From Pontiella desulfatans (GTDB lineage Bacteria > Verrucomicrobiota > Kiritimatiellia > Kiritimatiellales > Pontiellaceae): a stretch of DNA of 64,000 nt. Shown here piece after piece: positions 1 to 64,000 of this stretch. The stretch is from the NCBI RefSeq assembly GCF_900890425.1, contig NZ_CAAHFG010000002.1:248001-312000 (forward strand). Reading direction: 5' to 3'. A model generated the notes under the pieces. That model was not told the origin of the DNA. It made no database searches and was given only the letters and a program-made list of their open reading frames with translations. How positions within the stretch are numbered: position 1 is the first letter of the stretch; each line of letters opens with the position of its first letter. The position numbers and the translations under genes are program-made.

Positions 1-2
1 TA

Positions 3-2942
3 AATGATGCCCGCCTCATGGTCTTTATCGGCGAGCATGGTGCTAATGATATCTGGCTGGATAACGTTTGTCTCGAATCGATATCGAATCCGGGGGTGAA
101 CCTGCTTTCCAATGGCGATTTTTCCAATGGAACAACGGACTGGATATTCGCCAATACCAGTCCATCGACCGGCAGCGCTGCCGTCGTCGTTGACCCGGAC
201 GGTGCGGCCAGTGAACTGTTTTTTAATGTACTTTCCGATGACGGTGTAAACTGGCATCTGCGCCTCAGGCAGGAAGGCCTGGCGTTGAGCTCCGGGAAAA
301 CCTATCGTGTGAGTTTCGATGCGTGGGCCGAATCGAACCGCACCTTCCGGGCAAATATAAAAAGCGTCAGCCAAGGCGATGCCCTGAATTATGACGTGTC
401 GCTCAGCACGAATAGGACTATCTATGCGAGGGAATTTTCGGTGAGCCAACCCACCGCGGACGATTTCCGCCTCTCGTTCTTTTTCGGTGCCGCGGGCGAC
501 AACGATGTCTGGCTGGATAACGTATCCCTGGTAGAGGTCGATGCGAAGGGCGATCCAAACTGGATTCTGCAGGGCAGTGCCTTTTCCCTGCAGCCGGAGA
601 GAGGCGGCACGGTTTACCTGACCCGCTACCGCCTGCCCCTGATGAACTATGTGGACGCAGCCACCCGTATGTTCGATGTAGCCGAGTTCGCGTCGCACGC
701 AGTGGTTGCGCAGGCCGTTTCCGCTGGGCAGTCCTGTTCAATCAATACCGTCGGCCTGCTTCCCGGTTCCTACGACCTGGTGCTGGTCGACAACGGTATC
801 GTCGAGGCGGTGCATTCGTTCCATATGGCGTTCACTTCTCCGCCGGTGTCGCCGCACTATGCGGTGTCGGTGGAGGTCTCCGGACAGACGACTGACCTCT
901 CGACCTTTTATTCCTGCCGTCGGGCGGAATACATCCAGGACTGGGGGCTGGACGGGAAGAATTACGAAATTAAAACCTACGGGCCGAATACGAAGCAACC
1001 GGTCAATGCCCATTCCTGGGCGGGGGTTTCGACGGATGCCTATCCCATTACGGTGCGCGTCAAGGTGCTGCCTGCGGCCGAAGATGATCACATCGACGGC
1101 TCTCCGGGGATCACGCTGCCGCTCACGAGCGCCCATGTGCTGCCGTCTTCATACGAAATTCCCTGCTGGATCGAAGGAGCCGATACCATTGCCTTCACGC
1201 TGGATCGCCCGGAAAAGGTGATGGTGGTGCCCAACTATCACGATGCGATGTCGGTCTTCACCAATCAGGCGGTCGGGCATGTTCCGCTTCAGTCCTTTGA
1301 GGATACCTACACCGCCTCGACCATTCCGGACGATTTTAATGCTAACCAAGTTGTGGATCATCTGTCTGAAGGGTTCAAAAACCCGTTGGTCTTTCTGGGG
1401 CGCGGTCCGGAATCCTTTGTCTCCGAACTCGGGTTGAATAAAACCGATCCCGGCACGTTGGTCATCTCGCCCGGTGAACGCCCGACGCAGGCAGCGCTTT
1501 CGGCGGCAGACACCGTCTGGTTCGAGCCGGGCGGGCACGACCTGTCTCGCCTGGGCATGCGCCCGAATTACCGCACCTACATCAATGCGGGTCAAACCTA
1601 CTATCTGGAAGAAGGGGCCTATGTTGCCGCCGGGTTCAAGAAGAATGAAGCCTCAGGAACCGCCGATTGCCGCTTGGTCGGTCGGGGCACGGTTTCGGGC
1701 GTTAACCATTTCTGGGGCGGAGGCTCATACGATGAAAACAGCCTGGCAGTGGAAATTGATGTGATCGATGGTCTCGATTTTGTAGAGCGCGAGGGTTGGG
1801 GCATCAATGGCGGCGATTTGATCAGCGATATTTCCCTGCTGGGTGCGTGGCACGGCAACTGCGATGGCCTTGATTCGCTGGATCATTGCACCGTGCTCAA
1901 CAGTTTTATTGCCGCGCACGATGACAACCTGAAGCTGAACGATCACACGGTGGCTGAACATCTGGTGATCCATATGCTGGGGGTGAATGCGCATCCGATT
2001 ATGTTTAAGGAAATGTGGGACGATGTCACCTTTGCCAACGCGGTGGTCAAGGATGTGGATATTATCGCCAACATGAAGCGTCCCGTTCCGAACCATAGCG
2101 ACTGGGGGCGTCTGGAGGCTTCCGCCATCACCTGCCTGCAAACCCGCCATGTCTCGATAGAAGACGCCCTGTTCAGCGATATCCGCATTGAAACGCCGTT
2201 TCTTGCCCGTGTGGTGAGTCTCTACAACATGTACAGCGAAGGCGAGGATTGGCCGTACGTGCCGACGTGGCTGGATATCGATAACGTGAATAACCCTGCA
2301 TCGATCAACGGAATCACCTTTGAAAACATTACGGTCAATGCCCCGATGCTGGGTTGGCGCAACCTGCTGGGATCGGGTTTCGCCAATTCATTTTCCAACA
2401 TTTCATTTGTCAATCTGGACATTAACGGCGTGCGGGTCTCGGAGGCCAACAAAGACGACTATTTTGAAGTCTCGGGCTATGTCTTCGGCACCGACCCCGT
2501 GGATGGCGGCAGCAGCCGGGTTGAAATTTCCGACCCTGTGCGGAACCTGATGTTCCATGATTCGCTCTATTCAGCATGGGAAAATACATATGCTTTGGTT
2601 CAGGGGGCGGAAGGGGACGACGATGGTGATGGCGTGGCCAACCTGGCCGAGTTTGCGCTGGATGGAGATCCCAACGATCCGTTTAACCTCGGAACCCAGC
2701 CTGAGTTCCTGGCCGGCGCGGGCGGGTTCAGCTATGTCCACCCCGTGCTTGCCAAACGCAACCCGGGAATCAGCTATACGGTGGAAACGACCGACAACCT
2801 CGTTTCCAATGATTGGAAAACGACGGGATATACCGTATCGGGCACCAACGATCTCGACGGTGATTTCAACGCGGTCAGCAACTGGATATCTGCCGGTGTT
2901 GAAACACAACAATTTATCCGCCTGCGCATTGAGCAGGATTAA
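3..2942 (+). CDS. Secreted CBM4/9-like + GH28/GH49-like beta-helix glycosidase (5' end missing)
   Basis: The frame is open from the first bases of the window, so the true start lies upstream. The N-terminus holds the tail of one carbohydrate-binding-like module (ending GANDIWLDNVCLE) and a full second copy (about residues 27-180 from the first visible Met, ending AGDNDVWLDNVSLVEV), resembling CBM4/9 jelly rolls. A linker domain follows, then a right-handed beta-helix with AWHGNCDGLD and HDDNLKLND, which correspond to the NxDG and DD acidic motifs of clan GH-N (GH28/GH49). The half from LPLTSAHVLPSSYEIPC onward is homologous to the protein at 6267-8006. The last ~125 residues form a C-terminal module with a calcium-loop-like DDDGDGVANLAEFALDGDP stretch, also found in three other proteins here. 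The family is supported by motifs only and the substrate is unknown. Confidence 0.75.
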   Translation, partial: NDARLMVFIGEHGANDIWLDNVCLESISNPGVNLLSNGDFSNGTTDWIFANTSPSTGSAAVVVDPDGAASELFFNVLSDDGVNWHLRLRQEGLALSSGKTYRVSFDAWAESNRTFRANIKSVSQGDALNYDVSLSTNRTIYAREFSVSQPTADDFRLSFFFGAAGDNDVWLDNVSLVEVDAKGDPNWILQGSAFSLQPERGGTVYLTRYRLPLMNYVDAATRMFDVAEFASHAVVAQAVSAGQSCSINTVGLLPGSYDLVLVDNGIVEAVHSFHMAFTSPPVSPHYAVSVEVSGQTTDLSTFYSCRRAEYIQDWGLDGKNYEIKTYGPNTKQPVNAHSWAGVSTDAYPITVRVKVLPAAEDDHIDGSPGITLPLTSAHVLPSSYEIPCWIEGADTIAFTLDRPEKVMVVPNYHDAMSVFTNQAVGHVPLQSFEDTYTASTIPDDFNANQVVDHLSEGFKNPLVFLGRGPESFVSELGLNKTDPGTLVISPGERPTQAALSAADTVWFEPGGHDLSRLGMRPNYRTYINAGQTYYLEEGAYVAAGFKKNEASGTADCRLVGRGTVSGVNHFWGGGSYDENSLAVEIDVIDGLDFVEREGWGINGGDLISDISLLGAWHGNCDGLDSLDHCTVLNSFIAAHDDNLKLNDHTVAEHLVIHMLGVNAHPIMFKEMWDDVTFANAVVKDVDIIANMKRPVPNHSDWGRLEASAITCLQTRHVSIEDALFSDIRIETPFLARVVSLYNMYSEGEDWPYVPTWLDIDNVNNPASINGITFENITVNAPMLGWRNLLGSGFANSFSNISFVNLDINGVRVSEANKDDYFEVSGYVFGTDPVDGGSSRVEISDPVRNLMFHDSLYSAWENTYALVQGAEGDDDGDGVANLAEFALDGDPNDPFNLGTQPEFLAGAGGFSYVHPVLAKRNPGISYTVETTDNLVSNDWKTTGYTVSGTNDLDGDFNAVSNWISAGVETQQFIRLRIEQD

Positions 2943-2996
2943 GGGGGCGCGAACTTCCCGTTGTACCGACTTATGCACTATGCACCCGAGTTTTCT

Positions 2997-3116
2997 TCCA
3001 CAGAGCGCACAGAGACACAGAGGAACGATAGCTCCGTGCCTCAGAAATTGGTCGCTGTTCGCTCTCAATTATCTCTAGCGACGCGAAGCGAGTCTGTAAG
3101 ACAACCGGGTGGTGGA
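2997..3116. repeat. Dispersed intergenic repeat, copy 1
   Basis: This gap upstream of the sigma factor holds a CACAGAG/GACACAGAGG stretch followed by CTCTAGCGACGCGAAGCGAG and CGGGTGGTGGAAA. The same pair of blocks in the same order recurs at 12222-12310, and the second block recurs inverted at 27721-27761. No coding potential is apparent. It looks like a non-autonomous palindromic repeat family. Confidence 0.5.
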
Positions 3117-3173
3117 AAATCGTATTTTTATAATTTCCACTCCCCTAAGTCTTCTTGAATTACCTGGAGAGAG

Positions 3174-3809
3174 ATGCCCATAATGCCAATCCGTGATCAG
3201 AAGAAGGAGCGCGCTGTGGGCGAGGAGTGGGTAACGAGAAAATCATTGGTGATGCGGGCAAAAGCCGCGGACGATGCGGCGGCATGGGATGAATTCGTGA
3301 AATACTACGAGCGGTTCATTTTCCACCTGCTGCATGGAATGAATGTGCCGACGAACGATTTTGATGATCTCGTCCAAACCGTTCTGGTCAAGCTCTGGAA
3401 AAGCCTCGCGAGTTTTGATCATGAAAAAGCGCGCTTCCGCACCTGGCTGGGTGTGGTGGTGCGCAACGCGGTGTGGGACTATTTTGCCGAGGGGCAGCGG
3501 CGCGGTAAGCTGATGGAGAAAAATCGCGATTTTGTTGAAGTACTGGACGAAGCCCCGCCATCGGAAATCGAAGCCCGCATTGAGAAAGAGTGGGTGCAGT
3601 ATATTACCGAACTGGCCATGGAGCGGATCCAGAAGGTGTTTTCCGGCGAAGCGGTCAATGTGTTCACGATGAGCCTGGAGGATGTTCCTGCCAAAGAGGT
3701 CTCAAAAAAACTGAATCTTACTTTGGAATCGGTCTATACCCTGAAAAGCCGGGTCCGTGCACGATTTATCAAAGAGGTAAAAGCGCTGATGGATGAACTG
3801 GAAGGGTGA
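3174..3809 (+). CDS. ECF-type RNA polymerase sigma factor (pair 1)
   Basis: This 211-residue sigma-70 family protein has region 2 at about residues 44-104 (YYERFIFHLL, DFDDLVQTVLVKLWKSL, FRTWLGVVVRNAVWDYF) and a region 4 helix-turn-helix at about 158-205 (VSKKLNLTLESVYTLKSRVRARF). Regions 1 and 3 are absent, as in ECF factors. The start is set by GGAGAGAG just before ATG. It lies 150 bp upstream of a transmembrane Ser/Thr kinase in the same direction, an arrangement known in Planctomycetes and relatives. A close paralogue at 30470-31063 also precedes a kinase. It is a candidate reader of the TTTAG-N16-CGT promoters in this window; that link is inferred. Confidence 0.92.
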   Translation: MPIMPIRDQKKERAVGEEWVTRKSLVMRAKAADDAAAWDEFVKYYERFIFHLLHGMNVPTNDFDDLVQTVLVKLWKSLASFDHEKARFRTWLGVVVRNAVWDYFAEGQRRGKLMEKNRDFVEVLDEAPPSEIEARIEKEWVQYITELAMERIQKVFSGEAVNVFTMSLEDVPAKEVSKKLNLTLESVYTLKSRVRARFIKEVKALMDELEG

Positions 3810-3824
3810 CGCGGCGGAGCCGCG
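3810..3824 (+). terminator. GGA-loop hairpin directly after sigma stop codon
   Basis: A perfect 6-bp stem, CGCGGC-GGA-GCCGCG, begins at the base after the sigma stop codon. There is no T-run here, but the paralogous sigma gene has an equivalent hairpin with the same GGA loop at its stop codon, followed by Ts. It may attenuate transcription or stabilise RNA between sigma and kinase. Confidence 0.4.
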
Positions 3825-3825
3825 G

Positions 3826-3949
3826 AATGATGAATGTAGAATTTAGAATTAAGAAGGGTAGAACTCAGACGGCGTTGGCCTTTTTCTTAAAAAAATAAGG
3901 CGGTCGCAGACCCGAAATTCTACATTCTTAAATCATCATTCATAATTCA
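3826..3949. repeat. Inverted repeat element between sigma and kinase (copy 1)
   Basis: Outer imperfect arms (GATGAATGTAGAATTT at left; AAATTCTACATTC ... ATCATTCAT at right) flank a core at 3857-3916 that contains ACTCAGACGGCGTTGGCC and GGTCGCAGACCCGAA. The reverse complement of this core matches 31110-31163, the equivalent gap of the second sigma/kinase pair. It fills most of the 150-bp gap and has no open frame of note. Confidence 0.65.
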
Positions 3950-3959
3950 AAAGGACTGT

Positions 3960-5918
3960 ATGGATAACGCAAAGAACGATGCCCAATCAAAGCTGGACGC
4001 GCTCTACTATCTGGCGGAAGACTATGAGCAGGTGGAGGAAAAGGAGATCAGTCCCACCCTGCATGCGCTGTCCGAGGTGACTGAACGGTATCATTCCGCC
4101 GAGCCGATCGCTTCGGGGGGCATGAAGCAGATCTACAAGGTCTACGATGCCCGGGGAAAGCGCCATCTGGCGATGGCCATGCTGCATGCCGACGCGCCCC
4201 TTGAGTTATGCGATCCCTTTATTCATGAAGCGTGGCTGACGGCCCTGCTTGACCATCCGAACATTATCACCATTCACGATGTCGGGGTGCGCAACGGTCG
4301 TCCTTATTTTACGATGGATTTGAAAACCGGGAATACCTTGCGGGAAGTGATTGAGAAATTACGTGACCGCGACCGTAAAACACTCGATCACTATCCCCTC
4401 GAAACCCTGCTGCAGCTGTTCCTCAAGGTCTGCGATGCGATGTCGTATGCCCATTCGGTCAATGCGCTGCATCTTGATCTGAAACCGGCCAATATCCAGG
4501 TGGGGGAGTTCGGTGAGGCGCTGGTCTGCGACTGGGGATTGGGAAAAATGGTCGGACGCGAAGATGGGCTTGAACTGGATCGCCGCCTGCTGCATCCCGA
4601 CCTGCTGAGTTCGGGCACCCTGTTCGGGCAGGTGAAGGGAACGCCGGGGTATATGGCGCCGGAGCAGGTGGAGGAGGGCGGCGAGCGCGATATGCGCACC
4701 GATGTCTATGGACTGGGCTGCACCCTTTACTCCATCCTGACGCTGGAACGCCCGCTCGACGGAGAAGCGAAAGAGATTCTGGAGAAGACCCGGTCGGGCG
4801 CTATCGTGCCACCGAGGCAGCGCAAACCTGAAATGGATATTCCCAGGAGTCTGGAGGCGGTGGTCATGAAGGCGCTGTCGGTCGATCCGTCTAAACGGTA
4901 TCAAACCGTTGAGGCGTTGAGGCGGGAGGTGCATCGCTACCTGACCGGCTTTGCCACGCAGGCTGAGAATGCCGGGGTGCTGACGCAGTTCAGTCTCTTT
5001 TTCCGGCGCAACCGGCGCTTTTGCCTGACGATCCTGGTTTCGGTTGTGGCCCTGCTGTGCGGCATAGCGTGGGCCATGGTTCAGCTGACGGAAAAAGAGC
5101 GGGTTGCAAGCAAGGCGCGGCACGAGGCGGAGCGGACGCTGAGCCTCTACCAGGCCGGCAAGACCGAGCTTGAAAAAATGTCGTTCGAGAACGCCCGTTC
5201 CGTGGTGAAAGTCGTGAATCAGCTTCACCTCTTAGGCGATGAGATGCGAACTGAACCCCTGCTCGAGGCCGCCCTGGCAAGCGAACCGGACAGTCCGGTT
5301 TTTCAACGTGCGATGGGCATGCACTATTTTTATCTCCATCAGTTTAATGCGGCGCTGCCCTATTTTTCCGAGCCGGGGGATGAAATTGCCCAGGCAGCCC
5401 GTTATTATGCCGGGATCAGTCCAGACGACAAGCTGTTGTCTACAGATCAGGTGATCGATGTGCTGGACCGCATTAAGAACATGCCCGACGACCAAAAAGC
5501 GTTGGCCTTTACCATTGCCTATCTGAAAAGGCAGGGCCGTCTGGAAGAGCGAGCCCGGGTGGTGGAAGCCTATCTGCGCCTCCTGAATCCCGAATGGACG
5601 GACGGTTGGTTTGAATATAATATGGCCGAAAGCCGGTTAAAGATCGGCGGAGAGGGATTGAAAAAAATATCCACAACGCACACCACGTTACAGTCGCTGC
5701 AGCCTCGTATTCTGGATGTCAGTGGCTCCGAGGTCGACCGGATGTGGCGGGAGCGGACGTTGGCTGTCGAGACCGTGGATGTGCGGGGGTGCCCGATGGA
5801 GAATGTCCGGTTTCTAAAGGGCTTTACCCACTTGCGAACCCTCATCGTTTCGCCGGGACAATTCACGGAAAAAGAACTGAATATCCTCAACGATTGGGTG
5901 GAGATCGTGGAAAAGTAG
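3960..5918 (+). CDS. WNK-like transmembrane Ser/Thr protein kinase (pair 1)
   Basis: This 652-residue protein has a kinase domain at about residues 43-335, one membrane segment at about 353-375 (FCLTILVSVVALLCGIAWAM), then a helical TPR-like region and a short leucine-rich tail. The alphaC Glu (E90), HLDLKPAN (D173, K175, N178), DWG (D191) and APE are present. The VAIK lysine is replaced (LAMA, A73), and the Gly-rich loop reads ASGGMKQIYK with K56 in place of the third Gly. In eukaryotic WNK kinases a lysine at that loop position replaces the VAIK lysine, so catalysis may be retained. The HRD arginine is Leu, so it is a non-RD kinase. It probably acts at the cytoplasmic membrane and may control the upstream sigma factor; this is inferred from pairing. 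Its paralogue at 31240-33219 has the same changes. Confidence 0.9.
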   Translation: MDNAKNDAQSKLDALYYLAEDYEQVEEKEISPTLHALSEVTERYHSAEPIASGGMKQIYKVYDARGKRHLAMAMLHADAPLELCDPFIHEAWLTALLDHPNIITIHDVGVRNGRPYFTMDLKTGNTLREVIEKLRDRDRKTLDHYPLETLLQLFLKVCDAMSYAHSVNALHLDLKPANIQVGEFGEALVCDWGLGKMVGREDGLELDRRLLHPDLLSSGTLFGQVKGTPGYMAPEQVEEGGERDMRTDVYGLGCTLYSILTLERPLDGEAKEILEKTRSGAIVPPRQRKPEMDIPRSLEAVVMKALSVDPSKRYQTVEALRREVHRYLTGFATQAENAGVLTQFSLFFRRNRRFCLTILVSVVALLCGIAWAMVQLTEKERVASKARHEAERTLSLYQAGKTELEKMSFENARSVVKVVNQLHLLGDEMRTEPLLEAALASEPDSPVFQRAMGMHYFYLHQFNAALPYFSEPGDEIAQAARYYAGISPDDKLLSTDQVIDVLDRIKNMPDDQKALAFTIAYLKRQGRLEERARVVEAYLRLLNPEWTDGWFEYNMAESRLKIGGEGLKKISTTHTTLQSLQPRILDVSGSEVDRMWRERTLAVETVDVRGCPMENVRFLKGFTHLRTLIVSPGQFTEKELNILNDWVEIVEK

Positions 5919-5925
5919 TCCCATC

Positions 5926-5954
5926 TGTTAAGGTTGTCGTTCTTCTTTCGTATA
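5926..5954 (+). promoter_or_regulatory. ECF-type promoter variant (TGTTAAG-N17-CGTAT)
   Basis: This differs from the eight exact sites by A for T in the -35 core and by one extra spacer base. It lies upstream of the small disrupted gene at 5999 and the beta-helix enzyme at 6267. Confidence 0.5.
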
Positions 5955-5998
5955 AGTAGGAAACAACTTCCAACGGAAGGGCGGTCTCCATGAAAAAA

Positions 5999-6256
5999 AT
6001 GAAATATTCAGTGCCCCGGCAGGGCGATTCCTTTGTGCAGAATCACGGAGAGTGATCGGAGGGTTATCTGGCCACACCGTATGGGGTGGTAGCAGCTTTT
6101 TCCGGTGATCGTTTGGGCAATGTTGAAAGCCGTTTGAGTTTTATTCATCAGGGCGAGATGTATGTCCGGATCTGGGATTACCGTTTGCCAGAGGATGCGT
6201 TGACTCTTCTTGTCCGAAAGATGGTTGAGGAAGTGGTCGGGTATATTGATTTTTAG
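5999..6256 (+). pseudogene. Small gene interrupted by in-frame TGA
   Basis: An ATG with an upstream GGAAGGGCGG opens a frame reading MKYSVPRQGDSFVQNHGE, then TGA at 6053-6055, then a further 66 codons without a stop (SEGYLATPYGVVAAFSG... ending EEVVGYIDF, TAG at 6254-6256). The second part looks protein-like, with balanced hydrophobic and charged residues. The simplest reading is an 85-codon gene with a nonsense mutation. I recognise no family. Sequencing error or TGA recoding are alternatives; I see no evidence for a SECIS element. Confidence 0.5.
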
Positions 6257-6266
6257 TGGGCAGGAC

Positions 6267-8006
6267 ATGAACAGGAAAATAAACATGAATATTAAGAAGG
6301 AAGTCGCCGGAATTGGAATCGGTGTTGTTGCATTGTTCACAACCGCGATCACAGGATGGGCCGGGGTGTGGACGTATGATGTGCCGGGTGGCGGGGCATT
6401 GCGTTCTTCCGATTATGAGGTGACCGTAATTCAGAATGGGGAACCCAAGTCCAGCTTTGTCTATCAGAGTGAAGGTTTTGCAACCTATCCCCGATTGCGG
6501 GAAAACGGCTCGTTGGATCAAATGGTGACGATTCCGCACAAGGGGCCGGTAAAGCATTCCCACTCCATCTTTTCATTTGACGGAACGGTGACGGTGCGGG
6601 TGAAGGTTAAGCCGGGTGCAAAGCATATTACGCTGCCGCTTAAAAGCGCCAAGGTGCTGCCGTCCTCCTATGATATTCCCTGCCGGATTGAGAACGGCGA
6701 TACGATTGTCTTTACACTGGACCGGCCGGAAAAGGTGGCGATTCTCCCGAATTATGACCAGGTCTGGAACACGTTCGTTAATATGGGGAAAGGCCATGTT
6801 CCGATCCAGACGTGGGATGTGGACTATGGCGTGGAAAGCAAACGGAAGGACTACCACGGACGCACGCTTTCCAATGCGCTGGAGGAAGGCTACGCGAATC
6901 CGCTGATTCTTTCCGCCCTCCCGCCCGAGACGCGGGTTCCTGATCCGGAAAAACAAAAAACGCTCTTTGTGAATCCGGGTGACCGGCTGGATGAGGATGA
7001 AATGCTGGCCTATGACGTCATCTGGTTTAAGCCGGGGATTCATGACCAATCCCAGATGGGCTATGCGCCCTTTTTTCAGACGCGCATTAAGCGCGGACAA
7101 ACGGTTTATATCGAAGGCGGCGCCTATGTGCTGGCACGCTTTAAACGCTATCACGATAAGGAGGCTGGCCCGACCGCCATCATCGGCCGTGGTGTGATTT
7201 CGGGGGCGAAGCACCTCTGGATACACAGCTTTTCCGAGGCCAGCCAGCTGATTGATATCGACATTGTTTCGGGCATCACCCTGACGGACCGGGCCGGTTT
7301 CAGCATCTACAGCAGCCGCCTGATTGAAGACGTCACTCTGGTGGGAGCATGGCACGGCAATTGTGACGGGCCGGATTATTCAGACAACAGTGTTATAAGG
7401 AACTGCTTTTTCATGTCGCACGACGACAGCCTGAAAATCAACCACAATACCAAGGCCAAACACATCGTGCTCTGGCAGGCTACCAACGCGCATGCCCTGA
7501 TGGTGAAGGAAACCTATCGTTCGGATACGCTCATGGCCGATAGTGTGGTGGAGGATATCGATATCATCACCTATTTCAAGGATCCCAATGTGGCCCGGGG
7601 CGACTGGCCCCGGCAGGGCATGGGGGCGATTGCCTGCGTTACAGCGGTGCCATTCACCATTCGCAACTTTACATTTCGGGATATCCGGATCGAGTCGCCC
7701 TATCTCTATCGCGTCTTCAATGTCTACAACCTGAACACCGGCGAGGTGAGTCCGGGCTGGTTCATGCCGACCACCGACGAAAGCCACTCCAAAATCGATG
7801 GCATGCATTTTGAAAACATTACCGTCACATCACCGTTGATTGCCTATCGGTCGCAGTTGGGGTCGGGGCACGAAAACGCCGTCAAAAACCTGACGTTCAA
7901 AAACATTGTGATCAACGGCACCTGCGTGACTGAAGAGAACAAAGAGCAGTTCTTTGATATTCAGGAGGATCGGATCGACGGTCTCTCTTTTTCCTGTGAA
8001 CGCTGA
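6267..8006 (+). CDS. Secreted GH28/GH49-like beta-helix glycosidase
   Basis: This protein of about 580 residues has a signal peptide (NIKKEVAGIGIGVVALFTTAITGWA) and a beta-helix. AWHGNCDGPD and HDDSLKINHN are the NxDG and DD acidic pairs expected of GH28/GH49-type inverting hydrolases. An N-terminal beta-sandwich includes LPSSYDIPCRIENGDTIVF and LDRPEKVAILPNYD, nearly repeated in the first gene of the window. The start may be 6267, or 6285, which has a better spaced AGGAAA ribosome site. It lacks the CBMs and C-terminal module of its paralogue. A promoter variant lies upstream at 5926. The substrate is not deducible; a sulfated galactan backbone or side chain is likely from context. Confidence 0.8.
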   Translation: MNRKINMNIKKEVAGIGIGVVALFTTAITGWAGVWTYDVPGGGALRSSDYEVTVIQNGEPKSSFVYQSEGFATYPRLRENGSLDQMVTIPHKGPVKHSHSIFSFDGTVTVRVKVKPGAKHITLPLKSAKVLPSSYDIPCRIENGDTIVFTLDRPEKVAILPNYDQVWNTFVNMGKGHVPIQTWDVDYGVESKRKDYHGRTLSNALEEGYANPLILSALPPETRVPDPEKQKTLFVNPGDRLDEDEMLAYDVIWFKPGIHDQSQMGYAPFFQTRIKRGQTVYIEGGAYVLARFKRYHDKEAGPTAIIGRGVISGAKHLWIHSFSEASQLIDIDIVSGITLTDRAGFSIYSSRLIEDVTLVGAWHGNCDGPDYSDNSVIRNCFFMSHDDSLKINHNTKAKHIVLWQATNAHALMVKETYRSDTLMADSVVEDIDIITYFKDPNVARGDWPRQGMGAIACVTAVPFTIRNFTFRDIRIESPYLYRVFNVYNLNTGEVSPGWFMPTTDESHSKIDGMHFENITVTSPLIAYRSQLGSGHENAVKNLTFKNIVINGTCVTEENKEQFFDIQEDRIDGLSFSCER

Positions 8007-8024
8007 TGCAAGGTGAAAATATAT

Positions 8025-9944
8025 ATGTGGATTAAAGCAATAGGGTTGGTTGGTGTGCTGGTTTGGGCATCGGCTGTGCAGGCTTCGCTGGAGCCGGGTG
8101 CAAAAGCGGTGCGTCAAAACGCTGAATCGTTGGGGCTGAATCGTGATCGCTTCGTCCGGGGCGAGGTAGTTGAGGTTAAGCCGTCCCGATCGGGAATGCT
8201 CTGCCTGACCGGATGGTCGCATCCTAAGCTGGATGCCAAGACCATCGCCCGACTGGCAACTGAAACGGAGTTTGGCACATTCAGAAAAGTCCGAAAGGGT
8301 GACCGGGTTGGATTCAAAACCGCAGGTCTCCGTCCCGGTGTTTATAACGTCAGTCTGATCGATGGCTCGGAAATCAAAGCGGCAAAAGAGATCGTGATCG
8401 CTTACCCGGAAAACTATGTCTTCAAGCTGAACGATCCACTGTTGCATGGGATTAAAAACGCGTGGAACGGCCATCCGAAAGCGCAGGAATACGACAAGCA
8501 CTATTCCGTGGTTACGGTTCAGTCGCAAATCGGCTGGGCGGAGCTGCAACCGGAAAGGGATCGGTTCGATTTTTCAAAACTGGATACGCTGCTGGCCTGG
8601 AGTGCCTACACTCAGAAACCCGCCATCTTTAAATTCAATGCCCCCGCACCGGAATGGATTTTTGACTATGTCGCGCACGTCGGCGGCAAATCGCCATTGG
8701 ATGACCAGGGCCGGGGCGGGGGGACGAGCCGCCGCGAAAAGGCTAAAGCGCCGCAATTCTGGTCGCCCGCGTATAAGCAATTCTATCATGAGATGATTCA
8801 GGCATTGGCCGCCCATGTGGCCGCATCGCCTCACCGTAAATGGTTCCTCGGGCTGCGGGTGCAGCCCAACGCCTTTAACGAGGAGGCTTGGCACTATAGG
8901 TTTAACGGACAGGAAATGCAGATTGCGGGTATTTCTCCAGACCGCGGCACCTGGATTCCTCCGCGCAACGGCGATCCGATCTATCCGCCGCTGCTGGAGG
9001 CGGATAATTACAAAGAGGCGAAGCAATATTTCCGTGATGTGATCGGGTTTTATCAGGAAGCGTTTCATCCATTGGGCATCTATTGCTTCCTCCGCCCCTA
9101 TCTGGAGGTGGATCAGGATTTAAACCTGAACCTGTCCGGCTACTATGCCAATGCCTATACCGTCTGCATGGGAACGGATGCTGCGGCGTCCCGGCCAAAG
9201 CCGATTTCCCCTCGCGCACAGGTCTATAAAAAATATACCCGTGAATTGAAGAAGGGGGCTTTTCATGAAGATACCTATGCCAGTTTCAATGGCGATGGAT
9301 GGAATGCAAAGCACGGAAAGAAAATGAACTATAACGTGTCACCGCGCAGCCCTGAAAAAGAAATCTATTGGCGGCAGTTCCTCAAACTCTATGAAGGCGT
9401 TACCATGAGCGCATGGGGCGGTACAGAACTCTTCCGACTCGATATTCCGGCTTATCAGGCGGCGCTCGATGTGTTCATGAAATATGCCGGCGGAGAAATG
9501 GATCCGGCCAAAACTGAGCACGCCTGGATGGTGTTCGCGGGCTACTGCGACTGGAGTGGGAAAAACATCCAGCTGCGCAACGTTGGATACTGGCTTACGG
9601 AGGATGATTCCTCAAAAACCGAAACCGTTGTGGATGCCTCCGACGACCATCGCGCCTTCATGCTTGGATCAATCAGGGAAAAGGAAACCACGCTTTCTGT
9701 CGCATCGGAATTCCGCCAGTCCCATATGGGGAAATCGGCAAAGGTTTCCATCGAATGGCTGGCCGAACCGGGCGATGCATGGGAGGTGTTTGCCGACGGC
9801 AAACGGGTTGGAGGGGCGCGGGGAACCCATAATGGATTCCAGATCGATGAGTTCGAACTTCGGGCACTCCCGAGCCGTATTGCGATCAGGAAACAACGGG
9901 GCAATGCAAAGTTCCATAGGGTGGAAGTCGGTTTGGATGGATAG
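8025..9944 (+). CDS. Secreted TIM-barrel (GH-A/GH42-like) hydrolase
   Basis: ATG at 8025 is preceded by AAGGTGA at good spacing and gives signal peptide MWIKAIGLVGVLVWASAVQA. A GTG at 8013 is the alternative start. After an N-terminal beta domain, the segment VVTVQSQIGWAELQPERDRF, followed by FDFSKLDTLLAW, is the typical first barrel strand of GH-A clan enzymes such as GH42. The C-terminal part (about residues 500-640) is a beta domain with MVFAGYCDWSGKNIQLRN. A remnant of a paralogue of that segment lies at 20169-20345. It lies 18 bp after the beta-helix gene, so the two are probably co-transcribed. I cannot assign a GH family or place catalytic Glu residues with confidence. Confidence 0.75.
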   Translation: MWIKAIGLVGVLVWASAVQASLEPGAKAVRQNAESLGLNRDRFVRGEVVEVKPSRSGMLCLTGWSHPKLDAKTIARLATETEFGTFRKVRKGDRVGFKTAGLRPGVYNVSLIDGSEIKAAKEIVIAYPENYVFKLNDPLLHGIKNAWNGHPKAQEYDKHYSVVTVQSQIGWAELQPERDRFDFSKLDTLLAWSAYTQKPAIFKFNAPAPEWIFDYVAHVGGKSPLDDQGRGGGTSRREKAKAPQFWSPAYKQFYHEMIQALAAHVAASPHRKWFLGLRVQPNAFNEEAWHYRFNGQEMQIAGISPDRGTWIPPRNGDPIYPPLLEADNYKEAKQYFRDVIGFYQEAFHPLGIYCFLRPYLEVDQDLNLNLSGYYANAYTVCMGTDAAASRPKPISPRAQVYKKYTRELKKGAFHEDTYASFNGDGWNAKHGKKMNYNVSPRSPEKEIYWRQFLKLYEGVTMSAWGGTELFRLDIPAYQAALDVFMKYAGGEMDPAKTEHAWMVFAGYCDWSGKNIQLRNVGYWLTEDDSSKTETVVDASDDHRAFMLGSIREKETTLSVASEFRQSHMGKSAKVSIEWLAEPGDAWEVFADGKRVGGARGTHNGFQIDEFELRALPSRIAIRKQRGNAKFHRVEVGLDG

Positions 9945-10040
9945 GCAGACGGGCATATTCAGTGCCCGCAGATCACATAGATTAACACCGATATATCTGG
10001 GAAAACATACCTGGGACGAAAAAATTATATTTTTTGCTGC

Positions 10041-10068
10041 TGTTAAGGTGGCGGTAGGGCATTCGTAT
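10041..10068 (+). promoter_or_regulatory. ECF-type promoter variant (TGTTAAG-N16-CGTAT)
   Basis: This has the same 16-base spacing and CGT -10 element as the eight exact sites, with one -35 difference. It lies 76 bp upstream of the GH127-like gene. The gap before it (9945-10040) also holds a hairpin GGGCA-N7-TGCCC and a CAGATCACATAGATTAACACCGAT repeat-like stretch. Confidence 0.6.
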
Positions 10069-10144
10069 CCCTATTAAAGGTCAAGGACGCGAATTTGTGT
10101 GCGCACAGGGATCTTGCCTGGAATTTTATCATTAGGAGAAACGG

Positions 10145-12169
10145 ATGAACAAAGCTTTAGTACTCATAGGGATGGCGGCAGTGGCAGGATGGGCTGGTGC
10201 AGAAAGTACCTATCTGATGGATATGGATAAAACCCCGCACGCGCAGTTGCGTCCGGTTGATTTTAATGCGGTTACCTGGACGGATGGATTCTGGGCAGAT
10301 CGTTATGATCAGACCTGCAAGGTTAGCCTCAAAAAACTTTGGGATCTGGCGGCCGATCCGGAGGCCGGTCACGTGATTGATAACTTCCGTGCCGCCGCAA
10401 CGGGGCAGGGGGAGCACGCGGGCTCGGACTGGCAGGATGCCTGGCTCTATAAATGGATTGAGTCCGCCGCCAGTGTTTATGCAAAACATCCGGAGCCCTG
10501 GATCATGGAACGCATGGACGAAGCGATTGAGCTGATTGCCGGGGCCATGGAAGAGGATGGCTATGTGGCCACCCAGATTACGGCCAAGAAAAAAGAGCGC
10601 TTTGCCAACCCACGGGAGCATGAGGTGTATTCGATGGGTCACCTGCTGACCGCGGCCTGTGTGCACCAGCGCGTGACGGGCAAAGATTCGCTGATGAAGC
10701 TCGCCATTCGGAATGCGGATTTTCTGTGCGAAAATCTCGGCGAAAAGGTCTGGCCGTCCTATGCCCACAATCCCTCGGCCATCATGGGGCTGGTGGAAAT
10801 GTATCGCGAAACCGGTGATGAAAAATATCTCGCCTGCGCCAAGCTGATTGTCGACAGCCGCGGAATGAAACCGAAACAGGGCGGTACGTTCACCAAAGGG
10901 CCGGGCATCATCGGAACCGACCTGATTCAGGACCGCGTGCCGTTGCGCAAGTCCAAGGAGGTGGTCGGACATAACGTGTTCTTTACCTACCTCTTTGCCG
11001 GTGCGACCGATGTCTATATGGAAACGGGTGATGAGACCCTGCGGGAACCGCTGGACCGCTTGTGGTATGACCTGACCTGCACCAAAATGTGCATCAACGG
11101 CGGGGTGAGCCCGATGGGGCATACCCTTTCAAAAGGAAAAGATCCGGTGGTGGAAGCCGTCGGGAAAAAATATGAACTTCCGGCAGCCGACTCTTATAAT
11201 GAAACCTGCGGGCAGATCGGAAACTTTATGTGGAACTATCGTATGCTGGCCATTTCCGGCGACGCGAAGTATGCGGACTTGATGGAGCTGGAGCTCTATA
11301 ACGGCTTCCTCGCGGGAATCGGCCTGGACGGCGAAAGCTGGTTCTACCGCAATTCGCTGCGTCTGCAGGAGGACTACACCGAACTTTTAGGTGGACACAA
11401 CTTCCTGCCCGAACGCGTATTGCCGGGCCGCAAGCGCATCTGTTGCCCAACCAACCTGTTGCGCACGCTGGCCCAGCTGCATTCCTACCTTTACAGCATG
11501 GATGAGCAGGGACTCTGGGTGCACCACTATGGCGGAAACACCTTCAGCGGAAAACTGGCCGATGGAAGCGCGGTGAAACTGACGCAGGAAACGGCGTATC
11601 CATGGAGTGGAAAAATTGTGATCAACATGGATGCGGTATCAGCCGATCCGTTCGCAATCCGTGTCCGTATTCCGGGCTGGGCGGAAGGGGCTGCCGTCAC
11701 GATTAATGGAAAAGCCGCTACCAATCCCCCGAAGGCCGGAGCCTATCTCTATATGAAGCGCAAGTGGAACGTCGGCGACCGCATTGAACTGAACCTGCCG
11801 ATGGAGACGCGACTGATGACCGCGCATCCCAAGGCGGAGCATCTGCGCAACCAGGTGGCCGTCATGCATGGGCCGCTGCTCTACTGCGTGGAAACAAAGG
11901 ACATACCGGAAGGCAAAGATATGAACAACGTCCGCATTCCATCCAGTATTGCGCTGGAGCCGATGTCGGCCAAGGATCTGCCGTTCGGCATCCAGACCCT
12001 GGAAGGCTCAGCGCTTTATCTGGACGAGCAGCCTTGGGAAGGTGAACTTTATCGGCCATTGAATTCGACCTCCCTGAGCGAGATGCCGATCCGTATGATC
12101 CCATACTTTGCCTGGGCCAATCGCGGCCCCGGTGGCATGAGCGCCTGGCTGCCGCTGGACGTTCAGTAA
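10145..12169 (+). CDS. GH127/DUF1680-like secreted glycosidase
   Basis: This protein of 674 residues has signal peptide MNKALVLIGMAAVAGWAGA and an (alpha/alpha)6-barrel-type sequence. It contains NETCGQIGNFMW (E353, C355) and KRICCPTNLLRTL (C433, C434), matching the Glu and Cys cluster of GH127 beta-L-arabinofuranosidases (zinc site and Cys nucleophile). A C-terminal beta-sandwich includes IRVRIPGW. Some marine GH127 enzymes remove 3,6-anhydro-D-galactose from carrageenan oligosaccharides, which would fit the GH110 and sugar-acid genes that follow; that activity is inferred. AGGAGAAACGG precedes ATG. Length is normal for the family. Confidence 0.9.
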   Translation: MNKALVLIGMAAVAGWAGAESTYLMDMDKTPHAQLRPVDFNAVTWTDGFWADRYDQTCKVSLKKLWDLAADPEAGHVIDNFRAAATGQGEHAGSDWQDAWLYKWIESAASVYAKHPEPWIMERMDEAIELIAGAMEEDGYVATQITAKKKERFANPREHEVYSMGHLLTAACVHQRVTGKDSLMKLAIRNADFLCENLGEKVWPSYAHNPSAIMGLVEMYRETGDEKYLACAKLIVDSRGMKPKQGGTFTKGPGIIGTDLIQDRVPLRKSKEVVGHNVFFTYLFAGATDVYMETGDETLREPLDRLWYDLTCTKMCINGGVSPMGHTLSKGKDPVVEAVGKKYELPAADSYNETCGQIGNFMWNYRMLAISGDAKYADLMELELYNGFLAGIGLDGESWFYRNSLRLQEDYTELLGGHNFLPERVLPGRKRICCPTNLLRTLAQLHSYLYSMDEQGLWVHHYGGNTFSGKLADGSAVKLTQETAYPWSGKIVINMDAVSADPFAIRVRIPGWAEGAAVTINGKAATNPPKAGAYLYMKRKWNVGDRIELNLPMETRLMTAHPKAEHLRNQVAVMHGPLLYCVETKDIPEGKDMNNVRIPSSIALEPMSAKDLPFGIQTLEGSALYLDEQPWEGELYRPLNSTSLSEMPIRMIPYFAWANRGPGGMSAWLPLDVQ

Positions 12170-12221
12170 TATTAAGCCTAATTAAAAAATGTTCACCTCG
12201 GGATGCTCACGAGATAAATTT

Positions 12222-12310
12222 TAACCACGAAGACACTAAGTTCACAAAGCTTAGTGTTCTTTGTGAAATTGATCGCTTGCTCTCAGTTATGAGCGAAGCG
12301 GGTGGTGAAA
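12222..12310. repeat. Dispersed intergenic repeat, copy 2
   Basis: TTAACCACGAAGACACTAAG is followed by two interleaved inverted repeats (CACTAAG-N9-CTTAGTG and TTCACAAAG-N9-CTTTGTGAA) and then GCTCTCAGTTATGAGCGAAG and CGGGTGGTGAAA. The last block is shared with 2997-3116 and, inverted, with 27721-27761. The first block resembles 22329-22403. It may also act as a terminator between the GH127 and GH110 genes. Confidence 0.55.
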
Positions 12311-12322
12311 CAAAGGCAGTAT

Positions 12323-14011
12323 ATGATTATGAAACATAGTAAAATAATTATTGCAGGTTGCTTGTTGATGGCTATGTCGGTTTCAGCCGGTATTGAAGAA
12401 TGGGTTCGTTCGGAAGTTGCCGCGGGCAAAAAGACGATTGTTCTGCCGAAGGGCACCCATCATGTCTATGCCGAAAACGGCATTCAGCGTACCCTCCATA
12501 TTGCGAATAATAACGATGGCATGAAGCAGATCCTGTTTGATCTGCGCGATGCCGAAAACCTCGTTATCGAAGGCAACGGTGCTGAATTGATCTGCCACGG
12601 CCACATCGTTCCATTCTACCTGAAAAACGCGAAGAATGTGACCATCAAAAACCTGACGATGGATTGGGAATATCCGTTTTTCAGCCAGGGCGAGGTCGTC
12701 GAAGTGGGCAAGGGGTATTTCGATGTCCGATTCGATCTGGGCAAATATCCCGTGGGTATTCGCGATGAACGTCTGGTGTTCCTGAATCCGGATCTGCCGG
12801 AGCCGATGGATTTTAATAATATCAACATCATTGATCCGCAGCTCGGTCGGCTGGTGTTCAAGAGCTGGGATGAATATGGCGTGGGGCGCGACCATACGGC
12901 GGAGATCCTTGAAAAGGGACTGGTTCGGATTCGGTCGTCTAAAATATGCAGTCCGCTGAAGGTTGGCCATGTGGCGGTGTTCCAGTATAACGACCGCTCG
13001 TCGCCGGGATTCGTGGTACATCGCAGTGAAAATATTCGTCTTGAACAGGTTACGATGTATCACGCGGCAGCATTTGGAGCCATTTTCGAAGGCTCGCGCG
13101 ATCTCTATGTCAATGAGGTGAAGGCGATCCGTCGCCCGGACTCCGGGCGCTGGTACACGACGCATCACGATGTGATGCATTTTGTGGAATGCCGGGGTGA
13201 TATTCATCTGACAAATTGCCGTTTTGAATTCCAGGGTGATGATGATTGCAACATTCATGGGGTATACCGGCCGGTGGTTCGGACGCAGAATAATAAAACG
13301 CTGGTCACCCGTTTAAGCCATTTTCAGCAGATGGGGATCGATACCTTGTATCCCGGCGATACCATGGGCTTCCACGATGCCGATACCCTGGAGCTTCTGG
13401 GCGAAGGAACCCTAGTTCAGGCGTTGAATCGCGATGCGGCCCAGGAGGATTCGCTCACGTTTAAAGAGCCCTTGCCGGACCTCGACTGGAAAAACGTGGT
13501 CGTCACCCTGCGTGCGTACGACACGGATGTGAAAATCCGCCATAATCATTTCAGCAACCATCGGGCGCGAAGCCTGCTGATCAAGACCCTCGGCAAGGTA
13601 CGCATCCACGACAATTATTTCAACTCGCAGGGTTGCGCCATCAAAATCCGCGGGGAGGCGTCCAGCTGGTACGAGGCGGGTGGTGTCGAGGATGTTGAAA
13701 TCTACAACAATGTTTTTGACCAGTGCAATTCAGGCGGTTTTTCGCAGGCCACCTTCGAACTTCATGCCACGCTCGGTAAGCCCGATAGCGAAATTCCGAT
13801 CCACAAAAACGTCCGTATTCACAACAACAGGATCATCCAGATCTTCAAGCCCCTGATGATCGCCGATCACGTTGAGAATCTCGAGTTCTACGACAATGAA
13901 ATCATTGCCGGTGAGGATTATGCGCCTTGGTTCAAAGGCAAGGTGGAACCCCCGAATATTGCCTTCGGCCCCGGGGTGACAACCGGTCGCTTCCAGAAAC
14001 TGGATGATTAA
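12323..14011 (+). CDS. GH110-like exo-alpha-galactosidase
   Basis: ATG at 12323 has AAAGG six bases upstream and gives a signal peptide (KHSKIIIAGCLLMAMSVSA); GTG at 12302 is less likely. The beta-helix protein of 562 residues follows the GH110 pattern: VIEGNGAELICHGHIVPFY, then NLTMDWEYPFFSQGEV, then HHDVMHFVECRGDIHLTNC and RFEFQGDDDCNIHG. GH110 enzymes are inverting alpha-1,3-galactosidases, some active on carrageenan-derived or blood-group B-type galactosides. The Asp residues of HHDVMHF and GDDD are the candidate catalytic acids by family analogy. It lies between the GH127-like gene and the sugar-acid operon, which suggests galactose release for that pathway. Confidence 0.85.
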   Translation: MIMKHSKIIIAGCLLMAMSVSAGIEEWVRSEVAAGKKTIVLPKGTHHVYAENGIQRTLHIANNNDGMKQILFDLRDAENLVIEGNGAELICHGHIVPFYLKNAKNVTIKNLTMDWEYPFFSQGEVVEVGKGYFDVRFDLGKYPVGIRDERLVFLNPDLPEPMDFNNINIIDPQLGRLVFKSWDEYGVGRDHTAEILEKGLVRIRSSKICSPLKVGHVAVFQYNDRSSPGFVVHRSENIRLEQVTMYHAAAFGAIFEGSRDLYVNEVKAIRRPDSGRWYTTHHDVMHFVECRGDIHLTNCRFEFQGDDDCNIHGVYRPVVRTQNNKTLVTRLSHFQQMGIDTLYPGDTMGFHDADTLELLGEGTLVQALNRDAAQEDSLTFKEPLPDLDWKNVVVTLRAYDTDVKIRHNHFSNHRARSLLIKTLGKVRIHDNYFNSQGCAIKIRGEASSWYEAGGVEDVEIYNNVFDQCNSGGFSQATFELHATLGKPDSEIPIHKNVRIHNNRIIQIFKPLMIADHVENLEFYDNEIIAGEDYAPWFKGKVEPPNIAFGPGVTTGRFQKLDD

Positions 14012-14100
14012 CCGTGGAATTATGTACGTGCTTCAGCTGGTGCTTTGTGAAATGGAGCCTATTTTCTTACGGCCCAAGCCTTTCGGAAATTGGATGAACT

Positions 14101-14120
14101 GTGAGATCTTTTGAGATCAC
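14101..14120. promoter_or_regulatory. Imperfect dyad upstream of transporter operon
   Basis: GTGAGATCTTTTGAGATCAC, 20 bp before the transporter start, has outer GTGA/TCAC arms and a GATC repeat. It may be an operator. No TTTAG-N16-CGT promoter is present upstream of this operon, so it is probably regulated separately. Confidence 0.3.
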
Positions 14121-14140
14121 TTTATTAAGGAGATGTTGAG

Positions 14141-15232
14141 ATGACTGAATTGATGTTGCCGATTATGATTGTTGTGTTGGCCAGTGTTTTTCAGGGCACA
14201 TTTGGCATCGGAATGAAATATGTCAAACCGATGAGCTGGGAAGCCTGGTGGGTTATTCAGTCTGTTGTTGCCATGTTACTGTTCCCTCTAATATGGGCAC
14301 TAATTGTGGTTCCAGACTTATTCATAGTCATTTCAGCAGCTCCCATGAATGAAGTTATTGCGGGCGCGACCATGGGCTTTCTCTGGGGTATCGGCGGCAT
14401 CATGTTCGGCGTCTCCGTCGGCTATATCGGCATGTCGCTCACCTACGGCATCGTTATGGGCGGCTGCGGCATCGCTGCCACCATCATCGCGCTCATACAA
14501 GGAGCCGACAGCATTGTGCCCGCGAGCATCCCGTACACCATCCTCGGCCTCGTCCTCTACGCGCTCGCCCTCGTGGTCGTGACCATCGGCGGCCTGAAAC
14601 GCGACAAGAAACTCGCAGCGGACGGCAAGGAACTCGTGGGCATCAAAAAAGGCGCGGAGTTCAAGAAAGGACTCATCATTGCAGTGGTTTGCGGTTTGCT
14701 CTCTTCGCTACTGTTCATTGGATTCAATAACACCATGGGAATCGGGAAAATCGCCGAAGCTCACGGCGCCATCGTTCGAAACACGGCGCTGGCTCGCTGG
14801 GTTGTTGTTCTGCTCGGTGCGCTGATCATGAACCTCGGTTACGCGGTGATCCTTCTGATCAAAAACAAGAAGGTCATCGCTGAGAACACCGGCGGCGTTG
14901 GCAAAGCGCTCGCGTGGGCGGTCGTCACCGGTCTGCTCTGGTTCGCCGCGCTCGGAACCATGGGTCAGGGCAGCGCCATGATGGGCGATATTGGAGCCGT
15001 CATCGCGACGCCTATTTTCCTCGCCCTCTCGCTGATCGTCAGCAACATCGCGGCGGTCATCACCGGCGAATGGAAAGGCGCGGGAAAAGCGCTGAACTAC
15101 GTTTTCGTTGGCGTCGCGCTGATCGTGCTCGCGGCCGCGGCGCTCTCCTTCGCCGGCACCTTCAAGGCCGAGGAATCCGCCGCGAACGCGGTCGCCCCGA
15201 CTGAAATAAATAAGGGAACTCTCCATGATTGA
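14141..15232 (+). CDS. RhaT-like sugar:proton symporter
   Basis: This 363-residue, highly hydrophobic protein has about ten predicted membrane helices. The segment FQGTFGIGMKYVKPMSWEAW and the later MGFLWGIGGIMFGVSVGYIG and MSLTYGIVMGGCGI resemble the L-rhamnose-proton symporter RhaT family. AAGGAG precedes ATG. It is the first gene of a tightly packed seven-gene operon ending at 20137, so it probably imports the sugar that the operon degrades. The substrate need not be rhamnose, since no rhamnose isomerase, rhamnulokinase or rhamnulose aldolase gene is present. Confidence 0.8.
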   Translation: MTELMLPIMIVVLASVFQGTFGIGMKYVKPMSWEAWWVIQSVVAMLLFPLIWALIVVPDLFIVISAAPMNEVIAGATMGFLWGIGGIMFGVSVGYIGMSLTYGIVMGGCGIAATIIALIQGADSIVPASIPYTILGLVLYALALVVVTIGGLKRDKKLAADGKELVGIKKGAEFKKGLIIAVVCGLLSSLLFIGFNNTMGIGKIAEAHGAIVRNTALARWVVVLLGALIMNLGYAVILLIKNKKVIAENTGGVGKALAWAVVTGLLWFAALGTMGQGSAMMGDIGAVIATPIFLALSLIVSNIAAVITGEWKGAGKALNYVFVGVALIVLAAAALSFAGTFKAEESAANAVAPTEINKGTLHD

Positions 15233-16436
15233 ATCAATAAAAACCTACCACCTGCGCCATCAGCTCGAGGAGTCGTTTGGCTTCTCCCAGTGGCGTTACG
15301 ACCAGCGCAACGCGTTGCTCGTGGAAATCATCGACGACTCCGGCGCGGTGGGATGGGGCGAATGCTATGGCCCCGCCACCGTCACCCAAAGCGCCATCGA
15401 CACCTTCTATGCCCCGCTGTTGATCGGCTGGGATCCGCTGAAGAACGAGGCGGCATGGAACCTCTGCTGGCGAGCGTCGCTCGACTTCGCCATGAAGGGC
15501 CCCATGATGGGCGCCATTTCCGGTCTCGATATGGCGATGCTCGACCTTAAAGGCAAGCTGCTCAGCGTCTCCGCCTCTGAACTGATGGGGGGACGGGTAC
15601 GCGATACGGTGCAGTGCTATGCCACAGGCATGTATTTCCGCAAGGAGTCCGAAACCGATCTGCTCGAAACCATCCTGACCGAAGCGGGCGACTATGTCCG
15701 GAAAGGGTACCGGGCCTTGAAAATCAAGATCGGAAAAAATATGGAATTCGATCGAAAACTGATCGTCGCGATGCGCAAGACATTTTCCGATGTTCAGTTG
15801 ATGGCCGACTCGAACCACGCCTACGACCTGCCCGAGGCGATCACGATCGGGCGGTTGCTCGGCGAGCACAACTATGCCTGGTTCGAAGAGCCGTTGTCTC
15901 CCGCCCACCCGGAACTGTTCCGCCAGTTGGCCGACAAGATCGATGTCCCGATCGCTACCGGAGAATGCGAACAAACGCGCTATGGTTTCCAGAGCCTGCT
16001 GAAGCAGGGCGGGGTACAGATCGCCCAGCCCGACCTCGCTTATTGCGGCGGTCCGACCGAAGCGCTCAAAATCCGCGCCGTGGCATCCTCGATGGGGATC
16101 AACATCGTGCCGCATTGCTGGGGAACTCAACTCAATCTCGCCAGCGCGGTTCATTTTCTGGCCACCATGTATGTCGAGCCCGGTCGCGCCGAAGTGGCCG
16201 AGCCATTACTGGAAAAGGATCTCACCCCGAACCCGATGCGCGACGAAATGTATACCATCGAAATCCTGGCCAGGAACGGTTCGGTTACTGTGCCGACCGC
16301 GCCAGGGCTTGGTGTCGAGCCCGACCGCTCGGCGATGGAAAAATTCTGTGTCAATATAACGGAGAAAACAAATGTCGGAAAAAATGTATCCCATGCTGAT
16401 CAACGGCGAACAGCGGATTACGAAAAAATCGTTTAA
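15225..16436 (+). CDS. Enolase-superfamily sugar-acid dehydratase/cycloisomerase
   Basis: This 403-residue enzyme of the mandelate racemase subgroup shows K166-x-K168 (LKIKIG), metal ligands D195 (MADSNHAY), E221 (WFEEPL) and E247 (TGECEQT), and the D270/H297 dyad (QPDLAYCGG, VPHCWGTQ). These residues fit abstraction of an alpha-proton from a sugar acid. It overlaps the transporter by 8 bp (translational coupling). With the ALDH, KDG-type kinase and KDPG-type aldolase downstream, it could be a galactonate-type dehydratase or a 3,6-anhydrogalactonate cycloisomerase. The last ~22 codons run into the ALDH gene in another frame, a 65-bp overlap that may reflect loss of an original stop. Confidence 0.88.
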   Translation: MIESIKTYHLRHQLEESFGFSQWRYDQRNALLVEIIDDSGAVGWGECYGPATVTQSAIDTFYAPLLIGWDPLKNEAAWNLCWRASLDFAMKGPMMGAISGLDMAMLDLKGKLLSVSASELMGGRVRDTVQCYATGMYFRKESETDLLETILTEAGDYVRKGYRALKIKIGKNMEFDRKLIVAMRKTFSDVQLMADSNHAYDLPEAITIGRLLGEHNYAWFEEPLSPAHPELFRQLADKIDVPIATGECEQTRYGFQSLLKQGGVQIAQPDLAYCGGPTEALKIRAVASSMGINIVPHCWGTQLNLASAVHFLATMYVEPGRAEVAEPLLEKDLTPNPMRDEMYTIEILARNGSVTVPTAPGLGVEPDRSAMEKFCVNITEKTNVGKNVSHADQRRTADYEKIV

Positions 16437-17769
16437 CGTCATTAATCCTTCTACTGGAGCCGTCCTCGGACTGGCGCCTGAACTCGATGTTGAAAACATC
16501 CAGCTTACGCTGAAATCAGCCCGGCAGGGTTTTGAGGCATGGTCGGCCAAAACTCCAGCCGAGCGCAAGGCAATCATCCTGCGCTACGCGGAGCTGATCG
16601 ACGAAAACAGCGGCCGCATTATTGAACTGCTGCGCGCTGAAACCGGAAAGCCGCAGGACAACGCCGAATACGACTTCGGCATGCTCTCCACCTGTCTGCG
16701 TTTCTTTGTCGAAGAGGTGGAACGCCTTGATCAGCCGGTTCTTCACGACCCGGATGGCCGATTTCTGCACTACATGCTGCGCCAACCACTCGGTGTTTGT
16801 GTGGGTATGCTGGCGTGGAACTTTCCGTTGCTCAATGTAGGCTATAAAATCGGCCCGGCACTGGCCGCAGGTTGTTCCGTTATCCTCAAGCCATCCAGTG
16901 AAACGCCGTTAGCCTCACTTGAAATCGCCTATCTGGCAAAAGAAGCCGGACTTCCCGATGGCGTGATCAACATGGTCACTGGCACCGATCACGACATGAT
17001 GAAAAACATGCTTCAGAGCGATATCCCATCGATGGTCACCATGATCGGGTCGACCCGCGGCGGACTCGAAGTGATGAATAGCTCCTGCTCCAGCGTCAAA
17101 CATTTTTCCGTCGAGCTCGGCGGCAATGCGCCGGTAGTGGTTTATCCCGATGCCGACATCAAAAACGCCGCCGAACAGGTCACCAATCTAAAGTTTGCCA
17201 ACTGCGGGCAGATCTGTGTCTCGCCGAACCGCGTCTTCGTTCATGAATCAATTTATAACGAATTTGTTGAGCTCGCGCTGGGGATTGCCAAGGGAATTGA
17301 AATGGGACCGCTGGTTTCCGATAAAGCACGTCAATATGTTCTCGGCCTCGTCGAGTCAGCCAAAGCGGCTGGCGCGGAAGTCGTGCTCGGTGGCAACGCC
17401 ATTGACGGCGACGGCTTCTTTATGGAACCGACCATCCTTCGGAATGTATCGCCTGAAATGGATGTGTCGCGCAACGAAGTATTCGGCCCGGTCATGTCGA
17501 TTATCCCGTTCTCGGATTCCGACGACGAGATCGCACTGGCGAACGATACGGAATACGGCCTTGCGGCTTACGTCTTTACGACTAACCTGCAGAACGGTCT
17601 GCGCGCCGCGCGCGACATCCAGGCCGGCAGTGTCTGCGTGAACGAAGTGCACTATTCCGTCCAGCTTCCGCATGGTGGACTCAAACAGAGCGGCGTGGGC
17701 AAAGACTGCTCGCGCTACAGCCTTGAAGAATATCTCACCCTCAAACGTGTATCCGTACTGGTCGACTAA
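16372..17769 (+). CDS. NAD(P)-dependent aldehyde dehydrogenase
   Basis: This 465-residue ALDH superfamily protein has the general base Glu in VELGGNAPV (E248) and the nucleophile Cys in NCGQICVSPNR (C282), and the Rossmann-binding segment LAWNFPLLNVGYKIGPALAA. An ACGGAG ribosome site sits inside the end of the upstream gene. In this operon it could oxidise an aldose or 3,6-anhydrogalactose to its aldonic acid, feeding the enolase-superfamily enzyme; lactaldehyde or semialdehyde oxidation are alternatives. It is cytoplasmic, with no signal peptide. Confidence 0.92.
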   Translation: MSEKMYPMLINGEQRITKKSFNVINPSTGAVLGLAPELDVENIQLTLKSARQGFEAWSAKTPAERKAIILRYAELIDENSGRIIELLRAETGKPQDNAEYDFGMLSTCLRFFVEEVERLDQPVLHDPDGRFLHYMLRQPLGVCVGMLAWNFPLLNVGYKIGPALAAGCSVILKPSSETPLASLEIAYLAKEAGLPDGVINMVTGTDHDMMKNMLQSDIPSMVTMIGSTRGGLEVMNSSCSSVKHFSVELGGNAPVVVYPDADIKNAAEQVTNLKFANCGQICVSPNRVFVHESIYNEFVELALGIAKGIEMGPLVSDKARQYVLGLVESAKAAGAEVVLGGNAIDGDGFFMEPTILRNVSPEMDVSRNEVFGPVMSIIPFSDSDDEIALANDTEYGLAAYVFTTNLQNGLRAARDIQAGSVCVNEVHYSVQLPHGGLKQSGVGKDCSRYSLEEYLTLKRVSVLVD

Positions 17770-17783
17770 AACAGGAGAACGCT

Positions 17784-18098
17784 ATGCAATTCAGCCATAT
17801 TGGAATTCCCACCAAAGACGCTAAAAACTGGGACGGCTTCTACGAACCCGGGAAAATTCACTACACCGACTTCAACAAAGATGAATTCGGCATTGAATGG
17901 ATCCAGTGCGAGGCCGATAGCCCCATGCCCGAAATGTTTCAAAACATCCCTCATCTCGCCTTCCAGGTTGACAGCATCGAGGACGCCCTCGAGGGTAAAG
18001 AGATTCTGGTCGAAACTTTTTCGCCGGCCGAAGGGGTCCGCGTGGCATTCATCAATCACAACGGCGCGCCCGTTGAGTTCATGGAAATAAAGGCATAA
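17784..18098 (+). CDS. Small VOC/glyoxalase-fold protein
   Basis: This 104-residue protein begins FSHIGIPTKDAKNW and ends VRVAFINHNGAPVEFMEIKA, with PHLAFQVDSIEDAL in the middle: one VOC superfamily module with potential metal ligands (H5, H52, E101 region). AGGAGAACGCT precedes ATG; it lies 14 bp after the ALDH and 2 bp before the aldolase. Its role in sugar-acid metabolism is unknown; an epimerase or lactone-handling role is possible from context. Confidence 0.75.
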   Translation: MQFSHIGIPTKDAKNWDGFYEPGKIHYTDFNKDEFGIEWIQCEADSPMPEMFQNIPHLAFQVDSIEDALEGKEILVETFSPAEGVRVAFINHNGAPVEFMEIKA

Positions 18099-18100
18099 TC

Positions 18101-18745
18101 ATGTTTCCAGCTAAAATGATGCAACGGCTGGAAAAGGGCGGCGTGGTCGCCGGGTTTTCCATCGAAAACTCAGAACAGGCCGTGCCGATTGCAAAAGCGC
18201 TGCTGGCTGGCGGCATTGATGCGATTGAGCTGACGCTCCGCACACCCGCCGCAATGGAAGCACTCAAAGCGATTTGTGATGCGAAACTTGATATGCTGGT
18301 CGGCGTGGGAACGATCCTCACACCCGGCCAAGCGGTAGCAGTAAAAGCCGCGGGCGCAGACTTCGCCGTCGCGCCGGGCATGAACCCGCGTGTGATCAAA
18401 GCGGCGGCCGAAGTAGACCTTCCGTTTGCACCGGGAATCGCCTCCCCGTCCGAGCTGGAAATCGCGATTGAAAACGGGTGTCGTTTCGTGAAGTTCTTCC
18501 CGGCTGAAGCTGCCGGCGGAATCAAGTACCTGCGCAGCATGGGAGCGCCGTATAAGCATCTCGATATTCAATATTTTCCGCTGGGCGGACTGAATGCCGA
18601 AAACATGAGCGATTACTTGAAAGAGCCGAACGTGCCTGTCATCGGCGGGTCATGGATTGTTAAAAAGGATTTGGTTGAAAACGAAGACTGGGCCGGACTC
18701 ACCGCGCACGCCGCAGAAGTTCGTAAGCGAGTAGAGGAGGGGTAG
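18101..18745 (+). CDS. 2-keto-3-deoxy-6-phospho-gluconate/galactonate (KDPG-type) aldolase
   Basis: This 214-residue TIM-barrel aldolase matches the Eda/DgoA family: IELTLRTPAAMEAL (E43), VGVGTILTPGQA, FAVAPGMNP, RFVKFFPAEAAGG with Schiff-base K131, FPLGGLNAENM and VIGGSW. It would cleave the phosphorylated keto-deoxy acid to pyruvate and glyceraldehyde-3-phosphate. The partner kinase is two genes downstream. Length is normal. Gluconate versus galactonate stereochemistry cannot be read from sequence alone. Confidence 0.92.
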   Translation: MFPAKMMQRLEKGGVVAGFSIENSEQAVPIAKALLAGGIDAIELTLRTPAAMEALKAICDAKLDMLVGVGTILTPGQAVAVKAAGADFAVAPGMNPRVIKAAAEVDLPFAPGIASPSELEIAIENGCRFVKFFPAEAAGGIKYLRSMGAPYKHLDIQYFPLGGLNAENMSDYLKEPNVPVIGGSWIVKKDLVENEDWAGLTAHAAEVRKRVEEG

Positions 18746-18746
18746 A

Positions 18747-19052
18747 ATGTATAAGCATATTGTATTGTGGAAATTGAAGGATGAAGCCGGCGGGATGAAT
18801 AAAGCCGAATTGGCTGTGGAAGTGAAACGGCGTTTGGATGAATTGCCGGCCATTATTTCAGAGGTCAGCGGCTATGAAGTGGCCATTAACATTGGCGCGT
18901 ACGGCGCATCGTTTTTCGACGTCAGCCTGATTGCCAGTTACCCCGATGAAGAGGCGTTTAAACGCTACTGCGTTTATCCGGAGCACGACGCGGTCGTTGC
19001 CTATATCCAGTCTGTAACCGTTGCTGAAGAAATTGTGGATTATATTGTATGA
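18747..19052 (+). CDS. Dabb (stress-responsive A/B barrel) domain protein
   Basis: This 101-residue protein starts MYKHIVLWKLKDEAGGMNKA and includes VAINIGAYGASFFDVSLIAS and HDAVVAYIQSVTVAEEIVDY, the ferredoxin-like alpha+beta barrel pattern of Dabb proteins. It follows the aldolase by one base and overlaps the kinase gene by ATGA, so it is translationally coupled. Dabb proteins are often found in sugar operons; the function here is unknown. Confidence 0.8.
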   Translation: MYKHIVLWKLKDEAGGMNKAELAVEVKRRLDELPAIISEVSGYEVAINIGAYGASFFDVSLIASYPDEEAFKRYCVYPEHDAVVAYIQSVTVAEEIVDYIV

Positions 19053-20137
19053 AACCGGTTGTAACTTTTGGGGAAATTATGGGGCGCCTGGCCGCGCCGA
19101 CAAACCTTCGTCTACGTCAGACGCGTGAGCTGGAAGTAACGTATGCAGGGGCAGAAGCGAGTGTGGCAGCGTCGATCTGTAATTTCGGCGGCACGGCGCG
19201 TTATGTAACGGCCTTGCCGAAACATGCGTTGGCGGAGGCCACGATGGATTCCGTGCGTGCGGTCGGCGTGGATACGCAGTACGTGTTGCGCACCGATGAA
19301 GGGCGCCTCGGTCTTTACTTCCTCGAAACCGGAGCCAACCAGCGGCCGAGTAATGTGATTTATGACCGCGCCGACTCGGCCGTTTCCATCACACCGGCTG
19401 AACGGTATGACTGGGACGCGATTTTTGAGGGTGCGCAGTGGCTGCATCTCAGCGGAATCACGCCCGCCCTTTCTGAAAACGCTGCGGAAGCAACGCGGAT
19501 TGCTGCGCAGAAAGCGCAGGCAGCTGGATGCCGAGTTTCAATCGATCTCAACTTCCGCGGCAAATTATGGAAATGGGATGCGTCGAAGACAGCGCGTGAA
19601 CTCGCACAGGAAACGATGCGAAAAATCCTGCCATTCATCGATGTTGTTATCGCGAACGAAGAAGACTGTCACGATGTACTCGGCATTCGCGCGGGCGACA
19701 CCGACGTTCACTCTGGCGCGCTCGATACCTCCCGCTACCCCGATGTTGCTCGTCAGGTTGCTGCACAGTTCCCGAACATCAGCAACGTGGCAATCACCCT
19801 GCGCGAAAGCTACTCGGCTAATCACAATAACTGGGGCGCCATGCTTTACGATGCCGCGAGCGATAAGCCGCACTTCGCGCCACTCGATGCCGACGGTAAC
19901 TACCGGTCGTATAAAATCAAAAACATCGTCGACCGCGTTGGTGGCGGCGACTCTTTTGCCGGAGGACTGATCTTTGCACTGACCACCAACGAGCTGAGTG
20001 ATCCATCCGATGCCATCCGCTACGCGGTGGCCGCTTCCTGCCTGAAGCACTCGATCAAGGGCGACTTTAACTTCTCGACCCGCAAGGAAGTTGAAGCCCT
20101 CATGGGAGGCTCCGCCTCTGGACGTGTCGTGCGTTGA
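19049..20137 (+). CDS. PfkB-family 2-keto-3-deoxy-sugar-acid kinase (KdgK-like)
   Basis: This 362-residue ribokinase-fold enzyme begins VVTFGEIMGRLAAP and carries the PfkB signature DRVGGGDSFAGGLIFAL with catalytic base D301, plus VSIDLNFRGKLW in the sugar-binding half. It would phosphorylate 2-keto-3-deoxy-gluconate or -galactonate at O6 before the aldolase. It is the last gene of the operon. Confidence 0.92.
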   Translation: MKPVVTFGEIMGRLAAPTNLRLRQTRELEVTYAGAEASVAASICNFGGTARYVTALPKHALAEATMDSVRAVGVDTQYVLRTDEGRLGLYFLETGANQRPSNVIYDRADSAVSITPAERYDWDAIFEGAQWLHLSGITPALSENAAEATRIAAQKAQAAGCRVSIDLNFRGKLWKWDASKTARELAQETMRKILPFIDVVIANEEDCHDVLGIRAGDTDVHSGALDTSRYPDVARQVAAQFPNISNVAITLRESYSANHNNWGAMLYDAASDKPHFAPLDADGNYRSYKIKNIVDRVGGGDSFAGGLIFALTTNELSDPSDAIRYAVAASCLKHSIKGDFNFSTRKEVEALMGGSASGRVVR

Positions 20138-20168
20138 GGAGGGTTTTCCTGGCACAAAGTCTGACTGA

Positions 20169-20345
20169 CTGCATCCTGAGTTTGCCCGGGAGAACAAGGC
20201 ACCGGCCGGGGCGAAGCAGGCCAGGATGGTCTTTGCGGGCTATAGCGACTGGAGCGATAATGCCAGGAACTTTGGGCAGACGATTCAGTTGCTGCGAGGG
20301 GACGCTGTTTCCCTTACCTGTTTTCGATCCTTCCGTTTATGCTGA
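20169..20345 (+). pseudogene. Remnant of a TIM-barrel hydrolase gene (paralogue of 8025-9944)
   Basis: In one frame this reads EFARENKAPAGAKQARMVFA then GYSDWSDNARNFGQTIQLLR, matching DPAKTEHAWMVFAGYCDWSG and the KNIQLRN that follows in the gene at 8025-9944. A stop lies immediately upstream, the similarity fades after about 45 codons, and TGA ends the frame at 20343. No start or N-terminal part is present. It is a decayed C-terminal fragment left between the sugar-acid operon and the phosphatase gene. Confidence 0.65.
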
Positions 20346-20368
20346 AGCGTCTTTAATATGCAGTCTGT

Positions 20369-20396
20369 TGTTTAGAAAACCGTGTTGCGTTCGTTA
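20369..20396 (+). promoter_or_regulatory. ECF-type promoter (TGTTTAG-N16-CGTTA)
   Basis: An exact match to the window-wide TTTAG-N16-CGT pattern, 38 bp upstream of the PhoD-like gene. Confidence 0.75.
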
Positions 20397-20434
20397 CTAT
20401 AAGTGAACGCTAATTTAGAGCTCTGGAGGAATGA

Positions 20435-22330
20435 ATGAGTAAGTCGGTGTGTGCAGGCCTGATTGCGATGGCGGCGTTTTATGCTGTGGCGGAAATAGAT
20501 TATTATGATCCGAAACCGTTTGGTGACGATACGTCATTTGCGAAAGATTCGGACAATCTGGCCATCGGGGAATGGTGGACCGTGGATGTGAAAACCGTCG
20601 GCAAACGGAGCGGGGGAGCAACCAAACACGGGGACTGGTTTAAAACGGTGGACCGCTCAAAAGCATTGGCCTTTGCGTTGTACACGCATGACCATGGCGT
20701 ATTGAAAATTACAGCCCAGACTTTTCCGCTGAAACCCGACGAGCCGAAAACCGCGACGCTGGAATTCATGAAAAACGGGGTCTGGGTGAAGGAGCAAGAG
20801 CAACCCGTTCTCTATCCCGGCTGGTCGCTGCATTTCAGGGTGGAAAACTGGGATAACTCCAAGGAAGTGCCGTACCGCATCCGCCTGGGTGACCTTTCCC
20901 GTTTTGAAGGGCTCGTTCGGAAAGACCCAAAAGATAAAGACACCATCGTGGTGGCCTCGCTCAACTGTAATTCGCCGCGGGATGAAGAATTTGATACCCG
21001 CAAGCAGCTGGTGGAACATTTGAAAAAGAAGAACCCGGATCTGCTCTTTTTCGCGGGGGACCAGAACTATACGCACGATGAGGCCACCTATGGCTGGCTC
21101 CAGTTTGGCGTGCAGTTTGCCGAGATTATGAAAGACCGCCCCACGATCTGCATTCCGGACGATCACGATGTCGGGCATGGCAATCTCTGGGGAGAAAACG
21201 GCAAAGCCTCCACGGGTGAAAAAGGGGCGAGCGATGGCGGCTATATGTATCCCGCCTCTTTCGTGAAGATGGTGGAGCGTCAGCAGTGCTGGAACCTGCC
21301 CGACCCGTTTGATCCGACCCCGGTGAAGCAGGGGATTAATGTGTATTATACCGACCTGAATATCGGCGGGGTGAGTTTCGCGATTCTGGAAGACCGTAAG
21401 TTTAAATCAGCCCCGCTGGGGAATATTCCCGAAATGGGCCCGCGTCCGGATCATATCCTGGATCCTTCCTATGACCGCGCAGCAGTCGACCTCCCGCATT
21501 TAAAACTGCTGGGTGACCGCCAGCTCACGTTTCTGGATGCCTGGGCGCGCGACTGGACGGGTACTGAAATGAAGGCGGCCCTTTCCCAGACCGCGTTCTG
21601 TGGTGCGGTGCATATTCACGGAAACAAAGATGCTAAGCGGCTTTTGGCTGACCTGGATTGTAACGGCTGGCCGCAGACCCCGCGCAATGAAGCGCTTAAG
21701 GCGATTCGACGAGCGCAGGCTTCGCATCTGTGCGGAGATCAGCATCTGGCGGTAACGGTGCAGCACGGCATTGATGGGTATCGCGATGGGCCGTTTGCCT
21801 TTACGGCTCCGGCGATCGTCAACACCGTTTATGGCCGTTGGTGGCATCCGGAAGATGAAAAGCCGGGCGGTGGAAAGCCGATCGGCGGCCCGAACCCGTG
21901 GGTGGGAGATTATGAGGACGGCCTGGGTAATAAGATTACGATGCTGGCCTACGCCAATCCCGAAAACCGCGATGTGCGCAACATTCGTGGGGACGGTTAC
22001 GGTATTGTCCGTTTTAACAAGCCGAGCGGTAAAACGACGTTCGAATGCTGGCCGCGCTTTGGGTCGGAGCAGTATGCCGGATGGCCAATCAGCTTCAACG
22101 CCGCCGAAAACGATGGCCGCAAACCGGTCGGGCACCTCAAGAAGGTCAAGCTTCCGGTCAAAGATGGGGTGGTTGAACTGACCAACGAGGAGACCGGCGA
22201 GCTGGTCTACTGCTATCGAGTGAAAGGCAAGTCCTTCAAGGCACCGGTTTACTCGAAAGCGAAACATACGCTGAAAGCCGGCTCAGACCGCGGCGAAGCC
22301 GTTCTGCTTACCGGCGCAATCGGAAAATAA
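20435..22330 (+). CDS. Secreted PhoD-like metallophosphatase
   Basis: This 631-residue protein has a short signal peptide (SKSVCAGLIAMAAFYAVA), an N-terminal beta domain, and a calcineurin-like core: DTIVVASLNCNSPRDEEFDT, DLLFFAGDQNYTHDEA, CIPDDHDVGHGNLWGENG and ASHLCGDQHLAVTVQHG, which supply the Asp, Asn and His metal ligands of the PhoD family. It probably hydrolyses phosphodiester or ester bonds outside the cytoplasm. Why it belongs to the same promoter group as the glycosidases is unclear. GGAGGAATGA precedes ATG. Confidence 0.8.
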   Translation: MSKSVCAGLIAMAAFYAVAEIDYYDPKPFGDDTSFAKDSDNLAIGEWWTVDVKTVGKRSGGATKHGDWFKTVDRSKALAFALYTHDHGVLKITAQTFPLKPDEPKTATLEFMKNGVWVKEQEQPVLYPGWSLHFRVENWDNSKEVPYRIRLGDLSRFEGLVRKDPKDKDTIVVASLNCNSPRDEEFDTRKQLVEHLKKKNPDLLFFAGDQNYTHDEATYGWLQFGVQFAEIMKDRPTICIPDDHDVGHGNLWGENGKASTGEKGASDGGYMYPASFVKMVERQQCWNLPDPFDPTPVKQGINVYYTDLNIGGVSFAILEDRKFKSAPLGNIPEMGPRPDHILDPSYDRAAVDLPHLKLLGDRQLTFLDAWARDWTGTEMKAALSQTAFCGAVHIHGNKDAKRLLADLDCNGWPQTPRNEALKAIRRAQASHLCGDQHLAVTVQHGIDGYRDGPFAFTAPAIVNTVYGRWWHPEDEKPGGGKPIGGPNPWVGDYEDGLGNKITMLAYANPENRDVRNIRGDGYGIVRFNKPSGKTTFECWPRFGSEQYAGWPISFNAAENDGRKPVGHLKKVKLPVKDGVVELTNEETGELVYCYRVKGKSFKAPVYSKAKHTLKAGSDRGEAVLLTGAIGK

Positions 22331-22403
22331 CCACGAAGACACGAAGGGCACGAAAGCAATAGAGCTTTGTGAGATACTTCGTGTTCTTCGTGCCTTTGTG
22401 GTG
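22329..22403. repeat. Palindromic CCACGAAGACACGAAGG repeat
   Basis: The left arm ACCACGAAGACACGAAGG (22329-22351) pairs with the right arm CTTCGTGTTCTTCGTGCC followed by TTTGTGGT (22378-22402), separated by 26 bases. It directly follows the phosphatase stop codon and runs over the GTG start of the next gene. It is a member of a widespread palindrome family, related to the block at 12222-12268, and may act as a bidirectional terminator. Confidence 0.75.
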
Positions 22404-22967
22404 AAAATTAAAACGGTCATAATTTCGTTTTCCATCGTATCTGTGTTGGTGCTTTGGAACATCAGGGAGTTGCCCGATTTCCGCGTCGATGCATCGAAGG
22501 TGAAGGCCATTGCGGTGCCGGACGCGGTTGACGTCCCGCAACTGGACTGGTCGTGGTTTGATGAGGTGGAGGTGGTGGTTCGCGAAGGGGTGTGCTCGTT
22601 GGTCTCAATCCCTCCTCAATTGGAGGCGCTCGACGGGAAAGAGGTTGTGGTGGCCGGGCCGTCTTTTGCGTGTGGTGATGATTTAGTTGAGCGCATGGAT
22701 GGGTACACGATCAAGGGGTTTATCATGGTGCCCTATTTCGGCATGATCGACTGCTGTGTCGGAAATCCCGTTCCCTATTTCCAGTGGACGATTGTCGTGG
22801 AGAAGCTGGCCACGCCCTGGGAGATCAACCATAAGGGGATCATTGATCCCGATGTGGTGGTGCGTGGAATATTACGCATCGAACGCGGTTCGACCCAGGA
22901 AGGCGTTTTCTTTCTGGAAGAGGCGGAAGTGATCCATTCGGCGGATGCGGAAAAGCAGGCCGGTTAG
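22398..22967 (+). CDS. DUF3299-like membrane-anchored protein
   Basis: The frame starts at GTG 22398 or 22401, inside the palindromic repeat, with no clear ribosome site. The protein has an N-terminal anchor (TVIISFSIVSVLVLWNI) and a domain with LDGKEVVVAGPSFACG, GFIMVPYFGMIDCCVGNP and PYFQWTIVV, reminiscent of DUF3299. Its Cys residues (C91, C115, C116 approximately) could bind metal. It abuts a CSCG-type permease and is the likely first gene of a two-gene metal-handling unit. The start is uncertain. Confidence 0.6.
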   Translation: MVKIKTVIISFSIVSVLVLWNIRELPDFRVDASKVKAIAVPDAVDVPQLDWSWFDEVEVVVREGVCSLVSIPPQLEALDGKEVVVAGPSFACGDDLVERMDGYTIKGFIMVPYFGMIDCCVGNPVPYFQWTIVVEKLATPWEINHKGIIDPDVVVRGILRIERGSTQEGVFFLEEAEVIHSADAEKQAG

Positions 22968-22968
22968 C

Positions 22969-24144
22969 ATGGTTCTGCCGATGATCGCCAAAATGTTTAT
23001 CTCGGCCGCACCTTACGTGGTGCTGGGCTTTATCATTGCGGGCGTGCTGCATCAATGGGTTCCGCGCGACCTGCTTCGTCGGCACCTCGGCGGCCGCGGC
23101 GGCCTGCCGTTGCTCAAGGGCGTTGGGATTGGATCGTTCCTTCCCATCTGCTCGTGCGGGACGATTCCGTTGGGCATTGGCCTCTACCGCTGCGGCGCGG
23201 GCATTGGCACTATTCTCGCGTTTATGACCAGCAGCCCGATTCTTTCGCCCGTTGTCGTGTTGGTTTCATTTAAATTGCTCGGGTTGAAAATGACGGCAAC
23301 CTTGTTGGGCACGGCATTGGTTGGTTCGTTTGTGATTGGCTGGATGGGCAATCGCTTCTTTTCCAAAGGCAGGAAAGATAAGCCCGATGAGCAATTGCAA
23401 TATGAACGCGCCCCGAAAAAGGGGGAGCGCTCGTTTGGGCAATGGTTCCGCTGGACGTTCGGCGACCTGGGTGCGAGCGTGGGTTTTGAGCTGGTGCTGG
23501 GATTAACGGTCGCCACGTTGGTGATGGCGTTTCTCCCGTTGGAGTTTATATCGGAGTGGCTGGGGAGCGGCCGGATAATCAGTCTGGTGCTCATCGTATT
23601 GCTGAGCCTTCCGGTCTACACCTGTAGCGTTCCGTCGGTTCCGATCGTGCAGAGCCTGTTGCTGCTTGGAGTGTCGCCCGGCGCTGCGGTGGTTTATCTG
23701 ATGGCCGGACCAGCCACCAATATGGGTGAGCTGAATGCCATTCGTGCCAACATGGGGAAAAAGGTGGCCGGCTTTTATGGGTTAGCCCTCATCGTTGTTG
23801 CGTTGTCGGCGGGGCTCGTGACGGACTATTTCATTTTTTCGGACTATCGCTATCTCGCGGATCAAGTCGACGGTACGTTGGTGGTCCAGCAGTGCTGTAT
23901 TCCTGTGCTGTATAACCAGACCTCGATTTACGCGGTGGATTTTACCTCCGTGTCCTGGGTGGAGTGGATTTCAACTGCCATCTTGGCGGTGGTGGTCGCG
24001 TACGGATTCTTCAAGGAACTGCGCGCATTTTTCGTGAATCCCTGCAAGGTTTGCCGCTGGCGTGAATATGCGGAAGAGAAAAAATGTGCGCAAAAATGCC
24101 ATGTCCGCCGCAAGCATGATCTTTTCCGCAAGCTAACTCGTTGA
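22969..24144 (+). CDS. YraQ/ArsP-like permease (putative metal efflux)
   Basis: This membrane protein of about 391 residues has two related halves: FISAAPYVVLGFIIAGVLHQ, then LPICSCGTIPLGIGLYRCGA and FMTSSPILSPVVVLVSFKLL, and later LPVYTCSVPSVPIVQSLLLL and YLMAGPATNMGELNAI. The CSCG motif is characteristic of the YraQ/DUF318 (ArsP_1) permeases that export arsenicals or Cu/Zn. The C-terminus is Cys/Lys-rich (CKVCRWREYAEEKKCAQKC), as in metal-binding tails. ATG at 22969 follows the upstream stop by one base; ATG at 22945 is possible. Confidence 0.8.
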   Translation: MVLPMIAKMFISAAPYVVLGFIIAGVLHQWVPRDLLRRHLGGRGGLPLLKGVGIGSFLPICSCGTIPLGIGLYRCGAGIGTILAFMTSSPILSPVVVLVSFKLLGLKMTATLLGTALVGSFVIGWMGNRFFSKGRKDKPDEQLQYERAPKKGERSFGQWFRWTFGDLGASVGFELVLGLTVATLVMAFLPLEFISEWLGSGRIISLVLIVLLSLPVYTCSVPSVPIVQSLLLLGVSPGAAVVYLMAGPATNMGELNAIRANMGKKVAGFYGLALIVVALSAGLVTDYFIFSDYRYLADQVDGTLVVQQCCIPVLYNQTSIYAVDFTSVSWVEWISTAILAVVVAYGFFKELRAFFVNPCKVCRWREYAEEKKCAQKCHVRRKHDLFRKLTR

Positions 24145-24171
24145 TCTGTTGGCGGACAAAAACCATAAAGC

Positions 24172-24217
24172 GGTTTAGAATTCCCGACCCCGTCCGTATA
24201 CATAGATAAATATACGG
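24172..24217 (+). promoter_or_regulatory. ECF-type promoter with dyad at -10 (GGTTTAG-N16-CGTAT)
   Basis: An exact TTTAG-N16-CGT site (CGT at 24195). The -10 lies inside a perfect inverted repeat CCGTATA-N10-TATACGG (24194-24217) that spans the expected transcription start, a plausible operator or 5' hairpin. Confidence 0.75.
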
Positions 24218-24229
24218 GTATGTAGGAAT

Positions 24230-25885
24230 ATGATGAAACAATTTATGGCAGTTATGGTTTTTGCAGCGCTGGTGGTTTCCGCCTCTGGGCGTGATGGTTT
24301 GGGCATATCAAGCTGGTGCGGCTGGCGGCCGGGGCAGGTATCGAAAGCGGACTGCCCGGAGCTGCGCAGTGTGCCTCTCGTGCTGGGCTGGAACAAGTTG
24401 GAGCCGGAGCCGGGGCACTATGAATTTGACCGGCACATCGGGGAGCCGCTTCGCGCGGCGATGGAAGACGACCTGTTTGTCACGATGATGGTCTGGGTGC
24501 GGCCGGGCACGCCACATTGGCTTTTTGATGAGATGGGGGTGCCACGAGTATATACCGATCGTGACGTCGATCCGCTGGGAAAAAAGATGAGTAAGGAGAA
24601 TAATCTACATCCCTACTATCTGAATCCGGCGTATCAGGATCGTTTTTTCAAGTTGATCGATGCGTTTGGAGCTTATGTGAATGGACTGCCGAATGAACTG
24701 CGCGAACGAGTTGTCTTTATTCAGAGCGCGGAAGGTTCCACCGGCGACGGACAGCCCTACAAGGGGAAGCCCATCGAAGCGGAATATGTGATTTCCAAGC
24801 CGGACTGGAACGACTTCCGCCGCGAAACGTGGATGCGCTACCAGAAGGCGTTCAAGGGGATTCCCATTCTGGTCAACTCCGATGCCAATACGGCAGAAGA
24901 AAATGACTGGATGTTCCAGAATATGGATGTGATCGCCCTGAAACATGGGATGTTCAGCCACGGGTATCACGTCAGCGATAATGTTGGCCGTCTTGAAAAG
25001 TTTGATGCCATTACTAAGAGCGCGGGCAAACAGGGAATTCCTTTACTGACGCGGGGGGAGATGGACGGCGAGATGCATGTCTATGGCTGGTCGACGCGCA
25101 ATATTCCGCAGGCGCTTTACTGGAGCGGTGTATTCGCCACGCATTGCCGACTCGATATTTGGAATATTCCGCATCAGGCGCTGGAAGACGAGGCCAACTG
25201 GCCCGCGTATGCCTTTTTTAACCGGTATGCGGGGCTGACGGATCCGTCATCTTCCCCGCGTGCGTTCTGTGCGTTGCGCGATGGATTGGATGCGTCGGAT
25301 TTCGAGCGGTTTCCCGTATCGGCCTTTGGAGGACGTGAGGGGCGGAAAAATGATGTTGATCGCTATCTGAAAATAGCCGCGGCTTTCGAGCAATACGGTG
25401 CGCGCATGGATGACCCGAACAAAGCAGTCGGCCACGGTATGGTCAACCGCAAGCGCATGGGCTACAACGATGTGGGTTGGGGTATTATGCCCGGCAACTA
25501 TTCCCGATTCCTGACGCAGGTCGCACCCGGTTCGGGCGACGTCGGTCTATGGAGTGTTGACGATTCGGTTTACGGACGTTTCGCACGCTCGTTCGAACAG
25601 AAGTCGGGCAAAAAGCAACTCCGCTTCCGGCTTGATGAGCATTTCAGTGCGGAAAAGGTTGAGGTACGCGTGGTTTATCTCGACCGCGGCAGGGGCCAGT
25701 GGTCGCTCGGCATTGCCGGGAAGTCCGGCACCAAACGAATGCAAAATGCGGATAGTGGCGAATGGAAAACCATGACGGTTTCCCTACCGCGAAAATTGTT
25801 GCGCAATGCGGAACTGCTGCTGAGCCATGAGGGCGGCGATGACACCATTTTCCATATGGTGGAAGTGGAAAAGTATGATCGCTAA
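24230..25885 (+). CDS. Secreted TIM-barrel glycosidase-like protein, unassigned family
   Basis: This 551-residue protein has a signal peptide (KQFMAVMVFAALVVSASG). The barrel begins VPLVLGWNKLEPEPGHYEFD and continues VTMMVWVRPGTPHW and RVVFIQSAEGSTGDG, where the Glu of QSAEG is a candidate acid/base. A second Glu candidate is in LLTRGEMDGEMHVYGW. A C-terminal beta domain (VEVRVVYLDRGRGQWSLGI) resembles the tail domain of the next two genes. It overlaps the next gene by 11 bp. GH-A clan membership is inferred. Confidence 0.65.
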   Translation: MMKQFMAVMVFAALVVSASGRDGLGISSWCGWRPGQVSKADCPELRSVPLVLGWNKLEPEPGHYEFDRHIGEPLRAAMEDDLFVTMMVWVRPGTPHWLFDEMGVPRVYTDRDVDPLGKKMSKENNLHPYYLNPAYQDRFFKLIDAFGAYVNGLPNELRERVVFIQSAEGSTGDGQPYKGKPIEAEYVISKPDWNDFRRETWMRYQKAFKGIPILVNSDANTAEENDWMFQNMDVIALKHGMFSHGYHVSDNVGRLEKFDAITKSAGKQGIPLLTRGEMDGEMHVYGWSTRNIPQALYWSGVFATHCRLDIWNIPHQALEDEANWPAYAFFNRYAGLTDPSSSPRAFCALRDGLDASDFERFPVSAFGGREGRKNDVDRYLKIAAAFEQYGARMDDPNKAVGHGMVNRKRMGYNDVGWGIMPGNYSRFLTQVAPGSGDVGLWSVDDSVYGRFARSFEQKSGKKQLRFRLDEHFSAEKVEVRVVYLDRGRGQWSLGIAGKSGTKRMQNADSGEWKTMTVSLPRKLLRNAELLLSHEGGDDTIFHMVEVEKYDR

Positions 25886-27566
25886 ATCTGTTTTTACATT
25901 AGGCATGCTGGCAGTTGCCGCACACGCTGCGCCGCCCAGCCAGTGGCCGTATTGGCCGGAGTATTCCAAGACGCCGGTGGGTGAAATCCAACCTCAGGCA
26001 TGGCGGATGCAGGATGATGTGATTGACGGCTGGGATTGGTCGATGCCGCCACACGTCAAGCCGTCCGAGCGCTCGCTTATGGGACTGCAGCGCATGATTG
26101 GAACCAGGAAGCCCGTGGAGAAGGTCGAACCCGGATTTCCCGTAAATGCCGCAACACTCCACTGGATCAATTGGCGCGAGATTGAGCCTGAGGAAGGTGT
26201 GTATCGCTGGGATATTGTCAAGGCACGGATCGAGGAAACCCGCGCCCAGGGGTGTGATTCCATCCTGCGCATCCTTACATCGTCCAAGGCGATGGGGCGC
26301 AATGGGGTCTACCATCCGGAAAAGGGCGTTGCGCCGCGCTGGTTGGAAAAATACGATATCCCATCCAGTATTGATAAAAAGAATGCGAATAACGAAAACT
26401 ATGATCCGGGGCATCCGGAATTTCACAAACGCTACATCAAACTGATTAATTCCTTCGCGGCGAGCGGGATCCCGCAGATGCTGAAGGCCGCGTATGCCGG
26501 CTATGCCTCTCCGTCATTCGGTGATGAAGGGATCGGGCCGCACGGTGTGGATCCTGATACGGTTCCGCATGTGATGGAACGGCTCGATGCCTGGGGGAGG
26601 GCCTTCAAGGGGATGGAGCATAAGGTCTTTATGGGCGGTCCGAGTGAATATGGCTTTGAGAAGGGGTTTGGTGTTCGGCGCGGTTTTGTGGAGATGTATC
26701 TCTATACGCTGCCGGATCAACATATCGGCCAGTCGATCGATACGAATGGGTATGTGGTGGTCGATGAAAACTCACCGGTGCTGAAGCGAAACCCGTTTCA
26801 CGGGGAAGTGAATGAAGAATATGAGGAAGCGTGGGCGACTCCTGATCGCGATTTTCGGTTTGGAGAGACGACCGACAGTTTTGCTTATCGTTATTTTTGC
26901 GCCAACCTGCGCCTGCTGCAGATGCGGTGTTCGTATGTGCATAACAAGGATACGATCATTCCGGAGATGCTGCCGTTCGTGGCCCAGGAACTGGGGCGCA
27001 CGGTTGAGGATGCGCCTGATGTCTGGTGCTTTATGCGCGAGAGTTATCTAAAACCGAAGAACTATCAGAAGCATGACTGGCTGGATCGGCCGATCAGTGC
27101 AACAGAGATGGAAAACGGCATTCCTGCTAAAAACTGGGAACGTTGGCTGTATCAGCGCGATTCGGAAGGTTTTGAGACCGAGCCGGCGATTAAAATTGAT
27201 CAGCCGCCGAATCAGATGTGGATGGTCCAGCCCGGCAGGTATTATGACTACATTGCCCGGAAGGGAAAACAGATCGGCCTGGCGGTGGACGATCGTTGGT
27301 GCGGCGGTGGACCGGTTGATGTGGCGGTGAAGGTGACCTATTTTGATGTCGGCCGGGGCAATGTTGAAGTCGGGCTGAGGACCAAAAAAGGCGGTGCGCG
27401 CAAAAGAATTAAGCTGACCGATTCCAGAAAACTCAGAACCGCTACCTTCTTTGTTGATGACGCAGTTTTCAGCGCAAAAGATCTGGAGTATGACATCATC
27501 TTTAAATCTTCGGGGGATGAGGCGGTTATTTCGTTTGTCCGTGTTGTCAAGATTTGCCACATCTAA
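25875..27566 (+). CDS. GH-A-like secreted hydrolase, WPYWPEY paralogue 1
   Basis: ATG at 25875 inside the previous gene (GGAAGTGGA upstream) gives signal peptide MIAKSVFTLGMLAVAAHA. The mature start is WPYWPEYSKTPVGEIQPQAW, then DDVIDGWDWSMPP. The barrel starts LHWINWREIEPEEGVYRWD. Highly conserved segments include LDAWGRAFKGMEHKVFMGG, GFGVRRGFVEMYLYTLPD and NEEYEEAWATPDRDFRFG, where NEEYEE could hold a catalytic Glu. A C-terminal beta domain contains IGLAVDDRWCGGGPVDVAVK. Paralogues are at 27944-29557 and 60420-63182. I do not recognise a characterised GH family. Confidence 0.65.
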   Translation: MIAKSVFTLGMLAVAAHAAPPSQWPYWPEYSKTPVGEIQPQAWRMQDDVIDGWDWSMPPHVKPSERSLMGLQRMIGTRKPVEKVEPGFPVNAATLHWINWREIEPEEGVYRWDIVKARIEETRAQGCDSILRILTSSKAMGRNGVYHPEKGVAPRWLEKYDIPSSIDKKNANNENYDPGHPEFHKRYIKLINSFAASGIPQMLKAAYAGYASPSFGDEGIGPHGVDPDTVPHVMERLDAWGRAFKGMEHKVFMGGPSEYGFEKGFGVRRGFVEMYLYTLPDQHIGQSIDTNGYVVVDENSPVLKRNPFHGEVNEEYEEAWATPDRDFRFGETTDSFAYRYFCANLRLLQMRCSYVHNKDTIIPEMLPFVAQELGRTVEDAPDVWCFMRESYLKPKNYQKHDWLDRPISATEMENGIPAKNWERWLYQRDSEGFETEPAIKIDQPPNQMWMVQPGRYYDYIARKGKQIGLAVDDRWCGGGPVDVAVKVTYFDVGRGNVEVGLRTKKGGARKRIKLTDSRKLRTATFFVDDAVFSAKDLEYDIIFKSSGDEAVISFVRVVKICHI

Positions 27567-27780
27567 TTCATCTGCAAAATCTCGGCTCGCAGATGAACTT
27601 GTCCGCCGAAGTCTTGACGAAGGAGGAACTCAGGCCGGAACGGCCTCCTCTAGCAGCAACGCTGCGGGTGGTCAAAGAAACATCCTGAAAGGCCTGCACG
27701 CCGACTCTTCACCGGAAGGTTTTAACCACCCGCTCGCAAGCTCGCTAGAGAATGGGAGTGGCGCTGCGCGCTGAGGGTTT
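27567..27780. repeat. Repeat-rich intergenic region with inverted repeat copy 3
   Basis: This gap contains CAGATGAACTTGTCCGCCGA followed by AGTCTTGACGAAGGAGG, a hairpin GAGGAACTC-AGGCC-GGAAC-GGCCT-CCTC, and at 27721-27761 the block AACCACCCGCTCGCAAGCTC, whose reverse complement matches 3061-3116 and 12279-12310. No coding potential is seen. The rest of the gap (27781-27888) is AT-rich with nothing recognised. Confidence 0.5.
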
Positions 27781-27888
27781 TTCGTAGGAAAAACTGAGAT
27801 TATAATTGTCTGAAACTTCTTAACTTTTCACCCATTAGGGGTGAGATTAAATGTGATGGAATTATTTCTCCTGAAACCTGGCGAATTC

Positions 27889-27916
27889 CGTTTAGGTTTT
27901 CACAAATTTTCCGTTT
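27889..27916 (+). promoter_or_regulatory. ECF-type promoter (CGTTTAG-N16-CGTTT)
   Basis: An exact TTTAG-N16-CGT site; the predicted start of transcription is only about 20-25 bases before the ATG at 27944, giving a very short leader. Confidence 0.75.
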
Positions 27917-27943
27917 ATATAGTTAAATATGAACGAGGTTTTA

Positions 27944-29557
27944 ATGAGAGTGTATAGGGAAATCGGTCTGCTGTTGATGGGGCTGGTATATCATGGGCAT
28001 GCAGCAGTGCCGGAGGCGTGGCCGTATTGGCCGGAATATCATAAGACTCCGCTGAGTGAGATTCGTCCGCAGGAGTGGCAGGAACAGGATCATATTATCG
28101 ATGGGTGGGACTGGTCGCTTCCGCCCTCTGTTGAACCTGCGCCGAATGGCCTGATGGCGGTCAAGCGTACCCAGAACCTGAAGCGTTCACTTAACGGCTT
28201 CCTTGAACCAGTTGATTTGCCGATGAATCCGACGGTTACTCTCTGGATTAAATGGAAAGATCTGGAACCGGTGGAGGGGAACTATCAATTCGACGTTCTC
28301 CGGACGCGGGTCGAAGAGGCGGAGCAACTGGGGTATTCCGTGGTGTTGCGCATGCTCTTTTCCGCAACCAATTTTGCGCCGGAGTGGATTCAGGATTATG
28401 ACATTCCGATCCGGGAAGAGCATAAAAAGTCCAAAATGATCAATTATGAGGTATCGCATCCTGAATTTCACAATCGGTATGTCGGCCTTATCGATGCGTT
28501 GGGGCAAAGCGGAATTCCGAATATGGATGCGCTGAAGGGCGCGTTTTTAGGGTATGCCTCGCCATCCAACGGCGATGAGGGGATCGGGCCGCATGGCGTT
28601 GATCCGGACACAGTTCCGCATGTGATTGAGCGGCTTGATGCCTGGGGGCGTGCATTTAAAGGCGTTGAGCACAAGGTGTTCATGGGTGGTATTTCGCAAC
28701 ATGGATTGGATCTGGGGTTTGGGATCCGCCGGGGCTTTGTGGAGATGTATCTGTATCATATTCCGGATGAGCTGCTCGGTCAGTCGGTCGATGACGCGGG
28801 CTATCTCTTTGTGGATGATTCGGTGGATGTGCTGAAGCGGAATATTTTTCATGGCGAGGAGAATGAAGAATATGAAGAAGCCTGGGCGACGGAAAAACGC
28901 GATTTCCGCTTCGGTCCTAATACGGATAGTTATTCCTATCGTTATTTTACCTCCAACCTGCGGTTGCTCCAGATGCAGTCCAACTATGTGCTCTATAATT
29001 CGTTCTCCATTATGCCGGAGCAGATGGTCTGGGTAGGGCAGACGCTTGGGCGCACCGTCGAGGATTCGCCGGACATCTGGTGTTCGTTACGTGAAAGCTA
29101 TGTGCGACGCGTTGGGCCGGTTAAAAATTTTGAGCGTTGGCTTTATCAGCGCGACTCCGAAGGGTTTGAGACCGAGCCCGCTGTGAAAATCGATCAGGCG
29201 ATTGAGATGTGGATGGTGGAGCCGGGTAGCTATTACGACTATGTCGCCCGCAAGGGAAAACAGATCGGTCTGGCGGTGGATGACCGCTGGTGCGGCGGTG
29301 GCCCCGTCGATGTGGCGATTAAAGTAACCTATTTTGATGTGGGGCGCGGTACGGTGGATGTGGGTGTTCGAACCCGGAAGGGCGGGGCGCGGAAACGAAT
29401 CAAACTGACCGGGACCGAAAAACTCAGGACCGCCACTTTTTTCATTGATGATGCGATTTTCAATGCCAAAGGCATGGATTATGACCTTATATTCCATGGT
29501 TCGGGGGCTGAAGCCGTTTTATCGTTTGTGCGTGTCATCCGGGTGGGAAAGCTTTAG
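27944..29557 (+). CDS. GH-A-like secreted hydrolase, WPYWPEY paralogue 2
   Basis: ATG at 27944 follows ACGAGG by six bases and gives signal peptide MRVYREIGLLLMGLVYHGHA; ATG at 27929 is the alternative. The protein is colinear with 25875-27566 throughout (WPYWPEYHKTPLSEIRPQEW, LDAWGRAFKGVEHKVFMGG, NEEYEEAWATEKRDFRFG, IGLAVDDRWCGGGPVDVAIK), but lacks a short insert near residue 400. Long stretches are nearly identical at DNA level, which indicates tandem duplication. It is followed after 13 bp by the RAYT-type gene. Confidence 0.65.
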   Translation: MRVYREIGLLLMGLVYHGHAAVPEAWPYWPEYHKTPLSEIRPQEWQEQDHIIDGWDWSLPPSVEPAPNGLMAVKRTQNLKRSLNGFLEPVDLPMNPTVTLWIKWKDLEPVEGNYQFDVLRTRVEEAEQLGYSVVLRMLFSATNFAPEWIQDYDIPIREEHKKSKMINYEVSHPEFHNRYVGLIDALGQSGIPNMDALKGAFLGYASPSNGDEGIGPHGVDPDTVPHVIERLDAWGRAFKGVEHKVFMGGISQHGLDLGFGIRRGFVEMYLYHIPDELLGQSVDDAGYLFVDDSVDVLKRNIFHGEENEEYEEAWATEKRDFRFGPNTDSYSYRYFTSNLRLLQMQSNYVLYNSFSIMPEQMVWVGQTLGRTVEDSPDIWCSLRESYVRRVGPVKNFERWLYQRDSEGFETEPAVKIDQAIEMWMVEPGSYYDYVARKGKQIGLAVDDRWCGGGPVDVAIKVTYFDVGRGTVDVGVRTRKGGARKRIKLTGTEKLRTATFFIDDAIFNAKGMDYDLIFHGSGAEAVLSFVRVIRVGKL

Positions 29558-29570
29558 ATTTTTTACATTC

Positions 29571-30473
29571 ATGAGCAAGAGTCCATACAACCCCGAAATC
29601 CATCATCGCCGGTCGATCCGGCTGAAGGGGCATGATTATGCCGGGGGCGGGTTGTATTTTATCACAATTTGCGCCCACAGGGAATTCATCGCGACCATGC
29701 ATGGAAATCCATTCTTTGGTGCAACATGCATATCGCCCATTCAGGAGATCATTAAGGCCGAATGGAAAAAAACGGCTGAATTGCGTCCGTATGTTCGGTT
29801 GGGTGAAATGGTGGTTATGCCTGATCATTTCCATGCATTGATTGCGTTGAAGGGGGGGCATGCGCCATTGGGGGATGTGGTCGGGGCATTCAAGGCGGCG
29901 GTTAGCCGCGAAATCCACCGTAGGGGCGACATGCATGTCGCCCGTACTGTACGGATATGGCACCGCAATTATTATGAAATGATTGTACGCAGTGCGGATG
30001 CCGAGAAGAAGATTGCCGATTATATTCGGATGAATCCGTGGCGGTGCGTGCAGCAGTTCGGCAATGGATTGCGCGGAATGGGTAATCCGGCGCTTTGGAA
30101 TTTGGACAAACTGGGCGTGTTATGCAGCCGGAACGCCCCGCGCCCCAGGAGCATTAAAAATGCAGGGGTTTATTTGGGTGGATTCCATTCGTCCATGGAA
30201 AAAGAGATTTTTGCGAAGCTGTTGGAGCTGAAGAAACCGGTCATTTGGTGTCCGGCCTGGGGATTGGAAAAGGCGGCATTGATGCCGGGGGTGAGCGAAG
30301 CCTTAGAGGCCAATCGAATGCTGATTCTGGAAATGAAGAATCGCGAGGGTAATCTTGTGGCGGCGGAGCAGCGCAACCGTTTTGTAATTGAGTCTGCCGA
30401 TGAGCTGTGGCTTCCGCATATCACGCGCGGCGGCATGCTGGATCGCCTGTTGGCGGAAAGGAAGCCGGCATGA
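29571..30473 (+). CDS. RAYT-type Y1 transposase fused to DprA/SLOG-like domain
   Basis: The start at 29571 gives 300 residues. The N-terminal ~165 residues are a REP-associated tyrosine transposase: HDYAGGGLYFITICAHREF, MVVMPDHFHALIAL (H86-F-H88 metal site) and RIWHRNYYEMIVR (candidate nucleophile Y134 or Y135). The C-terminal ~130 residues read LDKLGVLCSRNAPRP, GVYLGGFHSSMEKEIFAKLL, KKPVIWCPAWGLE and FVIESADELWLPHITRGGML, a Rossmann-like fold most like SLOG/DprA proteins. The stop overlaps the ECF sigma start by ATGA. A perfect 20-bp palindrome lies in the gene just before the catalytic Tyr. It probably acts on REP-type palindromes; linkage to a sigma factor is unusual. Confidence 0.8.
   Translation: MSKSPYNPEIHHRRSIRLKGHDYAGGGLYFITICAHREFIATMHGNPFFGATCISPIQEIIKAEWKKTAELRPYVRLGEMVVMPDHFHALIALKGGHAPLGDVVGAFKAAVSREIHRRGDMHVARTVRIWHRNYYEMIVRSADAEKKIADYIRMNPWRCVQQFGNGLRGMGNPALWNLDKLGVLCSRNAPRPRSIKNAGVYLGGFHSSMEKEIFAKLLELKKPVIWCPAWGLEKAALMPGVSEALEANRMLILEMKNREGNLVAAEQRNRFVIESADELWLPHITRGGMLDRLLAERKPA
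29924..29943. repeat. Perfect 20-bp palindrome in the RAYT gene
   Basis: GGGCGACATGCATGTCGCCC, flanked by CCGTA on the left and TACGG on the right, is self-complementary and encodes RGDMHVA in the RAYT frame. Related ACATGCATATCGCCC sequence occurs about 200 bp upstream in the same gene. It resembles a REP target palindrome. Confidence 0.75.
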
Positions 30474-31063
30474 GCGAAGAGTGGAATACAAGGCAGTCAC
30501 TGCTGATCCGGGCGAAGGATCCGACCGACGAGGAGGCTTGGGCGGATTTTGTAAAGTATTACGAACGCTTTATCTATCACCTGCTGCACCGCATGAATAT
30601 CCATGCGGCTGACTTTGATGATATGGTTCAGGTGATTCTGGTGAAGCTATGGAAGAATCTTCAGAAGTATGAAAAGCATGAGGCCAAGTTCCGCACCTGG
30701 CTGGCGCTCGTGGTTCGCAATGCGGTGTATGATTATTACAAAGCTGAGCAGCGACGGGGTAAGGTGATCGCGAGTGATGTCGAACTCGATGAATCGGTGC
30801 AACCCTCCGAGGGGTCGGATCTGGAAACGATCATTGAGAAAGAGTGGGAACTGTACATGACAAACTTTGCGCTCGAGCGGATGCGCGGGATTTTTTCAGC
30901 AACTGCGGTGCAGGTGTTTGAGTTGAGTCTGACAGGAAAGGCGGCCAAGGAGATTGCAGGGCAGCTTAAGATTACTGTTGATTCGGTCTATACCCTTAAA
31001 AACAGGGTAAAAGCGCGTTTTATCAAAGAGATCGGAGCGATCATGCGAGAGGTGGAGTTTTAG
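30470..31063 (+). CDS. ECF-type RNA polymerase sigma factor (pair 2)
   Basis: ATG at 30470 overlaps the RAYT stop (ATGA), giving a 197-residue protein. Region 2 contains YYERFIYHLLHRMNIHAADF, DDMVQVILVKLWKNL and FRTWLALVVRNAVYDYY; region 4 contains AAKEIAGQLKITVDSVYTLK. It is colinear with the sigma factor at 3174-3809, so the two sigma/kinase pairs arose by duplication. Translation is probably coupled to the transposase-like gene. Confidence 0.92.
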   Translation: MSEEWNTRQSLLIRAKDPTDEEAWADFVKYYERFIYHLLHRMNIHAADFDDMVQVILVKLWKNLQKYEKHEAKFRTWLALVVRNAVYDYYKAEQRRGKVIASDVELDESVQPSEGSDLETIIEKEWELYMTNFALERMRGIFSATAVQVFELSLTGKAAKEIAGQLKITVDSVYTLKNRVKARFIKEIGAIMREVEF

Positions 31064-31085
31064 GCTGCGGAGCAGCCGATTTTTG
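31063..31085 (+). terminator. GGA-loop hairpin with T-run at sigma stop codon
   Basis: GGCTGC-GGA-GCAGCC starts on the last base of the sigma stop codon and is followed by GATTTTT. It matches in position and loop the hairpin after the first sigma gene (3810-3824). It could be a partial terminator that lowers kinase expression relative to sigma. Confidence 0.55.
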
Positions 31086-31189
31086 ATTGATGATTGCCGA
31101 ATGCCGATTTTCGGGTCTGCGACGCTTTTGAATAAAAGAGGCCAACGCCGACTGAGTTCCACCAATCGGCAATCAGAAATGCGTCATCG
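31086..31189. repeat. Inverted repeat element between sigma and kinase (copy 2)
   Basis: Outer arms GATGATTGCCGAATGCCGATT and AATCGGCAATCAGAAATGCG flank a core at 31110-31163 (TTCGGGTCTGCGACGC ... GGCCAACGCCGACTGAGTTC). The core is the reverse complement of 3857-3916 with few differences. The remaining bases to the kinase start hold an AAAAGGATAGAAG ribosome-site region. Confidence 0.65.
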
Positions 31190-31239
31190 AAGCGATTGAG
31201 GATGGCTCACTAAGCAACGCAAAAAGGATAGAAGTTAAA

Positions 31240-33219
31240 ATGCAAGAAACTAAAACCCTTCCAATCAACCCCCTGGTGCAGGACTTTTATCGCATGGCCG
31301 AGGAGTATGACGGCATCGATACGGAGGATATTAACCCTTCGTTGACCGATCTCTCGCAGGTGACGCAGCGCTACCAATCGCCGGAGGTACTTGCTGAAGG
31401 GGGAATGAAGCGGATTTATAAGGTTTATGATGCGCGCGCAAAGCGCGATCTTGCGCTGGCGATGCTGCGTGAAGATGCGCTGGAAGATCTGTGTGATCCA
31501 TTTATTCACGAGGCCTGGCTGACAGCACGGCTGGATCATCCCAATATTATCACCATTCATGATGTCGGGGTGAAGGAGGGAAAAAACCCCTATTTTACCA
31601 TGGACTTGAAACAGGGGTTGACGCTGCGGGAACTGATCGAAAAACTGCATGCCGGCGATCGAAAAATATTGGCTCAATATCCTTTGGAAGCGTTGCTTCA
31701 GATATTCCTGAAGATTTGTGATGCGGTTTCGTATGCCCATTCCGTTCATGTGATACATCTTGATCTGAAGCCGGCCAATATTCAGATCGGGGAATATGGA
31801 CGGGTCTTGGTCTGCGACTGGGGGCTGGGCCGGGTGCTGGGCGATGGGGACGATCCGCAGGAGCTGGATCGTATGCTGTTTAACCCCGATATGCTGGGGT
31901 CGGACGATTTGTACGGACAGTTTAAGGGGACGCCCGGGTATATGGCTCCGGAACAGTTGAAAGAGGATGGGGCGGTTGATGAACGGTCTGATATCTACGG
32001 GCTGGGCTGTATTCTCTATTCGCTGCTTACGTTTTTGCGGCCGCTGACCGGTGATGACGAGGAGATTATTCAACGGGCAAGAGATGGTGCGGTGGTCTCC
32101 CCGATCAAGCGGGCGGCCGAACGCGCTATCCCCGTCGCACTCAATGCGGTAACGATGAAAGCATTGGCGGTGGAACCGTCGAAGCGGTATGCCTCGGTGG
32201 ATAAACTGAGAACTGAGGTCCATCGCTATTTGACCGGATTTGCCACGGAGGCGGAGAATGCCGGGGTGTTTAAGCAGTTAAACCTGTTTTACCGCCGCAA
32301 CCGTCGTTTTTGCCTGACGATTCTATGTTCTTTGCTGGTGGTCGCCATCGGCGCCGCCTGGTCATTCCGCAAGCTGAGTGATAAGGAGCGGGCTGCTTCC
32401 GAGGCGCGGGAACATGCAGAACGTACGCTTTCGCTTTATCAGGCCGGCCAGACGGAACTTGAACGGATGAGTTTCGAGAATGCGGAATCCATTGTGCAAC
32501 TGGCGGAACGCTACCAGTTTCATGGCGATTATAACCGGGCAGAGGCAATCCTGAAGGCTGTGCTTCTGGCGGATGATTCAAATCAACTACTGCATCGGGA
32601 ACTTGGGAAACACTATTTTATCGATCAGGATTTCAATGCAGCTTTACCTCATTTAGATCGAGGGGTTTTTCGTAAAGACGATGTGTGCGAGACGGTCCTT
32701 CTGTATGCCGGGCTTACGGGCGACCAGAAGAAGCTGACGGCCGAGCAGATGGTTGATATTATACATCGCATACATGTTCACGAACCACTGGTGTTGCGTT
32801 TGGTATTACAGGATCAACGGAATCGTTTTGATCTCGAGGAGCGGGCGGAAATTATTGAGGCTTACCTTCGTATCATTAATCCGGATTGGGTCAATGGTTG
32901 GTTTGAGTATGATGCCGGTTCCAGTGTTCTTCGGCTGGGAGGCAAAGGGCTCCGCAGGGTGTCGACCCAGAAATCGGTTCTGATTGGACTTAATCCCCGG
33001 GTTCTGGATTTCAGTGGTTCAGAAGTTGATGAGCTTTGGAAGGAAGTGGATATCGCTGTTGAAGTTCTGGATGTTCGTGGAACCCGCATGGAAACCATCT
33101 GGTTTTTGAAGCGCTTTGTTCATCTCCGGGAACTCATCATCACGCCGGGACAGCTTTCCTCCGAAGAGCTTAGAAAGCTGCCGGAACGGGTTCAGGTGAT
33201 AGAACGCCCATATCCGTGA
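31240..33219 (+). CDS. WNK-like transmembrane Ser/Thr protein kinase (pair 2)
   Basis: This 659-residue paralogue of the kinase at 3960-5918 has the same order: kinase domain (about 44-335), one membrane segment (FCLTILCSLLVVAIGAAWSF), TPR-like helices and a leucine-rich tail (LREL...LSSEELRKL). The Gly-rich loop is AEGGMKRIYK with K57 at the third Gly. The VAIK position is LALA (A74). E91, HLDLKPAN, CDWGLG and GYMAPEQ are kept. Conservation of both the loop Lys and the Ala in two diverged copies argues for a selected WNK-type active site rather than decay. Its likely partner is the sigma factor upstream. Confidence 0.9.
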   Translation: MQETKTLPINPLVQDFYRMAEEYDGIDTEDINPSLTDLSQVTQRYQSPEVLAEGGMKRIYKVYDARAKRDLALAMLREDALEDLCDPFIHEAWLTARLDHPNIITIHDVGVKEGKNPYFTMDLKQGLTLRELIEKLHAGDRKILAQYPLEALLQIFLKICDAVSYAHSVHVIHLDLKPANIQIGEYGRVLVCDWGLGRVLGDGDDPQELDRMLFNPDMLGSDDLYGQFKGTPGYMAPEQLKEDGAVDERSDIYGLGCILYSLLTFLRPLTGDDEEIIQRARDGAVVSPIKRAAERAIPVALNAVTMKALAVEPSKRYASVDKLRTEVHRYLTGFATEAENAGVFKQLNLFYRRNRRFCLTILCSLLVVAIGAAWSFRKLSDKERAASEAREHAERTLSLYQAGQTELERMSFENAESIVQLAERYQFHGDYNRAEAILKAVLLADDSNQLLHRELGKHYFIDQDFNAALPHLDRGVFRKDDVCETVLLYAGLTGDQKKLTAEQMVDIIHRIHVHEPLVLRLVLQDQRNRFDLEERAEIIEAYLRIINPDWVNGWFEYDAGSSVLRLGGKGLRRVSTQKSVLIGLNPRVLDFSGSEVDELWKEVDIAVEVLDVRGTRMETIWFLKRFVHLRELIITPGQLSSEELRKLPERVQVIERPYP

Positions 33220-33234
33220 TTATTTTCATTCTTT

Positions 33235-33262
33235 TGTTTAGAATCATTTCTCTGCGCCGTTT
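33235..33262 (+). promoter_or_regulatory. ECF-type promoter (TGTTTAG-N16-CGTTT)
   Basis: An exact site just after the kinase gene and about 70 bp before the ATG of the beta-repeat protein at 33333. Confidence 0.75.
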
Positions 33263-33332
33263 CTGTACTTGAGTGAGGTGCTTCCGCTTAGGCGGGGGTT
33301 GGCGGAATCCGAAACAACTTCAAGGAGGCGGA

Positions 33333-34385
33333 ATGATGAACTGTTCGATGTTTTCCTATTTGTGTATAGCGGTGGTTGCAACCATGAGCTGCCGGGCCGA
33401 ACTGGGCTGGACCCGGATTGGCGGGGGACGCTGGAATGATTTTGCGGGGTGGGATGCAAAACAGGTTCCGTCGGCTGTTGACAGCGTTTTTCACACGCGA
33501 TGCGGAGGAGAGCTGGTTGTTGACGCGCCGGCCTCTATGCATGATTTAAGTATTTCTCACAATGATACCGCGGTGCTTCGTGTTGTCGAAGGCGGACACC
33601 TCTCTGCGGCCGGTACTGTGGAGGTAGGAAATGCCGGGGTTAACGGTGTCGGCAGGTTGCAGGTTGACGGTGGTGACCTTCGGATCAGTGGGGACCTTGA
33701 AGTCGCTAAATTCGGGAATGCGCGTCAGGGATTTGGTGTTCTGAACTCCGGTCGTGTTACGGTTGCGGGAAAGACGTACCTGGGGAGCTGCAATCGGGCA
33801 CCGGGGACGGTCTCGATTAATGGCGGAACCTGGGTACAGGAAGGGGGGACATTCAATGTTGCCCGGGTCGGGGACGGTACGCTCAATATGAATGGCGGAA
33901 CACTGCATATTTCCAGCCCGGAAAGGAATCCGCTTCGTATCGGTAGCTATGCAACCGGAAACGCGATCATTAATCTCAACGCTGGGGAAATATATACCCC
34001 GGGCGTGATGATGAATATTGGGGATAGCGAAGATGAAGGTGTTTCCACGATAAACCTTAACGGTGGATTGCTTCAAATTGAGGGAGATTCTGAGGCATTG
34101 CGTATGGGGGATAAGGCTCAGATTATGTTTGGTGCGGGGGTTCTTCGTTGGAAGGGAGACCGTATTCAGGAGTTAACTGTTCTAATTGAAGAGGGGCGCG
34201 TCAGCTGGCCCGCAGGCGGGGCGTCAAAACAGCCGGAATGCTGGGATGCAAGCTGGCTCAATGCGGATGGTACTGCGTTGCTCTATGTAGATTTCAACAC
34301 GGTCAATGCCGGTTACACAACCGTCTGGGCCTGTGCGGTTCTTCCGCCGGAAACGCTCGGTTTGATTATTGCTTCAGTGGATTAA
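33333..34385 (+). CDS. Secreted beta-strand-repeat protein with degenerate PEP-CTERM end
   Basis: ATG at 33333 follows AAGGAGG. The protein of 350 residues has a signal region (MFSYLCIAVVATMSCRAELG) and short Gly/Asn-rich beta-repeats (GRLQVDGGDLRISGDLEVA, GTVSINGGTW, GTLNMNGGTLHI, TINLNGGLLQI) like autotransporter-associated or PEP-CTERM passenger repeats. It ends AVLPPETLGLIIASVD: a PEP-like motif and a few hydrophobic residues but no Arg cluster. The related next gene has a full PEP-CTERM, so this copy has probably lost its sorting signal. Role: surface or matrix protein, inferred. Confidence 0.7.
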   Translation: MMNCSMFSYLCIAVVATMSCRAELGWTRIGGGRWNDFAGWDAKQVPSAVDSVFHTRCGGELVVDAPASMHDLSISHNDTAVLRVVEGGHLSAAGTVEVGNAGVNGVGRLQVDGGDLRISGDLEVAKFGNARQGFGVLNSGRVTVAGKTYLGSCNRAPGTVSINGGTWVQEGGTFNVARVGDGTLNMNGGTLHISSPERNPLRIGSYATGNAIINLNAGEIYTPGVMMNIGDSEDEGVSTINLNGGLLQIEGDSEALRMGDKAQIMFGAGVLRWKGDRIQELTVLIEEGRVSWPAGGASKQPECWDASWLNADGTALLYVDFNTVNAGYTTVWACAVLPPETLGLIIASVD

Positions 34386-34472
34386 TTTGCATTCAAAAAG
34401 GCCGTGAATTAAGGGAGTTTTCTTTGATCTGCTCGCGGAATGTCGTTTAAGTGAATTATTTTTTCATCGATT

Positions 34473-34500
34473 TGTTTAGATTCTTCATTCTGTGTCGTTT
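34473..34500 (+). promoter_or_regulatory. ECF-type promoter (TGTTTAG-N16-CGTTT)
   Basis: An exact site, 54 bp before the PEP-CTERM protein. A possible weaker copy (GTTTAAG-N16-CGA) lies immediately upstream, at about 34445-34471. Confidence 0.75.
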
Positions 34501-34554
34501 GGATACTTAGATACGTTTTTTAATGCTGAAGCCAAATAAGATAAAAAGGGAACC

Positions 34555-35625
34555 ATGATAACAAACCGTGTGTATAAGGGTGTGGGTGCCGTGTTGCTTG
34601 CAGTATGTATGAGTGCTACTGCTCAGATGTCCTTTGATGATGCCGAGGGGGACCATTTGTGGACTAATTCGGCCAACTGGAATACCGCTATTCCCGGTTC
34701 GACCGATGATGCGGTTCAAACTGCTACTGACGGCACCACGCTGATCCTGGATTCAACGGCAAGCGTTGCGACGTTCAATAACGGAAACAACAGTACCAGC
34801 ACCTTTAACATTGTAAGCGGAGGCAATCTGACCACCAGTGGTCGATTCGATATCGGCAACTCCGGGAGTGCGGGGGTTCTTAATGTGGATGGAGGATCAC
34901 TGAGCGCAGGAGGCGATTTGCAGCTCGGCCGGTATGGATCCCGGACGGGTTTAGTTAATCTTAACTCCGGCAGCATCACGGCCAATGGGCAGACTCAGCT
35001 TGGCGGGTGGAACTCGGGGATCGGTCAACTGACAATTAACGGGGGAATCTACACCGCTAATGACAGATTCAGGGTCGGAGTCACTGGAGCCGGAATGTTG
35101 ACCATGAACGGCGGAACGCTGAACATGACGGGAACATGGGGCACGGGAAATATGGAGATCGGTAATGGTGCGGGTGACGGGTTGCTCGTTCTGAATGGAG
35201 GAACGATCTCTGTCAATATGCTGACCATGGACAGCGATGGGGCCGGGAGCGCCCGTCTGGAGGTCAATGGTGGTTTGCTGGATATTCAGAACCAATGGGG
35301 CGAAAGTTTTAACATTGCCAACGGCGATGCTGAATTTTTTGTTGGAGAGGGCATTGTTACGCGGGCCGGTAATACCATCAGCGGATTCACCAATGCAGTC
35401 GAAAACGGATATATCACGTGGGACAGTGCAAGCACCACGATGCAGACTGAAAACTGGGATGTAAGCTACACGAACGGAACCGGCAGCATTCTTTTCGTCG
35501 ATTACAATGACGCAAATGCCGGAAAGACCACCATGTGGGCAGCCATTCCAGAACCGACCGCGTTGGGTTTGATTGGATTCGTAGGGGGCTCGCTTCTATG
35601 GATTCGTCGGATCTTTACACTGTAA
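34555..35625 (+). CDS. PEP-CTERM beta-strand-repeat surface protein
   Basis: This 356-residue protein has a signal peptide (GAVLLAVCMSATAQ), a domain opening DHLWTNSANWNTAIPGSTDD shared with its neighbours, repeated NGG beta-strands (GVLNVDGGSLSAG, GMLTMNGGTLNM, GLLVLNGGTISV), and a canonical C-terminal sorting signal: IPEPTALGLIGFVGGSLLWI followed by RRIF. In PEP-CTERM systems an exosortase recognises this signal; none is in the window. Binding or biofilm-matrix roles are possible. AAAAGGGAACC precedes ATG. Confidence 0.85.
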   Translation: MITNRVYKGVGAVLLAVCMSATAQMSFDDAEGDHLWTNSANWNTAIPGSTDDAVQTATDGTTLILDSTASVATFNNGNNSTSTFNIVSGGNLTTSGRFDIGNSGSAGVLNVDGGSLSAGGDLQLGRYGSRTGLVNLNSGSITANGQTQLGGWNSGIGQLTINGGIYTANDRFRVGVTGAGMLTMNGGTLNMTGTWGTGNMEIGNGAGDGLLVLNGGTISVNMLTMDSDGAGSARLEVNGGLLDIQNQWGESFNIANGDAEFFVGEGIVTRAGNTISGFTNAVENGYITWDSASTTMQTENWDVSYTNGTGSILFVDYNDANAGKTTMWAAIPEPTALGLIGFVGGSLLWIRRIFTL

Positions 35626-35647
35626 GCACCTTTGCAAGTAATCGTAA
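35620..35647 (+). promoter_or_regulatory. Weak ECF-type promoter candidate (TGTAAG-N16-CGTAA)
   Basis: Spacing to CGT is 16 from the AAG, but the -35 core departs from TTTAG. It overlaps the end of the upstream gene and lies about 115 bp before the ATG at 35764. Confidence 0.3.
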
Positions 35648-35763
35648 GCCAGCAAGTAGAGAAAGAACTTTTTCATGGAGTACTGACCGCAGGGAGCGGA
35701 ACAAGTAGAATGGAAAAGTTAATGGGAAAGTTAATGGAAAAGCGGAAAAACTAACGGAGGAAG

Positions 35764-38181
35764 ATGATGAAAAAGGCAATTCGGAATATTACATTGGCAG
35801 TGTCGGTAACTACACTGACCGCCTCAGCGGTGAATCAACGATGGGAGGGTACCGGTGGTGATGGTCTCTGGACGAATGCGGCGAACTGGAGTACGACCTC
35901 AGTTCCAGCCATTGGCGATAATACGGCCAACTGGACCGGTGATGCGATCACCATCGACACCGCGGCTTTTGCGGATCGATTCTGGGCACGTGGTGGACTG
36001 GGAAAAAATGTTCTTACCATCACAAACAACGGCATCCTGACGACGGCCGGCGATATCGCATTGAATGAATTTTCTAATAACGAGGTATACGCAGACCTGA
36101 TTATGGCCGGCGGAGCGGCAATCGTGTCCAACAATCTTTCGGTTGCCGGGCAGGATACTTCGCAAGGCGGCGGACGTGTCTTTTTAAACAGCGGCTCGGT
36201 CGAAGTCCTGAACAGTGTCAAGATCGGTACGGCTGGACAAGGAGTTGGTGTCGATGGCGAGGTGACGATCAATGACGGTACACTTAGCGTTCTGAACAGA
36301 ACACTTGTCGGCGGCGGGAACCTTGATACAGACGAAGGCACGCTGATCATCAATGGGGGGCAATATATCGAGGGTACTAACGGCAGCTCGTTTGCAATCG
36401 GCGTGGGTGCAGGCAGTGGTACGGTTGAGATCAACGGCGGTATGCTGGTCAATAACAATGCGCTGAAGATGGATGTGGATGCATCCAACGATGTCGGCAC
36501 GGCCACGATCAACTTGAATGGCGGTGAATGGTGGCAGCTCGGTTCGTCGGTGGATATGCAGGACGAATCACAGATCATTGTTGGAGAAGGCGTGATGCAT
36601 TGGGCCGGCGATCAACTGGCGGCCGTTACTGCATTGGTGACCAACGGATTCCTTACCCCGGCCGGGGGACCGACCAATATGCTGGCCGAAAGCTGGGACG
36701 CGAGCTGGACGAACTCCACGGTGGTAGATTACGGATACTGGTCGAATACATATACAAGAGTGCTTTTTGCGGATGTGGATGATGTAACCAACGGCTATAC
36801 CACCGTCTGGGCGCAGGACCTTACGCCACCGCCGCCGGGCCTGCCGGAGAGCGATGGCGTTGCCAATACGCATTCGTTCAATAACGGAGGCGGCGACCAG
36901 CTCTGGAGCACTGCCGGCAACTGGAACCCCGCTTCCGTACCGACCGGGGAAGACACAGCGAAGCAAATTGAGGGCGGCACGCTGATTGTGGCTTCCGAGG
37001 CTGAGGTTTTGGCTTTGCTCAACGGGCATAACAACACGTCCTTGCTCGCTGTAGTGACCGGCGGCAGCCTGACCGTGAGCAATAATGCGGAAATCGGAAA
37101 TGATGGCGGATCCGGGCTCGGCAAACTGGTGGTTGACGGTGGCGATGTGTCGGTATTGGGCGAGCTTTCGTTCGGCAAAAAGGGCACCGCCACCCGGCGC
37201 GGTGAACTCGAGTTGAATTCGGGTACGGTGAACGTCGGTGGAGCCACGCTGGTTGGCAATCAGGCGACAGGTACGGTAACCATCAACGGCGGCGTTTTCA
37301 ATCAACCCTACACCGTTTTCAAAGTTGCTGGAAGCGATGGAAGCGGAACCCTCAACGTCAATGGAGGGTCGCTTGAACTGCACACGGGAAACGACGTGTG
37401 GCAGCCGCTCCAGGTTGGAACGGGCGCAGGAGACGGTGTTGTAAATATGCGGGGCGGTTTGATCAGGACCCGCCATCTGGTGCTGGGCAATAACAATGCC
37501 GGTGCTGCGGAGGTCAACCTGTACGGCGGAACATTCGACCTCGCGCATGGCTGGACAGGAAGCCTGTTCATGCGGTCGGAAGGCAAGATTCATGTCGAGG
37601 GCGGAGTCTTCAAATGGAATGGCACCGATAAACTGCCCTACATAACCAACCTGGTGGCCCAGGGCCAAATGACGTGGGACAACGGCATGACCAACATGCT
37701 GTCTGAAAGCTGGGACCACAGTTGGACCAACGGCACGAGTATTCTCTACGCGGAAGCTGCGGGCGGCTACACCACCGTGTGGGCGTTTGATACCACTTCG
37801 GTGCCGGCAGGCTACGATGCGTTTGAGACTCTGTATGACCTGCAGGAAGGCGCCGAGGGCGATGACGATAAAGATGGCCTTTCCAATCTGGGTGAATATG
37901 CCATCAACGGCAATCCGACCAATGCGGCCGACACCGGCCAGATGGGTATGTCCAGCGACGGTTCGACGTTTGCTTATGTCCACGCCAAGCTGGCCGACGA
38001 CAGCAGTGTGACCTATCGGTTGATCGATACGACGGATCTGGTGAATGGATCGGTAACCACCAATGGATATGTGTCGCAGGTCAATGGACCGGTCGATGGC
38101 GACTATCTGACAGTCACCAACAACTATGACATGACTGGAAAGCCTGAACAGTTTATCGAGCTGGAGGTTGAGCAGCAGTAA
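35764..38181 (+). CDS. Duplicated beta-strand-repeat protein with shared C-terminal module
   Basis: This 805-residue secreted protein begins KKAIRNITLAVSVTTLTASA. It contains two copies of the ~300-residue beta-repeat domain of the two preceding genes (openings GDGLWTNAANWSTTSVPAIG and GDQLWSTAGNWNPASVPTGE; closings ESWDASWTNS and ESWDHSWTNG). It has no PEP-CTERM: it ends in a module with EGDDDKDGLSNLGEYAINGN and a final EQFIELEVEQQ, shared with the proteins at 3-2942, 41421-44477 and 60420-63182. It is a likely surface or cell-wall protein that uses a different anchoring or export route. GGAGGAAG precedes ATG. Confidence 0.75.
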   Translation: MMKKAIRNITLAVSVTTLTASAVNQRWEGTGGDGLWTNAANWSTTSVPAIGDNTANWTGDAITIDTAAFADRFWARGGLGKNVLTITNNGILTTAGDIALNEFSNNEVYADLIMAGGAAIVSNNLSVAGQDTSQGGGRVFLNSGSVEVLNSVKIGTAGQGVGVDGEVTINDGTLSVLNRTLVGGGNLDTDEGTLIINGGQYIEGTNGSSFAIGVGAGSGTVEINGGMLVNNNALKMDVDASNDVGTATINLNGGEWWQLGSSVDMQDESQIIVGEGVMHWAGDQLAAVTALVTNGFLTPAGGPTNMLAESWDASWTNSTVVDYGYWSNTYTRVLFADVDDVTNGYTTVWAQDLTPPPPGLPESDGVANTHSFNNGGGDQLWSTAGNWNPASVPTGEDTAKQIEGGTLIVASEAEVLALLNGHNNTSLLAVVTGGSLTVSNNAEIGNDGGSGLGKLVVDGGDVSVLGELSFGKKGTATRRGELELNSGTVNVGGATLVGNQATGTVTINGGVFNQPYTVFKVAGSDGSGTLNVNGGSLELHTGNDVWQPLQVGTGAGDGVVNMRGGLIRTRHLVLGNNNAGAAEVNLYGGTFDLAHGWTGSLFMRSEGKIHVEGGVFKWNGTDKLPYITNLVAQGQMTWDNGMTNMLSESWDHSWTNGTSILYAEAAGGYTTVWAFDTTSVPAGYDAFETLYDLQEGAEGDDDKDGLSNLGEYAINGNPTNAADTGQMGMSSDGSTFAYVHAKLADDSSVTYRLIDTTDLVNGSVTTNGYVSQVNGPVDGDYLTVTNNYDMTGKPEQFIELEVEQQ

Positions 38182-38203
38182 TTCCTCAGGCTTTTCAAAA
38201 TTG

Positions 38204-38227
38204 AAACCCGCCTCAGGGCGGGTTTTT
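38204..38227 (+). terminator. Rho-independent terminator
   Basis: AAACCCGCC-TCAG-GGCGGGTTT followed by further Ts, 22 bp after the stop of the beta-repeat gene. It separates that unit from the sulfatase operon that follows. Confidence 0.9.
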
Positions 38228-38286
38228 CTATATATTGGGTGTTTGCATTGATTTGAAGCGGCGAATTAATAAGGAACAACATTAGT

Positions 38287-39696
38287 ATGAATAAAGCATG
38301 GATGATCGCAGGCGCGGTTATGTTGGTGATGGGGGCAGGTTGCATTGCAAAACCTAATATTGTGCTGATCATGGCGGATGATGTCAGTTGGGAATGTTTC
38401 GGGGCCTATGGCGCAGAGGATTATGAGACGCCGAATATTGATGCGCTGGCTGCAAGCGGCATTCGGTTCAACCATTGTTATTCAACGCCGATCTGCACCC
38501 CTTCCCGTGTAAAGATCATGACCGGGCAGTACAATTTCCGGAACTACACCCACTTTGGTTATCTGAATCCGAACGATAAAACGTTCGGGCACTTGATGCA
38601 GGCCGCAGGCTATAAAACGGCGGTGGCCGGCAAGTGGCAGCTCAACGGGCTCTATCATAAGGCTGAGGGATGCACCGACGCTACGCGACCTCACAAGGCC
38701 GGCTTCGATGAATACTGCCTGTGGCAGGTGACGAAGGGGAAGGGCGCAAACAACGGCGGAGGCGAGCGTTTCTGGAGCCCGCCACTGGAGCACAACGGAA
38801 CGTTCCTGAGTGTGGAGGATAATACCGGGAAATATGGCCCGGATATTATGTCTGATTTTGTCTGCGATTTCATTGAACGAAATAAAGACGAATCCTTCTT
38901 TGTCTACTATCCCACCGTGCTGGTACACGATCCGTTTGTTCCGACGCCCGATACCATTGGAGATGCGCCCCGTACGCAGACCGCAAACCGGGAGCCGAAA
39001 GACAAAGCGGAAAAGAAAGCAAACTTTGTCGCGATGGTCAGCTATCTGGATAAGATTGTCGGGAAAATTGTTGCGAAGCTTGATGCGGTTGGACAGCTGG
39101 ATAATACGATTATTATGTTCACCGCCGATAATGGGACGCATCAGAAAATCACCTCGCACTGGAACGGGCAGCAGATTAAAGGCGGTAAAGCTACCACGAA
39201 AGATATGGGTACGCATGTGCCGTTTGTGGCCAGCTGGAAAGGGCATTCTGCCAAGGGCGCGGTGTTGGACGATTTGATTGATTTTACCGATTTCTACGCC
39301 ACGTTGGCTGAAGCCGCCGGCGTGTCACGGGGTGCGGATGATCCGATCGACGGGCGCAGCTTCCTGCCACAGCTTAAAGGCGAAAAGGGGAACCCCCGCG
39401 ACTGGGTATTGCTGCACTATCAACCCTACTGGGGAAAAATTAAGGGAACCCAGTATGTGCGCGATCAACGCTTCAAACTCTACCGGGATGGACGTTTTTA
39501 TGAGGTGCCGAACGATTTGAAGGAAAAATCCAACCTGAGTGTCGGGCAGGCCGGCGAGCGAGGGGAAACCGCACGGATCGAGCTGGGCCGGACACTGGAA
39601 ACGGCTCCCCCGGCTCCGCCGAAAGAAGGCGGAAGCAAGGCGAAGAACCGGCCCGTTTACCCGGACTGGAAGAATATGGTCGATCCCGGAGATTAA
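38287..39696 (+). CDS. S1 family formylglycine sulfatase, GKWQ variant
   Basis: This 469-residue sulfatase has a lipoprotein-like or signal N-terminus (MLVMGAGCIAKPN), metal-binding IVLIMADDVSWECFG, the maturation motif CTPSR with C70 (converted to formylglycine), and FTADNGTH. The usual GKWH sulfate-contacting segment reads AVAGKWQLNG, with Gln in place of His, which may alter specificity. The tail is basic and Pro-rich. It is the first gene of an operon with 39713, 41421 and 44498 (gaps of 16-28 bp). A sulfatase-maturing enzyme is needed and is not in the window. Confidence 0.88.
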   Translation: MNKAWMIAGAVMLVMGAGCIAKPNIVLIMADDVSWECFGAYGAEDYETPNIDALAASGIRFNHCYSTPICTPSRVKIMTGQYNFRNYTHFGYLNPNDKTFGHLMQAAGYKTAVAGKWQLNGLYHKAEGCTDATRPHKAGFDEYCLWQVTKGKGANNGGGERFWSPPLEHNGTFLSVEDNTGKYGPDIMSDFVCDFIERNKDESFFVYYPTVLVHDPFVPTPDTIGDAPRTQTANREPKDKAEKKANFVAMVSYLDKIVGKIVAKLDAVGQLDNTIIMFTADNGTHQKITSHWNGQQIKGGKATTKDMGTHVPFVASWKGHSAKGAVLDDLIDFTDFYATLAEAAGVSRGADDPIDGRSFLPQLKGEKGNPRDWVLLHYQPYWGKIKGTQYVRDQRFKLYRDGRFYEVPNDLKEKSNLSVGQAGERGETARIELGRTLETAPPAPPKEGGSKAKNRPVYPDWKNMVDPGD

Positions 39697-39712
39697 GACG
39701 TTGAGAAGAACG

Positions 39713-41392
39713 ATGGTACAAATGAACAGGCAGTTGGTTTTCGGGTTCCTGGTTGCGGTATTGCCGGTTAGCGGTGCGCTTGCAAAACAACCGAATATTA
39801 TTGTGATCCTGTCGGACGACATGGGCTATTCGGATATCGGATGCTATGGCGGCGAGATTGAAACACCGGTGCTGGACGGACTCGCAAAAAACGGACTGCG
39901 CTTTACCCGGTTTTATAATACGGGCCGGTGTTGTCCCACCCGGGCCTCGCTGTTGACGGGGCTGTATCCGCACCAGACCGGTCTCGGGGCGATGGTGCAG
40001 GATAAGGGATTGGACGGATACCGCGGGGATTTAAACAACCGCTGTGTGACCATTGCCGAGGTGCTCAAGCCTGCAGGTTATACCACCTATATGGCGGGCA
40101 AGTGGCATGTCACCAAGCATAAGAATCCCAAGGATGATGCAGACCGGTTCAATTGGCCGCTCCAGCGTGGATTTGACCGGTTCTATGGAATCATCAACGG
40201 GGCCTCCAGCCTGTGGGATCCCAATTCACTGGTGCGCGGCAACCAGCTGATCACCATCATGAACGACCCGGTCTACAAGCCGGAGGAGGACTATCACCTG
40301 ACCGATGCCATCAGCGATAATGCGGCCCTGTTCATTGATGAACATGATGAAACGAAGCCCTTCTTTATGTACGTGGCCTATACCGCCGCGCATTGGCCGA
40401 TGCATGCGCGTGAACGCGATATCGCAACATATCGCGGCCGCTACGATGAAGGGTATCATCCGGTTCGCGAGGCGCGGCTGGAAAAGATGAAGGCCCTTGG
40501 CGTAGTGGAACCGAATGCCCGGCTTTCTCCAACGGTTGGAAATTGGGATAAGGTTGAAAACAAGCGATGGGAATCGGCCTGCATGGAAGTGTATGCCGCG
40601 ATGGTCGATCAGATGGACCAGGGCATCGGGCGGATTGTTCAGAGTCTGGAAAAGAAGGGGCAGCTCGACCATACCTTGATCCTGTTTCTGCAGGATAATG
40701 GGGGGTCTGCGGAACCGTATGGACGTAATGAACCGTTCGTTCCGCGCGCGGAAAAGCCAACACTCAAGCCGATTCCGGACGATGTGATCCATTATTTCAG
40801 TTCCGAACCCAAACAGACGCGCGATGGCTGGCCCATCCTGAAGGGGCAGATCATGCCCGGGCCGGCGGATACGTATATCGGCTATGGCCGCAACTGGGCA
40901 AACGTCTCCAACACGCCGCACCGTGAATACAAACACTGGATGCATGAAGGCGGCATTTCCACTCCGCTCATTGCCCACTGGCCAAAAGGCATCCAGGCAA
41001 CGAATGAATTGCGCACCGAACCGGGCCACCTGATTGATCTGATGGCCACCTGCGTGGAGATTTCCGGTGCGAACTATCCGGCCCGCTACAAGGGGCAGGC
41101 TATTACCCCGATGGAGGGGCTGAGCCTGGTGCCCGTCTTTGAAGGCCGACCGCTCGATCGCGATACGCTCTATTGGGAGCATGAGGGCAAACGTGCCGTC
41201 CGCAAAGGTGACTGGAAGCTGGTCGCCAAGGGCCGGGGTGGAACGTGGGAACTTTACAATGTGGCCGATGACCGCAGCGAACTGAACAATCTGGCGGACG
41301 TACACCCGGAACGGGCTGAATCGATGGCCGCAATGTGGCAGGCCTATGCCGAGCGAACCCTTGTTCTTCCATCCCCGAGGAAAGAGCTGTAG
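39713..41392 (+). CDS. S1 family formylglycine sulfatase
   Basis: The start is ATG 39713 or 39722 (MNRQLVFGFLVAVLPVSGALA signal peptide). The protein of about 560 residues contains IIVILSDDMGYSDIGCYGGE, CCPTRASLLTG (C73), YMAGKWHVTKH and LFLQDNGGSAEPYG, all arylsulfatase A-like landmarks. It is closest within the window to the sulfatase at 49961-51568 (same CCPxRASLLTG and GYRG context), so these probably share substrate class. It is the second gene of the operon starting at 38287. Confidence 0.92.
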   Translation: MVQMNRQLVFGFLVAVLPVSGALAKQPNIIVILSDDMGYSDIGCYGGEIETPVLDGLAKNGLRFTRFYNTGRCCPTRASLLTGLYPHQTGLGAMVQDKGLDGYRGDLNNRCVTIAEVLKPAGYTTYMAGKWHVTKHKNPKDDADRFNWPLQRGFDRFYGIINGASSLWDPNSLVRGNQLITIMNDPVYKPEEDYHLTDAISDNAALFIDEHDETKPFFMYVAYTAAHWPMHARERDIATYRGRYDEGYHPVREARLEKMKALGVVEPNARLSPTVGNWDKVENKRWESACMEVYAAMVDQMDQGIGRIVQSLEKKGQLDHTLILFLQDNGGSAEPYGRNEPFVPRAEKPTLKPIPDDVIHYFSSEPKQTRDGWPILKGQIMPGPADTYIGYGRNWANVSNTPHREYKHWMHEGGISTPLIAHWPKGIQATNELRTEPGHLIDLMATCVEISGANYPARYKGQAITPMEGLSLVPVFEGRPLDRDTLYWEHEGKRAVRKGDWKLVAKGRGGTWELYNVADDRSELNNLADVHPERAESMAAMWQAYAERTLVLPSPRKEL

Positions 41393-41420
41393 GCCGCATA
41401 AAATGGGGTTGGTAAAGAAT

Positions 41421-44400
41421 ATGAAAAAAAGAACTGCAGCACTGTTTCTGTTGATGATTTCCCTGTCTGCTCGTGCGGAGAATGAAGGTGTTCATGTCTA
41501 CGATCCGGTTCCGGGGTTGGCCGCCTCTGAATTCTACAGTTTCAAGGTGCGTACGGTCGGCTCTACGACCTGGCTCGATCCGTTTGCCTTTATTACTCGC
41601 GGCAAGGATGGAACCGACAGCCGCTATTATGATCATCTGAAGGACTGGAGCAATACCTACATTAACTTTGAAATGTCGAATGCGGTTCCGGTTGAAATCG
41701 AGATTTCCAAGGTGGGCGGTGCTCCGATCACAAACGCGGTGCCGCATCCGGCTCATAAGGTAAACTCGTGCGCAGTGGTCGCTGGAAAAGCGTATGTGGT
41801 GATCGACGATCCGGCGCTGTTCACGGTCGATATCGACGGGCAGATGGACGAACAGGATACGGCGCGCACCAAGCTGGATGGCTGGGGCAATGATTCATTC
41901 TATGACGGACCTCCGATCCATACCCTGACGGTTTTTGCCAATCCGTTTCTGCAAAACAAGCCCGACACGAACGATCCGAACGTTTTCCTGGTTCAGCCGG
42001 GGGTGGTTCCGGCCGGCACGGGCACGTGGAACACGCTCTATTTCCTGCCCGGCGTGCATGATATCGGCCGTTCCTTCCGGGTGCATGAATATAAAAACTA
42101 CTATATCCCCGGCGATGCAGTTGTGCATGGCACGTTCAATAACAACAAGGAGTGGGGCGACGGGAATGATATTCGCATTTTCGGCCACGGCACACTCTCC
42201 GGCGAACGGATTCCCCATCCGGATGACGACACCCCGCCCGCGCCGAATGAAGACGATTGGCTCTACAAACCGATCGATATTCAAGGGGCCCGCGATACTA
42301 GCGTTGAGGGCATCACTATTGCCGATTCGGCGATGCATTCGCTGATGCTGGTCAACAGTTATCAGCCGGATAAACCCACCGATATCCGCTGGGTGAAGAT
42401 CTTTACCTGGCGCGCCAACGGCGACGGGATCAATCCGTTTGGGAACGGGCTGATTGAGGACTGCTTTATCCGCACGGCGGACGACTGCACCTATGTGAAC
42501 GGGCGCGGCATTCGCCGGTGTGTGTTCTGGACCGATGTCAACGGGTCGGCGTTTACCATGTCGCCGATAGGCAACACACATACCAACCTGATCGTGGTGG
42601 AGGATTGCGATATCATCTACAACCGCTCGATATTCTATAATAATCAGGGCGGGCGGGTCTTTAATCTGCGCGGTGCGGGCAATGGAGCGGGCGGCGCCAA
42701 TTTTGTTTTCCGGAATATCCGGGTGTCGGATCCCCGTCCGACCCGCTCGGCTTTTGGTGTTCAGGCGGCGGCGCCCTGGCAAAAGGCCCCGGATTATGAA
42801 CAGGTCAGGGGGGCTGGGGATATCAGCGGTATTCTATTTCAGAATATTGAGATCGCGGCGCATTCCATCATCGGCGATCCCGAAACGCTCTGGGGAAATA
42901 CGAATACCTGGCTCCGTAACTTTACCTTCGACACCGTAACTGTCGCCGGCGAGCTGATCGATGATCTCAATGATTTCAACCACAATGAATATGTCACCAA
43001 CATGGTGTTCCTCGGGCCGCCCTATCTGAGCTACGCACCCACCGTCCTGAAGGAGGGCGCGGGCAACGACGGTCATGTGGTCGGTGCGGTTGGCATCACG
43101 CTGACCAACGATACGTTCACTGCGGATGTCGTCAGCGCCGGGCACGTGACGGTCAGCAATGTTCCGCCGGGGCTCACGCCTGTTTTCGCGCGCGGCAGCG
43201 ATACGCAGGTTATGCTGTCGTTCAGCGGAAGCGCCTTGAACCATGCATCCGGCGATAGCATGGCTGATCTGAGCATTGCCTTTTCGGACGGTGCGTTTGC
43301 TTCGGGGGATGCCTCCGGCATCCTGAAATCCACCAACAGTGCGTTGGGCATCAGTTTCCTCGATCAGGTATTGTTCCTGGATACCTTCGAGGATGGCAAC
43401 ATCGCCACCGCCACCACCTTGGGCGACATCAACGGCGGATTCGATATCTACAAGGTCAATGATACCGATGCCGGGCTCCAAATCTATGAGACATCAGGCA
43501 ATGGGGTGCTTGACCTTACGGGTGCTGCCACCAACTTCCCCTGGATGGCGATGATGAGTAAAGGCTCCTTCGATGGTGTCGATCTGGATTGTTTCGAACT
43601 TACGGTTGAAGTTGCAGGCCTGGAGGAGGCCTGGTGGTACCTGCGGCCATTCACCATCAACCTAAGGCCAAATGCCGCTGTGAACGCCCAGACCTACAAT
43701 CCGGGAGCTACTGCCCCTCCGTTGGGGCTGTCTCTAATGGTCGGCAACCAGGACACTGAAAACTGCCGGGTTGCGCTGGTTGCCTATGACGGCACCACAG
43801 CGAATTGGCTCTGGGAAGATCTCGATGTCATGCACAAGGAGCTGGCCGACGGTTTTACGGCCACGATTACAGTCAACCGCACGAACGGCTGGCAATTGGC
43901 GTTCTCGGGCGCGGCGAGCCTGCCCGCCAGCATCTCCAATACGTGGAGCACACTGGGCTGGACCGATATTTTCAATGGCACGACCTATGTCCAGTGCTAT
44001 CTGAGGGAAGACGGCCTCTCCGGTCAGGTTCCCCCGCGGCCCGGAAGGGCAAAAGCGGAGATCTCCTCGATTGAAATCAAGATTCCAGGCGGTACTACGG
44101 CATACGATATCTGGACGGCCCTTTGGGGGGAAGTCGACCTTTCCGATCCGTCGGCTGACTATGACCATGACGGTGCTTCAAACCTCGATGAATATGCCCT
44201 CAACGGCAATCCGACCAATCCGGCCGACAGGGGCTTGATAGAAATCAGTGCAGACCCTTCCTGGTTCACCATGGTCCACGCTTCAAATACCGTGGACAGC
44301 AGCCTGATCTATCGTTTGCTCGATCGAACCAATCTGGTAAGCGGTGCGGTGAATACCAATGGCTGGTCTTCGCAGACCATCGGGCCGGTCGTTGATGACT

Positions 44401-44477
44401 ATTCCACGGTCAGCAACCACTACAGCGCCACCGGGAAAGACGGCTTGTTTATTCAGTTGCAGGTCGGGCAGGAATAA
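41421..44477 (+). CDS. Large GH49/GH28-like beta-helix protein with LamG-like and C-terminal modules
   Basis: ATG 41421 gives signal peptide MKKRTAALFLLMISLSARA; ATG 41403 is possible. N-terminal beta domains are followed by a beta-helix with the acidic pairs WRANGDGINPFG and IRTADDCTYVNG, as in dextranase-type GH49 or GH28 enzymes. From about residue 650 a ~230-residue jelly-roll-like domain begins (LFLDTFEDGNIATATTLGDI ... YVQCYLREDG) that is also in 60420-63182. The last ~125 residues are the shared C-terminal module (ADYDHDGASNLDEYALNGNP ... GLFIQLQVGQE). It lies between a sulfatase and a GH27 gene in one operon. Endo- or exo-action on a desulfated galactan is inferred. Confidence 0.75.
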   Translation: MKKRTAALFLLMISLSARAENEGVHVYDPVPGLAASEFYSFKVRTVGSTTWLDPFAFITRGKDGTDSRYYDHLKDWSNTYINFEMSNAVPVEIEISKVGGAPITNAVPHPAHKVNSCAVVAGKAYVVIDDPALFTVDIDGQMDEQDTARTKLDGWGNDSFYDGPPIHTLTVFANPFLQNKPDTNDPNVFLVQPGVVPAGTGTWNTLYFLPGVHDIGRSFRVHEYKNYYIPGDAVVHGTFNNNKEWGDGNDIRIFGHGTLSGERIPHPDDDTPPAPNEDDWLYKPIDIQGARDTSVEGITIADSAMHSLMLVNSYQPDKPTDIRWVKIFTWRANGDGINPFGNGLIEDCFIRTADDCTYVNGRGIRRCVFWTDVNGSAFTMSPIGNTHTNLIVVEDCDIIYNRSIFYNNQGGRVFNLRGAGNGAGGANFVFRNIRVSDPRPTRSAFGVQAAAPWQKAPDYEQVRGAGDISGILFQNIEIAAHSIIGDPETLWGNTNTWLRNFTFDTVTVAGELIDDLNDFNHNEYVTNMVFLGPPYLSYAPTVLKEGAGNDGHVVGAVGITLTNDTFTADVVSAGHVTVSNVPPGLTPVFARGSDTQVMLSFSGSALNHASGDSMADLSIAFSDGAFASGDASGILKSTNSALGISFLDQVLFLDTFEDGNIATATTLGDINGGFDIYKVNDTDAGLQIYETSGNGVLDLTGAATNFPWMAMMSKGSFDGVDLDCFELTVEVAGLEEAWWYLRPFTINLRPNAAVNAQTYNPGATAPPLGLSLMVGNQDTENCRVALVAYDGTTANWLWEDLDVMHKELADGFTATITVNRTNGWQLAFSGAASLPASISNTWSTLGWTDIFNGTTYVQCYLREDGLSGQVPPRPGRAKAEISSIEIKIPGGTTAYDIWTALWGEVDLSDPSADYDHDGASNLDEYALNGNPTNPADRGLIEISADPSWFTMVHASNTVDSSLIYRLLDRTNLVSGAVNTNGWSSQTIGPVVDDYSTVSNHYSATGKDGLFIQLQVGQE

Positions 44478-44497
44478 CCCTTAAACGGAAATATATC

Positions 44498-45937
44498 ATG
44501 ATCAAAAAATATACGGAAATGCTGTCTCTTATCATTTTATTGTCAGGCTGGGGAGCCGCATGGGCTGATGGCCCGGTGGTGCAGACACCGCCTCTGGGGT
44601 ATAACAGTTTCGACAGTTATAACTGCTGTCTCTATGAAGAGGTGGCGATGAAGGAGATTGATGCCTTTATCGAAAAGTTTTCGCCGCATGGATATGAATA
44701 TTTTGTGATTGATAACGGCTGGTTTTCGTCGCCGGAATCAACCAATTTCAATGGGTATCTGGTGCCGATTGAGAATAAGGCGCGGGCGGAGCACGTTACG
44801 GTGAATGAATTTGGTATTGTGCAGCCTTCCGAACTCTATTTTTCAAACGGGTTTAAACCGCTGGTGGATAAACTCCAGGCAAACGGGCTGAAGTTCGGGG
44901 TTCATCTGATGAGGGGAATTCCGAAGGTTGCGGTGGAGCGAGACCTGCCCATCAAGGGAACCGACTATACAGCCCGGGATATTTATACCACCAAGGAAGA
45001 CTGTGTCTGGTGCGATTATATGCACGGTGTGGATATGACCCGGCCCGGCGCACAGGAATTTTATAACAGTGTGTTTGATCAGTTTGCCGCGTGGGGTATT
45101 GATTTTGTGAAGGTGGATGATGTGACGCATCATCCGGCTGAGATCGAAGCCTATGTGAAAGCCATCGAGCAGTGCGGGCGGCCCATGGTTTTGAGCCTGT
45201 CGGCGGGAAATACCTCGAACGTTAAATACATCGATACCTATCGAAAAACCAACATGGTTCGTACGACACCTGATATCTGGGACAATCAGGAAAGCCTGGA
45301 TCGCTCGTTTAATTCCATGCGCAAGTGGCAGGGGCTGGAGCGCCCGGGTTTCTGGCCGGATCTGGATATGATTCCGTTTGGGGAACTGTGCATTCTCAGC
45401 CGGAAAGAGATTCAGAAGCGGCCGCTGAAAAAAACGGAAGCACAGTTTCTGGGGCACATGCATCATTGGTGTTTTTTCTCGGAAAACCAGAAAGAGACCT
45501 TCATCACCCAGCGCGCCATTTCGGCTTCACCTATTATGATCGGGGGTTCGATGATTTCCCTGGACGAGCATTCCTATCAACTGCTTACGCATAAGGAAAT
45601 GCTGGCCTGTGTGAAAAACGGGGTGCACGGGAAGCTGGTTCACGAAGAGAACGGCGTTGAGTTGTGGAATGCGCCCGTGGCAAACCGGGACCGGTTCGGC
45701 TATCAGGAATATACAAGTACCGAAGGGTGGATGGCCCTGTTCAACCGCACCGATGAAGAGCAGACGGTCCAGTTTGACTGGCGCTACCTGAGGTTCCTGC
45801 CGAAAGGCAAGGTGTATGACTTTGAAGATATGTGGGGGAGTCAATCGCTTGAAGGCTATAAGCGGGGACATAAGTTAAGTTTCACGGTGGAGCCGCAGGG
45901 CGTGGTGTTCATGAAGTACACGGAACACCAACGCTGA
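44498..45937 (+). CDS. GH27-like alpha-galactosidase
   Basis: This 479-residue secreted protein begins QTPPLGYNSFDSYNCCLYEE, the GH27/GH36 barrel start. DFVKVDDVTHH supplies the nucleophile D207, and RPGFWPDLDMIPFGEL the likely acid/base Asp. A C-terminal beta domain follows (ALFNRTDEEQTVQFDW). GH27 enzymes remove alpha-galactose, or N-acetylgalactosamine, with retention. The N-terminal signal is LSLIILLSGWGAAWA. It is the last gene of the operon begun at 38287. Confidence 0.9.
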   Translation: MIKKYTEMLSLIILLSGWGAAWADGPVVQTPPLGYNSFDSYNCCLYEEVAMKEIDAFIEKFSPHGYEYFVIDNGWFSSPESTNFNGYLVPIENKARAEHVTVNEFGIVQPSELYFSNGFKPLVDKLQANGLKFGVHLMRGIPKVAVERDLPIKGTDYTARDIYTTKEDCVWCDYMHGVDMTRPGAQEFYNSVFDQFAAWGIDFVKVDDVTHHPAEIEAYVKAIEQCGRPMVLSLSAGNTSNVKYIDTYRKTNMVRTTPDIWDNQESLDRSFNSMRKWQGLERPGFWPDLDMIPFGELCILSRKEIQKRPLKKTEAQFLGHMHHWCFFSENQKETFITQRAISASPIMIGGSMISLDEHSYQLLTHKEMLACVKNGVHGKLVHEENGVELWNAPVANRDRFGYQEYTSTEGWMALFNRTDEEQTVQFDWRYLRFLPKGKVYDFEDMWGSQSLEGYKRGHKLSFTVEPQGVVFMKYTEHQR

Positions 45938-45981
45938 CGGTGCGTACGACAATACAGCAAGGGTCATACGTCCAGAGAAAC

Positions 45982-46049
45982 GGCCGAACGCGTCTTGAAT
46001 CTTGTCTCAAAGGAAATTTGGAAACTGTATTTTGGGGGATGGTTCGGCC
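45982..46049. promoter_or_regulatory. Long-loop inverted repeat before sulfatase operon
   Basis: GGCCGAAC (45982-45989) and GTTCGGCC (46042-46049) are perfect complements 52 bases apart, followed by TTTAAGGGG. It may be a terminator of the upstream operon or a regulatory structure. No TTTAG-N16-CGT promoter is present in this gap. Confidence 0.35.
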
Positions 46050-46090
46050 TTTAAGGGGCGTAATCTAAAGATCGAAGTGAAGGGAGTCAG

Positions 46091-47524
46091 ATGGTGAATA
46101 GGAAAATTCTTTTTTTGGTCTGGATGGTTGCGTTTCCGGTTGTGGGAACCGTTGCTGAAGAGGCCCCGTGCAAACCCAATGTTGTGTTTCTGCTGGTGGA
46201 TGATCTGGGATGGGGTGATTTCGGATTCAACGGGGCCGAATTTTATGAAACGCCGAACATTGACCGCCTGGCTTCCGAAGGGATGCGTTTCAATAACGGT
46301 TATGCGGCCTGCACCGTCTGTTCGCCAAGCCGGGCGGCCATCCTGACCGGTCAATACCCGGCACGCCTGAAGCTGACCGATTGGATTACCGGCCATAAGC
46401 GCCCCTATGCCAAGCTGTCGGTGCCGGATTGGGAAACCCGTATTTCCCATGAAATGGTTTTGCTCCCGGAAGCTTTGAAGGAGGGCGGCTATGATACGGT
46501 TTTCCTCGGGAAGTGGCATCTCATGCCGATCGGTCAGCCGGATTTTGATGGGCATTACCCAACGAGCCATGGCTTTAATGTCAATATCGGCGGTCGCGAG
46601 TGGGGGCAGCCCAAAGGCCCGGGCAAATATTTTTCGCCCTTTGATATGCCCAACCTTGACGATGGGAAGCCGGGTGAATTCCTGACCGATAAACTTACGG
46701 ATGCGGCCATTGATTATCTCGGCGGCGGGCGGAACAAACCGTTTCTGCTCTATTTTTCGTACTATACCCTCCACGGCCCGCTGATGGCACCGCCGGAACT
46801 GGTGGAAAAGTATACGGATAAGGCCCGGACGTTTAAGAACGCCAAAAAAGAATGGGTAAATCCCCGCCGCGCGGGCATGGTCGAAAAACTGGACGACAGC
46901 GTCGGCCGCATTCTGGCCAAGCTGGAGGAACTGGGCATTGCCGACAACACGGTTGTTATACTGACAGGAGACAATGGCGGCGACGCGGATACGACTACCG
47001 CCGGACTGAAAGGGTATAAAGGGTTTTCCCATGAAGGCGGTGTACGCGAGCCGTTTGTGGTGAAGTGGCCGGGTAAAACGAGACCGGGGGCGGCATGTGA
47101 TGTGCCGGTGATCGGAACCGACTTTTATCCCACCTTGCTTGAAATCGCCGGGTTGCCGCAAAAGCCGTCGGAACATCGGGATGGAGTTAGTTTGGTGCCT
47201 TTGCTTACAGGTGAAGCTGAAGAGCTGGAGCGGGAGAACCTATACTGGCACTATCCCCATTATCATCGCACCAAGCCCTATGGCGCCATTCGTTCGGGGG
47301 AGTGGAAGCTGATTGAGCTTTTCGAGGATGGCGCGCTGGAGCTTTACGATCTCAAAAAGGACCCATACGAAACTGAAAACCTGGCGATGCAGTATCCTGA
47401 AAAGGCGGAAGAGCTTTTGACGCTGCTAAAGGAGTGGCGCACATCCACGGGTGCCCAGATGATGATGCCGAATCCGGATTTTGATCCGAAGCGGGCGAAT
47501 GAAAATCCCCGCAGAAAAAAATAA
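46091..47524 (+). CDS. S1 family formylglycine sulfatase
   Basis: This 477-residue protein has signal peptide MVNRKILFLVWMVAFPVVGTVA, VVFLLVDDLGWGDFGFNGAE, CSPSRAAILTG (C77), VFLGKWHLMPIG and ILTGDNGGDA, a complete active-site set of the arylsulfatase A type. AAGGGAGTCAG precedes ATG. It is the first gene of an operon with GH2, another sulfatase and a GH32-like gene (gaps 37, -1 and -4 bp). Confidence 0.93.
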   Translation: MVNRKILFLVWMVAFPVVGTVAEEAPCKPNVVFLLVDDLGWGDFGFNGAEFYETPNIDRLASEGMRFNNGYAACTVCSPSRAAILTGQYPARLKLTDWITGHKRPYAKLSVPDWETRISHEMVLLPEALKEGGYDTVFLGKWHLMPIGQPDFDGHYPTSHGFNVNIGGREWGQPKGPGKYFSPFDMPNLDDGKPGEFLTDKLTDAAIDYLGGGRNKPFLLYFSYYTLHGPLMAPPELVEKYTDKARTFKNAKKEWVNPRRAGMVEKLDDSVGRILAKLEELGIADNTVVILTGDNGGDADTTTAGLKGYKGFSHEGGVREPFVVKWPGKTRPGAACDVPVIGTDFYPTLLEIAGLPQKPSEHRDGVSLVPLLTGEAEELERENLYWHYPHYHRTKPYGAIRSGEWKLIELFEDGALELYDLKKDPYETENLAMQYPEKAEELLTLLKEWRTSTGAQMMMPNPDFDPKRANENPRRKK

Positions 47525-47561
47525 ACCAACTTGCCGTGCGAGTGCGGAACAGGAGTATTTC

Positions 47562-49961
47562 ATGACAATAAAACAATGCGCATTACTGATGTTTTTAACG
47601 GTGGGGATGGCATCGGCGCGCGAAACGATGGATTGCAATTTCGGGTGGAAGTTTCATGGGGGCGATGGGGATGCCGCTGCATTTTCTGCGGTATCGTTTG
47701 ATGATCGTTTATGGAGGGCAGTGGATCTGCCGCATGATTACCAGATTGAGCAGCCGTGGGCAGAACCAGCCGAAGAGCAAAAGCGGATGGAAAAAAAGAA
47801 GCAGCCGTTCGTTTCCCGGGGGTTTAAGGAGCTGGGCATCGGATGGTATCGGAAGGAGCTGAAGGTCGACCCGGCCTGGAAAGGGAAGCGTGTGCTGCTG
47901 GATATTGGCGGCATTATGTATGTGGGTGATGTCTGGTTTAACGGGATTAAGGTGGGAACGAATGAATACGGTTATCTGGGAACGGAGCACGATCTGACGG
48001 GGCACATCAATTGGGATGGCAAAAATGTTGTTACCGTACGTGCGGATAACACGTTAAATTCCCGTTGGTATACGGGGGGTGGGTTATACCGTAAAGTGCA
48101 CCTGGTTGTAAAAGAGCCAGTGTCCATTGCCCGCCATGGGGTTTTTGTCTCAACACCGGTAATCACAGACAAACAAGCATCAGTTAAGGTACAGGTCGAG
48201 TTGGATAATCTGACGGGTAAGAAACCGCAGGCCGCTGTTGCTGTACGCATCCTTTCTCCGGACGGGAAGGCCGTCGCCAACGGGAATGCCCGTATTCAGC
48301 TGAACGGTAAAAGCACCACTTCAACCCTTGAGCTTACGGTCACTCAACCGCAACGTTGGTCTACGGAGGAACCGAACCTTTATACCGCCGAAGTAACCGT
48401 TACAGCCGCTGATAACGTATTGGATAACGTATCAGAAAACTTTGGGTTTCGCACGATAGAGTGGGACCCCGAACAGGGCATGGTGCTGAATGGCAAACGC
48501 GTTAAATTTCATTGGGTAAATGTGCACCACACGTTTGGCGCACTGGGAGCTGCTAATTATGAAGCGGCCATCGTAAAACGGTTTAACGTACTCAAAGAGA
48601 TGGGCGTGAACGGTATCCGTCTGGCCCATAACCCGTATGCTTCTTCCTTTTATGAGCTGGCAGACCAACACGGGATATTGCTGGTGGATGAGCTGTTTGA
48701 TCAGTGGGAGGGGCAGAATAACTATCGCGTTGATTTCTTCGATGCGATTGTTCCGTGGAGCACCAAGGAGTGGATCAAGCGCTCCCGCAACCATCCTTCA
48801 GTTATTCTTTACAGTTTGGGTAATGAGATCTGGACGCACCAGATCGCGAACCTTGGAAAACATAAGCAGTGGAGGGTGCCTGTCTACAACATTCTTAAAG
48901 AAGAGTGCGTTAAATACGACGATACACGAAAGTTTACGGTTGGCCTCTACCCTGCCCGAGAAGAGGGCATGACCCGAAGTGATGAGCGATATAAGGATAG
49001 TAAACCTGCCGAAATTGCATTTGTGTCGGATGTGATGAGTCAGAACTATCTGTATAGCTGGTTTGCCACTGACCATATAACGTATCCTGACTGGCTGTTT
49101 TTCCAGAGCGAAGCAACGACCGTCGGGATGGGGAAGAACTATTTCGGAATGCCGGAGGAAGCGGTCGGATTGGCGTACTGGGGGGCCATCATGTATGTGG
49201 GGGAGAGTTTCGGTTGGCCGCAAAAAGGCTGGGTGAATTCGGTGATCGACCTTTCTCTGGAAAAGCGCCCGCAGTTTCACTACATCCGCAGCTATTATAG
49301 GGATGAACCCATGGTGCATATCGGCATTTATGAGAAAGAGGCCAAACTGGTACTCTGGAACGATGTCGAGTTGGGCATGGCGCAGATGGATGAAAGTTGG
49401 AACCGCCCTTTGAATAGTCACGTTAAAATGGATGTCTGGACCAATGCCGAAGAGGTTGAGCTGTTGCTGAACGGTCGTTCTTTAGGAACCCAAAAGAATC
49501 CTTTAGATAACCCTGACCAACGAAATAAAACAACGTGGCAGGTGGATTATGAACCGGGTGTACTGAAAGCCGTTGCCCGAACCCAGGGGAAGGTCGTTGC
49601 TGAACATGTGATTGAGACGGTCGGAAAGCCGGTGGCATTAAAACTGGAAGCCGATAATCCGAGTTGGAAAGGGGATGGCTTTGATCTGCAGCACATCCGT
49701 GTCAGTGCGGTGGATGACAAAGGACGCCTTGTCTTTGACTCCACAGATCTCGTCCAGTTCAGCGTAGAAGGTCCGGCCCGCCTGGTCGCAGTGGATAACG
49801 GCGATATGCTCAGCGATGAACTGCACGTTGCCAACGAGCGCAGTCTACACAGGGGAACGGCTCTGGCCATTCTCAGGGCGGGACGCCAATCGGGCAGCGT
49901 AACTTTTGCAGCTGAAGCTGAAGGCTTTGAGCCGATTGCACTTACTTTCGAGGTAAAATAA
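47562..49961 (+). CDS. GH2 family beta-galactosidase-like enzyme
   Basis: ATG 47562 follows ACAGGAGTATTTC and gives signal peptide MTIKQCALLMFLTVGMASA. The 799-residue protein has the GH2 sugar-binding domain (WKFHGGDGDAAAFSAVSFDD, DLPHDYQIEQPW, WYTGGGLYRKVHLVV), the Ig-like domain and the barrel. SLGNEIWTHQ gives acid/base E422, and FFQSEATTVG gives the candidate nucleophile E517. The C-terminal DUF4982-like part (NAEEVELLLNGRSLGTQKN) completes it. Its place between two sulfatases fits exo-removal of beta-galactose after desulfation. Confidence 0.92.
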   Translation: MTIKQCALLMFLTVGMASARETMDCNFGWKFHGGDGDAAAFSAVSFDDRLWRAVDLPHDYQIEQPWAEPAEEQKRMEKKKQPFVSRGFKELGIGWYRKELKVDPAWKGKRVLLDIGGIMYVGDVWFNGIKVGTNEYGYLGTEHDLTGHINWDGKNVVTVRADNTLNSRWYTGGGLYRKVHLVVKEPVSIARHGVFVSTPVITDKQASVKVQVELDNLTGKKPQAAVAVRILSPDGKAVANGNARIQLNGKSTTSTLELTVTQPQRWSTEEPNLYTAEVTVTAADNVLDNVSENFGFRTIEWDPEQGMVLNGKRVKFHWVNVHHTFGALGAANYEAAIVKRFNVLKEMGVNGIRLAHNPYASSFYELADQHGILLVDELFDQWEGQNNYRVDFFDAIVPWSTKEWIKRSRNHPSVILYSLGNEIWTHQIANLGKHKQWRVPVYNILKEECVKYDDTRKFTVGLYPAREEGMTRSDERYKDSKPAEIAFVSDVMSQNYLYSWFATDHITYPDWLFFQSEATTVGMGKNYFGMPEEAVGLAYWGAIMYVGESFGWPQKGWVNSVIDLSLEKRPQFHYIRSYYRDEPMVHIGIYEKEAKLVLWNDVELGMAQMDESWNRPLNSHVKMDVWTNAEEVELLLNGRSLGTQKNPLDNPDQRNKTTWQVDYEPGVLKAVARTQGKVVAEHVIETVGKPVALKLEADNPSWKGDGFDLQHIRVSAVDDKGRLVFDSTDLVQFSVEGPARLVAVDNGDMLSDELHVANERSLHRGTALAILRAGRQSGSVTFAAEAEGFEPIALTFEVK

Positions 49962-51568
49962 TGATGCGAAAAAGCGTATTCGTATGCAGCGCATTGTTGA
50001 TGGCTGGGACTGCTTTTGCCCAAGGCGACAAGCCAAACATCGTGTTAATCATGTGCGATGATATGGGCTATTCAGACCTAGGGTGTTACGGCAGCGAGAT
50101 ACAGACCCCCCATATAGATGCTCTGGCAGAAGATGGGGTCAGGTTCAGCAATTTTAAAAATACGGGACGTTGCTGCCCAAGTCGTGCTTCGTTGTTAACA
50201 GGGCGTCATCAGCATGCTGTTGGATTGGGATGGATGACTGCGGTTGACGAACATCGTCCGGGGTATCGCGGACAGATTGCCGATACGATCCCTACCCTTG
50301 CCGAAATAATGAAGGAGAACGGCTATTCAACGTATATGGCAGGGAAATGGCATGTAACCGTGGATGGCGCATGGAAGCCCAAAGATAGTACACCCAATGG
50401 AAGCTATCCGACGGAAAGAGGTTTTGATGAGTTTTATGGAGGGCTTACTGGAGGCGGGAATTATTATAAGCCGAAATCGATTCATCGTAATGAAGAGAAG
50501 ATTACGACGTTTCCCGAGGGGTACTACTATACCGATGCAATTACTGATCATGCGGTAGCGTTTATCCAGAATCATGATGCCACGAAGCCGTTTTTTATGT
50601 ATGTAGCGCATTATGCACCCCATCGTCCACTGCAGGCTCCTGAAGAGCGGATTGATGCATGCAGGGAACGATATAAAGTGGGATACGATCTGCTGCGGCA
50701 GGAACGTTATAGACGCTTGAAAGAGATCGGACTGATAAAATCAGCGGTCGAGCTTCCGATTCATACGGGTGAATTTAAGAAGCAGGCAAGGCCGTCGTGG
50801 GATGCTCTTGATGCAAAGCTGAAGGAAGAATGGATCGAAGAGATGGCAACCTATGCCGCAATGATCGAGATCATGGATGACTGGATCGGGGAAGTGGTAG
50901 AAGAAGTAAAGAAGAGAGGCGAGTTTGATAATACGTTATTTGTTTTTTTGAGCGATAATGGTGCAACCAGCGAAGGAGGTTTTATTTCGCAACTTGCAGC
51001 GGACCTGAGTAATACCCCTTACCGTTCATATAAAGCCAAAACCTTTATGGGGGGGATCAGTTCTCCTCTTATTATCCATTATCCGAAAAAAATAAAGAAG
51101 GGTGCAGGAGGAGTGAGAGCGGATTCTACGCATATCACTGATATTCTACCCACCTGCCTGGATTTGGCCGGAATAGAATATCCTAAAACATTTAACGGGG
51201 CTGAGATCGCTCCGCCGGACGGGATCAGTGTGGTTCCGGCTTTAAAAAATGAAGCCCTGCCCGAACGCGATTTTTTCTTTGAACACCAAACGGCCTGCTC
51301 GGCTATTTCCGGCGATTGGAAACTGGTCCGTCTAAGCACTGGATGGTCTTGGGAATTGATTCATCTGAAAGAGGATCCGTTTGAACAGAACGATGTCGCA
51401 AAGGCGTATCCTGAAAAAGTCGCGGAGTTGGAGGAAAAGTGGAATGCTTGGGGAGAAAAGAACAATGTGCTTCCTTTGAATCCAAAAGGTCTTTCCTGGG
51501 ATAATCGCGTAAAAAAGTATACCGAGCAATATCCTGTTCAGGATGGTCGGGAAGGGAATAACAAATGA
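49961..51568 (+). CDS. S1 family formylglycine sulfatase
   Basis: This 535-residue sulfatase has signal MMRKSVFVCSALLMAGTAFA, IVLIMCDDMGYSDLGCYGSE, CCPSRASLLTG (C71), YMAGKWHVTVDG and VFLSDNGATSEGG. Its ATG shares one base with the GH2 stop (TAATG) and its end overlaps the next start by ATGA, so the operon is tightly coupled. It is paralogous to the sulfatase at 39713-41392. Confidence 0.93.
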   Translation: MMRKSVFVCSALLMAGTAFAQGDKPNIVLIMCDDMGYSDLGCYGSEIQTPHIDALAEDGVRFSNFKNTGRCCPSRASLLTGRHQHAVGLGWMTAVDEHRPGYRGQIADTIPTLAEIMKENGYSTYMAGKWHVTVDGAWKPKDSTPNGSYPTERGFDEFYGGLTGGGNYYKPKSIHRNEEKITTFPEGYYYTDAITDHAVAFIQNHDATKPFFMYVAHYAPHRPLQAPEERIDACRERYKVGYDLLRQERYRRLKEIGLIKSAVELPIHTGEFKKQARPSWDALDAKLKEEWIEEMATYAAMIEIMDDWIGEVVEEVKKRGEFDNTLFVFLSDNGATSEGGFISQLAADLSNTPYRSYKAKTFMGGISSPLIIHYPKKIKKGAGGVRADSTHITDILPTCLDLAGIEYPKTFNGAEIAPPDGISVVPALKNEALPERDFFFEHQTACSAISGDWKLVRLSTGWSWELIHLKEDPFEQNDVAKAYPEKVAELEEKWNAWGEKNNVLPLNPKGLSWDNRVKKYTEQYPVQDGREGNNK

Positions 51569-53079
51569 AAATATATCTATCTGCACTAATCATTGCTCTG
51601 GGCGCCCTGGTCTGTAATGCACAGACGCCCAAAACAGACAAGGCACTCGTTGCCGCGACAACAAAGGCGGGAGTCTCTGTATCGAAGCGTTCGGGCGGCC
51701 AGCCGAAGTTCACCGGTTCCTACATCCCCGAGACACCCATCTGGCCCGATTCCCCGGACAAGAAATGGCTTACGTATCATCTCGCACACCCCGGACCGGG
51801 AAACGCGAGACCCGGCGACCCCAACTCCGCGTTCTTCTGGAAGGGCCGCTACCACCTGCACTACATCTACAAGAACCGCACCGGATTTGTATTCGCACAC
51901 GTTTCCAGTGACGACATGGTGCGGTGGGAATGGCATAAGACCGTCCTCGCACCGCCCACGACGGGCCACGGCATGTTCAGCGGCACGGGTTTCATTACCA
52001 AGGACGGCAGGGCGGCGATGGTTTATCACGGCGAGGGGTCGGGGCGGAACTGGATCGCCTATGCCTTGGACGACGAGATGGACCAGTGGAGCCAGCCGGA
52101 AGTCATGCTGCCGAATGACAAGGATGGTAAACCACTAACATCAATGCCTTACTTTGATCCTGATGTCTGGATCAATAACGGTACGTATTATGGACTGAAC
52201 GGGAGGAGCAGCCGTCAGTCTGCTGTGATAATGAAGTCGGACAATCTGAAGGACTGGACATACATAGGTGAGTTGCTGCATCCGGATTTCGATGAGGAGA
52301 AACTCGGGGTCAAAAAGGGTGAAGACATCTCCTGCGCAAACATGTTTAAACTCGGGAATAAGTGGGTCCTGACGTGTATCAGCCACCGTCTGGGATGTCG
52401 CTATTTTATCGGAGATTTCAAGGACGAACAGTATCTGCCCGAGTTCCATGCGATGATGAGCTGGCAGGGAAGTAATTTCTACGCCCCGGAGTCCATGCTG
52501 TCGAAAGACGGGCGTCGCGTGATGTGGGCATGGATTATGCATGGCGCCAACCCCACCGGTGTCCAGTCGCTTCCCCGCGAACTGGATCTGCCGGAGGACG
52601 GTGTGCTTCGGATCAAGCCCCTAAGTGAACTGCAGTCCCTGCGCTATGACGAGAAGGTGGAGAAGAATCTGACGGTTGTGGCTCGCAAGGAAGCCAGACT
52701 CGAAGCGCTGACGGGTGATGCGGTCGAATTGGAGATTACATTCGCAGCGCCTCTTCCGAAGGAATTCGGCCTGAAACTACTCGGTGACAATAAGGGCGAA
52801 AACTCAATGAGCATCGTCGCCGGCGCGGGGATGAAAAAGCTGATGGTTGGCAATCTCGACCCTGAGTTCGCATTGAAGAAGGATGAAAACCTGACTCTGC
52901 GGATATTCATCGACAAGAACCTGGTCGAGGTCTTCGCCAACGACCGACAGGCTGCGGTCTATCCCCACAAGCATTTTCGCGATAATCCGAACATCAGCCT
53001 GTTTACAAAGGACAGCGACCTGGTCGTAAAGGAAATGAAGACCTGGAAGATGAAATCGATCTATAAGCCTGCGGAATAA
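51565..53079 (+). CDS. GH32-like five-bladed beta-propeller hydrolase, altered EC motif
   Basis: This 504-residue protein has signal MKIYLSALIIALGALVCNA. GDPNSAFFWKGRYHLHYIY carries D85, the counterpart of the NDPNG nucleophile. FDPDVWINN (D198) stands for the RDP transition-state stabiliser. The GH32 EC acid/base motif reads E253-D-I-S256-C257, with Ser where Glu is usual; E253 is three residues away. A GH32-type C-terminal sandwich follows (LRIFIDKNLVEVFANDRQA). Either it uses another acid or it acts on a non-fructan substrate, which suits a sulfated-galactan operon. It is the last gene of the operon. Confidence 0.75.
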   Translation: MKIYLSALIIALGALVCNAQTPKTDKALVAATTKAGVSVSKRSGGQPKFTGSYIPETPIWPDSPDKKWLTYHLAHPGPGNARPGDPNSAFFWKGRYHLHYIYKNRTGFVFAHVSSDDMVRWEWHKTVLAPPTTGHGMFSGTGFITKDGRAAMVYHGEGSGRNWIAYALDDEMDQWSQPEVMLPNDKDGKPLTSMPYFDPDVWINNGTYYGLNGRSSRQSAVIMKSDNLKDWTYIGELLHPDFDEEKLGVKKGEDISCANMFKLGNKWVLTCISHRLGCRYFIGDFKDEQYLPEFHAMMSWQGSNFYAPESMLSKDGRRVMWAWIMHGANPTGVQSLPRELDLPEDGVLRIKPLSELQSLRYDEKVEKNLTVVARKEARLEALTGDAVELEITFAAPLPKEFGLKLLGDNKGENSMSIVAGAGMKKLMVGNLDPEFALKKDENLTLRIFIDKNLVEVFANDRQAAVYPHKHFRDNPNISLFTKDSDLVVKEMKTWKMKSIYKPAE

Positions 53080-53299
53080 CGAGGCTTTGCGAAAACGTTA
53101 AACGGACTCGTGAGGGAAAGTTATTCTTCATAATATAGACTACAGGAACTGAGCCGAACTATGAAATGGAGAATAGTAATCCTTCGCGGTGTGCGCCGGA
53201 AGTGCTCTGCGATTCCGACATCATTACAGCGTAATATTTGTTCTGCTTAAGCTGTTTGTGCACGGCGCTGAAAATCAATTAAAAATATAGGATATCGTT

Positions 53300-53554
53300 A
53301 TGAGTGCGCCAAGCAAAGCTGTCTTAAATAAGCTGGACAATCCAGCCCATGCAAAGGTTAGCCGCCGGCATGGAATAGACCTGCACGGTTGAGGAAGTAA
53401 CTGGGGCTTCAAGACCTCGGGTATAGTCGATTATATGGGACGCGTTATTCCACAGGATGTGTCGAAAATGAAAAAAAAAGGAAAAGAAGCAGAAGAAATA
53501 AGGGGACTGGAAAGGGTTGATGTACCGGAAAGCAACGCGGCCTTTACTTCGTAA
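53300..53554 (+). pseudogene. Small frame interrupted by in-frame TGA, in a degenerate gap
   Basis: ATG at 53300, with AGGA upstream, opens MSAPSKAVLNKLDNPAHAKV, continuing SRRHGIDLHG, then TGA at 53390 (codon 31), then the same frame runs to TAA at 53552 (GSNWGFKTSGIVDYMGRVIP ... NAAFTS). Total 84 codons. No family recognised. It sits in the 795-bp gap 53080-53874, whose remaining sequence shows only GCGCGCAGCGCAGGGCGCG palindromic stretches and AT-rich parts. Confidence 0.35.
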
Positions 53555-53759
53555 AGAGCCACGTCCTACAACTCGGATCAGTTGGTGCCAATATTGAAAA
53601 CAAACGGTGTAGGGCGTGCCTCTGCGCGCAGCGCAGGGCGCGTTTGCTGTGATATGATGGTATTTCAACATTTTCCTTCCCCCTAAGGATCTACGTAGAA
53701 TTTTATGGTGAACGGGCTGGGCAGGAGAATTTTTGGTTTTTCACGGCAGTGCGTTTCAG

Positions 53760-53891
53760 ATGCCATCGAAAGACGCGGAAGAACTTCCGAAAAGCACGAA
53801 GGACAAGTCGATCAAGAAAATGGACGAGAGCATCAAAGCTCGTCGCGATTTATCTAAACTAAATAAGGAACCCTATGTCGAATTTATCTAA
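53760..53891 (+). other. Possible 43-codon remnant before sulfatase
   Basis: A Lys-rich frame (MPSKDAEELPKSTKDKSIKK ... NKEPYVEFI) overlaps the next start by 17 bp. It may be the tail of a lost gene. No ribosome site is convincing, and it may not be translated. Confidence 0.25.
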
Positions 53892-55368
53892 AATGGTCGC
53901 GCTGCCGTTACTGTGTTTATCTGTAGTTCATGGTCAGGCAGCAAAGCCCAAAAACGTGGTATTCATTGCCATTGACGATCTGAACACCGATCTCGGGTGT
54001 TACGGGCATGAACTGGTCAAGACGCCAAATATGGACCGTCTGGCGAAGATGGGGGTGCAGTTTAATAATGCATATTGCCAGCAGCCGTTATGCGGACCGA
54101 GCCGGGTGAGTATCATGTCAGGGCTACGTCCGAATACGACCGACTGCTTCGCTCTGGGAGACAATATCCGCAGGAAACGCCCCGAGACCGTAACCCTCGG
54201 TCAGTTCTTTCAAAATAAGGGATACTATGTCGGGCGCGTCGGAAAAATTTATCATTACGGCAATCCCAGCCAGATCGGCACAAACGGGAACGACGATGAG
54301 TTGAGCTGGCAGGAGCGCTTTAATCCGCAGGGTATCGACAGCCTGCAGGAGGATGAAATCATCCGCTATCCGGGAGGAAAAAAAGGGAACCCCGACAAAA
54401 AGGAAAACCTTGGAATCTCGATGGCCTGGTGGGATCCGGTGAGCCAAGATGAGGAACACACCGACGGAATGGTTGCCTCGCGAGCAATTGAAATGATTGA
54501 ACGCAATAAGGACAAACCGTTCTTTGTGGCGGCTGGGTTTTTTAATCCCCATTGCCCCTATGTGGCTCCGAAAAAATATTTTGATCTCTATCCGTTTGAA
54601 TCCATAACCATGCCCGACGTTGAGCAGTCCAGGAAAGATCTGGAAGATGTTCCGCCCATGGCGATTCAGCGCGATTCCGGCAAGAAATGGCCATTCTGGA
54701 TAGGGGATAAAATCACGGTGGATGAGGCCCGCAAATGTAAGCAGGCCTATTTTGCCTGCATCTCGTTTGTGGATGCCCAGATCGGACGCATCATGGATGC
54801 GCTTGAGAAAAACAACCTTATGGACGACACCCTGATTGTGGTGTGGTCCGACCATGGATACTTCCTGGGAGAGAAAGGTCTGTGGTATAAGCGCAAAAAT
54901 TTTGAGCGTTCACTGCGCGTGCCGCTGATCATTGCCGGTGGAGGTGTTAAAGCACAGGCCCAGGCGTGCAACCGTCCCGTTGAGCTGCTGGATATGTATC
55001 CGACGATTGTTGAGCATACCGGCTTTGAAGTTCCATCGGTTTTGGAAGGTGAGAGCCTGGTGCCGCTGATGAATGATCCCTCGGCCAAATGGGATAAACC
55101 GGCGATCTCACAGGTTATCCACACCAGAGGCACAGCGTTTGGATTTTCGCTGCGCAATCAGCGCTGGCGTTATACCGAGTGGAAGAAGGGTGAAGCGGGA
55201 CGCGAGTTGTATGACCATGTCAATGACCCGGATGAAGTAAACAACCTAGCTGAGAATCCTGAGTATGCCGCGTTGGTCAAGAAGCTCAGCGCGCAACTGG
55301 AACCGTATGTAGACACGATGAATATGGCTCCGAAACCGCCGAAGAAAACCGGAAAAAGTAAAGGCTGA
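53875..55368 (+). CDS. S1 family sulfatase, iduronate-2-sulfatase-like
   Basis: This 497-residue protein has signal region MVALPLLCLSVVHGQA, VVFIAIDDLNTDLGCYG, LCGPSRVSIMSG (C73), VGRVGKIYHYG and VVWSDHGYFLGEKGLWYKR, the pattern of the iduronate-2-sulfatase-like subgroup (GKxxH rather than GKWH). The tail is rich in Lys and Pro. AATAAGGAACCCT precedes ATG. It appears to be a single-gene unit between a degenerate gap and the promoter at 55473. Confidence 0.92.
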   Translation: MSNLSKMVALPLLCLSVVHGQAAKPKNVVFIAIDDLNTDLGCYGHELVKTPNMDRLAKMGVQFNNAYCQQPLCGPSRVSIMSGLRPNTTDCFALGDNIRRKRPETVTLGQFFQNKGYYVGRVGKIYHYGNPSQIGTNGNDDELSWQERFNPQGIDSLQEDEIIRYPGGKKGNPDKKENLGISMAWWDPVSQDEEHTDGMVASRAIEMIERNKDKPFFVAAGFFNPHCPYVAPKKYFDLYPFESITMPDVEQSRKDLEDVPPMAIQRDSGKKWPFWIGDKITVDEARKCKQAYFACISFVDAQIGRIMDALEKNNLMDDTLIVVWSDHGYFLGEKGLWYKRKNFERSLRVPLIIAGGGVKAQAQACNRPVELLDMYPTIVEHTGFEVPSVLEGESLVPLMNDPSAKWDKPAISQVIHTRGTAFGFSLRNQRWRYTEWKKGEAGRELYDHVNDPDEVNNLAENPEYAALVKKLSAQLEPYVDTMNMAPKPPKKTGKSKG

Positions 55369-55472
55369 TAACCCTGTGTGTGATCTCTATATTGTGGCAG
55401 GACAGGGTACTTCATATTTAGGCGCTGGGACATCCAGTTCGCGAAGCGATGGCGCAAATTCCACCACTAGAC

Positions 55473-55500
55473 TGTTTAGGTTCTTAAATATAATGCGTAT
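55473..55500 (+). promoter_or_regulatory. ECF-type promoter (TGTTTAG-N16-CGTAT)
   Basis: An exact site upstream of the deleted sulfatase and the GH3 gene, leaving a leader of about 55 bases. Confidence 0.75.
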
Positions 55501-55560
55501 TCATATCTAATGTAAGGGGAGTCGCGCGATGATGGGTTTAAATGTTACAAAGGATCTGAA

Positions 55561-55889
55561 ATGAGAAGATCTCTATGGGGGTTTGGGAGTCTGCTGTTGT
55601 TTGCTGTGGCCGTACATGCGGGCCGGGCGCCGAATATCATTTACATTTTAACCGATGATCTGGGTTACGGAGATTTGAGCTGTAACGGGCAGACGCATTT
55701 CCAGACGCCAAATATTGACCGCTTGGCGGCCGAAGGGCAGCAGCCGATGCCGGCGACGATTATCCCGGCGGCCTGGACCCGAACCAGCCCAAGTCCGTAT
55801 TCTGGACGCAGACCAAGCGCTACGAACCCTATTTCGAGGAATTCAAAAAGCGCAACATCACATTCCGCGGAAAAAAGAAAAATAGATAG
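55561..55889 (+). pseudogene. Sulfatase gene with large internal deletion
   Basis: The first ~60 codons are a normal S1 sulfatase N-terminus (signal, [30 protein letters not shown]). At about 55737 the sequence jumps past the Cys-x-Pro-x-Arg motif and the whole core. A different frame then reads [20 protein letters not shown] and ends [17 protein letters not shown] (TAG at 55887), which looks like the original C-terminus. The continuous frame from the start (to 55908) gives an unrelated Ser/Arg-rich tail. It cannot be an active sulfatase. Confidence 0.75.
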
Positions 55890-55904
55890 AAGCAGGAGAA
55901 TATC

Positions 55905-58487
55905 ATGAAATTAACATATACCCTAATTGCGCTTTTATTGTTTGGGGCAACTCGAGTTGGTTTTGCCGCCGGCGGAGATGGCGTAATAGAAAATGGTCAA
56001 TTCAGCGCCTCTTCAATGCAGGTTGAAAAGCGGGTGCATGAAGGCGTTACGCTCAAAACCAGCTATCTTCCCGACCTTGCATTTGACGGAGATGAGTCAA
56101 CGCGCTGGTCATCCGAGTTCAAGGACGATCAATGGATTGCTGTAGACTTGGAAAAAAGCATTGAATTGCAAACCGTAGAGATCATCTGGGAAAAGGCCTA
56201 CGCCAACTCATACGATGTGCTGGTTTCGGAGGATAAGACATCCTGGACGTCGGCCCATACTGAAGCCGATAAGTCATCCCACGAAAAGGACAGCATCACC
56301 TTCAGGCAGAATGTCGCCGGTCGCTATCTGAAAATTCATTGTAAAAAAAGAGCCGGCAATTTTGGGTTCTCCATCAAGGAGATCTATATTAACGGGCAGA
56401 CTACAGCGGTTTTAACGCTGCCGGTGATTCCTGAGGATGCGCCTTACAGAGATAAAAACCTTGATCCGGCGCTGCGGGCAAGGGATTTGATCAGCCGCAT
56501 GACATTTGCAGAAAAGATGCTGATGACGGGTGGGACGGATCACATGTATCTGAATAGACTTAACCGATTCGATATTCCTCGCATCCGAATGACCGATGCT
56601 TCTGCAGGCATCCGCATTAAAAACGGAACACCGAATCCGATTGATACAACGGCCTTTCCGGCCCCGATCACCCTGGCCGCCAGCTGGGATCCATCGATGG
56701 CCTATGCATACGCCGAGGCGATTGGTGAAGAGTGTCGGGGATTTGGGTACAGCATTCTCCTAGGGCCGGGCGTGAATATTTACCGCGTCTCTCAAAATGG
56801 TAGAAACTTTGAATATTATGGCGAAGATCCATACCTCTCTTCACGCACCGTGGCCGGTTATGTGAAAGGGCTCCAGGAGCAGGGGGTTCTGGCGACCGTT
56901 AAGCACTTCATTGCGGATCATAATGAGTTTATCCGCCATGAATACAATGCGGTTATCGATGACCGTACGATGCACGAGATCTACCTTCCCGCCTTTAAGG
57001 CCGCTATCCAGGAAGGTGATGCCAAGGCCATCATGACCGCGTACAATTATGTGAACGGGCAGGACGCCGGAGAACAACACAGCACCATCAATGAGTTGCT
57101 AAGGGATGAAGTGGGCTTCGAAGGAATCGTGATGACCGATTGGGGCGGCTACAAGGATGTGGAAATGCTTCTGACATCCGGGCAGAACCTGATGATGCCG
57201 AGCAATCGACATTTTGTCCGGTTCTGGAATGAATATGTCCATCAGAATCCTGATGAGAAGGCGGCGGTTGAAAAAGAACTGGATCGGATGGTGTTTCGGA
57301 TCTTCTCAACCCTTTTTGAAATGGGCGTATATGACCGCGATCAAAAGAATGCAGCGTTTGCAAAAAAGTTCGAATCCCATAAGGACGTTGCACGCAAGGT
57401 GGGTGAAGCCGGGATTACCCTCCTGAAAAACGATAATGACCTCCTGCCGCTGAATCCTGAAAAGTACAGCAAGGTTCTGCTTGCCGGGGATGATCGCCGC
57501 TATGCCGGCGGAGGTTCTGCCACCGTCAAAGGCTACGATGTCGTTACCTACGAGATGGGCATGAAGAAGCTGTTTGGTGCGGAGAATGTCACCTACGTGG
57601 AACAGCCTACGGTTGATCAGATTAAAGGGGCTGATCTGGTTATCTGCCGTGCACTTAATCACGGATGGGAAGGGAGTGACAGCCCGTTTGAACTTAAAGA
57701 CCAGACGGCTTCGTTGTGTGTGGAAAACAATCCCAATACCATCATCCTCGCCGCGGGTGGCAAAGGAATGGCTATGCCGTGGCTGGATAAAGCCCAGGCG
57801 GTTCTGTTTACCTATTATCTGGGGCAGGAGGCCGGCAATGCCATCGGTAATGTTCTCACCGGGAAAGTAAATCCTTCCGGGAAGCTGCCGTTCACGATTG
57901 AGAAGAAGTTCGAAGACTCGTTTGCCTACGGTTACAACTATCTGGATGCGACGGGCCAGTATCACCTGACATCCAAAGTCGACCAGATCGAGAAACTGCT
58001 GAAACCGGGAAAAGAGCTGAGCCTGCCGCACGACATTGTGTATGAAGAGGGGATCTTCGTCGGTTACCGCTGGTACGACAAAGAGAACATTGCACCTCAA
58101 TTCCCCTTCGGATTCGGACTCAGCTATACAACCTTTGCCTATCGTGATCTGAAGGTTAAAACGGTGGAAACCCGGAACGATGAGATTGCACGCGTTACAT
58201 TCACGCTGACCAATACGGGCAAGCGGGCTGGAGCAGAAGTGGCCCAGCTCTATGTGCAGGATGAGAAGTGCAGCGTGGAACGTCCGAAAAAGGAGCTGAA
58301 AGGCTATAAAAAGGTCTTTCTGCAGCCGGGTGAAAGCCAGGAGGTTACGCTTGCCTTGACACGGAGTGACCTTGCTTTCTGGGACGTGAAAAGCAAATCA
58401 TGGAAAACCGAAAAAGGTACATTCCGGGTTTTAGTCGGCACATCATCGCGCGGGATAAAGCTGGATGGTTCGTTTGCGCTGAAATAA
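55905..58487 (+). CDS. GH3 glycosidase with N-terminal F5/8-type (CBM32-like) domain
   Basis: This 860-residue secreted protein opens with a discoidin-like domain (about 40-165: [45 protein letters not shown]). The GH3 barrel follows ([36 protein letters not shown]), with nucleophile D412 in [10 protein letters not shown]. The second GH3 domain and a fibronectin-III-like C-terminus ([20 protein letters not shown]) are complete. Beta-glucosidase, beta-galactosidase or beta-xylosidase activity is possible. It is co-transcribed with the deleted sulfatase upstream. Confidence 0.92.
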
Positions 58488-58563
58488 GTAGGGTTTCCAG
58501 GGCAGCGTGGCTGCAATCAAGCCGGGCTCAGAATGGGGTGTTGAAGGGATTAATCCCTTGTTC

Positions 58564-58591
58564 TGTTTAGATTGTGGCCCGGAAACCGTAC
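58564..58591 (+). promoter_or_regulatory. ECF-type promoter (TGTTTAG-N16-CGTAC)
   Basis: An exact site with an unusually long leader (about 215 bases) to the esterase ATG at 58812; the leader contains the group II intron domain V-like sequence. Confidence 0.75.
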
Positions 58592-58684
58592 GCTTAAGTA
58601 AACCTAGATTCGGGATCTTGGGTAAAAGGATCTGTATCAATGGAGCAACGGACTTTGAATCAATTTTGTACTAAACTGGGTTAT

Positions 58685-58790
58685 CCGTGTTACGTGAGAT
58701 GAATCGAAGAGCCGGATGTGGGAAATCCACAAGTCCGGTTCTGTGAGGGGCATTGACGTTCCTTGCAATATGGGAAAAGTGAAATTCAGG
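58685..58790 (+). mobile_element. Orphan group II intron 3' end (domain V/VI)
   Basis: The 33-nt segment 58709-58741 folds as domain V: GAGCCGGA pairs with TCCGGTTC, an inner GTGG/CCAC stem carries a GAAA-type loop, the AGC triad is in place, and AAG lies at the bulge. Upstream GTGAGATGAATCGAAGAGCC and downstream TGTGAGGGG are also typical of bacterial group II introns. GCATTG ... CAATATG may be domain VI. No reverse transcriptase or domains I-IV fit between the GH3 gene and this point, so it is a truncated remnant. Confidence 0.75.
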
Positions 58791-58811
58791 AATATTGAAA
58801 GGAACTATATT

Positions 58812-60371
58812 ATGTCTACTCGACAACAGGCTTTTGTTGTTCTTTTAATTTTCTTGAGTGCTCAGGTTAACGCGCTGGAATTACCACGTGTTTTTTCAGA
58901 TGGTATGGTTTTGCAACGGGACCTGCCGGTTTCGGTTTGGGGTCGATGCGAACCCGGGGAAACTGTTGAGGTGCAGTTTGCAGAAAGAACTGCTTCAACG
59001 ATTGCGGATGACGAGGGAAACTGGTCGGTTTGCCTGGACCCGCTCAAGGCTTCGTTTGAGGCTCGTGAGTTTGTGGTTTCCAGCGCATCCAAAAAGATTG
59101 TTTTTAAGAACGTTCTGGTTGGCGAAGTCTGGCTGGCTTCCGGGCAGTCCAATATGCAGTGGCCCGTCAATAAATCTGTAGATTCGGATCTCCTTCGGCT
59201 CGGTGGCACCGATCCTTATCTGCGTTTGCTTCCGATGTTTTGCCGGCCATCGGCCCAGCCAGAATTTACTTCTCCAATGTCATGGGTTTTGCATAGTCCT
59301 CAAGCGGCAGAAAAGTTCAGTGCGGTTGGTTATCAGTTTGCACGTGATATGCGTATGACGTTACAGGTGCCGGTCGGCATTATCCTGTGTGCGGTTGGAG
59401 GCACTTCGGCTATCGCATGGACCCGGACGAAAGCTGCGTCCCAAGATCCGGTTCTTCAGGCGAAGTTGGAGGAGTGGGATATCGCGCTTGCCCGCTACGA
59501 TGAGGATCTGGCCGCTTGGGAAATAGAGTATGCCGCATGGCTTGAGAAAAACGGGATCGCCGAACCCGACTATGAGATTCATAAGCGCACGGGTGCTCCG
59601 AGAATGCCGCATGGTGAGAAGAGTGCGCATCGACCCGGAAATCTGGCAAACGGGATGATCAGTCCTTTTGCCGGCTACACGATGCGCGGAGTGATTTGGT
59701 ATCAGGGCGAGGAAGATGTTCAATGGGATCCGGCAAATTATGGTGAACGGCTTAAGGTTATGATTGAGGACTGGCGGGACTGGTGGGGGTTGGATTTGCA
59801 CTTTGGGATTGTTCAACTGCCTAATTTAAAGAAGGCCGAGGCAGAGCCATCCAATAACCCGTGGCCGAAATTCCGCGAGAGTCAACGTAGGCTGGCCGAG
59901 GCAGATCCGAACACGGGGTTGGTTGTTACCATCGATCTTGGAGAGGCCAATGATATTCATCCAATGAATAAGTTTCCTGTTGGTCGTCGGCTCGCCAGAT
60001 GGGCGCTGACGGATGTTTACGGCATGCTCGATCTGCGGGGCGGTCCGGAGGTTGAAGGTGCTGTTCGGGAGACCTCTTCGATTATCCTGAACTTTTCGCA
60101 GACCGGATCTGGACTTCATGTTAATGATCTTCACGAACTTGGCGGGTTTACCGCATCCGATAGCGAGACCGAGCCGAAGTGGGGGACCCAATTTTATCCT
60201 GTGGAAGCAAAGCTTCGTTCCGGGACGGAGGTCGAGCTCACGATTCCTGCGGGAAAGAACCCTATCCGCGTACGCTATGGCTGGCAGTCGAATCCGGTTG
60301 ACGCCAACCTGAGTAACAAGGAGCGTCTTCCTGCGAGCCCGTTCGAGATTGCTCTCTCGTTGTGTGATTAA
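58812..60371 (+). CDS. Sialate O-acetylesterase-like (SASA) carbohydrate esterase
   Basis: ATG 58812 follows AAAGGA and gives a signal peptide (QAFVVLLIFLSAQVNA). The 519-residue protein shows FSDGMVLQRDLPVSVWGRCE, WLASGQSNMQWPV with catalytic S113, MRGVIWYQGEEDV, and IHPMNKFPVGRRLARWAL with the catalytic His/Asp region, all features of the SASA esterase family. It may deacetylate side groups of the polysaccharide so that glycosidases can act. Sialic acid need not be the substrate. Confidence 0.9.
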   Translation: MSTRQQAFVVLLIFLSAQVNALELPRVFSDGMVLQRDLPVSVWGRCEPGETVEVQFAERTASTIADDEGNWSVCLDPLKASFEAREFVVSSASKKIVFKNVLVGEVWLASGQSNMQWPVNKSVDSDLLRLGGTDPYLRLLPMFCRPSAQPEFTSPMSWVLHSPQAAEKFSAVGYQFARDMRMTLQVPVGIILCAVGGTSAIAWTRTKAASQDPVLQAKLEEWDIALARYDEDLAAWEIEYAAWLEKNGIAEPDYEIHKRTGAPRMPHGEKSAHRPGNLANGMISPFAGYTMRGVIWYQGEEDVQWDPANYGERLKVMIEDWRDWWGLDLHFGIVQLPNLKKAEAEPSNNPWPKFRESQRRLAEADPNTGLVVTIDLGEANDIHPMNKFPVGRRLARWALTDVYGMLDLRGGPEVEGAVRETSSIILNFSQTGSGLHVNDLHELGGFTASDSETEPKWGTQFYPVEAKLRSGTEVELTIPAGKNPIRVRYGWQSNPVDANLSNKERLPASPFEIALSLCD

Positions 60372-60419
60372 GACAGCTCTTCGTATAATTTAGAGAAATT
60401 TACCATAGAGGGCACTAAG

Positions 60420-63182
60420 ATGCAGAAGATAAGCTTACTAATGATATTGGTTGTTCTGGTTGCTGGAAGCCGTGCGGCGGATCCCGATTATCCGTATTGG
60501 CCGGATTACCATAAGGCGGGTAACGGGGAAATCGTGCCCCAAAGCTGGAGTGCAACGGATCACATTCTTGAGGGTTGGGACTGGTCGCTTCCGCCATCAG
60601 TTACGCCCAGTTCGCAGGGAGTTCTCGGGATGGATCGCGAAATCGGCCTCGGTTCTGTTCCGCAACTCGATCCGAATTTTCCCGTGAATGCGACTTTTGT
60701 TCAGTGGGTCTATTGGCGCGAGCTCGAACCCGTTGAAGGGCAAATCGATTGGCAACCGCTGCTGGATCGTATTGACCAGTGCGAAACGTACGGGCAGAAG
60801 ATTATCATCCGCATCCTGGCCCACACGCAATCGAAGGATGGCAACTTGGCCAAGGGTCATGCTCCGCAGTGGCTGGAGGGTAAAGGCATTGCCATGGCGG
60901 ATCTGGGGACGAGCGATTGGGCCGCCTATGATCCGGCTGATCCGCTCTTTCATACCTACTACACGAACCTGATCGATTCGCTGCGACTGTCCGGTATTCC
61001 GCAGATGGACACGGTTCAGGCGATGTATGTCGGGTATGCGTCCAAGTCGCTGGGCGATGAGGACATCGGCCCGCATGGCATGGATCCGGCGAATGAGCCG
61101 CAGCATGTGAAGGAGCGGCTGGATGCCTGGGGAGCTGCCGCCGCAGGCGTTGAACATAAAATCTTTATGGGTGGGCCGAGTGAACACGGCTTCGCCAAGG
61201 GCTTCGGCGTCCGGCGCGGCTTTGTGGAAAAATATCTCTACACCATTCCGGATGATTACATCGGCCAGCAGGTGGATGCGGACGGCTATCTGTATGTGGA
61301 TGAGGATGCCTGGGTGATTAAGGAACAAGCTTTCAACGGCGAAGTTAATGAAGAATATGAAGAAGCCTGGGCGACGGCTGAGCGGGATTATCGCTTCGGC
61401 ACCAACCTGGTCAGCTTTTCCTACCGCTACTTTATGTCGAACCTGCGGCTGGTGCAGATGCGCTGCACCTATGTGCATAACAAGGATACGCTCATGCCTC
61501 AGCTGCTTCCATGGGTTGCTCAGGAGCTGGGCCGCACCGTGGAAGATACACCCGATATCTGGTGCTACCTGAACACCTCCTACTTAAATAAAGGGGTACT
61601 TGGAGAAAGTAGTCTGAATGAACGAACGAAAGTGAAAAACTTTGAACGCTGGCTTTATCAGCGCGACTCAGCCGGATACGAAACCACGCCGGTTGAACCG
61701 ATCAGCAACGAACCGATCGGCCTGTGGATGACCAGTTCGGATATCGACCACATGGCCAAACTGGGACAGAACATCGGCTTTGCCATCGATGACCGCTTTA
61801 TCGGAACGCAGCCGACACGAGTGGCGGTCAAAGTCAGCTATTTGGATCAGACGTCGGGCATGCTGACCCTCAGCTACCAGAATCCTGCGGGTGCCCAGCA
61901 GAAATCCATCCCATTGACTCAGGACGGTAAGCTTAAAACCGCAACGTTCATCATCGACGACCTGGTCGCGCCGGCGCTGGGATTCGATTACGACATCACG
62001 TTTTCGGCTCCCAATGAGGCCGTGCTGAGTTTTTTGCGCATTATCAAACTCGAAGGCGCTTCGAACCCGACGTCGTCGGTTCTTTTTTCCGACACGTTCG
62101 ACGACGGAACTATTGCTACAGCAACCGACCCTTCAGACGTTAATGGCGGGTTTGACATTGCAGGAGATTTCAGCGATCCGGAGATTACCCTGTTTGAGGC
62201 CGGCGGAAATGCGGTGCTGGATCTGGCGGGTGCGACGAATGATTTCCCGTTTGTCGCCATGATCAGTAAAAAAAAAGTCAACGCTGCCGACGAGGATTCC
62301 CTTAAGCTGCAGATCGACGTTGCCAGCCTGAGCGCTGCCCATTGGTGGATGCGCCCATTGGGCATAAATCTCCGGCCGAACAATTCCGCCCAACCCCAGG
62401 TCTACAACCCGGGAACCGTTGCACCGCCGCTGGGACTATCCCTTCTGATTGGTAATCAGGATAATAGCAACTGCAGGGTGGCTCTTGCCGCCTGCGACGG
62501 TGTCGCGGAAGACTGGCTGTGGGAGGATCTTGATGTTAGTCATGCTGAATTAGAAGACGGATTTACTGCGATGCTTACGGTCAATCCCGCAGGTTGGCAA
62601 TTAAAATTTTCCGGAGCTGAAAGTCTTCCTGCTAATGCATCCGGATCCTGGGGGACGTTAGGCTGGAATGATATTTTCAGCAGCAATACCTACGTGCAAT
62701 GCTACCTGAGGGAAGATAAGAACGCATCAAAGAATCCGCCCCAAACCGGGACGGCAAGGGCTGAAATCGCCTCGATACACGTCACGGGCGTGCAGTTGTT
62801 GTCGGAATACGAGATCTGGACGACCCGGTGGGGAAGTGCCGACCTTTCGAACCCATTGGCCGACTTTGACAACGACCACCTGAGTAACCTTGCGGAATAT
62901 GCCCTGAACGGAAACCCGACCAATTCCAGTGACAATGGATTAATTAATGTGGAAGTCGATGAGTCGGCCTTTACCTATGTTCATGCATCCAATGCGGTCG
63001 ATGGCAGCCTGGTGTATCGTTTGCTTGAGCGAACCAATCTGGTGACTGGAATTTCGAATACGAACAACTGGGACTCGCAAACCTTCGGCCCGGCGATCGA
63101 CGGCTATGCCATGGTCAGCAATCACTATGGTGTCGGTGATGAAGGCCAGCGGTTTATCCAGTTGCAAGTGGAACCATTCTAA
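60420..63182 (+). CDS. GH-A-like hydrolase (WPYWPDY paralogue 3) with LamG-like and C-terminal modules
   Basis: This 920-residue secreted protein has signal MQKISLLMILVVLVAGSRA. Residues ~20-545 are colinear with 25875-27566 and 27944-29557 (YPYWPDYHKAGNGEIVPQSW, LDAWGAAAAGVEHKIFMGG, GFGVRRGFVEKYLYTIPDDY, NEEYEEAWATAERDYRFG). Residues ~555-785 form the jelly-roll-like domain shared with 41421-44477 (VLFSDTFDDGTIATATDPSD ... NTYVQCYLRED). The last ~125 residues are the shared module (FDNDHLSNLAEYALNGNP ... RFIQLQVEPF). The modular build implies that the GH-A-like domain and the GH49-like helix act on related surfaces or are exported alike. Confidence 0.7.
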   Translation: MQKISLLMILVVLVAGSRAADPDYPYWPDYHKAGNGEIVPQSWSATDHILEGWDWSLPPSVTPSSQGVLGMDREIGLGSVPQLDPNFPVNATFVQWVYWRELEPVEGQIDWQPLLDRIDQCETYGQKIIIRILAHTQSKDGNLAKGHAPQWLEGKGIAMADLGTSDWAAYDPADPLFHTYYTNLIDSLRLSGIPQMDTVQAMYVGYASKSLGDEDIGPHGMDPANEPQHVKERLDAWGAAAAGVEHKIFMGGPSEHGFAKGFGVRRGFVEKYLYTIPDDYIGQQVDADGYLYVDEDAWVIKEQAFNGEVNEEYEEAWATAERDYRFGTNLVSFSYRYFMSNLRLVQMRCTYVHNKDTLMPQLLPWVAQELGRTVEDTPDIWCYLNTSYLNKGVLGESSLNERTKVKNFERWLYQRDSAGYETTPVEPISNEPIGLWMTSSDIDHMAKLGQNIGFAIDDRFIGTQPTRVAVKVSYLDQTSGMLTLSYQNPAGAQQKSIPLTQDGKLKTATFIIDDLVAPALGFDYDITFSAPNEAVLSFLRIIKLEGASNPTSSVLFSDTFDDGTIATATDPSDVNGGFDIAGDFSDPEITLFEAGGNAVLDLAGATNDFPFVAMISKKKVNAADEDSLKLQIDVASLSAAHWWMRPLGINLRPNNSAQPQVYNPGTVAPPLGLSLLIGNQDNSNCRVALAACDGVAEDWLWEDLDVSHAELEDGFTAMLTVNPAGWQLKFSGAESLPANASGSWGTLGWNDIFSSNTYVQCYLREDKNASKNPPQTGTARAEIASIHVTGVQLLSEYEIWTTRWGSADLSNPLADFDNDHLSNLAEYALNGNPTNSSDNGLINVEVDESAFTYVHASNAVDGSLVYRLLERTNLVTGISNTNNWDSQTFGPAIDGYAMVSNHYGVGDEGQRFIQLQVEPF

Positions 63183-63193
63183 GCTGAAACCTC

Positions 63194-63221
63194 TGTTTAG
63201 ATCAGCCCTGTCTTGTCGTAT
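63194..63221 (+). promoter_or_regulatory. ECF-type promoter (TGTTTAG-N16-CGTAT)
   Basis: An exact site, about 40 bp before the sulfatase ATG at 63261. The bases after the -10 (TAATTAAACCT) resemble those after the site at 58564 (TAAGTAAACCT). Confidence 0.75.
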
Positions 63222-63260
63222 TACTAATTAAACCTGTTCATAGGGTTGGGAGTATTTTTT

Positions 63261-64000
63261 ATGAAGAAGAGATGGATTGTTTTTTATGTTCTGGTGGCGG
63301 GTTTGGCCAATGCGGCCGAGAGGCCCAATGTACTGTTTGTCGCAATTGACGACCTGAATGACTGGATCGGGTGCTTTGACGGCCATCCGCAGGTGCAGAC
63401 GCCGAACCTCGACAAGTTCAATGCCGAGGGAGGCATGGTGATGTATGATGCGCACTGCTCCTCGACCGTGTGCGGCCCTTCGCGTTCATCGCTGCTGACC
63501 GGAAAGTATCCGCACAATACCGGCGTGTATGGAAATACGACGAATCTGCGGAATGCGCCGAAAACAAAAGACCTGTTGACCCTGCCGCAATATTTCAGCA
63601 CACATGGCTATCATACCTTGTCCTCGGGTAAAATTTTCCACAAACACCCAGTGCCAGGCGATAAAGGGAATGCAAAGGGGGATGAAGGGCAATGGGCCTT
63701 CGATGAATGGGTTCCTTTAAAGGGAGGCGTCGGCGCGATCAGTAAAGACCGCCCGGTCAATGGGCTGCCGGCGCTGCTGAGCGACAAATCCTATCATGCC
63801 AAAGGGTTCGACTGGGGTCCAACCATTGGAAATGATGAAACCAAGATGAAGGATTACATCACCGCCGAGTGGGCAGCGGAGCAACTCAATACGCGGGAGT
63901 TCGAGAAACCCTTTTTTATGGCGATCGGTTTATCCAAGCCGCATCTGCCGTGGTATGTCCCGCAGAAATACTTTGATCGGTATCCGTTGGAGGATATTGA
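63261..64000 (+). CDS. S1 family sulfatase, iduronate-2-sulfatase-like (3' end missing)
   Basis: The frame is open to the end of the window (246 codons). It begins MKKRWIVFYVLVAGLANA, then VLFVAIDDLNDWIGCFDGHP, the maturation motif VCGPSRSSLLTG with C71, and TLSSGKIFHKH, with FFMAIGLSKPHLPWYVPQKY near the end. This is the same subgroup as 53875-55368. A consensus ECF-type promoter lies immediately upstream, so it starts a transcription unit that continues beyond the window. Confidence 0.92.
   Translation, partial: MKKRWIVFYVLVAGLANAAERPNVLFVAIDDLNDWIGCFDGHPQVQTPNLDKFNAEGGMVMYDAHCSSTVCGPSRSSLLTGKYPHNTGVYGNTTNLRNAPKTKDLLTLPQYFSTHGYHTLSSGKIFHKHPVPGDKGNAKGDEGQWAFDEWVPLKGGVGAISKDRPVNGLPALLSDKSYHAKGFDWGPTIGNDETKMKDYITAEWAAEQLNTREFEKPFFMAIGLSKPHLPWYVPQKYFDRYPLEDI

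Follow-up and report, generated by a model that had tools for sequence, protein, structure and literature searches.

The window analysed here, a stretch of 64,000 nucleotides from Pontiella desulfatans, encodes two membrane Ser/Thr kinases, K1 and K2, that lack the VAIK lysine and carry a lysine in the glycine-rich loop instead. Our preferred reading, to which we give a probability of roughly three in four, is that they belong to a Verrucomicrobiota-specific clade of PknB-like membrane kinases in whose ancestor the lysine moved, and that each kinase switches a partner sigma factor for a local locus of surface or secreted proteins.

Two window kinases with a relocated lysine

K1 (3960..5918, + strand; 652 aa), supported as an open reading frame, by Pfam Pkinase and by an AF2 model, and its 659-aa paralogue K2 (31240..33219, + strand) both lie where an earlier note on this DNA had placed two kinase reading frames. 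In K1, the kinase domain spans approximately residues 42-337 and is followed by a transmembrane segment, read from the sequence at about residues 355-377, after which a long helix, a TPR-like region and a short LRR-like region are predicted. Against Pfam Pkinase (PF00069), K1 and K2 score 107.8 and 113.5 bits, respectively (gathering cut-off 31.7), and against the PASTA-kinase equivalog NF033483 they score 179.6 and 191 bits, below the cut-off of 450; in both proteins the C-terminus is TPR/LRR-like, in place of PASTA. A fold search with K1 returned PknB as the closest among the 50 matches listed (Z 32.9, rmsd 1.5, 255 aligned), a listing that included no WNK chain, and the matches of its C-terminal region to the PDB were TPR-like and weak (best E 0.0035).

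The glycine-rich loop of K1, ASGGMK (4110..4127, +; A51-S52-G53-G54-M55-K56), ends in the relocated lysine K56 (codon 4125-4127), and its beta3 strand reads LAMA (4167..4178, +; L70-A71-M72-A73), with Ala73 (codon 4176-4178) replacing the VAIK Lys. The catalytic loop is HLDLKPAN (4470..4493, +), with Leu in place of the HRD Arg, and the equivalent of DFG is DWG (4530..4538, +). K2 shows GGMK ending in K57 (codon 31408-31410) and LALA ending in A74 (codon 31459-31461). The sequences can be summarised as PIASGGMKQIYK...RHLAMAML...HLDLKPAN...CDWGLG for K1 and VLAEGGMKRIYK...RDLALAML...HLDLKPAN...CDWGLG for K2. Once the WNK1 kinase-domain letters had been verified against PDB 6cn9, alignment set K56/K57 against K233, A73/A74 against C250, and E90 against the alphaC Glu268, which is kept. 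No other Lys, which by the earlier note would have refuted its reading, was found at the normal beta3 position, either in the alignment or in the full-length AF2 model of K1 (mean pLDDT 86.5), since the model places K56 at the start of beta2 and beta3 at residues 68-75, with alphaC at 81-96. The earlier note had described a lysine at the third-glycine position of the loop, an Ala at the VAIK Lys and a match to the relocated lysine of WNK1, and on each of these points it is borne out; its statement that the other catalytic residues remain holds for the alphaC Glu and the catalytic residues, but not for the HRD Arg, which is lost, nor for DFG, which is DWG.

Coupling of the loop lysine with the beta3 alanine

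The source genome encodes about 25 kinase domains, 17 of which (K1, K2 and 15 paralogues) combine the loop Lys with a beta3 Ala, and the others have a loop Gly or a degenerate loop with the beta3 Lys present. The same combination was found across Lentisphaeria, Kiritimatiellales and a few other Verrucomicrobiota assemblies, in members from the sea, sheep colon and goat rumen. After Lentisphaera marina and a related MAG had been added, the Verrucomicrobiota set comprised 133 distinct loop-Lys sequences, and the co-variation of the two sites, which the earlier note had singled out for a survey of homologues, was found throughout, with 132 sequences having Ala at beta3, 1 having Val and none having Lys. 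The sole kinase with the Val (L296, GGMK...LIMV) is from L. marina. Profile matches numbered 62 in L. marina IMCC 11369 (G242), where the loop Lys occurs in 31/40 sampled loci, and 47 in Lentisphaeraceae S10.bin.24 (G240); these 5.3-Mb genomes display a very large radiation of such kinases.

All the relatives checked in which the loop residue is not Lys retain the beta3 Lys. Five apparent loop-Gly/beta3-Ala exceptions (L003, L067, L075, L140 and L252) proved to be alignment slips, the beta3 Lys being present on inspection. When the loop-Lys kinases are set against their 11 nearest VAIK sisters, just two differences are fixed in the domain: K56 stands where the sisters have Gly, and A73 where they have Lys. 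Outside the phylum, the 30 best matches examined from 45 genomes all had a loop Gly, Ser or Ala with the beta3 Lys, and none had the loop Lys. The literature searched yielded no description of this loop-Lys bacterial kinase family.

A single origin, independent of WNK

In a tree computed from the alignment less its three trait columns, a single branch (SH-aLRT 87) separated the loop-Lys kinases from all others, and in a more careful tree that included PKA and CDK2, whose letters were checked before entry, the loop-Lys clade was supported at 93/85. Its sister in the latter tree is the pair L040/L153, which has GGMG, VAMK and already HLD. These trees show the loop-Lys kinases to be a single clade within the PknB-like bacterial kinases, with one origin. 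The move being a single event, the 133 sequences therefore represent long conservation and not 133 independent co-variations.

That WNK and the bacterial clade share one lysine-move event, through common descent or gene transfer, is scarcely credible. An earlier joint-clade test, in which the WNK1 row was 47% aligned and the free search incomplete, did leave such a clade unrejected (p-AU 0.81); with full WNK1, PKA and CDK2, however, forcing WNK1 together with the bacterial loop-Lys clade was rejected (p-AU 0.00039), WNK1 joined the eukaryotic kinases PKA and CDK2 at 100/99, and the nearest sisters of the bacterial clade retain GGMG/VAMK. Because the joint clade is rejected, the phylogenetic analysis shows the lysine move to be convergent with that of WNK and independent of it. 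Four extant kinases (L040, L153, L295 and L345) have GGxG, the beta3 Lys and HLD, a combination resembling the condition that preceded the move, which probably came after the loss of the HRD Arg.

Active kinase or pseudokinase

WNK has been called the only functional ePK family without the VAIK lysine, the charge having moved from position 72 to position 55 (PMC1821047), and the positions changed in the bacterial clade are exactly this 72/55 pair. All the other catalytic residues are invariant over deep divergence and the two lysine sites are perfectly coupled, which strongly supports both the WNK-like placement and catalytic activity; the loop-Lys kinases are very likely active, and the loop Lys probably reaches ATP. 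The main rival holds that catalysis was lost with the beta3 Lys, that the loop Lys is incidental, and that the protein is a pseudokinase scaffold that binds the sigma factor. A missing VAIK Lys is indeed the usual mark of a pseudokinase, conserved bacterial pseudokinase families are known (PMC12599244), and the HRD Arg is also gone, its position being occupied by Leu in 127 of the 133 sequences, Arg in 5 and Phe in 1. Yet the alphaC Glu, the HxD Asp, the catalytic-loop Lys and Asn and the DxG Asp are, like the loop Lys, each present in 133/133 sequences that are, at the median, 42% identical to one another (minimum 29%), whereas several motifs have decayed in most of the families covered by the same review (PMC12599244); we thus regard a pseudokinase as unlikely. 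DWG likewise stands for DFG in 133/133. The published signatures of the ActPs1-3, DLHK, GLW, CP1 and DYD pseudokinases (e.g. HRD/DFG loss, beta3 Arg), compared here by their descriptions in PMC12599244 alone, are unlike the combination of beta3 Ala, HLD and DWG with a loop Lys. Since the kinases are HLD (non-RD), they probably need no phosphorylation of the activation loop.

The chloride pocket

The WNK1 pocket residues F283, L299, L369 and L371 correspond to I/V, F, W and L, respectively, in the loop-Lys kinases; the L369 equivalent is Trp in 133/133, the L299 equivalent Phe in 129/133 and the L371 equivalent Leu in 122/133. We take F283 and L299 to belong to the site at which WNK1 binds chloride. 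The pocket also includes L369 and L371, and the WNK1 L369F mutant is reported to be insensitive to chloride (PMC13397483). The pocket Trp and Phe are also present in canonical VAIK relatives; being common to these sisters, they are ancestral, and, with the same Trp in the VAIK relatives, no pocket residue changes in step with the relocation of the lysine. In inactive WNK1 the HRD Arg pairs with the alphaC Glu (PMC1821047), and this partner is missing in the loop-Lys kinases.

A halide or osmotic sensor of the WNK type, in which chloride bound in the vacated beta3 space would inhibit the kinase, would fit the position of the lysine, the marine habitat of some members and the mostly conserved L371 equivalent. 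Against it, three pocket residues differ, with Trp at the very site where Phe reportedly makes WNK1 insensitive, the VAIK sisters carry the identical Trp, and the lysine has also moved in gut and rumen members. Halide sensing consequently finds little support, because the pocket differs, its Trp and Phe are ancestral and the HRD Arg is missing; we consider it very improbable, and the chloride or osmotic role that the earlier note had thought conceivable is unsupported.

Partner ECF sigma factors

Directly upstream of each window kinase lies a gene for an ECF-type sigma-70 factor, scoring over the TIGR02937 cut-off in both cases: the K1 partner (211 aa) at 3174..3809 (+) and the K2 partner at 30407..31063 (+), whose real start is likely the ATG at 30467. 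The K1 partner is 1 of 17, as all loop-Lys kinases of the source genome (17/17) are paired one-to-one with an ECF sigma of one subtype, in orders that vary (same strand upstream or downstream, or convergent) and with one partner, that of L187, about 1.3 kb off. A genome search with a profile of these sigmas gave 21 matches, of which the best 17 are the partners, the next 3 lie beside three canonical kinases and 1 is weak; the subtype was absent from 17 random 20-kb windows. The distances among the kinases track those among their sigmas (matrix correlation r = 0.88, p <= 5e-5), a co-divergence that co-duplication alone could produce. Among named relatives, a sigma neighbour was found at 16/25 loop-Lys loci versus 4/52 controls (Fisher 4e-7), and for the short (~380 aa) soluble forms of Victivallales none was found within 1.2-3 kb. 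In the source genome, an ECF sigma of a more distant kind lies 0.5-0.8 kb upstream of each of three canonical kinases (L003, L011 and L012; C1:210-212 kb and 831-849 kb), which make up a separate kinase-sigma group.

Control of an ECF sigma by a neighbouring STK is an experimentally known mechanism (PMC8999054, PMC13147305). The partner sigmas keep acidic, DAED-like residues in region 2.2 (e.g. DFDD, DVDD, DTED), and for this reason the ECF43 mechanism, in which a phospho-Thr stands in for lost acidic residues, is not directly transferable. At the N-terminus they also share a TRx[ST]L motif whose Thr is invariant (residues 21-24 of the window sigma at 3174-3809), and this Thr is a possible phosphosite or structural cap. 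TRx[ST]L is seen in two sigma partners of canonical kinases as well.

The kinases might instead be active and WNK-like with their main targets elsewhere, sigma adjacency reflecting a co-duplicated regulatory cassette, as the soluble Victivallales forms without a sigma neighbour and the retained acidic region 2.2 would allow. We see some chance of this, albeit a small one, given that the pairing is one-to-one in 17/17 cases across several gene orders and that the sigma subtype is exclusive to the pairs.

Neighbouring surface and secreted-protein loci

Downstream of K2 lies a gene for a PEP-CTERM protein (34555..35625, +) with the tail IPEPTALGLIGFVGGSLLWIRRIFTL, a possible output of the K2/sigma pair, and another PEP-CTERM gene is found near K1, just upstream of the window. 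The source genome holds 98 PEP-CTERM genes over the cut-off and a single exosortase (C1:4372379-4373125). A PEP-CTERM gene occurs within 10 kb of 12/17 loop-Lys kinases, where 3.5 are expected and 0/5000 circular shifts reach 12, as against 0/7 canonical kinases; the other 5/17 loop-Lys kinases have no such gene within that distance. Large secreted proteins with Big_9/cadherin-like (Ig/cadherin-like) domains are over-represented beside the loop-Lys kinases as well. Carbohydrate-active enzymes (GH42-like, GH127 and GLAA-B) are encoded downstream of K1, and window positions 1-16000, around this kinase, contain CBM4_9, GH42-like, GH127 and GLAA-B beta-barrel/beta-helix genes. An enrichment of polysaccharide loci near the kinases was considered and rejected, sulfatases being at background (4/100 versus 4/102).

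A second C-terminal tail, VTN/VSN...(E/Q)F(I/L)RLxVE, was noted on large secreted proteins near loop-Lys kinases, its strict pattern appearing in 6/17 kinase windows and 0/17 random ones. It ends the ORF at 35764-38181 and a large ORF ending near 2942, both in the window, and is also seen near L204, L206, L207 and L210; it is possibly another sorting or domain signature.

Proposed mechanism and comparison with known systems

According to the mechanism that we propose, the ATP-contacting lysine left beta3 in the common ancestor of the clade and came to occupy the third-Gly position, where beta2 begins. There, like K233 of WNK1, it most likely holds the phosphates of ATP and forms a pair with the alphaC Glu. 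A signal would be received by the C-terminal TPR/LRR-like region, the kinase would phosphorylate or otherwise switch its partner sigma, and the sigma would in turn switch on the nearby surface or secreted-protein locus, often with a PEP-CTERM protein. The kinases would be WNK-like in their working at the ATP site, yet they lie outside the WNK family. With less assurance, we lean towards the broader view that they are a second independent active Hanks-type family with a loop lysine, founded once in Verrucomicrobiota, present in 17 copies here and at least 31 confirmed ones in L. marina, and with a large branch devoted to controlling ECF sigmas one-to-one for surface and secreted-protein loci.

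What is new here is the one-to-one pairing of kinase and sigma with co-divergence, and the proximity to PEP-CTERM genes. That bacteria have made the lysine move independently shows the route to be repeatable and uncouples the geometry of the lysine from the sensing of chloride, and it thus becomes testable which WNK features need which residues; with living sisters of the GGMG/VAMK/HLD type, the two-residue switch can be tested step by step. As motif-based annotation would call loop-Lys kinases dead, a large active Verrucomicrobiota kinome may be overlooked. Finally, with 17 kinases each matched to its sigma, a single genome provides a natural collection in which to study the specificity of signalling.

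Four known systems invite comparison. (i) Like the eukaryotic WNK1-4, the bacterial kinases carry the catalytic Lys in the loop, at the third Gly, where beta2 begins (K233 in WNK1), lack the beta3 Lys, and keep the alphaC Glu, the catalytic Asp and the DxG Asp; they differ in having Ala at beta3 (132, Val 1) where WNK1 has Cys250, usually Leu for the HRD Arg, and DWG where WNK has DLG, and in being membrane-anchored, with an unconserved chloride pocket and a separate origin. (ii) The PknB-like kinases (NF033483, PRK13184 PknD) are the best match in both sequence and fold (PknB, ~32% identity) and share the kinase-TM-sensor architecture, but PknB has the beta3 Lys, a Ser at the third-Gly site, HRD and PASTA sensors. 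(iii) As in the STK-ECF pairs (ECF43 EcfP/PknT and EcfK/PknS; ECF59, 61, 62, 217 and 283), a membrane STK gene adjoins an ECF sigma gene, and phosphorylation of EcfK and EcfP has been reported (PMC8999054, PMC13147305); PknS, however, is canonical, with GxGGMG and standard motifs (PMC13147305), and the partner sigmas differ from ECF43 in keeping acidic DAED-like residues and carrying the N-terminal TRx[ST]L. (iv) In the CAK-chloro kinases (Kannan 2007, PMC1821047) the positive charge has likewise moved from position 72 to 55, but there it is an Arg and not a Lys, position 72 is Met and the alphaC Glu is replaced by Phe, in a different kinase-like family.
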